NCBI GenBank assembly: GCA_030789695.1
Contig: CM061132.1
Coordinates: 159,694,817 to 159,758,816 of the forward strand
From: Scilla litardierei
Lineage: Eukaryota > Streptophyta > Magnoliopsida > Asparagales > Asparagaceae
DNA: 64,000 bases
Direction of reading: 5' to 3'
This document shows positions 1-64,000 of this stretch, piece after piece. The stretch's first letter is position 1; every line of letters begins with the position of its first letter. The notes beneath the pieces were generated by a model, which had not been told where the DNA came from, made no database searches, and was given only the letters and a program-made list of their open reading frames with translations. The translations under genes and the position numbers were made by a program.

Positions 1-7338
<7,338 letters not shown>

Positions 7339-7593
7339 AGTAGATGAGAGAATCCAGAGGGAAAAAAAGAAGAGAGAAGCCGCGAGCGAGCAAGAGAGAG
7401 GGCGGGGGAGAGAGAGAAGGGCAATGGTTTTCAGAACCGGGGTTTGTAGTCGGTATCGTCCGGGGTGTCGGCGTGTGTGTCCAGAAATCTAGGGTGATAA
7501 CGAAAGCTATTTGGGTCTGTGCGCATAGTAACTTCCTTAAAATATATGTTGAATAATGTCGTCGAATAGAAGGGTGTATTTTGCTCGGCCCAA
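7339..7593 (-). promoter_or_regulatory. Helicase 5' leader and proximal promoter
   Basis: Reading leftward toward the ATG, the last 80 bases are CT-rich (a Y-patch-like leader common in plant genes). A weak TATA-like ATATATTT lies near 7541-7549 on the minus strand. The upstream part of the promoter has been separated from the gene by the Harbinger element that begins at 7597. Confidence 0.4.
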
Positions 7594-7596
7594 TAA

Positions 7597-7611
7597 AGGC
7601 CTGTTTCTTTG
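7597..7611 (+). repeat. Harbinger left terminal inverted repeat
   Basis: The element starts AGGCCTGTTTCTTTG directly after the TAA at 7594-7596. It pairs with the reversed right end over about 14 bases with mismatches in the first five positions. Confidence 0.65.
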
Positions 7612-7853
7612 GTTGAATGTGGGTTTTGAGAATCTTGGAGGGGTATAGAATCTTTGGAGAGAGAAAAGAAGAGTTTTGTGTTTCTTTTGTTGGAAGTGTG
7701 TTTGGAAAGTGGGACTGGGATTTGTATGAGGGTCCCACACAAGAATCTTGTGTTTCTTTGGTTGAAAGTGTGAGTGGGAATGTTGGAAGAAGTTAGTTGA
7801 GATTGGGGTGAGGATAAACTAGGTGAGATTACCCCCACCTAGGATAAATCAAG

Positions 7854-8350
7854 TAGGAATGGCAATAGTGCGGGGCGGGGCGGGTATTTAACTACCCAAG
7901 CTTGCCACGTCCCATCTGCGGGTCGGTGCTGGTCGGGTCTCGGGCCGGGGCGGGTCGGGTCATTTCTTACCAAAACCGGGTCGGGCCGGGTCGGGTCGGT
8001 CGGGTCAGGTCATTACTGACATCCATATGAATCCCAAATAAAAGTTTTATTTGGGATTTGGGAGAATTGTGATTTATTGGTAATTTGGAATTGGGAATTG
8101 GACTAATTGGAAGAACATTGGAACAGAGTATGAGTTATGTGACATGGGCAGACCGCATGGTTCGCATCAAAATAGTAAGGTTTTTTTAGAACCTTTATAG
8201 TTTATCGGGGCGGGCCGGGTTGCATACAAAGCCCAAGCTTGCCCCGACCCGTCTGTGGGCCGGGTCGGGGCGGGTCAAAACTGTGGCAGGTCGGGTCGGT
8301 CGGGTCAGTCGGGTCGGTCGGGTCGGGTCAGGTCATTACTGCCATCCTTA
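7854..8350. mobile_element. Non-autonomous hAT element, 497 bp
   Basis: The ends are TAGGAATGGCAATAGTG and, reversed, TAAGGATGGCAGTAATG, the TAGGGRTGGCA type of hAT terminus. Both sides carry the perfect 8-bp target duplication AAATCAAG (7846-7853 and 8351-8358). The interior is dominated by runs of GGGTCGGGTCGG-type sequence and has no ORF. It is inserted in the first unit of the 133-bp satellite, because AAATCAAGTAGG is a fixed motif of that unit. Confidence 0.88.
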
Positions 8351-8405
8351 AAATCAAGTAGGCAAGGCAAAGAAAACAGTTGATAACAGAGGGTGAGAAG
8401 AGCTA
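8351..8405 (+). repeat. Stranded piece of the first 133-bp satellite unit
   Basis: The sequence AAATCAAGTAGGCAAGGC through GGGTGAGAAGAGCTA equals part of a 133-bp unit. It is separated from the main array by the solo LTR (right) and capped by the hAT element (left). Confidence 0.85.
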
Positions 8406-11400
8406 TGTGATGACCTGTATTCAACAATACTAATTTTCTACGTATTTTCTTAATTACTAATATTTTATAATGGTTTGTTAGGATTTGAATATCAAAATAG
8501 TTTTTAAATCATTTATAAAAAAATATTTTATAGAACCAATATAGTTATAGCCTATTTTAGAGTATACGAGTACCAACCTAAATTCCTAAATGATTTTTAT
8601 AATTATTTAAACTCAATTATTGATGTTACAGCCGTAACAATTATTTTTCTATGTAAACGTTTTCAAAATGATTTCAAACTTCTACAGTGTCATTCTATGA
8701 TCATTTAGAGCCTCCCACATTAATTTCGTAATTTTTCGAAGTCGGATCGATAGAGAACCCGCAAACCCGCTTCCTAAACGTTTTGGCCCAAAACTCGTAT
8801 TTCCGTAGTCCAAACTACGAAATAGATCTCGTAGTCACGATCCTCGTGACGATACGAACCCGTGGCTATGTTTTCGTAATTTTTCGGAATCATTTGACCT
8901 TAGGGCAAAATTGTAATTTCACTAAATGTTTTCACTAATTACCGTTTTACATTTCCCTAATTACTATCATAATTAACATTACTCTAGTCGGCAGATGACT
9001 CCAAAAATCTCATTTGAGCAGCCCATGTGATAAACTTTAGCCCTAAAATTCTATACTTAGTCAAAAGCTAAACTTTGTCTTAATGGCTATTTGACTAAGA
9101 ATTCATTACACTATTTTTTAATTAATTGTTACAACCTATATAATCCCCCTCACTTAGCTCTTTTCCTTCACAGCTAGAGGCTAACCCGTGGCCAAACTCC
9201 CCTTCTAATTACTATCTCCCTCAATCACTAAAAACCCATACCCAGTGCAACCCCATGCTTGGCCAACTCAGGCACACAAGCAACCCACGCACACATCTTC
9301 TCAGATCAACCCACTCTCCCCAAACCCTTTGCTCTCTCCCCTCTCAACCCCCGCATGACCCCGGGCTCCGTCGCCGCCGTACGGCCGCCTCGCACGACAC
9401 CCCCGAAGCTCCAGCTTCCCTCACCAAGCTTCACTACAGGCCACCGCTCGCCGTGAGCCTCGACCTCTGCCGCAAGCTCCACAGCGCCGCCCCTCCCCTG
9501 TTTTCGTGGCCGCTCCTCCTCGTCCCCGTCTCCACACACGCCGGAGACCCTCGAGCTCGTCGTCCTCCATTGCCGCCGTCCGCCTCGACGAACCTATCGA
9601 CGGCAAGCACAGACCCGCGCTCCGCTCTCCGCCGTGCTCCCCGCCCATGGCAACCCACGCAACGCCGGAGCCCCCTGTTCCTCACCGCCGCTTCGACCGC
9701 CCCGCCTCCACGATGAGCAACCCAGCCTTCCGCTCGCAACCCCGAGCTCGCCTCAATCCCCTTCACCCACGCCCTCTCCGGCGAAGTCGACGCCGCATCT
9801 CCGACGTGCCCACAGCTCCATCGCCGGAGCTCGAGCTCCCCTCTTCCTCCGCCTGACGGCAACGACGCCGCTGCCGAGCTCCTCTCACCGGCGACTCCTG
9901 CCACCGTCTCCAACCGCCTGAGACCCACCGCCCTCCGACGAGACCGCCGACCCTGACCCCCGACGCCGCCACCGCCGTCGATCAAACGCGACCGTCGCCC
10001 CTCTCTCTCTCTCTCGCACGAGGTAGCCTCCGCTGTGTTTCGTTTTTAAATTTTTATACGTATTAAATACGTATTTTAATACGTATTTACGTATTTATTA
10101 TTATTTATTAAATGATATTATTGGGTTTAAGTTCATAGTAATTCGTATAGGTCTCAGAAAAATACGAAACTAGTCCCAGAAAATCAGAAACGTCGAAACG
10201 AATCCATTGGCGCTATATTCGTCGCGATCAGGCAAGTATATTTCTCACAGTGAATTTTTAAAGGCAAAACTTAAATATGTTAAAATCCTTTTAAAATTCG
10301 TATCTTGCAATTTTTACGTACACTTACATACGATAAAAATATATGTTACAGTACTTGTAAATACGATCGTTTTGACATCTTGTTTGCAGAATTCTGACGT
10401 ACGGTTTGCTCGGAATAAATCTTTGAACCTGTATAGTAACAATAATTTCTTGTTTTAAAATTCCTTTTAAAATTCGTAGTTTGTGATTTTCACGTACACT
10501 GAAGTACGATAAAAATATATGTCGCAGTACTAGTGAATACGACCATTTTGACACCTTGTTTGAAGAATTCTGATGTACGGTTTGCTCCAAACAATTCCTT
10601 GAACATATGTTTTAAAAATCGTTTCTTGATTTAAAATTGCTTTTTTTGGCTCTTTAAATTGTCTAAAATTGTTTAAAAATTATTTAAAAATCTTGAAAAA
10701 TAACTACTAGTCTTAGAAAATATTTTAAGCTAATTTAAACTCATTTGCTTGGTTAAAATCATATCTTACTCGTTCTTTCATCAATTTAAGTGATTGTTTA
10801 TGTTTTCATCTAATTGCTAAATCGAGTCGCAAAGTTGTGAACTTTTGTGAAACTATTGTACGGACTATTGAGATACCGAGACTGAATTAACTGAAATGGT
10901 ATATGGAACTTCAACAATATTGAATGGAAGATGGAACTTTAACAATATAAAATGGAAGATGGAATTTCAATAATAAATTGATAGTACACGTCCTTTTGAC
11001 CCGACACTTGACTTGACCTGGGATTGGGGTGGTCTATGATCACAAGTGTCACAGAATGACTGGATGCGCCATACTAAATTACCTCCAACACATTACGGGG
11101 GTTAGAACCTTGACCGTTGCCATATCGGAACGGTGGGTAAGCCTCGGAGTTGCTCCCGTCGCAGGCTGCATGTTGGTTATCTCTAGTACTCTTGGACATG
11201 GACTTATCACTAGGATAGACTGGTTATTGATTATTGTTCTAACATCTTTTTCTACAGGTTGCTACAGTGTGATTATTGAATGCTAAATTGTCACAGGTTA
11301 CAAATGACTTTGCAAATGGTTATTGAATAATGAAATTGTTACAGGTTGCATATGGTATTGCAAATGGCTATTAAAATGATTAAATTGATACATGTTGCAA

Positions 11401-12048
11401 ATGTTTAACTGATTTAACTGCTTTAACTGCTTTAACTCTTTTAAATTCAACTTATTACTGGTCTTTAATTCTTTTAAAGTTAAAATTATTGCTTGTTCTT
11501 AACCTTTTAAAGTTTAAGCTTATTGCTAGTCTTTAAAGTTCAGCGTTGTTTAATTTTAAAATGTCCAACGTTTTGGTTTTGAGATTATCTTGTCGAGTAA
11601 ACCTTGCTGACGGACATTTCATTTTGTTGTTTTACGAAATGTCCGTCAGGTATCAATAGTGAGTTCTTTGAAGACACGACAGCAGGAGTCAAGCCAGTGC
11701 TTGACGAGCACGTGGAGTACCTTCCCACAGAAGATTAGACGATCCCCTTCGCGACTGTTTCTTTACATTTAAAATAATGTAATTTGTGTACCTTGTTTGT
11801 ATTGCTATACTAGGCCCAAGTTGTATCTTAATTATTGTACGCTGGATATGTAATAATGTTGTGTGAGCTGCTTCTTAAATTTGCATGCAAGGATCTGCAA
11901 TTTTTATACAGACGCTTAGTGTGTTTAAGCCAAGGAGGAAGAAAAGAAAGGATTCCAAAAGAAAAAAAAAGTACTCCTCCTTGTTTTAAGCACATCGCGG
12001 ACCCGCTCGCGTCCTCGCTCCCGGTAGAATGGGAAGCGGGGCGTAACA
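8406..12048 (+). mobile_element. Solo LTR of a Ty3/gypsy-type retrotransposon, 3.64 kb
   Basis: It begins TGTGATGACC, ends GGGGCGTAACA, and is flanked by the perfect 5-bp duplication AGCTA (8401-8405 and 12049-12053). Removing it restores a continuous 133-bp satellite unit. No gag, pol, primer site or second LTR is present, so it is a solo LTR. A TATATAATC near 9137 and a GC-rich block at 9250-10010 suggest U3/R on the plus strand. The long LTR and TGTGATGACC start suggest a Tekay-like chromovirus, but this is inference. ORFs in the GC-rich block overlap on both strands and look fortuitous. Confidence 0.87.
10281..10620 (+). repeat. 176-bp tandem duplication inside the solo LTR
   Basis: Two diverged copies, offset by about 176 bases, share TTTTAAAATTCGTA, ACGATAAAAATATATGT and GAATTCTGAYGTACGGTTTG. 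Further weak repeats around a GTTGCAAATG-type motif follow at 11260-11400. This is internal structure of the LTR. Confidence 0.7.
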
Positions 12049-13232
12049 AGCTAACCCATGGAGATGGAGCCAACTGCAAGGCATATAAATTCCAGATTCA
12101 AGAGATAAACCATGGAGCCAGTGCAAGACATATATATAAATCAAGTAGGTAAGGCAAAGTAACCAGTTGATAACAGAGGGTGAGAAGAGATAACCCAAGG
12201 AGCCAACTGGAAGGCATATAAATTCCAGATTCAAGAGATAAACCAAGGAGACAATGCAAGGCATATATATAAATCAAGTAGGCATTGCATAGAAACCACT
12301 TGATAACAGAGGGTGAGAAGAGATAACCTAAGGAGCCAACTACTTGGCATATAAATTCCAGATTCAAGAGATAAACCAAGGAGACAATGCAAGGCATATA
12401 TATAAATCAAGTAGGCATTGCATAGAAACCACTAGAAAACACAGGGAGAGAAGAGATAAACCATGGAGCCAACTGCAAGGCATATAATTTCCTGATTCAA
12501 GAGATAAACCATGGAGCCACAGCAAGACATATATATAAATCAAGTAGGCAAGGCAAAGAAAACAGTTGATAACAGAGGGTGAGAAGAGCTAACCCATGAA
12601 GCCAACTGCAAGGCATATAAATTCCCAGATTCAAGAGATTAAACCATGGAGCCAATGCAAGGCATATATATAAATCAAGTAGGCAATGCATAGAAACCAG
12701 TTGATAACAGTGGGTGAGAAGAGATAACCCAAGGAGCCAACTGGAAGGCATATAAATTCGAGATTCAAGAGATAAACCAAGGAGACAATGCAAGGCATAT
12801 ATATAAATCAAGTAGGCATTGCATAGAAACCACTTGATAACAGAGGATGAGAAGAGATAACCCAAGGAGCCAACTACTTGGCATATAAATTCCAGATTCA
12901 AGAGATAAACCAAGGAGACAATGCAAGGCATATATATAAATCAAGTAGGCATTGCATAGAAACCACTTGAAAACACAGGGAGAGAAGAGATAAACCATGG
13001 AGCCAACTGCAAGGCATATAATTTCCTGATTCAAGAGATAAACCATGGTGCCACAGCAAGACATATATATAAATCAAGTAGGCAAGGCAAAGAAAACAGT
13101 TGATAACAGAGGGTGAGAAGAGCTAACCCATGGAGCCAACTGCAAGGCATATAAATTCCGGATTCAAGAGATTAAACCATGGAGCCAATGCAAGGCATAT
13201 ATATAAATCAAGTAGGCAATGCATAGAAACCC
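12049..13232 (+). repeat. 133-bp satellite array, left block (about nine units)
   Basis: Units of about 133 bp recur at spacing 133-135, judged by AAATCAAGTAGGC at roughly 12137, 12271, 12404, 12537, 12672, 12805, 12938, 13071 and 13207. Each contains AACAGAGGGTGAGAAGAG, GGAGCCAACTGCAAGGCATA and ATTCAAGAGATAAACC. The array lies inside the Harbinger element. Overlapping 99-residue hydrophobic minus-strand ORFs start once per unit and are a by-product of the period. Confidence 0.92.
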
Positions 13233-13453
13233 AAGCTTAGTACGTAGAGAACATAGTATGTTTTGCAACATAGTCAAAAAGTACAATGTATCTTCCCATC
13301 AACCACTCTTGTTAAGCAACATCAGTAAAATACATAACAACAACCCTAAAATTGAAAACGAAACCCACTTAATTGTTTTTGTAATCGGCTACGTTGCATT
13401 CCATCTTCAACTTGGTCCGCTCAAATCCACCCAAGAGCCTTTGCAAACCCCGA
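13233..13453. other. Spacer inside the Harbinger element
   Basis: Between the satellite and the zinc-finger ORF. A plus-strand ORF crosses it, but it is the shadow of the minus-strand GRF ORF. No other feature seen. Confidence 0.5.
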
Positions 13454-13783
13454 CTATATCTCTAACAGACGCCTTTCCGAGAATGAAGTGGAAGACGTTG
13501 CACGGGTGGGGTTTCTGTCATGCTCATCCATTAACTGCAGGATCACATATGTGGACCAGTCTGGGTGTGGGGGATCCTTCCATTCGTAGTATTTGCATTT
13601 TTGTAAACTGCGCGAGGGACAGCTCCAAAATCTCCTACCAGGATTTGTTCGGGTCCACGAAGTTTTCCTACCAACCCGAAGGCCACAGTGGCAAACCCTC
13701 GTGTCATCGGGATCTGCATCTAAATCACCCCCTGGCGCAACTCTAGGACGGGACTGAACAGAGGAGCTGGACCCGGTACTCAT
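13454..13783 (-). CDS. Small GRF-type zinc-finger protein carried by the Harbinger element
   Basis: A 109-residue ORF with CHCGLRVGRKTSWTRTNPGR, then FWSCP and a later CKYYEWKD, at residues about 31-70. This is the zf-GRF pattern (C-x-C-G, T-x-N-P-G-R-x-F, second cysteine pair, Y-x-W-x-D). GRF fingers bind nucleic acid or act in protein contacts in DNA-processing enzymes (family knowledge). The N-terminus is Ser/Pro/Asp-rich and the ATG at 13783 is the natural start. It lies on the same strand as the transposase and Myb genes but is not one of the two standard Harbinger genes. It may be a third element gene or a captured host fragment. No downstream exon was identified, so the C-terminus may be incomplete. 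Confidence 0.6.
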   Translation of the reverse strand: MSTGSSSSVQSRPRVAPGGDLDADPDDTRVCHCGLRVGRKTSWTRTNPGRRFWSCPSRSLQKCKYYEWKDPPHPDWSTYVILQLMDEHDRNPTRATSSTSFSERRLLEI

Positions 13784-14265
13784 GTGTACCTACCATGCAA
13801 TATACAGGATAGAGAGGCATGCAACATATATACAAATGACATGAAATATGGGGTTAGAAATAACATAAGAATAATCAAGGGAAAACCAAAAAAATTTTAT
13901 GAAACCTCGATAAATTAAAAAAGACCATAAATTTGGTGCCCTCAGAAATAAATTTAATCGTTTCCTTGCTGGTTTCTTATGGCATGTACCTATGGGTAAG
14001 ATTTGGCTAGAATGAGGTTTACCCCCACTCTTTTCTAGTCACATCTCGAATTATTCCCCACGTTCTCACCCACTTCCCAAAAGCGTACCAAAGCAAGGAA
14101 ACATATATGTCAGCTACATATGCTGCACAATTCATAGGTATCATTGCCACACATTCCTCATTGGGCTCCTTATAAAAAATTCATAACCATCATCTCCAGC
14201 AAATACCACTGCAGACATGCAAGATATCATGTGGCATGTAAATATATACAACTTGGGAAAACAGG
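13784..14265. other. AT-rich spacer in the Harbinger element
   Basis: Nothing recognised. It separates the GRF ORF from an inverted satellite unit. Confidence 0.5.
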
Positions 14266-14412
14266 AAGGACACACTGGTTGCTATGCCTTGCCTTCTTGA
14301 TTTATATATATGCCTTACAGTGGCTCAATGGTTTATCTCTTGAATCTGGAATTTATATGCCTTGCAGTTGGCTCCATGGTTTATCTCTTCTCTCCCTGTG
14401 TTTTCAACTGGG
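14266..14412 (-). repeat. Single 133-bp satellite unit in inverted orientation
   Basis: The reverse complement carries the same landmarks as the arrays (CACAGGGAGAGAAGAG, GGAGCCAACTGCAAGGCATA, ATTCAAGAGATAAACC). It stands alone between two direct arrays. Confidence 0.88.
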
Positions 14413-14444
14413 TTCTAGTTGAAGGAAGGCCAATATAAAACACA

Positions 14445-15097
14445 GTTCATATAAATGAACAAAGAAAAGTGTTCTGAATGCGAAGCCCTCAGGTAAATTG
14501 TATTCTATCATGCTTTCATGCATATGGTTGCGTGGATGTAGAACATGTTGTACCAACCCATAAAGTCTGCTGCATTGGGGGCAGCATTAATACACCAATC
14601 TACGCAGCCTGGCAATGCACAGAAATGAGGAACCAGATATCTTTATGCAACACAGACAGAGTGGTGCAAGCATGTATCCATAATCCCGCCATCCAATATG
14701 CTGAGAGTGATATAATTATTCCTTCCTTAAAACTGAATATCATCATTGGGCTTGACCATCAATGAAATAAAGCTCATATAAATGAACAAAGAAAAGTGTT
14801 CTGAATGCGAAGCCCTCAGGTAAATTGTATTCTATCATGCTTTCATGCATATGGTTGCGTGGATGTGGAACATGTTGTACCAACCCATAAAGTCTGCTGC
14901 ATTATGACAGAATTAATACACCAATCTACGCAGCCTGGCAATGCACAGAAATGAGGAACCAGATATCTTTATGCAACACAGACAGAGTGGTGCAAGCATG
15001 TATCCACAATCCCGCCATCTAATATGCTGAGAGTGATATAATTATTCCTTACTTAAAACTGAATATCATCATTGGGCTTGACCATCAATGAAATAAA
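14445..15097 (+). repeat. Tandem duplication of a 327-bp segment
   Basis: Copies at 14445-14771 and 14772-15097 begin with TCATATAAATGAACAAAG and end with GACCATCAATGAAATAAA. They differ by only a few bases and small indels. No coding potential beyond fortuitous ORFs. It sits between the inverted unit and the right satellite block. Confidence 0.9.
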
Positions 15098-15985
15098 CCA
15101 AGAGGCATAGAAACCAGTTGAAACCACAGGGTGAGAAGAGATATCCCAAGGAGCCAACTGCAAGGCATATAAATTCCAGATTCAAGAGATAAACCATGGA
15201 GCCACAGCAAGGCATATATATAAATCAACTAGGCAAGGCATAGAAACCAGTTGATAACAGAGGGTGAGAAGAGATAACCCAAGGAGCCAACTGCAAGGCA
15301 TATAAATTCCAGATTCAAGAGATAAACCAAGGAGACAATGCAAGGCATATATATAAATCAAGTAGGCATTGCATAGAAACCACTTGATAACAGAGGGTGA
15401 GAAGAGATAACCCAAGGAGCCAACTGCAAGGCATATAAAATCCAGATTCAAGAGATAAACCAATGAGCCACTGCAAGGCATATATATACATCAAGTAGGC
15501 AATGCATAGAAACCACTTGATAACACAGGGTGAGAAGAGAGAAACCAACATGCCAACTGCAAGGCATATAAAATCCAGATTCAAGAGATAAACCATTGAG
15601 CCACTGCAAGGCATATATATAAATCAAGTAGGCAAGGCATAGCAACCAATTGAAAACACATGGTGAGAAGAGAGAAACCAACATGCCAACTGCAAGGCAT
15701 ATAAATTTCAGATTCAAGAGATAAACCATTGAGTAACTGCAAGGCATATATATAAATCAAGTAGGCAAGGCATAACAACCATGTGAAAACAGAGGGTGAG
15801 AAGAGAGAAACCAAACTGCCAACTGCAAGGCATATAAATTCCAGATTCAAGAGATAAACCATTGAGCCACTGCAAGGCATATATATAAATCAAGTAGACA
15901 AGGCATAGCAACCATTTGAAAACACAGGGTGAGAAGAGAGAACCCAACATGCCAACTGCAAGGCATATATATACCATGGAGCCAA
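15098..15985 (+). repeat. 133-bp satellite array, right block (six to seven units)
   Basis: The same unit as the left block, spacing 133, landmark AAATCAAGTAGGC near 15221, 15356, 15489, 15621, 15754 and 15887. Units here form a slightly different subfamily (CACAGGGTGAGAAGAGAG, CCAACATGCCAACTGC). The last unit decays near 15985. Confidence 0.92.
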
Positions 15986-16262
15986 CATATACCATACAGA
16001 TACCACAATAAACTAAACCTAGCATCAAAGGTACATAATACTTCAGTCTAAGGCTTACCCAAGGTACAAACAAAATACATCATCGACCCACCATACTCCA
16101 TCCTACCCAAGTTACACCCAAAATACATCCAACATAATCCCCTTAAACTTCCATCATTGTTACAAACAAAATAAGCATAGTCCTGACCCACTGTACACCC
16201 AAAATACAACCACCATCATCCAACTTCCATCCATGTCACCTATCAAACCCCAACCTAGGGGT

Positions 16263-17758
16263 TCATGGGCCTACACTGGAGTCATATCCAGCATCCCTTA
16301 AATCACTTTTAATCTCAGCAATTTTGGCCTCCATCATCATCTTCTTCGCATCTGCAGGCACTGCCAAAAATCTCTTCGCTGCCAATTCATCCTTGCTGAA
16401 GTGGGTATACAACATAAATAGTACGTCTCTAGGATACTCCTGAAACGCATATACACTATCTGAAAGCTCCTTCATCCAGTTATGTTGTGTGAGCCTTATC
16501 GCTTCCACGACCAAGGCAACATTGTCTGATATGTTCTGAAATACTTCAGTCACATCCCTCACAGGCCGCCTTCGATTTTTCTTTTTGCCCACAGATGGTG
16601 GGGTAGCATGTCCTGACCCAGCAGATCTACAATCATTTGTGGAAGCACTGGGGGGATGTCATGCGGTGCATCATCGGTAGGAGATGTAATATGAGTGGAG
16701 TCCTCTCCATCGCCTTCATCAAATGGGCCACCGAAGTTCTCGTACACCGACTTCTTGAAATCCCCCTTCGCAGCGTCATCCCCTATGATTACCACCAATG
16801 CATCATACCAAGGTAAAGGTTTGTTGACATAGTCTCGCTTCCGATAGTTTGCATGCACAAATATAAGATCAATTATGATCATGTTTAATATTTTATCAAT
16901 TTATTTTATACTGAGGTAACCTATACTGTATATAGAAGTAAATACCGCTACCCATGTCGCATATGTAACTGGATCCAGTGTTATCATCTCCTTCTCTTCA
17001 CACCAACCAGCCCCACTCATGCCCATGCACTCATGGACATCTTTAAGACGGGTCCGTAGTGCTTTCATGTGATTGCGTACATTCCCACTTGTATACGTTG
17101 TACCATACAAGGAATTGATATACGCAGCAGCAAGAGTGAAAGCAGTCCCTTTGAAGGTCTTATCAACCTTATTGCCATTCAGAGCCTGTTCTGCTAGGAA
17201 CGGAATAAGGGAAGCATCATGCTCAGCCGTCCACACTACGTTCTGTCGGTTAGAAGATGCATGAGTCTTGCCTTTTTTCCGTGGGCTATCCACCGATACA
17301 TCCGCCTCTTCGCTTCGACGGCTTGACTTTCTAGATGAGTCGCTGCCGGCCGTATGTTCATTCCCACTTTGGGGCGACTGCATCGACCCACTTTGGGTCA
17401 AAGGACGTGCAGGAGCAGTTTGTGCTACATGGCTTCTCACTGATTTCATTTCCCCCGCTTGTAGCAGTTGCATGTATCCTGAGTCAGCCTGAGGGGACAT
17501 GGACATTGGCATGGACAGTTGCATGCCAAACGGGTGATATTGAGGATATGGCACAGGTTGGGGAACTCCTGGGTAGCTCTGAGCTGGAAATTGTGCAGGA
17601 TTCATCCTCCTCGGAATAGGTCGGCCCAGACGTGGATCTAGACGTGGATCGACCTCTCCCCACTGATGAATATAGGCAGGGTCATAGTAAGTAGGCAATG
17701 TAGCACTGCTCTCCTGCATTGGGTCACTGCCTTGCCCAGAATTTGATGAACCTTCCAT
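16263..17758 (-). pseudogene. Harbinger Myb/SANT-like DNA-binding protein gene, broken
   Basis: The second gene typical of PIF/Harbinger elements, whose product helps bring the transposase to the element ends (family knowledge). ATG at 17758. A Ser/Pro/Gln-rich N-terminus is followed by a basic stretch (SPRKKGKTH) and a Myb/SANT-like domain starting VWTAEHDASLIPFLAEQ at about residue 175, ending at TYATWVA. A 90-nt intron (16856-16945) has a good GT donor, but its 3' end reads TG where AG is expected. The next part (HANYRKRDYVNKPLPWYDAL) is followed by a frameshift at or near the run of six G (16650-16655). The C-terminal part, GKKKNRRRPVRDV and an alpha-helical tail, is in another frame and ends at 16263. 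Two lesions make it a pseudogene. Confidence 0.8.
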
Positions 17759-17923
17759 ACCTGCAACATGTATTATAAGTTAATAACCCTGATATAGTAG
17801 GGAAATTATCTTCAACCAACCAACACATGATGCATCAACTGTCATAATCATCAATGTCATACAATGAAACACACTCTAGTCATACGAAATAGGTTCAGCA
17901 TAAATGATATATAACCGAGAAGC

Positions 17924-19376
17924 TCATAGCCACTGCTCCCCCGTGTTCCCATTATTATGTATGTTACAGTAGTCCACCCACATTTCCCAAGCTATATGAT
18001 CCCTGCGCATTTTCCATTCATCCCTTTGTTCGGTTTGTTCACGAACAGGCAACTGCTGGGAAAGATCCATAACGGCGTCACCATGATCATCAATGTCATC
18101 CCCATCGTCGTCATCCTCAACAACATCTTCTTCATTAAGCTGCGGGTCATGAGGATCTGCTATTTGGACATAGTTATGAAGTACAGTGCAAGCTAGGACG
18201 GTATCAACCTGACTTCTGAAGGGGTAGTGCGGCTTGGAAGTCAAAATTTTAAACTTGTTCTTGAGTATACCAAATGTCGACTCGATCTTTGTTCTTAATG
18301 AAGAATGGCACAGGTTGAAGAGCTCTCTGTGATTACGAGGGAGGCGATCAGTATGGTCCTTGAGATGGTATCTAACTCCCCTATAAGGCGATATGAAACC
18401 TGGCATAGTCGTATACCCAGCATCGCAAAGGTAATATTTACCTACATTCGAAATTAAACAACCATTTTATGATCCAACGTTATCGTATGGCCGTATATAT
18501 ATTAAATATGTAATAGTATGCCTAATACCTTCATAAACTCGAAGCCCCAAGGGGGGAGGTATAGACAAGGCATCCTTCAGGACCGTAAAATCGTTCGCTG
18601 ATCCTTCCCACCCGGCCAGTACGTATGTGAATCTTTTATTTGGTGTAACTGCTGCTAGCACATTTTGCGTCACCCCTTTACGCCCTCTAAAGCGGGGTAC
18701 AAGCTTGACTGGGAGCATGGCATCTATATGCGTCCCATCAATGATACCAATGCAATCCTATAATGTAATCAATAATGAGCATTTTTATATCACCAGAACC
18801 AAAAATAATTAATATACTGCCACATATAACTAATTTCACACATACCTTAAAATAAGGAAACCAATTCTGATTATTGACTATCTCTGGTGGCGTCTCATTA
18901 GGATCTTGCTTCATGTACATATCCCGTAGTGAACACACTCCAGCCATAACTTTGTTAAAGTATCAGCTAACTGTCCCCCCTCCCCTGATAAAATCCACTT
19001 GCATTACTCTATTCTTTGACGTGTCCCCTACAATGTGAAGGAACATGGTCACCTGCTCCTCTACGGAGACATGTATAGTGTCATTGAGAAGCCCACTATG
19101 TCGCATTAATGATGCAAGATTCATGAACACATGTACGCGCATTCGTAAGTAGCTTAAACAACTACTATCAGACCCATGCAAAATTCTCCTCATGTGGGCT
19201 TTTCTATGCAGATCCCGCATAGCTGATGGCTCTCTAGGTATAGGGTTGGCCCTATCAACGTGGAAGAGCTGTAATGCTAAGATGACAAACATTATAGCAG
19301 ACGCGGCAGCGGTACACGTATCAATCCCCGGATTGTCTCCTTCTCTATCCATGGCCACCTTAATTGCATCAAACAT
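17924..19376 (-). pseudogene. PIF/Harbinger DDE transposase (HARBI1-like nuclease), one in-frame stop
   Basis: Exons 18846-19376, 18529-18757 and 17924-18441 join in phase through GT-AG introns of 88 and 87 nt. Landmarks in order: a helix-rich N-terminus (LHRKAHMRRILHGSDSSCLS), HFNKV-like YFNKVMAG, the first catalytic D in CIGIIDGTHID, the second D in AGWEGSANDFTVLKDA, PYRGVRYHL, and the catalytic E in RTKIESTFGILKNKFKIL, then an acidic C-terminus. All three acidic residues are kept. An in-frame TGA at 18963-18965, just before YFNKV, stands where many relatives have arginine, consistent with CGA to TGA decay at a methylated CpG. The start ATG at 19376 is the first usable one, but a further upstream exon is possible. 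Standard partner of the Myb/SANT-like gene at 16263-17758. Confidence 0.9.
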
Positions 19377-21313
19377 ATCTTACCGCATAAATGCTTAATT
19401 ACATATGATTTGAACATGGAGTATTGCAGTGGATACTGATGCAAACTAAAAGAAAGTAACAATTTTTTCCCGTAATAACCATATGATGTGAAAATTAAAA
19501 AACAAAAATCATATACATCGTGTGCCTTGTTTCTTTCATAAAATTTGGTTTGGAAAGTGGTCTTGGCCCAATATTCACAGGTCAAGTCTTGCACTGTTTG
19601 CCATTTCTTTATGCAAGAATCAATGCTTTAGCCCTCAGAAATTAGTTTAATTCATGTTAAACACTGGTTGCATTTCCATTGTTGATCCAAATACCTTCCC
19701 CAATTATTTTTTTCCCTTTTTTGGAAAATCACAGACGATCATTTCATTTGTGTCCAAACTTTAATTTACCCCAGGAATCATATAACTTTGGTGCACTCAT
19801 CCCTTTCATTCAACATCTCACCTCACTACTAATTACCAACATAATATAAAAAACAATTGGGGAATAATTTGAGCCAACATGCATGCCATCCAGAGCAATC
19901 TTTGGGGTAACAATGCCTCATCGCTATCATATCACCTTTTCATCATCGGGCTTTACTGTAACAAAGGGCCTCATTTTTTCCACATTCTTTCATTTCATCA
20001 CATTATGCAATTACTCATTACGTTGCTAGCATACAATGTTGTCTTAGCTTGAAATGCAGGTGCACATTTTACTAATTTGGATATGAAATGTCTCTAGGAT
20101 AATTTGACATGCAAGCTCACACTGTTTGGAATTTCTTACCCCAAATTCCTCTCGTTTGTTTCATTCTCCCCAAATTGTAAGGTGCTGTTTCTTTAGTAAT
20201 ATTGCTTGGCATTTCTAACCCCAAATTATGTAAAAGAGATGGATATGCATTGGGATTATAATATCTGTTGCCTCCATTACTTGGCCTTCATTCACTGCCG
20301 TGGTACTGGCCAGAAGTAGATGCTTTTGAAAACAAAAATCCTGGTACTGGGAAGAGTAATTTTAGTAAAAAATTATAAACCCCTCAGGTTAAAAACTTAT
20401 TTTTCTCCGTCAATTACAATGGTATTAGGCAGTTGCTCCATCATTTAAACCCCACAGTGTCCATATCCTTCCTACAAATGATGGAATCCTCAAGCCTTCA
20501 ACCAAACAATTGGTTCAAGCATGCCAAGCAACAATTTATTCATCATTGGGGCTTATGAAAACCCGAAAAAAAACCCAGAACCATCGACTGCATCGGCCGT
20601 TCATTCCAACAGTAAGCACAGAATGCATCATACCAACCAAGTAGGGCAGTAGCACATGCAATCCACAATCCAGCAATTTATGTCGCAAAACATGCAGAAC
20701 ATTAGCACAGAAGGCATCAAAATATACCTGATCTTGCAAAGACAGCAAGTATAATTTCACAAACCCTCTTCAACGGCAGACCCAAACCCCCTCGTTGCCT
20801 TCACCGTTCTCAGTGGCACCCCGAGGCATATCCAAGGTAGGATTCACCGTCGGCAACCACGATTTGAAGCTTCCATGCAAAAAAATCGATCATGCAATGA
20901 ACTCCAAGTGAGATCTTCAACACCCCCAAAAAAAATCGCTCCAAAGCCCAGAGCCTTGGCTCAAGTTTAGGGTATTTACCTCCAAACCCTAGATCTGAGC
21001 AGATCCAACATGCTTGCCCCAAATCCCCATCTTCTTTCAGATCTAGGTTTTGAGCGCGAAACCAACAGCAACGAGGCGAGAGAGGTGATCACAAGCGAGA
21101 AGTGGGCCCACTACCGAGGATTCTGCCCACAATCGCAGCAAAAAACTCGGATTGTGCAGAGGCATTTTTTACTGCCACGACGGAGCGAGAGGAGAGCGGA
21201 ATTTTTGGGGCGAAAGGAACACGCGAGAGGAATTTGGGGAAAGAGAATGCCAAACAGTGCAAGACTTGACCCGTGAATAGTGGGCCAAGCCCACTTTCCA
21301 CCCCAAAGTTTAC
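19377..21313. other. Non-coding right part of the Harbinger element
   Basis: No coding region recognised. Fragments such as TGTTTGGAATTTCTTACCCC and CTGTTTCTTTAGTAATATTG (20100-20220) resemble the element ends and may be internal copies of subterminal sequence. On the minus strand, 20970-21050 looks like a leader with a possible GT donor (GGAGGTAAATACC) and could be a 5' non-coding exon of the transposase gene. Confidence 0.4.
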
Positions 21314-21328
21314 GAAAGAAACAACCCC
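21314..21328 (-). repeat. Harbinger right terminal inverted repeat
   Basis: Read on the minus strand it is GGGGTTGTTTCTTTC, followed outward by the TAA duplication at 21329-21331. Confidence 0.65.
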
Positions 21329-21791
21329 TAAAACAACCCGTTTACAAAATCAAGCGGAAAGTATAGGCCAAAGCATGATTAAACCCAAAATTAAAACATG
21401 TGGCCACAACCGAACGGGCCAGGCCAAGCCCACACGGGAAGTTATGAGAATTGATATCGGTAAATGCAACATAATTTTGATGTGACATAAAATCACATGT
21501 TACATCGAAATGATGTTTTCTTTCCCTAAATGGAAAAAGATGCAGATAGTCAGGCTCGAAGTTATTTATAGACCGTGAGATCACGTAAGAGAGAGGAAGC
21601 GAAAGGCGTTTCTGGACGAGATCATTCCACGTGTAGGATTTCACGTTTCCAGCTAGATCCCAAGTGAATCTCCCGCGTCTGCTGGAAGGAGGGAATATTC
21701 TTGATATTTTTTTAATTAATGAATGGAAAATGCTACATGCACCTCAGAGAATGAGGTGCATGTACTTTTTTTCCCAAAAAAAAGTGAACAT
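21329..21791. other. Flanking DNA right of the Harbinger element, with a hairpin
   Basis: With the TAA removed this joins directly to the helicase promoter at 7593, so it is probably former helicase upstream DNA. It has no gene. At 21734-21764 a perfect 13-bp inverted repeat (TACATGCACCTCA, 5-base loop) forms a strong hairpin, possibly the end of a small element. Confidence 0.5.
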
Positions 21792-22384
21792 TGTTATGAA
21801 TTATCATCTGGGGATGAACCCCCAGCTCTTTATTTATAACATTAGAGGAGCGTATACAGATATGATACAATAGATACGGTCTTATCTATAAGATAAGCCA
21901 TGATCCCAACCAACTAACCAACTCGGTATTATCCATTCACAACATCTCCTTATCCAGTCATAGGTGTGGACTCTGCTCATGAATACTTCAGGATTCTGAG
22001 CGTAGAAGGAGTCTCACATGTGGTGGATACTTCAGGATCCTGAGTTGGTGAGGTTTGCCTCGTTAAAACCATTAACTATAGAAAACACTGTGGGAGAAAA
22101 CATAGTTAAGGAAAAAGAGTACAAGCGCTCTCTAACTCTCCCTGATTTGTACAAGCGACTCTACTTATGAACACTTCGGGATTCTGAGCGTCACAAAGGG
22201 GTGGATACTTCAGGATCTAGAGTTGATGTGATTGGTCTCGTTAAAATCTTTGGCTATGGAAAACCCTGTGGGAAAACCCATAGCTAAGGGAAAAGAGTAC
22301 AAATTTCCTCAATTCCCCCTGATCTGTAAAAGCCCTTAGGCTTTCAGATCTCTTAGGCTTATCTCATCACTCCTATTTACAACA
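21792..22384 (-). repeat. 3' LTR of copia copy A (593 bp)
   Basis: Read on the minus strand it starts TGTTGTAAATAGGAGTGATG and ends GATAATTCATAACA (TG...CA). It has the same ends and almost the same length as the LTR of copy B at the far right of the window. It contains an internal duplication built on GGATACTTCAGGATC and ACTTCGGGATTCTGAGCG. Confidence 0.85.
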
Positions 22385-25300
22385 TTCCGAAGATATACAC
22401 AGATTACAAATATTATCACCATTAAGCAGCTGCTGAATCCAGAAACTCTGAAGAGGTGTGCTAAGTTTCGTCGCCTCTGATGTGGTTTTCAGACCATGTG
22501 GTCAGCTCCACAATACCAGCCTATATCCCAGTCGTCACTGGGATGTGATGTACCACCAGGTGCCCTCAAATACACCATTGGTGTGTTTCTGGAATGGTGA
22601 GAAACTCGGAATGATATGATGATGTTGCCTTCATAATTTGCTTTGCAGATCTGCAGTTGATGGCCATCCCACTGTGGGTACCCAGTCTACAATTTCTCAG
22701 TATAGGGATCGAACCTGTAACATGCATTTGCATAAACATGGAGGATGATACTTTATAATGTAAGCTCAAATCTTTCGACCCCTGGAGGAAGCCCAGAAGA
22801 TGCTTAACTCCGGTCTAATGGCCCTTTAAGGTGCCTAATTTTCTCTAGCTAATGAGTTTACTGCAACTGCTATATCGGGACTCATGCAGTTAGCCAGAAG
22901 TGCCTAATTACACTTAGATAAGGGACTTTAGGACCAATTATATCCTCCCCCTCTTCCAACGATCGGAAGGGGTCTTTTTGTACATCCATAAAGTGTACTA
23001 CCATAGGTGTACTTTGGATGACAATGGTCCTTTTAATTTCTTCAACGCACTTCTGGGCTTATGTAACAGGATTCTATTAAGATAATAAATATGTGAGCCA
23101 TGACTTAATTTATTTTTGCCTAGGTCTTTCATTGCATGTTTAATAGTCAGGCTTGAACAGATATTTTGGTTTTCTCTTCAGGAGATTCGATGAGATTTAA
23201 GTTGTTTACAACTATGATCTCAAATCATGTTCTTTGTTTAGATGCAAAGACAACCATCAGTAGGAATCATTGCTTTGTCAAGTGATTCTCTTGGTTGTAC
23301 ATTATTTATTATTCTTATTGTTTTTCTTCAATAGAATAGACGTCCCGAAATCTATTCAGGCATTTAAGGAAATGTGGAATTTATCTTTACCAAGATATCC
23401 GCAAAAGTATGCCGTCAAACATCCAATAACAGCATATCCAAAATTTCCTTTGCAAATCGTAAGGCATTCGCATCTGATAACTTAGGGAGTATGCTGCATC
23501 ATTTATGAGTCATGCTCATTTTAATTTGTTCAATCCATAGTTTCAGCGAAATTTTCCTTGGGCTATAGGTTGTACTTTATAGCATACGCTTTTGTATTTA
23601 TTTTTTCTTATGTGTGCAATACTTATTTTACCCACAGGTTTGAGACCTTTTGGTGTCTGGACTTCAGGTCCGAACATTTCACGTTTCATAAGTGAGTCCA
23701 GCTCATCTTTTATTTCATCGTTCTATATTAGGCCAATCTCTACGTTTGCATTTTAGCAACGGAGTATGGAACGATATTTTATAAATATCATCGCTTTTGC
23801 GATTTATATGGCAATATGATACGTGAATACATTGTCGACAATTATGTTCTTTCTGTCCAACACCTCCCCAGTACGAACAACATTTACTTTCATTTCAGTT
23901 TTTTTCCAGCAGTTCCTCTGCAATGGATTCTGGAAAGGGTGAAGGTGTGGACATGAGCTCATTGTCCTGTGGAAGTATTGTTTCAAGGTCTCCAGGTATT
24001 ATTCTTTTTCTTAGATTTCTGTCCTTGGAGCCTAGTGGTCTGTCACTTTTCTGTTGAGGATCAGCCACATCTGCCGTCGGTGGATTGCATCCATTCTCAG
24101 GGATGTCAATCCTAGCTGGAGTATTTGCAGCCGGGATGTGTGATCTGACAATCTTCTGATTGTCAGTAAATGATTCCGGTAATTGGTGAACAGTGTTCTG
24201 TATGTGGAGGATCTTCAGGATTTCATCTTCACAATGTATTGTTACCGGATCATAGTGGGTCAAGCTATTTATATCCCATGTTATAATTTGTTTTGCGCCA
24301 GATTTCCAGTATCTGGGTCCATTTTGGAGAAATTCGTCTCATCAAATCACAGTCTTCAAGATGTGCCTTAAATGTGTCCCACGTTTGGAGTTCTAGGTAT
24401 CTTAAAATTGAGGGTGAGTTAAACCCTACATAGATATCTAGGCGACGTTGAGGACCCATTTTTGTCCTCTGTGATGATGCGATGGGGATTTAAACTGCGT
24501 GACCCAAGATTCTCAAGTAAGAAATGTTCGGTGGCATTCCATATGCAAGTTGCATTGGAGACTCTGACCTCCAGAGGGTCTTATTTTCATTTACGATGCA
24601 GCATGCAGAATTTGCATGTCCTCATGCATCCAACGGCAATCGAGATTTCATTAACAATAGACGTGAAATCCATTGGAGTTTATTTATCAGGGACTCTGCC
24701 GACCCATTTTGGGTATGAAAATGCAATACTGTATGTTCATTTTTTTATTCCCGTTGCTTGGCAGTACTCTTGAAATGACCGGGAGGTAAATTCACCAACA
24801 TTAACCAGACTTATTTTCTTTATTTGATTGTCTGGAAAATGTACCCGCAACATCATTATTTGTGCCAATAGCTTTGGAAAAGCTAAGTTGTGGGTCGATA
24901 GTAGACACACATACGAATATTTTGATGATGCATTTATCAGTACCATAGAGTACCGAAATAGCCTACTAGGGGGGTAGATTTGTCCACATCAATCTCCTTA
25001 CTTTCTTTTTGAGGAAGCCTGGAGATTCTTTGTCAACTTTTAGTAGAGATGGCTTTGTTTTCCCTATAGCAAGGGATGCGAGGGAATTCTCCCTTCTGAA
25101 GAATCTTCTGGTTCTTCAAATCATACACATATGATAAGATGCGGTGCATCATCACTGATCTAGGGTGGCCAAGTCTATCATGCCAAAGTAAAAACTTGGC
25201 TGATGTCAGGCACTTCAGGTGCTCCGTTAAATCTACTTCCTCTCTCCGAATCTTTGTATGGTATAGGCCTGTTGAAAAGCTCTCAAAACGTTCAAGTATG

Positions 25301-26630
25301 GATTTTACTCTTTTTTCTTGAGACGTTAGATACGATAATTTGTTTTTCATTTACATTTGCTATTTCCAAATGGAATCTGTTGAAGCGGATGTCATTGAAA
25401 CTTAGTAAGTTTCGGTTGGAATTCGGAGAGATTAGTGCAACCTTAAATTTTGTGTTATTTGGGAGCAACAGTGTTGCGTTCCCAAAACCTCTATATGGCC
25501 CTGATATTGGGCTTTGTATTGAAGGATCGTATGTGTTTATTTATTGTCTACTAATCAGTTATGAGAGCAGTTCATCTATTAAAAGATGAATCATATAGGC
25601 ACATTTTCAGAGAAACAGTTTTATTCAAAATCAAATTACATAATTCAAAAAGCTCTAATAACATGAAATGTTCTTAAAACAAGTAGCTAAGATAAAAATG
25701 GAAGGCTAATTAAGTATGTCTTCATTTTCGAAGTTGTCAGCTGTAAACTTGACTAGAGCGTCAGAGGTCACCAAGTTTGTTTCAGCTTTATTTTTCTTGT
25801 TTTCTTTATACAAATCCTGAAGATACTGCGGAGTTCGGCACACTTAGGACCAGTGGCCTTTCATGCCACAGCCAAATCCCTCTTGGGTGGGGTGCACCAT
25901 TCTATTTTTGTCATTTCTGTGCCAAGTGAACTTCTGCCTCCCTTCATTTCTTTGTTGCTGGACTTGGCCCCTGGCCCTTTTGTTCCATCCCCCTTTCTGT
26001 GGTCTTTCTTTTAGTTTATTGTCTCTCTTCTTTTTGGAAAAAGAAGAGGCATTGTGAGCTTCTGGTAGGGGCAGTGCCAGGGGCGCATGTTGTGAGTGGC
26101 GAGGAGAAGCTCTATGTTCTGTTCAGCCATGAGTAAACATGAAAGCAGCTCAAAATACTTGGTGAACTTGTTGCATTCACGGTATTGCTGCGTTAGTATT
26201 ATATCTTTCTCATGGAAAGACGATCTTCTAAGACTTTTTCACCACACAACTTCAGGCGTGAGGTGATTCTAAAGAGAGCTGAGTTGTACTCAGCAATGGA
26301 CTTAAAGTCATGTAGTCTCAGATTCTCCCACTCATATCGTGCCCTTGGAAGTATAACATCTTTCTGATGTTTATACCTATCCTCAAGGGCAATCTACAGG
26401 TCAAATGGATCTTCGACCGTAGGGTATTCAGCCTTTAGGGTTTTGTCCACATGGCGACGAATATAGATAATGGCTTGTACCTTTTCTATATCGCTTACAT
26501 TTTCATTATTAGTCACAGTAGAAATGAGGGACTTAGCCCGCAAATGAAACTTCACATCGAGCTACCAGCTCAAATAGTTTCTTCCTGATGCATCCAGCAC
26601 TTCGAAATTGACACTTGCGATTTTAGCCAT
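22385..26630 (-). pseudogene. Ty1/copia polyprotein remnant, copy A (Ivana/Oryco-like)
   Basis: On the minus strand: a gag start at 26630 (MAKIASVNFEVLDASGRNYL) with two tryptophan-like positions turned to TAG, a gag body with YNSALFRITSRLKLCGEK, a CCHC-type knuckle remnant (CGMKGHW) near 25860, pre-integrase LLWHDRLGHP near 25190, integrase core remnants 24460-24950 (NVGEFTSRSFQEYC), the linker SFTDNQKIVRSHIPAANTPA near 24150, weak RT traces at 23640-23800, and an RNase H trace near 22600 (KQIMKATSSYHSEFL). There are many stops and frameshifts and most RT sequence has eroded. The order gag, integrase, RT, RNase H and the SHIPAANTPAR-type string fit the Ivana/Oryco side of copia. It is non-functional. 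Confidence 0.82.
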
Positions 26631-27540
26631 TTTATCTAGCAGAGCACAAATTTGCATGAATTAATAATTTAAACAATAAACATTTTCATGCGGAGGCACT
26701 TTTATGTGAAGAGCTAATTGCGTGGATCGGCCAGTCCCACATAAATAAAAAGTCCAACGTCTATTATAGTCCATATTACACAAATAAAAGCTCTTAAAAA
26801 AATTACAACTTTGGAAACCCCGTAGGTCCCATAAAAAATCTTCAGCTTCAATTGTGGCCTCCGTCTCCATGGAAAGTGGTCTTCGGTCTTGGACATTTAT
26901 ATAAATTTCTCACTACAAGTTCTCTTAAAAGTAAAAGAAATGTGCAGGAAATAAAATGTGGGACTTAAACTGCCGATCCAAAAACCGCAATTTAGCCATC
27001 CATGCAAAAATTTGTGCTCATCAAATATTTTCAGCAGGCATTTTCATCACAGGCATCACAGGCATTTATATTCCCAGAAAGGGATAAACAATTTAATTAC
27101 TTAATAATTATTGGACCACTGAGCAACATCATACACCGTTAGGTTAGCTGACTAACGGCAGAGCGGTCGCATGATCTTTCTAATTATTAAGTTTTAATAT
27201 TTGCACAACCAAATATAGTTTATCCACAGAATAAGCCAAAATGATGCGAATCATATATTAATGATCCTACAAAGGGTATCATATAATGCAAAGGTTATGC
27301 TAGTTGGGTTTATTCAAAAAGATTGAAAAAGAGCCCAATATTTGATATGTTCTTCATAAAAGGAAGAAATTTTCCTTTTTAAATTATCCCCAATTTATCC
27401 CCAAATGTCCCCAAATGTCCCCTATTATATCATGATTTTTCATGAATTTGTAGGCCCCCAAATGCCCTTTTAAACAATTTTAGCCCCCAAACTCCCCTAT
27501 TTTAGCTGTTTTCTGTTTTTTTGTTCAGTATAAATAGCAT
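26631..27540. other. AT-rich stretch upstream of copia A gag
   Basis: It should hold the 5' leader and 5' LTR of copy A, but I find no LTR matching 21792-22384 and no TGGTATCAGAGC primer site. A plus-strand TATA box (TATAAATAG, 27529-27537) lies at its right end and may belong to another LTR. Confidence 0.4.
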
Positions 27541-28330
27541 GCGGGCCTGAAGTCCGCAGTGTGGCTGCGGGCTTCAGGCCCGCAGTCAATCCCCCCCGGT
27601 TTTTGAGATGAATTGCTTGTGGGCCTGAGGCCCGCAGTCCGTTTTGTTTTTGTTTTTGTTTTGTTTCATGTGCTTCAGGCCCAGTTAAAAATAGGGTTTA
27701 AGGGGCGGCGGCCAGGGCTAGCTACCGTCGCCCCTCGTTTTTGCTGCCGACGTGTGGCAGCAAGGGGCAGGGGGCCCTCCCCCTGCAGTCAGGCAAGGGG
27801 GAAGGGTGGGGGTTGTAACAGCGGCCCCCCTCTCGCCGTAGCGAGGGAGGAGGGACGGTGACGGGTTCCCCCCTCTCGCCGTAGCAAGGGGCGAGGAACC
27901 ATGACAGGCGCCCCCCCCCCTCGCCGTAGCAAGGGGGAGGGACGGTGACGGGCGCCCCCCCTTCAGGTGGGAGGCGAGGGCTAACTGCCCCCCCCCCCCC
28001 CCGCGCGCTTCAGGTGGGGGGGGGAGAGGACGCGGCGCCCTTCAAGCGCAGGCGAACGGCAGCCCCCCCTTCAAGCGGGGGGGGGGGGGGGGGCAGGGAC
28101 GCGGTGCCCTTCAGGTGCGGGCGAACGGCAACCCCCCGCTTCAGGCGGGAGGAAGGGGACGCGACACCCTTCAGCCGCGGTCGAACGGCAACCTCCCCGC
28201 TTCAGGCGGGGGGGGCGAATATTATAGCGGCCCCCCTTTAGTCTCGCGTGGGGACCGACGGCAGCCCCCCTCCGGTGGGGGGCGGTAGCCAGCGGCAAGG
28301 CCGCCGATGAGGCCTAGAAAGGGTAAAACC
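27541..28330. repeat. Very GC-rich low-complexity tandem region
   Basis: It starts with a perfect 12-bp inverted repeat (GCGGGCCTGAAG at 27541-27552 and 27572-27583). Imperfect units of CTCGCCGTAGCAAGGGG and then CCCTTCAGGTGCGGGCGAAC follow, separated by long runs of C or G. The ORFs here arise from composition. Confidence 0.75.
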
Positions 28331-28482
28331 CCAATCTTCAATATTTACAGATTTTAAACATGTTAAAACATGATTTTGGACGATAAAAATCGTCGATTTA
28401 GGCGATTAGCCGTAATTTCACTTCGATCTTGCGAGATCTATGGAAAATACTATCATAGTATGATAAAAACGACCATTTTTAG

Positions 28483-29945
28483 CAGGATCTGTCCTTGCCA
28501 CCCAAACCAGAGAAGGGCACGGGCCGAGCTACTCGCTCGCTCCCCCCCTCAAGTAAAGACTCCGGGGCAAGCCTAAACAGCTTCGCCACCCAAACTGGAG
28601 AAAAAGGACACTGGCCGAGCTACGGCTCCCTCCCCCCCTCAACTGAAGACTCCAGTGCAGGATCTGTCCTTGCCATCCAAATCGGAGAAGGGCACGGGCC
28701 GAGCTACGCGCTCGCTCCTCCTCAAGTAAAGACTCCAGGGCAAGCCTACAAAGCTTCGCCACCCAAACTAGAGAAAAAGGGCATGGACCGAGCTACGGCT
28801 CCCTCCCCCCTCTGAAGAATCCGGGGAAGGATCCGTCCTCGCCACCCAAATCGGAGAAGGGCACGGGCCGAGCTACGCGCTCGCTCCCCCCTCAAGGAAA
28901 GACTCCGGGGCAAGCCTAAAAAGCTTCGCCACCTAAACTGGAGAAGAAGGGCACGGGCCGAGCTACGACTCCCTCCCCCCTCAACTGAAGACTCCGGGGC
29001 AGGATCCGTCCTCGCCACCCAAACCGGAGAAGGGCACGGGCCGAGCTACGCGCTCGCTCCCCCCTCAAGTAAAGACTCCAGGACAAACCTAAAAAGCTTC
29101 GCCACCCAAACTGGAGAAAAAGGGCACGGGCCGAGCTACGGCTCCCTCCCCCCCTCAACTGAAGACTCCAGGGCAGGATCTGTCCTTGCCATCCAAATCG
29201 GAGAAGGGCACGGGCCGAGCTACGCGCTCGCTCCCCCTCAAGTAAAGACTCCGGGGCAAGCCTAAAAAGCTTCGCCATCCAAACTGGAGAAAAAGGGCAC
29301 GGGCCGAGCTACGGCTCTTTCCCCCCTCAACTGAAGACTCCGGGGCAGGATCTGTCTTCGCCACCAAAACCGGAGAAGGGCTTGGGCCGAACTACGCGCT
29401 CGCTCCCCCCTCAAGTAAAGACTCCGGGGCAAGCCTAAAAAGCTTCGCCACACAAACGGGAGAAAAAGGGCATGGGCTGAGCTACGGCTCCCTCCCCCCT
29501 CTGAAGACTCCGGGACAGGATCCGTCCTCGCCACCCAAATCGGAGAAAGGCACGGGCCGAGCTACATGCTCGCTCCCCCCCCCTCAAGTAAAGACTCCAG
29601 GGCAAGCATAAAAAGCTTTGTCACCCAAACTAGAGAAAAAGGGCACTGGCCGAGCTACGACTCCCTTTCCCCCTCAACTGAAGACTCTGGGGCAGGATCC
29701 GTCCTCGCCACCCAAACCGAAGAAGGGCACGGGCCGAGCTACGCGATCGCTCCCCCCTCAAGTAAAGACTCCGGGGCAAGCCTAAAAAACTTCGCCACCC
29801 AAACTGGAGAAAAAGAGCACGGGCCGAGCTACGGCTCCCTTCCCCTCAACTAAAGACTCCGAGGCAGGATCCGTCCTTGCCACCCAAACCGGAGAAGGGT
29901 TCGGGCCGAGCTACGCGCTCATCACCCACTTCCCCCCGAGAGACG
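28483..29945 (+). repeat. Tandem array with a period of about 172 bp (eight to nine units)
   Basis: The landmark GCAGGATCYGTCCTYGCCA recurs near 28483, 28657, 28828, 29001, 29172, 29344, 29517, 29692 and 29862. Each unit contains two related halves with GGGCACGGGCCGAGCTACG. One diverged half-unit reappears alone at 31140-31230, so the repeat belongs to the same larger element as the genes to its right. Tandem arrays in the 3' untranslated part of Tat-lineage elements are a known feature. Confidence 0.9.
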
Positions 29946-31290
29946 TGGGAAAAGGACAAGGGCACCCTGACCGAGGCAGGCCCCGCGCAGGGCTAGAACA
30001 CCTGGTCTACTCACGGTCCCAATAAAGTGTGCACTTGATGTGACCTGTCATAACAAAAGGACACTCGAGAAGCCCGCCATTGATGACAACGTGCCCCCCC
30101 CGAGAGACACAGGCTTGACACTTCACGTCTGACACCGCCTGGCAAAAGTGGATTCGAATGACTTGACCCTGACAAGCCAACTAATGGTGCCAGCTCATCG
30201 CATCAGCCTATCAGAAGCTATCAGCCCTCGCCATCTATAAATACTCCACTCATTCCTTTGAAGGAGAAAAAAAATAATGGGAGAGCAAGTAAGCCTTAGT
30301 CCGCCTCCTATGAAGGTTGAAAAGGGGCGAGATACCCCCACAATCAATCTCTCCTCACAAACCCGGGGGCCGGGGCGTAAGGGTCGGTTTGCCTTTAGTC
30401 ACCCCTCCCTTCTCAAAAACAGTTCCTCGTTGGCCCGATCGTGGGAGAGGCCCCCGGTCAACAATGGACCACGCCTTCTTGATGGGCTATTCCTCTTACA
30501 TACGGATCGCCGATGGGCTATTCCTCTTACACGAGGGACGGCCCGCCTTCCACTCCTCGACTTCCGTTGGACAACTTGCGACATGGGACGTATGTGACCT
30601 ATGGCGGACTGCTCCTCCCTTCCAGCACCCACTCCGCAATGACCCCCGCTGTCGAGAAAGGCAAAAGCCGCCTGCGCTGCAACGGTCGAAATAGCCTGCT
30701 ACGGGGTTACCCTGCCAAATCACCCCACTGGGCATACCAGCCTCCACCGGCCCGCCCTCCAACAGCCCGCCTTCCACTTCTTGACCTCTCGAGGAGGCTA
30801 CGCCACTATGACACCTCGTGCTCCTCATCTCCCAGGGTTTTCCTTCGAGTCGGGGATTCCCAGAAGAGATGAAGCAACCCATCATCATCGAGGAGGTGAA
30901 AGAGGATGCAACGAGCACCGGTAGAGAAGGAAGGCCACGCCGGAAACTGGAGTTTGCTCATACTGATGCAATTTATAATAAAGTGGAACGACACACCAGC
31001 CCGTCTGCAGATCGCGTCACACTTACTCCACCACTGTCGTCTTTATCAACGTATTGTAAAAAGTCAATGACAAGACCCTCTCAAGCGAGTTGCTAAATTC
31101 CGTCTATGAGAAAACTAACTTATTTACGATCCCTATCGAACTCTGGGGCGAGCTTACGGAGCTCTACCACCCAAATCGGAGAGAGGCACGGGCCGAGCTA
31201 TGTGCTCGCCCCCCATTAGCATAACTGGATATCTCTTACGAATACGTAGGCTACGCACTCTAAACCAGGTAAAGAAGGCAAAATAACAAA
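29946..31290 (+). other. Non-coding spacer with a possible LTR promoter
   Basis: TATAAATAC at 30236-30244 is followed by a CT/GC-rich leader-like sequence, the look of a U3/R boundary. ORFs here overlap on both strands and match nothing I know. 31260-31470 is the likely 3' untranslated end of the minus-strand gene that follows. Confidence 0.4.
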
Positions 31291-31471
31291 GTTTCGTCTT
31301 TCATTCAAAAGCCAGATCGAAACTTACAAAACTACGCAAATATCAAGGGGGTGAACTTACAAAATTGATCCACTTAGTTCCCCCCAGTCCGTTACAAAAA
31401 CGGGCAAAAAAGTCCCAAAATTCCTAATAGGGCTCCTACGAGGCCGCCCGTTCGCTATCTTCAGGGCCGCC

Positions 31472-33778
31472 CTATGGAGCGTTGCTCGACGCTTGGTCTT
31501 CGGCTCTCAGACCCTCCGTACTGACCTTGGGGGCTCCCTCTTCCTCCTCGTCCTCCTCCCCCTCTGAGGCCGCCAGCACCTCAAAATCAACCTCGAGCGG
31601 AGGGTGGAGAGCTCGAGCCCTTTCCGTGATCCTCTGGAGGTATGCCTCCCACCCTTCTTCTTGGCCCCTCTCCAGTCCTTCCCCCGGCCTATCTCCCACG
31701 CTTTCTTTTTGGCATGGGCTAGCTGGGGAGCGAAGGTCTTCACCTGGAATTGCCGGAATTCCTCCATCCTCATCAATAGCTCCTCCTTCGCGGCATTTGC
31801 TTGCCCTTCCAGTTCGCCCATCCTGACCCTACCCTGCTCAGCCTCGTTCTCCAGCTCGGCCTGGCGGGTGAGTCCGGCGACGACCTGCTTCTCCAGCCCC
31901 GCCATGTGCGCTTGGTACTCCTCGATCGACGTCCGCTGCTCGGCATACGACTTCTTCAGCTTGGCATACCTAGACTTCTCTCGGTCAAGCTCCCCCTTCA
32001 TCCTCGCTACCGCAGCCTCTGCCTTGATGATGGCCAAGGTGCGGCACTGTAGGGCGACCATCAAAGCAGTGGCCTGCACGCCCGAACAAGGGAAAGTTAG
32101 GTTCGAGAGCGGTAAACCCTAAGACACCCATAGAATAGCCCGTCAACATACCTGCACAAGATGCCATGTCACGGTGGCTTCCAGCCGCTCCGAACCAACG
32201 TGCGACAGGGATTCTTTGTCCCTGGACAGCTGGCAGTTCTCAGCGATCCTCGTCGCCACGCCAGCCTCGTCGAAGATCGACTCGTCCTTTCTAACCGGGT
32301 AGGTCGCCCCCAAGAGGGCGTCTGCCGGAAACTTATCGACATCGGCCTTCTTCAATCGAAACGTCGCCAGCTTCTCCTCGCAGCTCGAGTGGGCGGGCCT
32401 CTCCAGAGAGGACCGTGGGCAGCCATAAGGCCATGATTCCTCGGCGGTCGACCCAACCCCCGAGCTCGACCCTATGGGGCCTTCCTGAAGTGCCGAGGTC
32501 GGATTAGGAGCCGATGACGAGGCGGCCTGCTTTTGATGTTCCCCTTCGCTCGGAAACACACTGCCTACCGGACGACCGCCCTCTACCTCCCCTACCCCGT
32601 GGTTAATGGTCTGGGGGACGTCGACGTGCCTGACGCCCTCGACAGGCCCGCCAGCGCCAACCTCAACGACGGTCGACCTCTCCACCGTCTTCGTCTTCTT
32701 TGGCCTGCTGAACTTCTCGGCCTTCTTGGACTCTTTCCCCTCCCTTGACCTCTTCTTATCGCTCTTAACGGGCGACAGAGCAACTTGTTCATCGGCCCCC
32801 TGCTCTGCGACCATCATTTCGTCGGCCATCCTATCCAGGTCCTCAAAGGATAGACTCATCATCGGATCTGCAAAAGAGAAGGAGTTCAGGGTGAGCAAAT
32901 GAGAAATGGAAAACACTTTACTAAGGTTACCTTCGGGCCAGATGAATCAAGCTATCATCTTCGGCTTGGCGAGGCTAGCGTACTGCCTGCCCTCCGGGGT
33001 ACCGCCTCTAACCGCATCGCCCGCTCTGCCTCAACCTCGCTCAGACGGACTCCCTTCCTCACCTAGGGGTTGAGCATGCCCCAGTCCGACTTTATCACCA
33101 GGTCGACAGGCGTGGAGACAAACATGAACGACTTCCACCAGCCTTTGATCTTCCCCGGCAGGCCCTGGATGAGGGGGTGTCTCTTTCTCGTCGATAAATA
33201 ATAGTACGACCTCAACCTCTTGACCGCGAAGAAGTGGCGAAACAGGGGGAGAGTCGGACTAATGTTGTTCCTTGCACAGAGAACGAGAAACCCGACTATC
33301 GCGCTGACAGAGTTCGGCATCAGCTGTAAGAACGGTAGCCCGAGAAAGTTCAAAATCTCGAGGTACAACGGGTGAAGGGGGAAGCGCAACCCCTGTTCGA
33401 AGCACGCCACATAGATCCCGATTCGCCGTCCTTCGTGAAACATACGCGGTCCGAAGTGGTCGGCAGGCAGACTGTGTAAGGCGGCCTGAGGTACTTCGCG
33501 CGCACTGTGGAGACGACGTCTATCCGTGCTTCTGACCTCTGACTCGTTATCTCGGCAGGCATGCCACCGGCCTCGGCCACGGTCACACGGGCCCTCGCAG
33601 GTGATCTCGCTTTCGACTCTAGGGGCACCTTCCCCTTCCTTGGGTCCCCGCTCCCTACCGCAGACCCCATCCCAATGCGGCCATGACTCCCCGGCGACAC
33701 CTTCCCTACCACCTCCACTGAATCTGTCGTGGATCTGCCCGTCGACCCCGACGACGGGGTTGAGGATGAAGAAACCAT
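31472..33778 (-). pseudogene. Transposase_28-type (PF04195-like) gene, cassette 1, broken
   Basis: ATG at 33778. Exon 1 (33778 to about 32940) encodes a Ser/Gly-rich start and the 'putative gypsy-type transposon' domain: FEQGLRFPLHPLYLEILNFL, IVGFLVLCARNN, FFAVKRLRSYYYLSTRK, GWWKSFMFVS. Exon 2 (32152-32867, AG/GT supported) is Lys/Ser/Pro-rich and ends with TWHLVQ. Exon 3 (32073 down to 31472) is a coiled coil (AAVARMKGELDREKSRYAKL) with an acidic tail (EGEEDEEEEGAP). Lesions: a one-base shift near 33420, a TAG after GMLNP (33063-33065), and a shift near 31700 before the tail. Genes of this kind lie antisense near the 3' end of some Tat-lineage gypsy elements (from memory). It has its own TATA box. 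Biochemical function unknown. Confidence 0.75.
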
Positions 33779-33956
33779 CTCGGAGAAAGAAAAAGAAATA
33801 TACCTATCGACTCCCAGCTACGGTGGCGGCGGCGGCGGCTTCGACGGCACAAGCTTCGGTGACGACTTCGGTGGCGACGAAGGCGATGAACTCAGACAAA
33901 GATGAGATCTCTAGGAAATTCTGAAGCGAGAAACTCTTCCGCAACGCCCCTCACCC

Positions 33957-33966
33957 CTATTTATAG
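33957..33966 (-). promoter_or_regulatory. TATA box of cassette 1
   Basis: CTATAAATAG on the minus strand, 179 bases before the ATG at 33778. It is followed by a leader and preceded by a GC-rich promoter resembling that of cassette 2 (both contain GCTTCGATT). Confidence 0.6.
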
Positions 33967-34420
33967 AAATCACCCACCGATCTCGGCCGCACAAACCTTG
34001 CCATGCATCGCCAATTCGGACCACCTAACGCGTCACCTGACATCCGCAGTCATGTCCCCCCACGCGTCACTCGATGAACGGTCGGGATGCTTCGATTCCT
34101 TTCCGCTTTTAATTCGAAATGACGGCTGTGATTCGGCTGCAATTCGGCCGCGATTCGGGCGGGTTCTTCGAAATAACTTCCCGCCTTTTCCCAACGCTTG
34201 GACTATGCACCCACTGTCACGACGCTCAAGCTAAAAAGGCGGACTAAGCTGCTTAGCTCGGTTAGCGCTGGCATGCCTAAAGGGTCTGAGGAAAGGTCCC
34301 GCACAGCAGGCCGTGCCTGGGAAAGCCACCTCACTTCCTACGCTCGCCTAAATACCGCGTTAGGAGCTCAGTCGGACTAACGTCATCACAACTTTCCCCT
34401 CTTCCTCGTCTGACCACTCG

Positions 34421-34433
34421 TCTTAGGGGGAAT
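34421..34433 (+). promoter_or_regulatory. Polypurine tract before an LTR
   Basis: CTTAGGGGGAA immediately precedes TGTTGGGGGC, the start of a long LTR-like unit. This arrangement is the usual plus-strand priming site of plant LTR elements. Confidence 0.6.
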
Positions 34434-34620
34434 GTTGGGGGCATTCATCAATCATACCTCGACAAGAACACCAACCTCACAACCAATAAGGAGAACAAGA
34501 GGTAAGGGAAACAAAAATCGCTAACACCGAGCCCGTCAAGAATACAATACTACATCAAGCTCGGCCAATAGCCAGCCGTACAAAATTCTGCTACGCTAAG
34601 AGCTCCTTAAATGCGTCGCC

Positions 34621-36669
34621 TCACACTTGTCCGCCGCCCCCCGGAGCCGTCGTCTCCGCCAGTCGAGCATTCATCTTCTCTATCCCTTGGAGGTCGCCTG
34701 CCTCCCTCGCCTCTTGCAGCAACGAGATGAGCTGCTCCTCCTGATATCGGTGGACATCGGCATCCATCATGCCATGGTCGACCGTCCTTTTCTCCTTCAG
34801 CTGCTTCTTCAGGACAGCCTTCTCCATCTTCTTCGCCTGGATCGCCTGCTTCAGCTCAGCCATCTTGTTTTGTTGAAGATCGATCACCCGTTTCTTGCTG
34901 GCCGCCTGCTTGGCGTGCCTCTTTAGGAGGTCATCCCTCTCACCCCTTTCCTCCCAAAGCTGACGTGCAAGTGCGGCCTGCTCTACCTCGAGTGTGGCCA
35001 GCCTCGCAACGAAGTATTCGGCCCGCGCCTTCTGAGCGTCGCGGTCCGTCGCGACCCGCCCCAGCTTCGCCTTCGTTTCTCGCAGCTTCTCCCTCGCCTC
35101 ATTAAGATCGTCCCTCGTTTGCTCTAGAGCAGCCTTTGTTATGGCCGCCAGGGTGTGGCGCTGTAGGGCCACCATGGCCGACATCGCCTACAAAAGGATC
35201 CAACGACGTCAGACGTAAGCGAGAAAACTTCGAGGGCGAAGTGAGGAGTTCGACCTACCTGCATAGTGTGCCAGATCGCGGAGTCGCACAACCGTTCCGA
35301 GCCCACATTGGTCAAAGACTCATGATCTCGCGGCAGCATGCAGTACTCCGCCAGACAAGCCGCCACCACGACGTCCTCGAACACCGACTCTTCCCTGCCT
35401 ACCCGGTAGGTCGGTCGGTGAAGATCCTCGCTTGGCAGAGCCAAGGCCTCAGCACTCGTCAACTTGAAGTGGGCAAGCACTCTCTCGCAACTCAGGTGCG
35501 CCTTTCTTCCCACCTCCCATAGGGGAATTCCGTAGGGCCACTTCTTAACGGGAGGGGTCGGCGGGGCTTATTCGAGGTCGAGATCCGCAGAGAGACCGTG
35601 CTGACCGCCCCCGGGTTGGACGGACCCTCCGACGCGTCCCCACTAGTTCGCTGGGGAGGTGCACTCGGTTTGGACGTCCGTCGCCACCTGTTCGCCTCTT
35701 TCACAACCGGAACCTCGGCGCTTCGCTTTCGGGCCACCACCTTTGCTGGCCCTTCCTCGCCCATCACTCCTTTGCCCCTATCCACAGGGTCGGTCTTCTT
35801 CACAACTGGCACACCGGCTGCCCTCAGCACTTCCTCCTGCGAGAGCATCGCGTCTTCACCTGCAAAGAAAAAAGAGATTAGGGTAAGCCTACATGAGGGC
35901 TCGCCAGAGTCAAAATACCTTGGAGCCAAAAATCCTAGACGAGCCAATCATCCTGCATCAAGATCGCCAGTCGACGGTCTGCCTCGGGTAGCTCTGCCAA
36001 AATCTGGGCATTCGCCAGATGTTCGCTTGACAATGCCACCTTCTCGCTCACTAGAGGGTTTAAAGTCCCCCAGTTCGACATCAACACCGCGTCGGCCGGC
36101 ATCGTGACAAAAACAAAACTCTCCATCCAACCCTTTGCGTCGGCTGGTACCCCGACAATAAGTTCATGTCACTTTCTCGCGTAGACGCAGTAGTACATCC
36201 CACACTTCCTCACTCCAAAGAAATGCTGGAACATCGCTAGGGACGGACTCAGGGAGCTGGCGAGGCACATGACGACAAATCCAACCATCAAACCAAAGGA
36301 GCTGGGCACCCATGCGAAGATCGACAACTCCAGGAAGTTTAAAAAGTGGAGAAGGTGAGGACTGATCGGGAAGCGGAGTCCTAACTCGAAGGACCCCACG
36401 TAGACCCCGACTTCGTTATCGCCGGGCCAACATACCCTCTCCTTGGGTCCTGAGAGCCGCACTTTATAAGGCGGACGAGTGAACCGCACACGAATCTTCC
36501 GAATGTTAACCCGATCCGGCCTATACCGGATGGCTGCAATCGACCTCGACACGCCTATTCGGCACCTCCTCTGTCCCTGCTGCCTTCGCATCCACTACCA
36601 CCTCTCCTCTTCCACTGACTCTTCTTTTACAACCCCACTACCTCCTCCGAACTCAAAACGAGATGCCAT
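34621..36669 (-). pseudogene. Transposase_28-type gene, cassette 2, inside the LTR, broken
   Basis: Same exon plan and strand as cassette 1 but strongly diverged. Exon 1 starts at ATG 36669, chosen because its distance to the TATA box matches cassette 1. It carries FELGLRFPISPHLLHFLNFL, LMVGFVVMCLASS, FFGVRKCGMYYCVYARK and GWMESFVFVT. Exon 2 (35259-35859) has the shared HESLTNVGSERL motif (cassette 1: KESLSHVGSERL). Exon 3 (34621-35187) is a long coiled coil (QTRDDLNEAREKLRETKAKL). Lesions: TAG before the ATG at 36591, TGA at 36169-36171 where cassette 1 has arginine, and a shift or stop near 35550. The coiled-coil exon is intact. It lies within an LTR-like unit, antisense to it. Confidence 0.72.
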
Positions 36670-36840
36670 CGATCAGAAAATCAAGAAATTACCTAGCAGA
36701 GCAGCCGAGCTAAGGGGACGACCAGAAGCGGATCTCCGGCAAGGGCAACGGCAGCAACGTCGGTAAGCGATGAACGAAGACTGGAAAGCGCGAAGGGAAG
36801 TTGAAATCGGGAGAAACTTTCGATCGGTCCTCTCCTTCCC

Positions 36841-36850
36841 ATACTTATAG
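36841..36850 (-). promoter_or_regulatory. TATA box of cassette 2
   Basis: CTATAAGTAT on the minus strand, 172 bases before ATG 36669. The spacing is nearly that of cassette 1, supporting a promoter duplicated together with the gene. Confidence 0.55.
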
Positions 36851-37875
36851 CAAGCAGCAGGCCATCCCGACCGTCGATGCACCGTCACGCGACGCCCATC
36901 GGAGCATCTCTGACGCCTCGACTGGCATGACAGTCACTTCAGCCACACGTCACATGTTCAGCAGTAGAGACGCTTCGATTTCCCCCTGCCCTTTCAAATC
37001 GCAATAATGGCTAGCAGGACAGGAACTCCGAGACCGCCACCGCTGCTTCCAAGCACGGAACGAAATCCAAACCGCCTTTTTCGAGAAGGGGAGGTGGTGC
37101 GTCATCTGAGCCGAGCCGGGCTTCCACCTCGAACTCGAATGCCGATGGCAATTGTTACGACCTAACGATCGTGATAGTCCGACCTTCCATCCAAGCCCAT
37201 CGGACACCCAGCCAGCTCACTCCTCTTTCACAACGGCCAGCTAATCCAGCGGCAGCGCGCTCCTCGCTCCAACTTTGTATGCCACTCACTTATTCCCCCA
37301 AGTCCACTAGGCGCCCGTCGACCCTAAATTCCGACACAACGAGGGGAAGGGTCCACTCCACCTCAGCTAGGGGAAGGACGCACTCTGCCTCGATCAGGGG
37401 AAGGGTGCACCCCGCCTCGATCGGTGGGAAGGGTGCACACCGCCACGGTCCCTGCCGGTTGCGCGCCCATTCCCCTCCGAGCTCGTTGGGAATAGCACGC
37501 AAGACGTGCGACCGGATCGCTCGTCATTAGTCAGGAGCGACCTAGAGACTCATCTGCGGCCTCGCTCCTCAAACGCACTCCGATGACTCTTCGCCACGTC
37601 GGACATGACAAATAACCTAGTACAAGGACGCCACTGACACTTCCGCCGCTCGACAACCTGACAAAATGTCCCCTGGTCGCTGCGCCCCCTGACCCTTGGT
37701 GCTTTCGACTCTGACACCCTGACAAAAGCACCCCTGGTCGTTGCACCATCTGACAAAAGCATGGCTGACACGCCAGATCCTGACATCCTCGTCTGAAGCT
37801 TCTGCTGACAGATGAGCCAGCTCAGCACGTCGAGTCAGCATGCCAGGTCAGCCTTACCTAACCGCATCCATCAGG

Positions 37876-37885
37876 TATAAATACC
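37876..37885 (+). promoter_or_regulatory. TATA box of the long LTR
   Basis: TATAAATACC about 450 bases before the LTR end, followed by a leader-like sequence. It would start sense transcription of the element. 36851-37875 upstream holds no gene, only short repeats such as CTGACAAAAGCACCCCTGGTC. Confidence 0.5.
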
Positions 37886-38329
37886 CCTTCGCCTCCTTCG
37901 GGGAAGGGGGGTTTGAAAATTAACTCTGAATCTTACTACTTAAAGAGCAAAGGTCTTCCATATCTTTGTTCTTCCACAACTGATAGCTCGTCACGTATGG
38001 TCGACTCACTCTTAGTCTGACCTGCGTGCCTAGCCCCCGCTTTAAGTCTTATTACTAACTTAGGCATCGGAGATGCTAAGGTTTGGACCCCAACCCGGCC
38101 TTTCTGACGAGCTGCTCCTTGTGCAGGCAAGCCCGTCGTCACAGGCTGCACTCTGCTCCCTCCTCCGGCAGTGCGGTCGTTGGACAAAGTCCTTGCGGAA
38201 TCGATTTCGTGGTCGGCCTTTGTAGTGTGCCCAGCCTCGTCACTACCCTAATCACCTCCTAATCATAACAACCGTGCCCTTGGTTTTCCTTAATACAAAG
38301 TCATTGTACGCGAGTTTTTCCCCGCAACA

Positions 38330-41115
38330 TACCACATCTTATCCTATATGTATGACTTGAAGAAATAGAAGATTCCTCAGAAGGGAGAATTCTCTCGCAT
38401 CCCTTGCTATAAGGAAAAACAAATTACATGGCCATCTCTACTAAAAGTTGACGAATGAATATCCACGCTTCCTCAAAAGAAAATAAGGAGATTGATGCGG
38501 ACAAATCGACCCCCTAGTAGGCTATTTCGGTACTTTATGGTACTGATAAATGCATCCTCAAGATATTCGTATGTGTGTCTACTATTGACTCGCAATCTAG
38601 CTTTTTCAAAGCCACTGGCACAAATAATAAAGTTGTGGGCGTATTTTTCAGACAACCAAATAAAGAAAATAAGTCTAGATAATGCTGGGGAATTTACCTC
38701 CCAGTCATTTCAAGAGTACTGCCAGGTAACATGAATAGAAATTGAAGATCTAGTGCCGCATGTTCATACCCAGAACAGGTTGGCAGAGTCACTGATAAAA
38801 AAACTCAAATGGATTGCACGTCCATTGTTAACGAAAACTCGGTTGCCGGTGGATGCATGGAGACATGCAGTTCTGCATGCTGCATCGTAAATGAAAAGGA
38901 CCCTCTGGAGGTTAAAGTCTCCAATGCAACTTGCATATGGAATGCCACCGAAAATTTCTCACTTGAGAACCTTCGGTTGCGCAGTTTAAATCCTCATTGC
39001 ACCACCACAGAGGACAAAAATAGGTCATCAATGTTGCCTAGGTATCTATGTCAGGTTTAACTCACCCTCAATTATAATATACCTAAAACCCCAAACAGTG
39101 GACACATTTAAGGCATATCTTGAAGACCGTGATTATGATGAGACGAGTTCTCCCAAAATGGACCCAGATACTGGAAAATCTGGTGCGAAACAAATTATAA
39201 CGTGGGATACAAAAAGTTTGACCCACTATGATCCGGTAACAAAACAATGTGAAGATGAGATCCTGAAGATCCTCCACATACAGAACCATATTCACCAATT
39301 ACCAGACTCATTTACTGACAACCAGAAGATTGTCAGATTACACATCCCTGCAGCAAATACTCCAGTTAGGATTGACATGTCCAAGAATGGATGCAATCCA
39401 CCAGCAGCAGAAGTGGTTGTTCCTCAACAGAAAAGAGGCAGATCATTAGGCTCCAAGGATAGAAATCCAAAGAAATAAAAATACATGCAGACCTTGAGAC
39501 AATACTTCCACAAGACAATGAGCTCATGTCCACACCCTCACCCTTCCCGGAATCCACTGCAGAGGAACTGCCGAGAAAAACTAAAATGAAAGCAAATTTT
39601 GTACGTACTGGGGAGGTGTTGGACAGAAACAACATAATTGTCGACAATGTATTCACGTATCATATTGTCATATACATTGCAAAAGCGATGATATTTATAA
39701 AATATTTTTACATACTTCGTTGCTAAAATGCAAACGTAGAGATTGGCCAAAAGTGAAACGAGGCAATAAAAGATGAGCTGGACTCACTTATGAAACCTGA
39801 AATGTTCGGACCTGAAATCCAGACACCAAGAGGTGTCAACCTGTGGGTAAAGTAAATATTAAACACATAAGAAAAATAAATACAAAATCATATGTTATAA
39901 GGTACAACCTATAGTTCAAGGATATTTTCGCTGAAATTAGGGAATGAACAAATTAAAATGAGCATGACTCATAAATGAGGCATCAGATTTCCTAAGTTAT
40001 CAAATGTGAATACCTTACGATTTGGGAAAAAAAATTTGGATATGCTGCTATTGGATGTTGTGACGGCATACCTTCATAGATATCTTGGTAAAGATAAATT
40101 CCACATTTCCTTAAATGCCTGAATAGACATCGGGACATCTATTCTATTGAAGAATAATAATAAGAATATTAAATAATGTACAACCAAGAGAATCACTTGA
40201 CAAAGCAATAATTCCTACTAAGGGTTATCTTTGCATCTGAGCAAAGGACAGGATTTGAGATCATAGTTGTAAACAACTTAAATCTCATCTGGTCTCCTGA
40301 AGAGAAAACCGAAATATTTGTTCAAGCCTGACTATTAAACATGAAATGAATGACATAGGCAAAAATAAATTAAGTCATGGCTCACAGATTTATTATCTGA
40401 ATAGAATCCTGTTACATACTCCCAGAAGTGCGTTGGAGAAATTACACAGACCATTGTCATCCAAAGTACACATATAGTAGTATACTCTATGGATGTACAA
40501 AAAGACCCCTTCCTATTGCTGGAAGAGTGGGAGGATATAATTGGTCCTGAAGTCCATTATCTAAATGCAATTTGGCACTCCTGGCTAACTGCACGCGTCC
40601 CGATATTGCAGTTGTAGTAAACTCGTTAGCCAGAGATAGTTAGGCACCTAAAAGGGCCATTAGAATTGAGTTGAGCATCTTCTGCTCTTCCTCCAAGGGT
40701 CGAAAGATTTGGGCTTACATAATAAAATATCATCCTCCATGTTTATGCAAAGCAAGTTACAGGTTCGATCCATATACTGAGAAATCACAGACTTGGTATC
40801 CATAGTGGGATGGCCATCTACTGCAGATCTACAAAGCAAATTATGAAGGCAACATCATCCTATCATTCCGAGATCCTCACCATTCCAGAAACACACCAAT
40901 GGTGTATTTGAGGGTGCCTGGTGATACATCACATCCCAGTGACGGCTGAAACAAAGGCTGGTATTGTGGAGCTGACCACATAGTCTGAAAACCAGCTTAC
41001 ATCACTTTGAGGGACCACATCAGAGGCGACGAAACTTAGCACACATATCCAGAGTTTTTGAACTCGGCAGCTGCTTAATGGTGATGATATTTGTAATCTG
41101 TGTATATTTTCAGAA
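38330..41115 (+). pseudogene. Ty1/copia polyprotein remnant, copy B (inverted relative to copy A)
   Basis: The plus strand reproduces the minus strand of copy A from about 25127 leftward: integrase core (ISLDNAGEFTSQSFQEYCQ, 38650-38730), VSNATCIWNATENFSLENLR (38910-38980), THYDPVTKQCEDEILKILHI and SHIPAANTP-like string (39210-39370), VRTGEVLDRNNIIVDNVFTY (39600-39660), RT traces to 40300 and RNase H traces near 40800-40900. Reading frames are broken many times. The left end is cut at 38330 by the long LTR, and gag and pre-integrase are missing. It shares many of copy A's decayed features, so the two come from one already defective family or a duplication. Confidence 0.82.
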
Positions 41116-41238
41116 TGTTGTAAATAAAAGTGATGAGATACGTCTAAGAGATCTTAAAACCTAAGGGCTTTTACAGATCAGGGAGAGTTGAGGTAATTTT
41201 TACTCTTTTCCCTTAGCTATTGGTTTTCCCACAGGGTT
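41116..41238 (+). repeat. LTR of copia copy B, first part
   Basis: Starts TGTTGTAAATAAAAGTGATG as copy A's LTR does. It is interrupted after GGGTT (41234-41238) by the Sirevirus and continues at 62790. Confidence 0.85.
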
Positions 41239-42109
41239 TGTAAGGACCCTGTCTATGGGGAAAACATTAGAAGGGGGGTTGAATAGTGTTTATGCAAATT
41301 TAAAAGAAATTTACGCCAAATAAAATGCAATCCAACAAATAGTGCGGAATAGAAAAACAACCCAAAGAGAAACACACGCAAACGCAGATATGTTTCAAGG
41401 GTTCGGATTGCCCAAGTCAACTCCCGACTTGTTCCCGATAATCCTACGTCCCTACAACCCGGATACCACTGGATACTCAAGTTAGAACCATAACTTGAGG
41501 TTTTCTTAAAAACCCACGTGTAGCAACCCTACAAGTGCAATCGAATACAATCGATGTCCTTGACTCCCACAACCAGGGAGCAAGTAAAAAACCACTCTCA
41601 CAACCGAGAGCACAATTCAAATAAAGAAGTTATGAAATCTGAAAGCAACAATTACAATCACCTATGCCTTGAAGTAGAACTTGAAGGAGAAGTGTGATGT
41701 GTGTTGAAGAACTCTCTTGGAAGAGAGGAGAAAAGCCCTTTCTCTTGACTGCACCAATTGCCTAGAAGATCAATCTTTGGTTCTAGGTTGGAGAGCAAGA
41801 GAACAAGATTTGGAAATACTTAGGGCTTTGGATTTGAAAGCTTTGATCTTTGGAAATGAAAGCTTGAAGGATTTTGCAATGAATGAGTAACCTTCCAATG
41901 AAACAGTAGAAGCTCTATTTATAGCTTTCTCAAATCCACAAAACAGTTTAGGCAAAAACCCAATCGAAATTCGTGAGAAAAATCTCAACGGATACTGTCG
42001 ACTGTTGAACAATCCACAGTCGACTGTTGCACAGTCAGCAAGGGTGGGTGAGAATTCATAACGGTAACTTACCACGTGGACAGTCGACTGATGAAGCAAA
42101 GACAGTCGT
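41239..42109 (-). repeat. Sirevirus 3' LTR, outer part
   Basis: Matches 60972-61858 apart from about 13 differences and one 19-bp gap. It is cut by element C at 42110. Confidence 0.9.
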
Positions 42110-45100
42110 TGATCGCTCCGGGACGTACACCCAGAGAACGATTGTAGTTTTACCGCAAGCGCACGGCGTAGTGGCGAGCGGGTATCGAACACGAGGAGGT
42201 GGTGTTGGTTCCAATCTATCCTAGGTTGGTTTGACTACGAATGTATTATTGGTGGAGATGGCTATGGTATGATATAATGGAAATGGTGGTGGATGTCGGT
42301 GTCGGTGATAAAGAAATCGGTCAAATATCGATTCAAATACAATATAATAAAAGAGGGAATTTGCCTTGCGGCGATCCTGTCACAATCGTCGGGCAAAGTA
42401 TGGGGATATAAAATCAAATAAAGACGTCTAGGGCTAGGGAATTCCCACTACGGAGCGTCATACATCATCGTAAATAGTGAATCTCAATATTACTAGACTT
42501 GTGTTGAGGTGAACTAGTCGTAACTGAATAGAGAACCAAGCTCACGCTCTCGCGCTATTGCCGGTCTATAGCAACCTAGATTAGGGCCCAATCTCTTGCA
42601 AACCCTAACCTAAGCCGCTAGCATGAAGATCGACGTCATCGTTCAATCGCTCCTCGAGCCCACTCTCGTGCAAACTCGAGTTACGATCTAGGTTGTGATA
42701 GTTCGTATTCGTCCAATCTCTTGCAAACGAATATGGGTATAGATTTACAATTAAAAATCCTAGCTTTGGTCCAATCTCTTGCAAACCAAGTCTAGAGAAA
42801 TCCAATTGTAAATCTAAATCGAATATCTAGGCCTTCCCATCGATTAGAATCCAATCTCTTGCAAATCCCAAATCGATGGAAATCCCTAACTATCCGTAGT
42901 AAATCAATCACAACCTAACCTCCTAGCAATTCTAGCAATTTAGAAATTCATTCATCACAAATATGAAATTAGATCCATAGGGTTCATCCCCAAACCCTAG
43001 AACAACAAATATACTCTAGCATAGCAATAAGGATATATGAATCAATAAAAAATCATTGCTTGCATACAAAAAGATAGAAAAACAAAGATTCAAATAAAAA
43101 GAAGAAAATACTTAGCTTTAATGAAGATCTTCAATCCAAAATACAAGCTTTTAGATCCAAGAGGGGGCCTAGGGCATGGCCTAACCTCTAAAATAAATCC
43201 CTCCTAAAACATCTTGGGGGCTAAGAAAACATAATGAGGATCCCCTCTAATGGTGGCTACAAACCCCTTAAATACTCCCCCAAAACCCTAGCAAGAAACC
43301 CTAGAAAACCCCTCAAATTCGTGCCCAAAAACAGCCCAAACCGCAACTTAAAATCTGGGCCCAGGCCGCACTCGGCCGAGTGGAATATGTGACCCGGCCG
43401 AGTGACACTGACATGCAAATTCCAGCACTGCAGCATCAGTTTGCAGAAATTCCCTAGATTTCATCCGACCTCCGATTTGCGCGTTCTTGGCGGCGTTGGA
43501 ACCGTCATGAAGTCTACTATCCATAAAAATATGAGAAAAATACTTTGATTGCTGGAATGATAGCAGATTTCAAAAGAGTGAGAGGCTGTCTGAAAATCTG
43601 GGCGCTGCATGTCCTCGGCATCACTCGGTCGAGTGGCAAATGTCACTCGGCCGAGGGGCATTTGGTACTCGGGTGAACGGCTTTCGTCACTCGGCCGAGT
43701 CGGGCTTCTGGGGCAGACTGACGGATTACAGTAAGTTGGACATTTTGGCTTGCCGTCGTCTGGGTGCCACTCGGGCGGACGGAGTCTCCGCACTCGGCCG
43801 AGTCGGCGTGCGATGCTCGGCCGAGTGCACGCTGATACATCTCTGTTGCGTGTCCGATCTGGCCGGCCGAGCGGGGTCTCAATGCTCGGCCGAGTGACTC
43901 CTTCACTCGGCCGAGTGGCATGCTGAAAATGCCCAATCTTCATCTTTTCGCTCCCCCGTCGCTCCTACGGCGTTCTTTCTTCTTCCACTCCTCTTCCATT
44001 ACAGAATAACCCTCAAAAGGGCCATGGTTGACACTTCGGAGTGGGCGCAAATCCTCTTGATCTCATAATAGATCAAAATCGCTCCATATATCCTGAAATA
44101 CGACAAAAACAAGAAATAGTGAAAAGCATCGCAATATTGTCGAATAATCGTGAAAAGCGTGATATGGGCGATCAAAACGGTATGCAAATATGCAGAAAAA
44201 AGGTGTAAAATATGGACCGATCAAAATCCCCCAAGCTTACCTCTTACTCGTCCTCGAGGAAGATAAGTAAAAAGACGAACTCGGGAGATGAAAAATAAGG
44301 GAAATGAAATAAAAGAATACGAAGTGGAAGGGGTCGCTAGATTCTTCTCTCAGATCTCAAGGCATAAGCTACACATCACGATAACTTGGAAAATACAAAT
44401 CACATGCTATGAGGATTTCATATCTTACATAAACATGGTACTTGCAAGCTTTTAAGAACAACAAAAGGGATTCTCTAAATTCATACAATCAGTTCATATC
44501 CACGTCACGCATTTCATAGGATTCAATATACAAATGTTGGCGATGCACTTTTCAATCAAAAGTTATAAATGAAGCATATATGATACACACCAAGCATGCA
44601 ATGGAGAATAGAATAAGAGTCATGGCATTCACATATTTGTTTCAAATCATGAAAAATCTCCATATCTAATATATTGTGCTAAGTTTCAGCATTATCAAAC
44701 TTCCCCATTCGTGCGCCTCTCCACTCTAACGTCGCACTCACTCATATGGTCAAATGAGTTCACCCCCCCAAGCTTAGCTTGAGGCATCGCATCTAAAGGA
44801 ATATGATAGTGGAAAATGGGATTTTTGCCTTGGTTTTCCCAAGTATTTTGTGGCTCCAATAATGAGATAGAGAAACATTTTTTTTTCTTTTTTCTTTTTT
44901 TTTTTGAACTTTTTTGTTTCTCACTTTTCTTTTTGGATTTTTGTAGGAGCTATATGATTTGTATTTTTGGCTTTTGGCTCCTTTTTGGCTTTTTGGACTT
45001 TTGGAGCTAACTTTTTCTTTTGTGGGGATTTTTGGGAAATAGATGCGATATAATTAGCTTTAGGAGGTGAACTCAAGTGACATGTAGAGAATAAAAAGAT

Positions 45101-46006
45101 ATATGTGGAGGAAGAAATAATGTAACACTCGGTTCACTCTAAGATGTGCACAAACGGTTCAATAAGATAATACATCAACTAAAACTCATATGTAAGCATG
45201 TATATTCTCAATCATCTCAATAAATAGCGAAGTCAAGCAGTAAAGTTTACAAACATATCAGGCATGCAACAGAAGGTGAATGAGACAATAAAACTGATGC
45301 TTCAGATATACTAATGATGCGTGAATCTTGGTGCATTTCCAACAAAAGCATACTAAACACTAATCCATACATTTAGTTTCAATTAATATCATGCATTCAT
45401 GTAGAGGAATCATCAAAAGAAATAGATTTGCAAGCACATGTGAATAGCAAGACTATGGAATACTCTAAGTAGCATGGCAAGGAATAATAAGCATCGTGAT
45501 GGGTGCTAAAGCAATAAGAGATATCATCATACAAAACTCATCTAGCGGAAGAAGAGAGAGGAAAATAAAGAAATAAAAATAAAAGAGGGGAAAGAAAAGA
45601 AAATCAAGCACACAATATGATGCATGAACATACATAAAAGGAAAATAAGATGGAAAAATCAAAAAGATGATGCAAAAATTTTGAAAATTTTTAAAAAACC
45701 CTAAAATAAAGTAAAAATGCAACTAATGCATCTAAATGGCATGGAAATGCACTCTCCCAAGCTTAAACTTCACATTGTCCTCAATGTGATCGTAATGAAA
45801 GAATATGAGGAACAACGATAATAATAAGGGGGTGAATGAAAAATGATGAAATGAATGACATGAAATCCTAATGCAACTACATGCACATACAATGATGCAT
45901 GAGAGCGCCTTCCCCCAAGCTTATACCAAACAATCCTATTCAAATGACTTGACCAAAAATGTCATGGCTTTGCAAAGCGTGATCAAGTCAAACGAATAAG
46001 AAAGCA
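42110..46006 (-). repeat. Element C 3' LTR
   Basis: 3897 bp, nearly identical to the other copy. The same palindrome cluster lies at 43370-43930 and the same CCAATCTCTTGCAAA repeats at 42585-42870. ORFs in it (for example 43461-43943 minus) are translations of the palindrome repeats. Confidence 0.88.
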
Positions 46007-46209
46007 AGGTCTCACTTGAAAGAAATGCTCGAATGTGGTGAGCAAAAGGATGTGACACATCAAAATATAAAGTGGACAATTAATATATATAATGGGTTTG
46101 GGGTGTAAAAATTTTTGTTGCCATCATATGAGGTAATATTTATTCAAGCAAATCTATACGGTCCTCTCGCTGTCGAGAGAATTCGTGTTTATTTAAAGCA
46201 TAAAAATTT
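46007..46209. other. Element C interior, 3' non-coding part
   Basis: Short AT-rich stretch between the ORF end and the 3' LTR. No strong polypurine tract is obvious. Confidence 0.5.
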
Positions 46210-47874
46210 CTACACTACTGGATTGATATCACCTGTAGCAAAAGGCGGATCCAGTATCTTTGCCGGTGCAGGCAACTGCTCCAACTGCTCCTTCCGTGGC
46301 TCTGCCAGGCGCACATGTCCACGGACACCAACGAACTCTAGCAATGCATCCTCCAGCATTCCCACAAGGACTCCACCTGTACCCTGCAGAGAATAGGATG
46401 CATCAGTTCGCTGCAAAAATTTCACCCTCATAATAAAAGTATTCCAAAGAGGATCGTCAATAGAAATATATGAAATAAATAGTGGTGGACGATACTTCCC
46501 TGGAAATAATCCAATATCCTCACGTGCCGTGATAGCTGTCTCCACGGTGTCTTCTCTATGCTGCTCAGGTAAATCTAGATCATAGGTGTGGACCCCATCA
46601 AGATGCTCCTCATCATCATCGGACTCATCCCAGTGCACCCCTTGATCATATTCATATGTGTCCATGGGTGCTAACTCCTCGCTCTCCTCCACATATACGT
46701 CCCATCGTACCTCTTGATCGTATGTACATGAATCCTGCAAAAGGCACGATGAATCATAAAAAACATCATACACGGGAGGGAAATCAAAGATAAAGGGCGA
46801 GGGAGTAAAGAGATCTCCCTGAAGGGGGGCCAAAAGCTCTGTGGGGTAGTCCTCTGCATCAGTGGGAGGATGAGGTGGCTGCGGAAGCTCTAATGGAGGA
46901 GGATAGTGCTCGGGATCCTCATGAATGGCTGTGTCCTCGTCCCGATGCACGACCTCCTCGGTGATAAGCTCTGGCTCTGTGTGTAAGGCCTCCTCAAAAG
47001 CATGCTCTGACTCCGTATGTGAGGCCTCCTCGGCAATATGCTCTGGCTCGATAGCGTGCTCCTTTGCCTTCTCATCAACTATCAATGTAGGCTCTCTCTG
47101 GGATGGTGATGCTGGCTGCTCAGGTGTGTCAACTTGTGGGGATGTATCATGTGGAGGGGAATGCCCGCAAGAAATCCGAAAATATAGTCTATCCCCCTCA
47201 AGTCTGACATGGATGTCCTCCTCAATTGTTCCTGCAGCTGAAACACGGTTCATAACAAAATCTGCAAATCGTAGCTCAAATGCATCACCTGCCGTAATGC
47301 TCTCTGAACCGGTGAACCTCACTGACTCCAAGAGACCCTCCAATAATCTCTGAAATGCGTCCTCCTCTGGCTACGCATATGACTCAGTTTCTGCTTCCTT
47401 CACTGCCTCTTCGTCCATCCACTCTTCATATGCAATAAATGTATCGTAGGAAGTGGGATCGACGACGGCACATTCTGGCTCTGGTAGTAAGTCTGGCGAT
47501 GCTTCTTGCCCATAAAATGAAGAAGCAGAACTGATATCTTTGGAAATCCCTTCAACCTTAAGCATGAGCATATTCATTTCAAGTTGCCTCTTCACCCGTT
47601 CCAATAGAAGGTTACCCTTTTCAAGCCCGGCTTGCACTTCAACCTGGTGTGCATGCATCTCATCAAAAAAGATCCTTTGTCTCTCATCAAGCTCGGGCCA
47701 GTGCATCTCCTCAAAAAGGTATTCGCCCATCTGAGCACTCTGATCAAAATAGTATTCTCCCATCTGAGCATTCTGATCATAATAGTATCCTCCCATCTGA
47801 GCACTCTGATCAAAATAGTAATCTCCCGTCTGAGAATTCTGATCAAAATCTGTGGTCCACGTAGTATAATCCAT
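46210..47874 (-). CDS. Unrecognised acidic ORF of element C with one in-frame amber codon
   Basis: The only long ORF of the interior: ATG 47874 (MDYTTWTTDFDQNSQTG) to 46210, about 554 codons, with one TAG at 47371-47373. Both sides are in the same frame, so a single change would open it. Visible features: four tandem repeats of about 13 residues (FDQSAQMGEYY type) at residues 15-60; a helical, charged region with coiled-coil look (QAGLEKGNLLLERVKRQLEM); after the stop, ADFVMNRVSAAGTIEEDIHV; three imperfect EEAxHTExEH-type acidic repeats; and a C-terminal block FPGKYRPPLFISYISIDDPL to AEPRKEQLEQLPAPAKIL. There is no zinc knuckle, protease, RT or integrase motif. I do not recognise the family. 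Preservation in a young element argues that it is or recently was translated. Confidence 0.55.
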
Positions 47875-48037
47875 AGCACCTGATCAACAAAGATAAATAC
47901 CTGGAGAAAAGATATCAGTGGCACAAAAGAATATAGAAATGATAATAATGGTGGCAGGGGTGAAAATTTCCTTTTTATTTTTATTTTTTTCGTAGTCTAA
48001 TCAACCTAATTGTGACAAATTGGCACCAACGGAAACA

Positions 48038-48057
48038 CCTCCCCGGCAACAGTGCCA
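48038..48057 (-). other. Element C primer-binding site
   Basis: TGGCACTGTTGCCGGGGAGG on the minus strand, close to TGGCGCCGTTGCCGGGG (aspartate tRNA 3' end) used by Tat/Athila-type elements. It differs at two positions in the first 17. Confidence 0.75.
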
Positions 48058-48063
48058 AAAACT

Positions 48064-51000
48064 TGATCGCTCCGGGACGTACACCCAGAGAACGATTGTA
48101 GTTTTACCGCAAGCACACGGCGTAGTGGCGAGCGGGTATCGAACACGAGGAGGTGGTGTTGGTTCCAATCTATCCTAGGTTGGTTTGACTACGAATGTAT
48201 TATTGGTGGAGATGGCTATGGTATGATATAATGGAAATGGTGGTGGATGTCGGTGTCGGTGATAAAGAAATCGGTCAAATATCGATTCAAATACAATATA
48301 ATAAAAGAGGGAATTTGCCTTGCGGCGATCCTGTCACAATCGTCGGGCAAAGTATGGGGATATAAAATCAAATAAAGACGTCTATGGCTAGGGAATTCCC
48401 ACTACGGAGCGTCATACATCATCGTAAATAGTGAATCTCAATATTACTAGACTTGTGTTGAGGTGAACTAGTCGTAACTGAATAGAGAACCAAGCTCACG
48501 CTCTCGCGCTATTGCCGGTCTATAGCAACCTAGATTAGGGCCCAATCTCTTGCAAACCCTAACCTAAGCCGCTAGCATGAAGATCGACGTCATCGTTCAA
48601 TCGCTCCTCGAGCCCACTCTCGTGCAAACTCGAGTTACGATCTAGGTTGTGATAGTTCGTATTCGTCCAATCTCTTGCAAACGAATATGGGTATAGATTT
48701 ACAATTAAAAATCCTAGCTTTGGTCCAATCTCTTGCAAACCAAGTCTAGAGAAATCCAATTGTAAATCTAAATCGAATATCTAGGCCTTCCCATCGATTA
48801 GAATCCAATCTCTTGCAAATCCCAAATCGATGGAAATCCCTAGCTATCCGTAGTAAATCAATCACAACCTAACCTCCTAGCAATTCTAGCAATTTAGAAA
48901 TTCATTCATCACAAATATGAAATTAGATCCATAGGGTTCATCCCCAAACCCTAGAACAACAAATCTACTCTAGCATAGCAATAAGGATATATGAATCAAT
49001 AAAAAATCATTGCTTGCATACAAAAAGATAGAAAAACAAAGATTCAAATAAAAAGAAGAAAATACTTAGCTTTGATGAAGATCTTCAATCCAAAATACAA
49101 GCTTTTAGATCCAAGAGGGGGCCTAGGGCATGGCCTAACCTCTAAAATAAATCCCTCCTAAAACATCTTGGGGGCTAAGAAAACATAATGGGGATCCCCT
49201 CTAATGGTGGCTACAAACCCCTTAAATACTCCCCCAAAACCCTAGCAAGAAACCCTAGAAAACCCCTCAAATTCGTGCCCAAAAACAGCCCAAACCGCAA
49301 CTTAAAATCTGGGCCCAGGCCGCACTCGGCCGAGTGGAATATGTGACCCGGCCGAGTGACACTGACATGCAAATTCCAGCACTGCAGCATCAACTTGCAG
49401 AAATTCCCTAGATTTCATCCGACCTCCGATTTGCGCGTTCTTGGCGGCGTTGGAACCGTCATGAAGTCTACAATCCATAAAAAATATAAGAAAAATACTT
49501 TGATTGCTGGAATGATAGCAGATTTCAAAAGAGTGAGAGGCTGTCTGAAAATCTGGGCGCTGCATGTCCTCGGCATCACTCGGTCGAGTGGCAAATGTCA
49601 CTCGGCCGAGGGGCATTTGGTACTCGGGCGAACGGCTTTCGTCACTCGGCCGAGTCAGGCTTCTGGGGCAGACTGACGGATTACAGTAAGTTGGACATTT
49701 TGGCTTGCCGTCGTCTGGGTGCCACTCGGGCGGACGGAGTCTCCGCACTCGGCCGAGTCGGCGTGCGATGCTCGGCCGAGTGCACGCTGATACATCTCTG
49801 TTGCGTGTCCGATCTGGCCGGCCGAGCGGGGTCTCAATGCTCGGCCGAGTGACTCCTTCACTCGGCCGAGTGGCATGCTGAAAATGCCCAATCTTCATCT
49901 TTTCGCTCCCCCGTCGCTCCTACGGCGTTCTTTCTTCTTCCACTCCTCTTCCATTGCAGAATAACCCTCAAAAGGGCCATGGTTGACACTTCGGAGTGGG
50001 CGCAAATCCTCTTGATCTCATAATAGATCAAAATCGCTCCATATATCCTGAAATACGACAAAAACAAGAAATAGTGAAAAGCATCGCAATATTGTCGAAT
50101 AATCGTGAAAAGCGTGATATGGGCGATCAAAACGGTATGCAAATATGCAGAAAAAAGGTGTAAAATATGGACCGATCAAAATCCCCCAAGCTTACCTCTT
50201 ACTCGTCCTCGAGGAAGATAAGTAAAAAGACGAACTCGGGAGATGAAAAATAAGGGAAATGAAATAAAAGAATACGAAGTGGAAGGGGTCGCTAGATTCT
50301 TCTCTCAGATCTCAAGGCATAAGCTACACATCACGATAACTTGGAAAATACAAATCACATGCTATGAGGATTTCATATCTTACATAAACATGGTACTTGC
50401 AAGCTTTTAAGAACAACAAAAGGGATTCTCTAAATTCATACAATCAGTTCATATCCACGTCACGCATTTCATAGGATTCAATATACAAATGTTGGCGATG
50501 CACTTTTCAATCAAAAGTTATAAATGAAGCATATATGATACACACCAAGCATGCAATGGAGAATAGAATAAGAGTCATGGCATTCACATATTTGTTTCAA
50601 ATCATGAAAAATCTCCATATCTAATATATTGTGCTAAGTTTCAGCATTATCAAACTTCCCCATTCGTGCGCCTCTCCACTATAACGTCGCACTCACTCAT
50701 ATGGTCAAATGAGTTCACCCCCCCAAGCTTAGCTTGAGGCATCGCATCTAAAGAAATATGATAGTGGAAAATGGGATTTTTGCCTTGGTTTTCCCAAGTA
50801 TTTTGTGGCTCCAATAATGAGATAGAGAAACATTTTTTTTTTCTTTTTTCTTTTTTTTTTTGAACTTTTTTGTTTCTCACTTTTCTTTTTGGATTTTTGT
50901 AGGAGCTATATGATTTGTATTTTTGGCTTTTGGCTCCTTTTTGGCTTTTTGGACTTTTGGAGCTAACTTTTTCTTTTGTGGGGATTTTTGGGAAATAGAT

Positions 51001-51962
51001 GCGATATAATTAGCTTTAGGAGGTGAACTCAAGTGACATGTAGAGAATAAAAAGATATATGTGGAGGAAGAAATAATGTAACACTCGGTTCACTCTAAGA
51101 TGTGCACAAACGGTTCAATAAGATAATACATCAACTAAAACTCATATGTAAGCATGTATATTCTCAATCATCTCAATAAATAGCGAAGTCAAGCAGTAAA
51201 GTTTACAAACATATCAGGCATGCAACAGAAGGTGAATGAGACAATAAAACTGATGCTTCAGATATACTAATGATGCGTGAATCTTGGTGCATTTCCAACA
51301 AAAGCATACTAAACACTAATCCATACATTTAGTTTCAATTAATATCATGCATTCATGTAGAGGAATCATCAAAAGAAATAGATTTGCAAGCACATGTGAA
51401 TAGCAAGACTATGGAATACTCTAAGTAGCATGGCAAGGAATAATAAGCATCGTGATGGGTGCTAAAGCAATAAGAGATATCATCATACAAAACTCATCTA
51501 GCGGAAGAAGAGAGAGGAAAATAAAGAAATAAAAATAAAAGAGGGGAAAGAAAAGAAAATCAAGCACACAATATGATGCATGAACATACATAAAAGGAAA
51601 ATAAGATGGAAAAATCAAAAAGATGATGCAAAAATTTTGAAAATTTTTAAAAAACACTAAAATAAAGTAAAAATGCAACTAATGCATCTAAATGGCATGG
51701 AAATGCACTCTCCCAAGCTTAAACTTCACATTGTCCTCAATGTGATCGTAATGAAAGAATATGAGGAACAACGATAATAATAAGGGGGTGAATGAAAAAT
51801 GATGAAATGAATGACATGAAATCCTAATGCAACTACATGCACATACAATGATGCATGAGAGCGCCTTCCCCCAAGCTTATACCAAACAATCCTATTCAAA
51901 TGACTTGACCAAAAATGTCATGGCTTTGCAAAGCGTGATCAAGTCAAACGAATAAGAAAGCA
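48064..51962 (-). repeat. Element C 5' LTR
   Basis: 3899 bp, beside the primer site. Internal motifs: four CCAATCTCTTGCAAA repeats in 48540-48830, about a dozen CACTCGGCCGAGTG palindromes in 49320-49880, a CT-rich/T-rich block near 50830. Confidence 0.88.
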
Positions 51963-52429
51963 AGGCAACTGTAGAACAAAATACAGTCGACTGTTTTTGA
52001 GACAGGCGACTGTAAACTGTTCAGCAGTCGGCTGTTATGAACAATCCTAGCACAAACAAAAGAGAATAGAATTGGGATCAAAGGACAAAGGTCTAGAGAT
52101 GTCCTATGACCGAATGGAGATGTGTGTGAGTGCTCCATCAAAGTTCTACTTCTAAGCTACATATTAGAAGAGATAAAAGAAAATTTACATTGACGAATAA
52201 TCTCTTCTTTCCATTGTATGAGCTTGAAGTCTTTACAGAGCTTCAAACATCAATCTACAATCATCCAATTCAAATCATTTACCTTCAATCACGTTTGTGA
52301 GTCATCCATTGCTAGTTGATCTTCATAGTAAGCTTAGGCAATGGATTAACTGCAAAATAGGGGATTAGTCACAAGTATTTATGTTTGCTCATCATTAACA
52401 CCAAGTAGGGAGAAGTCCAATACTCAACA
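51963..52429 (-). repeat. Sirevirus 3' LTR, inner part
   Basis: Matches 62323-62789. The segment equivalent to 61859-62322 of the complete LTR (about 464 bp) is absent at the junctions with element C. Confidence 0.9.
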
Positions 52430-52444
52430 TTCTCCCCCTTTTTG
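52430..52444 (-). other. Sirevirus polypurine tract
   Basis: CAAAAAGGGGGAGAA on the minus strand abuts the 3' LTR start TGTTGAGT. This is the conserved Sirevirus signature. Confidence 0.88.
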
Positions 52445-52792
52445 ATGATGACAAACAAACATAAACAAAAAGATAAATAATTGTGCGTAATGAAAACTTA
52501 CTCCCCCTACATAGATGCCAATCAAGTTAGTCCACAAATATTAGAGCATCTACATAGCAATTGAAGCAAATGAGTGATATATGAATGAATTTAATTCAAG
52601 AAATCTCGGAAATAAAATCCATGTTCATTGTAATCTTACTCCCCCTGAATCTAAGGCAACGAAAATCTTAGATTCAAGCGTTAGAACATACTCAGCAAAT
52701 CTATTATGAATCTTGTATGTTTATTTCTCTCCCCCTATGGCATTATCCAAAAAGGTGGGAGCAAATAACAACAACAATAATAGTGCTAAAAT

Positions 52793-53295
52793 CAGTGTTC
52801 TAAAAATCGGCCTAGGCGGCCGCCTAGGCGGCGCCTAGGCGCTAGGCGGCCAGTAAACGCCCGGATTATGGTCTGGGCGGTCAATCTGGGCGTTTTTGGG
52901 ATTAATCGGCCGCCTAAGCATTCTGGGCGGTGTCTGGGCGCTCTGGGCGGTTCCTAGGCGGTTCCTGGGCGGTTCCTAGGCGGTTTCTGGGCGTTTTTGG
53001 TAAATTGCTTAATTGCACAAGAGTATCTTTTAAATTTTATTTTGTTGCACACAAATACTCTAAAGTAGGTAAACTGGATTTGATTTAGTATGTATTAAAT
53101 ATTTGATGTATTTTAAATAATATATATATTTATATTTATATATAAACATAAATATATTATATAAAAATAAATAAAATAATTAAAAACTGCAAATCCGCCT
53201 AGGCCGATTAATCCCCGATTAATCCCCGATTAATGCTCTGGGCGCTAGGCGCTAGCAATCCGAACGCCTAGCGCCTAGCGTTTTTTACAACCTTG
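52793..53295. mobile_element. Non-autonomous hAT element, 503 bp
   Basis: Ends CAGTGTTCTAAAAA and, reversed, CAAGGTTGTAAAAAA. A perfect 8-bp target duplication GCTAAAAT lies at 52785-52792 and 53296-53303. Both arms are rich in CCTAGGCG/CGCCTAGG repeats around an AT-rich centre. No ORF. It is inserted in the Sirevirus 3' non-coding region. Confidence 0.87.
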
Positions 53296-53303
53296 GCTAA
53301 AAT

Positions 53304-53603
53304 ACGAACTAACAACAATCAAGGAGTATAAAGATATATCGAATCAAAAACTCATAAAATCTCATCATATACACATGTGAGTAATGGAAATGAAATCCAA
53401 TATCAACATTTTAGATATTCGAAATGAAAATAATTTTCACAAATTCATCACATCAACGAAAGAGCATGAATTAACCAATATCAAATTCGTGTATTGTCTC
53501 AAGAGCACATCAAGAAGAGTGAAGCATACAAGGAGACAACATAACATACATCACACAGATACGATAAGCAATAAAGCAAAGTGTGACATAAAAGAGGGTG
53601 CAA

Positions 53604-53697
<94 letters not shown>

Positions 53698-53941
53698 ACT
53701 GAGTACATCAACGGATGGTCATCAACATGGCCATCCCAAAAAGGTACATCATGATCAACAAAAAAAACATCATCATGACGACATCAAAGTATATCATCAT
53801 ACATATATAAAAGTGTCGCAGACAGCATCATCCATCATACACATATAAAAAATATATCATCACTCCACCTAAACAAAAGCAGACCACACAAAATAAAACA
53901 AGGTCTACAGGTGAGTGAACACAACAGCATCAGCAGCAGCC
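53304..53941. other. Sirevirus 3' non-coding stretch
   Basis: Between the hAT element and the extra ORF. It contains only a TA microsatellite and fortuitous ORFs. Confidence 0.55.
53608..53692. repeat. (TA)n microsatellite
   Basis: About 42 uninterrupted AT dinucleotides. Confidence 0.97.
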
Positions 53942-54574
53942 TCAGTCGATATGAATGACTGAGGGGTCCGACGGACATCCGAAAGATCGGAACAAAAGCC
54001 GAGCAGAGCGACGAGTAGGAAAAGTCGGAGTCTTCCTCTTAGAAGACGAAGCATGATTAGCAGAGGAAACAGCAGGAACATGAAGTGGAGTCTGGGCATT
54101 GGAGGTCTGAACCAAAGAGGGTTTTGGTGTGAAACCAGGAGGAGGAGATACACAAGTAGGAGCAGATACCTCAGAGGTAGCAAACATAGCCTGAAGCTCG
54201 GGAGGAATGGGACAACCAAGATGCTTAAAAGAGTTTAGCTGAAGCTTAAGCAAAAGCGAGAGCTTCTCATCCAAAGAAACGGAGAGAATTTCAAGAGCAG
54301 AGACACGAGCGTCCAACTGATGAAGAAGGAACTCAGTGGACCTAGAAGGATGCACAGCAGGCCGAGAAGAGTGTTCAGCAGCATGCACGGAAGGGATAGG
54401 GTCACTGACAGAGATATGAAGAGGCTCTCCCGAAGATTGAGGTGAAGAGGGAGCCGGATCAGGTTTTGGTGAAGGAACAGGTTCATTGAGGAAGTCGAGA
54501 GAGACATTAGGGAAGAAATGATCGAAAAGAGCCATGGCCGAGCACGGAGCTAGGGCAAGAAACAAAACGAACAA
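53942..54574 (-). CDS. Extra Sirevirus ORF downstream of pol (env-like position)
   Basis: Some Sireviruses carry an additional 3' ORF called env-like. This one is 210 codons. A likely start is the internal ATG at 54535 (MALFDHFFPNVSLDFLNEPV). It has a Pro/Ser-rich N-terminal half, a predicted coiled coil (LLHQLDARVSALEILSVSLD) and a basic Ser/Arg-rich C-terminus (TRRSARLLF). I see no clear signal peptide or membrane segment after that start, so an envelope role is not supported. Position and strand support membership in the element. Homology was not tested and it may be truncated. Confidence 0.5.
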   Translation of the reverse strand: MFVLFLALAPCSAMALFDHFFPNVSLDFLNEPVPSPKPDPAPSSPQSSGEPLHISVSDPIPSVHAAEHSSRPAVHPSRSTEFLLHQLDARVSALEILSVSLDEKLSLLLKLQLNSFKHLGCPIPPELQAMFATSEVSAPTCVSPPPGFTPKPSLVQTSNAQTPLHVPAVSSANHASSSKRKTPTFPTRRSARLLFRSFGCPSDPSVIHID

Positions 54575-54839
54575 ACCCTAACAAGTCACGAGATAGACGG
54601 AAGCGACCTAACCTCATTGAGTGACAGAACAAAAGGCAACGACTCCTTGAGATTGACGCACGAAAGGGAGCAAAATTGACGGCAAAGGAACATCAATCGA
54701 GCGGGAAAACACACAGTCGAAACGGAGGAGAGAGAATCGACGAGGGGAAATGATCACGAATACAGATTATAAAATTTGGGGAAATCAATCTGAGCCGTTG
54801 GATCAAGGAATCGACGGCTCGGATCAAATCACATGAACC

Positions 54840-55205
54840 GACACAGCATATGACAGTCGACTGATGAACAAAAGTCAGTCGACTGGATGAAATGATAAAA
54901 TTAAAGCTCAGAAAGATGGGCAGTCGACTGGTAAGTATAATGCAGTCGCATGTTGACTGGACAGTCGACTGACATATACACAACAGTCGGCTGGCAGAGA
55001 ATTAATACAGATCACAAAAATAACAGAGAACACTGTAAAAATTCGACAGATAGTACAGTCGCCTGATAACTAAATTGCAGTCGCCTGTTAAGCTAACAGT
55101 CGACTGTAAAACAGTCATCAGTCGGCTGTGCGAAAGATATCAATTTTCATATAGAGGATATAGAGTAGGGCAGTCGACTGTCAAAAGAAAAACAGTCGTC
55201 TCTCC
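54840..55205 (-). repeat. Palindromic CAGTCGACTG cluster downstream of pol
   Basis: About a dozen copies or one-base variants of CAGTCGACTG (also CAGTCGCCTG, CAGTCGGCTG) are spaced 15-40 bases apart. The same motif crowds the LTR. Repeated palindromes in these two places are described for Sireviruses. 54575-54839 and 55206-55470 are otherwise featureless. Confidence 0.85.
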
Positions 55206-55470
55206 TGGTCCAAAAATGCACAGTGAGATAGAATTCCAGAGAATAATAACACTCACCCTAGGACCTATACTCTAATCACAAATACATCGTAAAATCATTA
55301 TGAAAACAATAAATCCATTGAAACACAAATTACTCCAATCAACTTCGAAAACTCATGAAATCAAATAAGTCACAATTGCCTTTCTTAATCTCATAAAACA
55401 ATAACGCACATGAAGAAAGACAATAAAAAATATGAGCTCAATAAGGAGTTATAGCATGAAAATTGAGCTT

Positions 55471-58400
55471 CTAGATTTCAGATTCACCCATAATTCTCAA
55501 TTCTCCACGCAACCTCACAAATAAACCTTCTTTAAGTGGTTTAGTGAAGATATCGGCAATTTGTTTTTGGGTTTCAATGTACTCTAAGATGATGTCCTTC
55601 TTAGCTACATGATCATGTATAAAATGGTGTCTCACGTCTATGTGTTTGGTACGGGAGTGATGTACCGGATTCTTGGAAAGACAAATAGCACTTTGGTTAT
55701 CAACCATGATAGGGCAAGTATCACAATTGACACCATAGTCACTAAGAGTGTGTCTCATCCAAAGAACTTGTGCACGTGCAAGACCCGCGGCAATATATTC
55801 CGCTTCAGTCGTGGACAATGACACCGAATTCTGTTTCTTAGAGAACCAAGAAACTAAGGAATTTCCTAAGAAATGGCATGTGCCACTAGTACTTTTCCTG
55901 TCGGACTTGCATCCGGCAAAGTCGGCATCACTATATGAGATTAACTCATACGTGCTAGACTTAGGGTAAAGTAACCCATAATCTAAGGATTGATTGAGAT
56001 AACGAAATATTCGTTTAACCGCAATCAAGTGTGACTCCTTAGGTCTTGCTTGATATCTAGCACATATACATACGGAAAACATGATATCGGGCCTACTAGC
56101 GGTTAAGTAAAGTAAGCTACCGATCATACCTCGATATAGACGAACGTCTACATCTTTTCCGCTTTCATCCTTGTGTAGATGAGTAGTATTACTCATAGGA
56201 GTCCTTTTGCTTGAAGACGATTCCATCCCGAATCGCTTAATAAGCTCCACTGTGTACTTTGTCTGATTTATAAAAGTGACATTCTACATTTGTCGAATTT
56301 GCAATCCAAGGAAGTAGGTGAGCTCTCCCATGTGGCTCATCTCAAACTCATCCTTCATAGACTTGGAAAATTCTTGACAAAGATTAAAGTTAGTAGAACC
56401 GAAAATAATATCATCTATATACACTTGAATCAAAAGAATGTTATTTTCATAATCTTTAATGAAGAGTGTAGAATCAATTTCTCCCATTTTAAAACCTAAA
56501 TTCAAAAGAAAGGTCTTAAGGCGATCATACCAAGCTCTAGGAGCTTGTCTCAATCCATACAACGCTTTCTTAAGTTTGAAAACATGGTTTGGAAATTTCT
56601 CATGAATAAAACCGGGAGGTTGAGAAACATAGACTTCTTCATTTACAAATCCATTTAAAAATGCACTTTTAACATCCATTTGAAATAATTTAAAATTCTT
56701 ATGGGATGCAAAAGATAGAAGCAACCTAATAGCTTCTAATTTAGCTACGGGGGCAAAGGATTCTTCGAAATCAATATCTTCCTCTTGCCGGTAGCCTTGA
56801 GCTACTAACCTTACTTTGTTCCGTGTGATTACCTCGTTTTCATCCATCTTGTTCTTGAAGATCCATTTGGTCCCAATAGCTTGGTGACCACTTGGAAGAG
56901 GTACAAGTTCCCAAACTTCGTTTCTCTCAAATTGCGCTAGTTCTTCTTCCATTGCCACCATCCAAGAGCTATCCTCACAAGCTTCTTGAATGTTCTTTGG
57001 CTCAATGGTAGAGACGAATGCGCAATGGGAGAATTCTTCAATTCTTGATCTCGTTCGAACACCCACACCAATATCTCCAATAATTTGGTTATGGGGATGG
57101 TTGCGAACGGTTGGATAAGCTTTGGGTAAACCTGGATCACTAGGAACAACTTCAACAACTTCGTTAGAAGTGTTAGTCTCAACAATATTATCATTAATCT
57201 TAACATTATTAAGAGAGTCACAAAGAATCTCTACATTATCATCATCAACATGAGGAAAGTCAAAATCTTCATAAAAAGATACGTGAAGTGATTCCTCAAT
57301 CGTTGAAGAAGTTTTGTTGTATATCCGGTAGGCTTTGCTACGTGTGGAATATCCAACAAAAATTCCTTCATCGGATCTTGGCTCAAATTTGTCTAAATTA
57401 CCAAATGTGTTCTTTATAAAACATTTTGAACCAAAGAAACGAAAATATTTCACTTGAGGCTTTTTATCATAAAACAACTCAAAACAAGTTTTGTTTATTC
57501 GGGGTCTCACTAGGATCTTATTGAGCACATAGCATGCCGTGTGCACCGCTTCTGCCCAAAATTGTAGTCCTAAATGACTATCATGGAGCATAGTGCGAGC
57601 ACACTCAATAAGAGTCCTATTCTTTCTTTCTACAACACCATTTTGTGGTGGTGCACGAGGAAAGGAAAAGTTATGAGTTATCCCGGAGTCATCACAAAAC
57701 TTAGTAAAAGACTCATTCTCAAATTCTCCTCCATGATCACTACGAATAGTGATAATGGTGGATCCTAAAAGATTCTGAATCTTCTTTGCAAATTTGGTAA
57801 ACTCTTCATGAGCTTCATTCTTATTAGTTAAGAATGAAACCCAAGTAAATCTAGAAAAGTCGTCAACGACAACTAGTCCATAATGAGCATTACCTAAAGA
57901 AGCGGTTCTAGTTGGCCCAAATAAATCTAGATGAAGAAGTTCTAGGGGCCTCTTAGAAGTAATCCCTTCTTTAAGCTTAAATGAAGATTTACTTAGTTTA
58001 CCTCTTTGACATGAATCACAAAAGTTTTTCTTATTAAAAACAATCTTAGGAAAAGCTTTGACTAGATCATGCTTAGCTAACTTATATAAGTGCTTAAAGT
58101 GAACATGACCAAAACGGCGATGCCATAATAGTTGTTCACTTGTGTTAGCAACTAAGCAATGTTCTACGGTTTTAGGCAAGCTTAAATAATAAATATTTTT
58201 ACGCCTAATACCGGAAAATAAAACATTTGAATCACAATCAACAATAGTACACAATCCTTCTCCGAAGTTAACCTTGTAACCTTTGTCACAAAGTGACTTA
58301 TGGAAATGAGATTGTGACATAAACCACTAACAAGATAAACATTAGTAATTAGGGGTTTGGAAGGATTACCAACGATACCTACTCCAATGCTGGTTCCCTT

Positions 58401-58520
58401 TTGATTACCTCCAAAAGTGACTGTTGCACCATCTTTGATGCTAATCACTTCGGAGAAGGGATCTCCCGTCATGTGTTTGGAGCAACCGCTATCAAGAATC
58501 CATCCTTTCCCTTTAGAGCT
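55471..58520 (-). pseudogene. Sirevirus pol (protease, integrase, reverse transcriptase, RNase H)
   Basis: Minus strand, order typical of copia. Protease signature LDSGCSKHMTGDP near 58490. Pre-integrase [15 protein letters not shown] with CDSCQRGK. Integrase core with D (LLHLDLFGP), D ([11 protein letters not shown] region) and E ([12 protein letters not shown]). RT with [38 protein letters not shown] and the active site YIDDIIFGS. RNase H with YSDADFAGCKSDRKSTSG, VSLSTTEAEYIAA and KHIDVRHHFIHDH. Lesions: a missing base near 58309 just after the protease and one TAG at 56284-56286 between RT and RNase H. An additional TAG lies upstream near 58612. The remaining 678- and 259-residue frames are intact, so the copy decayed recently. 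Confidence 0.92.
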
Positions 58521-58796
58521 AATAAGGCTTTTATTGCTCTTCTTCTTTCTCTTGGGTACCTATATAATATACCATAAGCTTATGGTACCCAATGTTTGTT
58601 GGGTCCAAGGGGATTAGCCCTTTGGAAGCCAAGTCCAAGTGGACTTCCACTTCCCAACATAGTTATTATTTCTAATTACATCATGAAAGTAGGAATCAAC
58701 ATAAGCATTCCTAACATTTAGACTAGTGTTCTTAGGACCCCAAATAGTGTACATCTTGGGAGTCCTATTCCTAATTGCATGCATATGTGTTGGATT

Positions 58797-60943
58797 TCAA
58801 TGTGGTGCATTCTTCTTAGGAACATGATTTCTAGCATAAAGATGTAGTGGAGGATATGCATTGTACATTCTAGGATGATATGTATTCTTGGAAACATGCA
58901 TATTATATGAAGCATATTGATGATGCATGTCATGTGGAGAATTAGCATACATGAAAGAATGATGTGTATGAGCATGTGGGTGTGTGGGAGCACGTACATG
59001 AGTATTTCTCATGTGTGGTTGTGTACGTGTCCGTGGGTGCGGAGCATAAAATGTGTCATGATTATCTACTTGTGAAGTAGGATGTTTCCTACGTGGATGA
59101 GTATTAGTGTACATATAAGTATGGCCTTGCTTTTGGTTTCCACTCTTAGTGGGTTTCTTGCCAAAAGGAAGAGAAGGTGATGTGGTGACATTCTTGGTAG
59201 GATTGCTACCTATAGTGTCTTTGACACCACTTGTGGATGCACCGGAGGAAGGCCTCACAAAATCTATAGTGACACCACAATAGGAGGTGCGAGCATTAGA
59301 TGCATTTGCTTTTACAAATCCAAGGCCAACACGATGTGTGGCCGGGAATTGGTTTGCAAGCAAATCATCCAATTGTCCTTGTCCCTTATTGAATCTCACA
59401 ATACGGGAGGACATGAGCTCAAATTTCTCCTTTAAAGAAGAAATGTTGGTATCCAAAGTGGACACCCGTGCTTTGAGCTCGTGCACTTGGGTTTTAAGAG
59501 AATCATTCTCTAATCCTAATCGTGTGTGGCGTGTAACTAGATCACTATTATCCATGGGATGTGTTTGATCTAGTTGAGATTTGAGGGAATTCACCTCATC
59601 TCTCAATGTGACATTTTGAGAAGCTAAGTTTGCTTTCTCAAGGGTTAAAGTATCAACAATGGTGTCATTGTTGATAATGCATGGAATGGATGACTTGCTA
59701 ACTTTTTTAAGCTAGAGTATCTAAGCATTAAAGATTGGTATTTAGCAAATAGTTCTTCATTAACTATACGAAGTTCATCCATTGTTACCTCGGTGTTATC
59801 CGTATCGGAATCACTCTCATCCGAGAGTGGGTCTTCAAGTGCCATGAAGCACATGTGTGTGCTCTCACCCTTCTCATCATCAGAATCGCTTGATGAGTCA
59901 TCACTTGAGTCATCAAAGGTACCGACGAGTCCTTTCTTCTTGTCTTTCTTGTTCTTGTTGGACTTGTGATACTTTGGTGCCTTCCACTTTTCTTTGTTGT
60001 TTAGCATTGGGCAATCCCTCTTGATGTGCCCTGGCTTATTACACTTATAACAAAGAGAGGAAGTAGCATTAGTAGACTCAAAACGTTTGTTAGAGGGAAA
60101 TTTACCTTTGCGGAAGAAGCGTTGGAACTTCTTCGCCACTTGGGCCATTTCACCCAAATCCATCTCGTTCTCGGATTCATCACTTTCAGAGGATGACGAA
60201 TTGGCGTTGAACGCCAAAGCTTTCTTCTTGGCCTCCGAGGGATTCATCATGGCTCGAATCTTCAATCTGTTATCCCGTCTTACTTCGTAAGACATAAGAG
60301 TCCCGATGAGATTCACCACGGTGTAGTTCTTCAAGTCATTGACCTCCTCAATGGCGATTGCTTGTCTTTCCCATTTGGAGGTCATCCCCATGATAATCTT
60401 CCTTACCTTTTCAGGTTCGGTGTAGATTTGGCCAAGGGCTTCCAAGTCGTTTGTGATGTCGATAAAGCGTCCGTACATCGACGCAATGCTCTCATTTTCC
60501 TGCATGTGAAACAAGTCGAAGTTTTGCACGGCAACATATAACTTTGAAAGCTTTACCTTATTTGTTTCCTCGTGGGTAACGATGAGATGGTTCCAAATTT
60601 GATATGCACTCTTACATGTGCATATCTTGTTGAACTCATTCGGGTCCAACGCACAATGAAGAGCGTTCATTGTTTTAGCGTTGTTGACTTCAGCGGACTT
60701 CTCGGAAGTCGTCCATTTCTCGAAATCATCTTCGGAGGGCTCGACGTACTCCTTGTGGAGAGTTCTCCAAAGAGAAGCACTCCTAAGGAATGTCTCCATC
60801 CTACACTTCCAATAACCAAAGTTAGTACCATTGAAACGTGGAGGACGTATCGTAGATTGACCTTCGAAAAGTGTGGACGCTCCATCACGGTCGTGATTGT
60901 TGTACGTAGGCAACGGAGGAACGTTGTTGTTGTTGGATGCCAT
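58797..60943 (-). pseudogene. Sirevirus gag
   Basis: Nucleocapsid/capsid polyprotein that packages element RNA. ATG at 60943 (MASNNNNVPPLPTY), 28 bases from the LTR. The capsid part (PRFNGTNFGYWKCRMETFLR; SMYGRFIDITNDLEALGQ) is followed by a CCHC knuckle CYKCNKPGHIKRDC near residue 305, a Lys-rich stretch and acidic serine runs. The first frame continues to 59645. A one-base shift in an A-run near 59705 moves the C-terminal coiled coil (SLKSQLDQTHPMDNSDLVTR) to another frame, which ends with TGA at 58797 after a His/Pro-rich repeat region. The two parts overlap in order as expected for the family, so this was one gag. It is damaged, but most of it is well preserved. Confidence 0.85.
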
Positions 60944-60957
60944 AGATAAAACCTTGC

Positions 60958-60969
60958 GCTCTGATACCA
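60958..60969 (-). other. Sirevirus primer-binding site
   Basis: TGGTATCAGAGC on the minus strand, two bases inside the 5' LTR end. It is complementary to the 3' end of initiator methionine tRNA, the usual copia primer. Confidence 0.9.
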
Positions 60970-60971
60970 AT

Positions 60972-62789
60972 TGTAAGGACCATGTCTATGGGGAAAACAC
61001 TAGAAGGGGGGTTGAATAGTGTTTATGCAAATTTAAAAGGAATTTACGCCAAATAAAATGCAATCCAACAAATAGTGCGGAATAGAAAAACAACCCAAAG
61101 AGAAACACACGCAAACGCAGATATGTTTCAAGGGTTCGGATTGCCCAAGTCAACTCCCGACTTGTTCCCGGTAATCCTATGTCCCTACAACCCGGATACC
61201 ACTAGATGCTCAAGTTAGAACCATAACTTGAGGTTTCCTTAAAAACCCACTTGTAGCAACCCTACAAGTGCAATCGAATACAATCGATGTCCTTAACTCC
61301 CACAACCAGGGAGCAAGCAAAAAACCACTCTCACAACCGAGAGCACAATTCAAATAAAGAAGTTATGAAATCTGAAAGCAACACTTACAATCACCTATGC
61401 CTTGAAGTAGAACTTGAAGGAGAAGTGTGATGTGTGTTGAAGAACTCTCTTGGAAGAGAGGAGAAAAGCCCTTTCTCTTGACTGCACCAATTGCCTAGAA
61501 GATCAATCTTTGGTTCTAGGTTGGAGAGCAAGAGAACAAGATTTGGAAATACTTAGGGCTTTGGATTTGAAAGCTTTGATCTTTGGAAATGAAAGCTTGA
61601 AGGATTTTGCAATGAATGAATAACCTTCCAATGAAACAGTAGAAGCTCTATTTATAGCTTTCTCAAATCCACAAAACAGTTTAGGCAAAAACCCAATCGA
61701 AATTCGTGAGAAAAATCTCAACGGATATAATCTGAACTCGCGACAGTCGACTGTTGAACAATCCACAGTCGACTGTTGCACAGTCAGCAAGGGTGGGTGA
61801 GAATTCATAACGGTAACTTACCACGTGGACAGTCGACTGATGAAGCAAAGACAGTCGTCTGTTAAACCAACAGGCGACTGTACATTCTTCGACAGGTGAC
61901 TGGCCGAGAGATGAGTAAGTTAGACAAAAACTGGAAATCTCACAAGATACAGGACATACGACTGATGCAAGGAACACAGTCGACTGTTAATCAGAACAGG
62001 CGACTGTATAACCTTAAACAGACGACTGTCACAAACATGATAAATTTCCAGAGAGCTGAATCAAAGAATTTATTTACAGACAGGCGACTGTTGCAGCATA
62101 GACAGTCGACCGATCTAATAGACAGTCAACTGTATATAGAGCATAAGTCGACTGGCCGTAGAAGTGAGATCAAAACAGAGTTTGGGCAAGGAGAGACAGG
62201 CGACTGATGTACAACACACAGTCGACTGTCACAAGGACAGGCGCCTGTGAATCGTTCAACAGTAGCCTGTGCGAAATAATCAGAGAAGGCCCAAAACTGC
62301 ATAGTAATAGTCTGTGCATAACAGGCGACTGTAGAACAAAATACAGTCGACTGTTTTTGAGACAGGCGACTGTAAACTGTTCAGCAGTCGGCTGTTATGA
62401 ACAATCCTAGCACAAACAAAAGAGAATAGAATTGGGATCAAAGGACAAAGGTCTAGAGATGTCCTATGACCGAATGGAGATGTGTGTGAGTGCTCCATCA
62501 AAGTTCTACTTCTAAGCTACATAGTAGAAGAGATAAAAGAAAAATTACATTGACGAATAATCTCTTATTTCCATTGTATGAGCTTGAAGTCTTTACAGAG
62601 CTTCAAACATCAATCTACAATCATCCAATTCAAATCATTTACCTTCAATCACGTTTGTGAGTCATCCATTGCTAGTTGATCTTCATAGTAAGCTTAGGCA
62701 ATGGATTAACTGCAAAATAGGGGATTAGTCACAAGTATTTATGTTTGCTCATCATTAACACCAAGTAGGGAGAAGTCCAATACTCAACA
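60972..62789 (-). repeat. Sirevirus 5' LTR (1.82 kb, complete)
   Basis: The full-length copy. It contains about twenty variants of the palindrome CAGTCGACTG between 61740 and 62400, which overlap no gene. Confidence 0.9.
61740..62400 (-). repeat. Palindromic CAGTCGACTG cluster in the Sirevirus LTR
   Basis: Roughly twenty copies of CAGTCGACTG or CAGGCGACTG. The copy in the left LTR has lost most of its cluster at the element C insertion. Confidence 0.88.
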
Positions 62790-63262
62790 GGGTTTTCCAT
62801 AGCCAAAGGTCTTAACGATGCAAATCACATCAACTCAGGATCCCAAAGTATACACCCATTTGTAACGCTCAGAATCCCGAAGTGTTCATGAGCAGAGTCG
62901 CTTGTATAGATCAGGGAGAGTTAGAGAGCGTTCGTACTCTTTTTTTCTTAACTATGGTTTTTCCCATATGGTTTTCCATAGCTAAATATTTTAACGAGGC
63001 AAACCTCATCAACTCAGGATCCTGAAGTATCCACCCCATGTGAGACTCCTACTACACTCAGAATCCTGAAGTATTCATGAGCAGAGTCCACACCTATGGC
63101 TGGATAAGGGTGATGGTTATGAACGAATAAAGTGATGAGTGGTTAGGATTGTGTCTTATCGTATAGATAAGACGTTATCTATTGTATCTTGTCTTTGTAC
63201 GCTCCTCTCCTGCTATAAATAAAGATCTGGGGGGTTCCTCCCCCAGATGATGATTCATAACA
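62790..63262 (+). repeat. LTR of copia copy B, second part
   Basis: Resumes with the duplicated GGGTT and runs to GATGATTCATAACA at 63262. The two parts total about 596 bp, matching copy A's 593-bp LTR. Confidence 0.85.
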
Positions 63263-64000
63263 AAAATTATGTTTTAAGCATCTGCGCATAAACACATGTT
63301 TCAAGGGGAAGACAAACAATGGTAATGCCAAATTTACCGAATTACCCAAATTGCGACTATGAGATTGCCGTAGTCAAGTCTCTGGTATTATATAGCGAAA
63401 TTAAACGCATAAAAAAATTAGCATATGTTAATATTACATATGATACTCCTACCGCAGACTAAATGCCAAAAAAATTTCATCATCATTTCCACCCCTTCTG
63501 AACAAAGACTGTCGCTAGAATATGATTATTGGATGGAAGCATTCAACATAAAGGAGACCCGATTATTTTGTCTCCGACTGACAAACAACAAATGGATGGG
63601 CTTTCCATCAAAAGAAACTAACAACAAAATCAATCCTACTACAATTGGTGTAAGATAAGAGCATGCAGTTTCTAAAGCATGATTTTAGTTCAGTATAGAT
63701 TATTAATCTCATTTACATAAGCTGAGGTTTGTTCTTATCCTAAAGATTACTTTTTTTGATCTTATCCTTCAAATTTTCCCTTAAAGATGTTTCTAATGGG
63801 AGCATGACGACCATCATCATTCTTCTACAATTTGGCAACCATACCTGATTACAAATTACTGTGATAACATCAAGTCTTATTAATTTATTGCTCGGCAAAC
63901 AGATCACACTCAAACAGATCACGCTCCACTCACACACAAACAGAAGAGCAGAAATCCTTACTTAAACTCCTTGCATTAATCAACGGTGTTTCTTATTCAA
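63263..64000. other. AT-rich flank with nothing recognised
   Basis: Sequence beyond the LTR of copia B. A plus-strand ORF at 63425-63658 and a minus-strand ORF at 63740-63937 look fortuitous. No target duplication matches the other side of copy A. Confidence 0.5.

What the first reader, a model, noticed from the sequence alone, without database searches (positions are those of the whole stretch)
42110..51962. Very young non-autonomous LTR element with a novel ORF
LTRs of 3.9 kb (about 0.4-0.5% different by eye) enclose 2.06 kb with no pol but one 554-codon ORF of unknown family. Most elements of this kind are non-coding. A conserved private protein suggests a specific partnership with an autonomous Tat/Athila-side element.
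Basis: partly seen in the sequence, partly recalled or inferred. Interest (0 to 1): 0.75.

Follow-up and report, generated by a model that had tools for sequence, protein, structure and literature searches.

The report
Protein-coding Athila-type partner retroelement, partly truncated
This stretch of a plant genome holds a damaged copy of a recently multiplied jumping element that cannot copy itself; instead of copying enzymes it carries a gene for one conserved acidic protein, part of which it shares with a companion element that has the copying enzymes but no shell-protein gene in the usual place.

Summary
The element is real but mis-measured. It lies on the minus strand. Its LTRs are 2.11 kb, not 3.9 kb; the other 1.79 kb of the repeat is the 3' internal region. 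The copy is best read as a tandem dimer (LTR-INT-LTR-INT-LTR) that lost its left end inside a Copia LTR.

The 554-codon frame is real as a family trait: 31 of 40 copies examined in this 3.68-Gb genome are uninterrupted. The window copy is broken by an in-frame stop at codon 168. Pairwise pN/pS is about 0.49, or 0.17 for codons 56-167. A second lineage, 54% identical, is also open.

It is not wholly private. Residues 163-334 resemble the pre-RT segment of a pol-bearing family with at least 75 near-identical copies. That partner looks Athila-side (ATHILA ORF-1 domain) and one copy carries a 96%-identical LTR. It is not autonomous either: in 34 of 36 LTR+PBS places its pol sequence (RT-RNaseH-integrase) starts about 0.1 kb past the PBS, with no gag or protease between.

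Best reading: a pol-less, protein-coding Athila-side element, mobilised in trans alongside gag-less pol elements. Boldest: a retroelement with split coding capacity. The gag source is unresolved; that search did not complete.

The parts
48064..50178 (-). upstream (middle) LTR, 2115 bp, TGATCGGTCC...GGAGCGATCA; serves as 5' LTR of the complete unit
   Evidence: same start in 18 of 20 fetched loci
42110..44223 (-). 3' LTR, 2114 bp
48041..48057 (-). primer binding site right after the LTR (tRNA-Asp type from memory); differs at 2 positions from the form seen in most other copies
   Evidence: the tRNA assignment is recalled, not tested
47371..47874 (-). first part of the conserved frame, 167 codons then an in-frame stop
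46210..47370 (-). rest of the same frame, 386 codons to its normal end
47374..47709 (-). codons 56-167, the most constrained stretch (pN/pS 0.17)
   Evidence: low-confidence helical model
47167..47370 (-). codons 169-236, the roughly 60-residue domain shared with the pre-RT part of the partner's pol and present twice in the L051-type frame
44224..46209 (-). 3' internal region, no long frame found, ending in a purine-rich tract at 44228-44238
50179..51965 (-). second, left-truncated copy of the 3' internal region: remnant of an upstream tandem unit
41239..42109 (-). host Copia LTR, part after the insertion
   Evidence: 41238-42109 matches 60971-61858
51966..52429 (-). host Copia LTR, part before the insertion; 464 bp of the LTR missing at this junction
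   Evidence: 51963-52429 matches 62323-62789

Best explanation
The window holds a 5'-truncated tandem dimer of a non-autonomous Athila-side LTR element. Shown: the family unit is LTR 2.1 kb, PBS, about 0.19 kb leader, 554-codon frame, 2.0 kb non-coding region, purine tract, LTR; its copies make 5-bp target-site duplications, and 31 of 40 examined keep the frame open. Shown: a pol family with at least 75 near-identical copies uses the same PBS and LTR-end type and carries RT, RNaseH and integrase directly after a short leader without gag or protease before them; one copy (L053) joins a window-type LTR to that pol. Shown: the frame shares a domain with that pol's N-terminal segment. Inferred: the RNA of the window family is reverse-transcribed and integrated in trans by the pol family's enzymes, and hybrids such as L053 arose by template switching between co-packaged RNAs. 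Inferred, weaker: the acidic protein is a gag-pol-derived remnant rebuilt with a new, possibly coiled N-terminal part, kept because it helps assemble the particle or bind RT through the shared domain.
For: Frame open in 31 of 40 copies ranked by similarity to the region holding it: 26 of 554 aa, 4 of 561 aa, 1 without the ATG. Of the other 9, 8 have premature stops (window included) and 1 a frameshift. No gap in 21 aligned copies across 1665 bp, against mean pairwise gapped bases per site of 2.0% in the 3' region and 6.4% in the LTR. pN/pS 0.485 among 13 open copies. Of 6 loci taken from the 40 places found by LTR similarity, 5 are open over the stretch fetched (3 window-type, 1 L051-type, 1 pol) and 1 shows no such frame; the length changes seen in the window-type frames (36 nt in two, 33 nt in one) keep frame. 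L051 frame: 54% aa identity over 367 codons, dN 0.344, dS 0.658. Domain match to pol: score 127 against 500 shuffles with mean 45, SD 7, max 71. Partner: RVT_1 1.2e-34, RT_RNaseH 3.7e-38, rve 2e-15, ATHILA ORF-1 2.2e-10 in one copy; 64 of 75 pol hits lie in frames of 1300 aa or more. pol query starts 101-102 bp after the LTR+PBS query in 30 of 36 places by coordinates, plus 4 of 4 further places read; 2 not examined. Shared LTR: C8:90196980-90199093, 96%.
Against: The 40 copies are the best-scoring of 6293 candidates for a query holding the frame, so their low divergence is partly choice of hits; synonymous divergence there (0.034) is also below LTR divergence (0.07), and the leader is low too. 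Variants shared by 2 or more of 35 copies are only mildly enriched for silent changes (36 of 107; p 0.019 or 0.088 by the transition weight assumed), and in 21 copies they did not differ significantly from singletons (p 0.12). Two premature stops recur: codon 168 in three copies and 352 in two, so broken frames may have been copied. Codons 1-55 and 236-400 show no constraint (pN/pS 1.78 and 0.98). One LTR-selected pair has dN above dS on few changes (L011 against L048, 1.17). Two typical pol copies have LTRs only 74-84% identical to the window LTR, and the 3 kb after L053's pol have no long match to the window element. The 36 pol places were found by likeness to a gag-less copy, so a gag-bearing relative with other LTRs is not excluded; the gag family search did not complete. 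No expression or particle data.
Confidence: 0.6

Rival explanations
1. Pure parasite: the element amplifies only by its cis signals (LTR, PBS, purine tract), and the frame is an inherited but useless remnant of gag-pol, open because the copies are very young.
For: Terminal repeats differ by only 0.15-1.23% in 18 of 20 loci (the other two gave short alignments: L023 1.76% over 853 bp, L027 0.47% over 215 bp); singleton changes look neutral (54 silent of 209); 9 of 40 copies are broken, and two of the premature stops recur in 3 and 2 copies.
Against: The L051-type and window-type frames have diverged to dS 0.66 with frame kept and dN half of dS; codons 56-167 pN/pS 0.17; no gaps within 21 copies while flanks have many.
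Confidence: 0.25
2. The protein acts as a regulator, for example of partner transcription or silencing, rather than as a particle component.
For: Very acidic (L011: pI 4.14, 124 D+E, 33 K+R), no match in Pfam, PDB sequences or the protein collection; extra ORFs in Retand elements have been proposed to be regulatory (PMC11963269, abstract read).
Against: Sits in the gag position after the PBS, and shares its domain with a pol N-terminal segment, which points to particle or RT.
Confidence: 0.15
3. One reading: one young element with 3.9-kb LTRs.
For: Two 3.9-kb copies at 0.41% difference.
Against: In 18 of 20 fetched loci the terminal repeat starts at the TGATC that lies 1.79 kb inside the window repeat (the other two are the second unit of a dimer and a rearranged copy); no target-site duplication and a host deletion at the left end; an intact tandem dimer with a single ATCAC duplication (L017 + L020).
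Confidence: 0.01

Closest known systems
pol-less Athila families of Arabidopsis thaliana (Marco and Marin 2008, PMC2410132; abstract, passages and section 8 read)
   Same: Athila-side elements without pol, keeping open frames under purifying selection; recombination among distant families; proposed cooperation in trans
   Different: Those keep recognisable gag or gag+env; here the retained protein matches no gag model, and the pol partner found itself lacks gag before pol
gag-less Retand clusters (PMC11963269; abstract, passages and section 11 part 1 of 2 read)
   Same: recently active gypsy elements lacking the GAG domain, some in high copy
   Different: Retand is Tat-clade with antisense TRP28 frames; here an ATHILA ORF-1 frame in sense, and no paired ORF-only family was described in the parts I read
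Additional ORFs in plant LTR elements (PMC7264820; part 1 of 3 read)
   Same: conserved extra frame of unknown function in most copies of a family
   Different: those discussed lie mostly between pol and the 3' LTR of gag-pol elements; this one takes the gag position of a pol-less element
TR-GAG and LARD elements (definitions recalled; TR-GAG papers seen in a search listing only)
   Same: non-autonomous LTR elements without pol
   Different: TR-GAG carries gag, for which no model matched here; LARD has no coding frame

Membership tests
LTR retrotransposon (non-autonomous) | paired LTRs, PBS, purine tract, short target-site duplication | tested here: met
   16 of 19 insertions with exact 5-bp duplication read by eye (1 with 4 of 5, 2 unreadable); the window copy itself lacks it
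LTR retrotransposon (non-autonomous) | no pol in the unit | tested here: met
   no Pfam pol match in the frame; no other frame of 200 aa or more in the internal region 44224-48063
Athila lineage (Ty3/gypsy, OTA) | RT phylogeny in the Athila clade | not tested
   the element has no RT; no tree was built for the partner's RT
Athila lineage (Ty3/gypsy, OTA) | ATHILA ORF-1 (PF03078) frame in the partner | tested here: met
   E 2.2e-10, one copy (L058, downstream of L053's pol); PMC6317226 passages report this domain in 16% of Athila elements, so it is typical, not required
Athila lineage (Ty3/gypsy, OTA) | no additional RNase H (Tat has aRH) | tested here: inconclusive
   one RNase H region and integrase in L057, no second RNase H match, but no aRH-specific model was used
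Athila lineage (Ty3/gypsy, OTA) | PBS complementary to tRNA-Asp | not tested
   TGGCGCCGTTGCCGGGG seen; complementarity and its link to Athila recalled
TR-GAG | frame encodes gag | tested here: inconclusive
   no gag model at E up to 10, including the L051-type frame; a strongly diverged gag could be missed
LARD | non-coding internal region | tested here: not met
   conserved coding frame
Retand (Tat) | antisense TRP28 (PF04195) frame | tested here: not met
   no such match in the frame tested and no frame of 200 aa or more on the other strand of the element; a PF04195 frame lies elsewhere in the window

The most novel reading that the evidence does not exclude
A retroelement with split coding capacity: one RNA class encodes only RT-RNaseH-integrase (plus ATHILA ORF-1), and at least two others, on a common LTR and 3' chassis, encode only the remodelled gag-side protein. 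They would be replicated together and complement each other, with the shared roughly 60-residue domain as the link between the separately encoded halves. No member would then be autonomous, and no ordinary gag-pol master would be needed.
Probability: 0.25. Interest if true: 0.88.

Novelty: new variant of a known kind. Interest (0 to 1): 0.62.

Why it matters
Non-autonomous LTR elements are usually treated as parasites. Here a pol-less family keeps a coding frame, and a pol-bearing relative with many near-identical copies has no gag or protease in the usual place while keeping long pol frames. If the two classes depend on each other, this is a plant retroelement moving towards a segmented genome, and the cooperation proposed for Arabidopsis Athila becomes directly testable in one genome.

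Tried and rejected
The 3.9-kb LTR was rejected. A known protein family for the frame: none in Pfam at E up to 10 (one non-significant 1.2 match to an unrelated coronavirus domain was ignored), none in PDB sequences, none in the large protein collection with the two window pieces and one open copy; that collection may hold few plants. Structure models of the two window pieces were poor (mean pLDDT 37 and 63), so no fold search was run. A gag reading of the L051-type N-terminus rests on a resemblance I noticed by eye; Pfam gave no match, so it is not claimed. Local alignment of the N-terminal parts of the two frame types gave nothing (score 23, shuffles 28). Neutrality of the frame was considered and kept as a rival.

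The gag family search (PF03732) was sent 14 times and never answered. The PBS pattern search was likewise sent 14 times and never answered.
Full report
Observation. The window is part of a 3.68-Gb assembly, taken to be a plant from its retroelements. Two 3.90-kb direct copies, 42109-46009 and 48063-51965, differ by 16 substitutions and 2 single-base gaps in 3901 bases. The element reads on the minus strand.

The repeat is not an LTR. Limits TGATCGGTCC...GGAGCGATCA give LTRs of 2115 and 2114 bp at 48064-50178 and 42110-44223. Of the 20 loci fetched around the best matches, 19 show LTR, about 3.84 kb internal, LTR (L023 with a truncated 3' LTR); in L027 only the 5' LTR was recognised. In 18 of 20 the terminal repeat starts at TGATC; the others are L020, second unit of a dimer, and L027. 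By eye the 20 loci are 19 insertions: 16 with an exact 5-bp target-site duplication, 1 with 4 of 5, 2 unreadable. The extra 1.79 kb in the window is therefore the 3' internal region of another unit. L017 and L020 together show an intact dimer LTR-INT-LTR-INT-LTR flanked by one ATCAC duplication, and matches at C6:134043468, 134049496 and 134055525, 6.03 kb apart, suggest three units in a row.

The window copy is best read as such a dimer with its left end removed. It sits in a Copia LTR, and 464 bp present in the other LTR of that Copia (61859-62322) are missing at the left junction. Of the 16 differences, 3 lie in the 1.79 kb of internal repeat and 13 in the LTR (positions); in a tandem copy they do not date the insertion simply.

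The frame. In the window the 554-codon frame 46210-47874 is interrupted at codon 168. Among 40 copies, the best of 6293 candidates by similarity to this region (the window and 39 others), 26 are open with 554 aa, 4 with 561 aa, 1 is open without the ATG, 8 have premature stops (window included) and 1 a frameshift. Intact copies exist; which change separates them from the window copy is not given here. Two stops recur, at codon 168 in three copies and 352 in two. Because that sample was chosen by similarity to the frame, 6 of the 40 places found by LTR similarity were also read: 3 have the window-type frame, 1 (L051) a strongly diverged frame, 1 (L053) a pol frame, all open over the stretch fetched, and 1 (L052) none. 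The length changes of the window-type frame there are 36 nt (L048, L049) and 33 nt (L050).

Constraint. Pairwise pN/pS is 0.485 in 13 open copies and 0.489 in 14 with the window. By segment, for the 14, it is 1.78 (codons 1-55), 0.17 (56-167), 0.29 (169-235), 0.98 (236-400), 0.36 (401-480) and 0.51 (481-554). In 21 aligned copies mean divergence is 2.1% in the frame with no gaps, against 6.3% in the 3' region and 7.1% in the LTR, with 2.0% and 6.4% gapped bases per site. Divergence rises near the end of the frame (0.049 and 0.024 in its last windows, then 0.045, 0.074, 0.087), though some LTR windows are as low as the frame. Part of this contrast reflects how hits were ranked, because the leader is also low (2.2%). 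In 35 copies singletons look neutral (54 silent, 150 replacement, 5 stop); variants in 2 or more copies are 36, 69 and 2, a mild excess of silent ones (p 0.019 or 0.088); in 21 copies shared and single variants did not differ significantly (p 0.12). The stronger test is window-type against L051-type: 367 codons, 54% identity, dN 0.344, dS 0.658, both open. Constraint is thus present but moderate and uneven.

Homology. No Pfam, PDB or collection match. Residues 163-334 align to the segment just upstream of RT in L053 (31% identity; score 127, shuffles 45 +/- 7, max 71 of 500), and a roughly 60-residue part of it occurs twice in L051. So the protein is partly derived from, or shares a module with, the N-terminal pol segment. 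Its first 157 residues show no relation to the L051 N-terminus.

Partner. L053 lies behind a 96% window-type LTR (C8:90196980-90199093), the PBS and a short leader; its frame, 1385 aa, holds RT, RNase H and integrase. Downstream lies a sense frame with the ATHILA ORF-1 domain; the 3 kb read there have no long match to the window element. In the genome 75 of 75 scored pol matches are at least 99% identical, 64 of 75 lie in frames of 1300 aa or more, and 2 of 75 have a stop inside the match. A search with LTR+PBS of the copy L055 gave 40 places; 4 lacked the PBS end and were left out. Of the other 36, 30 have a listed pol match starting 101-102 bp downstream; 4 of 4 further places read show the same; 2 were not examined. 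There is no room for gag or protease there. These places were found by likeness to a gag-less copy, so this shows that the subfamily is uniform, not that no gag-bearing relative exists. Two typical copies have LTRs 74-84% identical to the window LTR, so L053 looks like a hybrid of a window-type LTR with the pol family's interior, with the switch near the PBS.

Second ORF type. The N-terminal 153 residues of L051 match 150 of 150 scored places at 97% or more; 91 of 150 lie in frames of 500 aa or more, none above 608, and 3 have a stop inside the match. By coordinates, 2 such elements carry a window-type LTR and 3 the window-type 3' region from the lists.

Mechanism. Shown: shared LTR ends and PBS; a common chassis for two frame types; a hybrid; open frames; a pol partner without gag before pol. 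Inferred: trans-mobilisation and co-packaging. Open: where gag comes from, and whether the acidic protein replaces part of it. The search that would decide this did not complete.

Known relatives. Marco and Marin 2008 (PMC2410132; abstract, passages, section 8) describe pol-less Athila families with selected frames and recombination. PMC11963269 (abstract, passages, section 11 part 1) reports gag-less Retand clusters. PMC7264820 (part 1 of 3) reviews extra ORFs. PMC6317226 (passages) gives lineage features. In the searches I saw no listing of an ORF-only family paired with a gag-less pol family; that is a statement about those listings only.

Verdict. Partly confirmed observation; a new variant of a known kind; interesting because both halves of the system are incomplete.

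Noticed in passing
window 33063-33803 (-), with 31507-32946: A Transposase_28 (PF04195, E 5.7e-17) frame, typical of Retand-type elements; unrelated to the finding.
   Followed up: no
window 53942-62789 (-): A Copia element (RVT_2, rve, gag) whose 3' LTR hosts the insertion.
   Followed up: partly
L026 3' LTR end (position 9332 in element orientation): 3' LTR ends about 100 bp short at an internal CCA, yet the insertion has a GTGCG duplication: integration from an abnormal end.
   Followed up: no
G000:C4511:24823-26894 and 61786-63857: Two window-type LTRs (96% each) 37 kb apart on one contig, far more than any unit length seen.
   Followed up: no
window 43330-43920 and 49290-49880: The LTR holds many copies of a CTCGGCCGAG-type palindrome, seen by eye; not counted or tested.
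   Followed up: no
window 47710-47874 (-): N-terminal codons 1-55 are repeats of a Tyr/Gln-rich unit; one LTR-selected copy (L050) is 11 aa longer there, and this part shows pN/pS above 1.
   Followed up: partly
G000:C13:576385/586625 and C13:559135397/559146697: LTR+PBS pairs of the pol family 10.2 and 11.3 kb apart, suggesting tandem pol units too.
   Followed up: no
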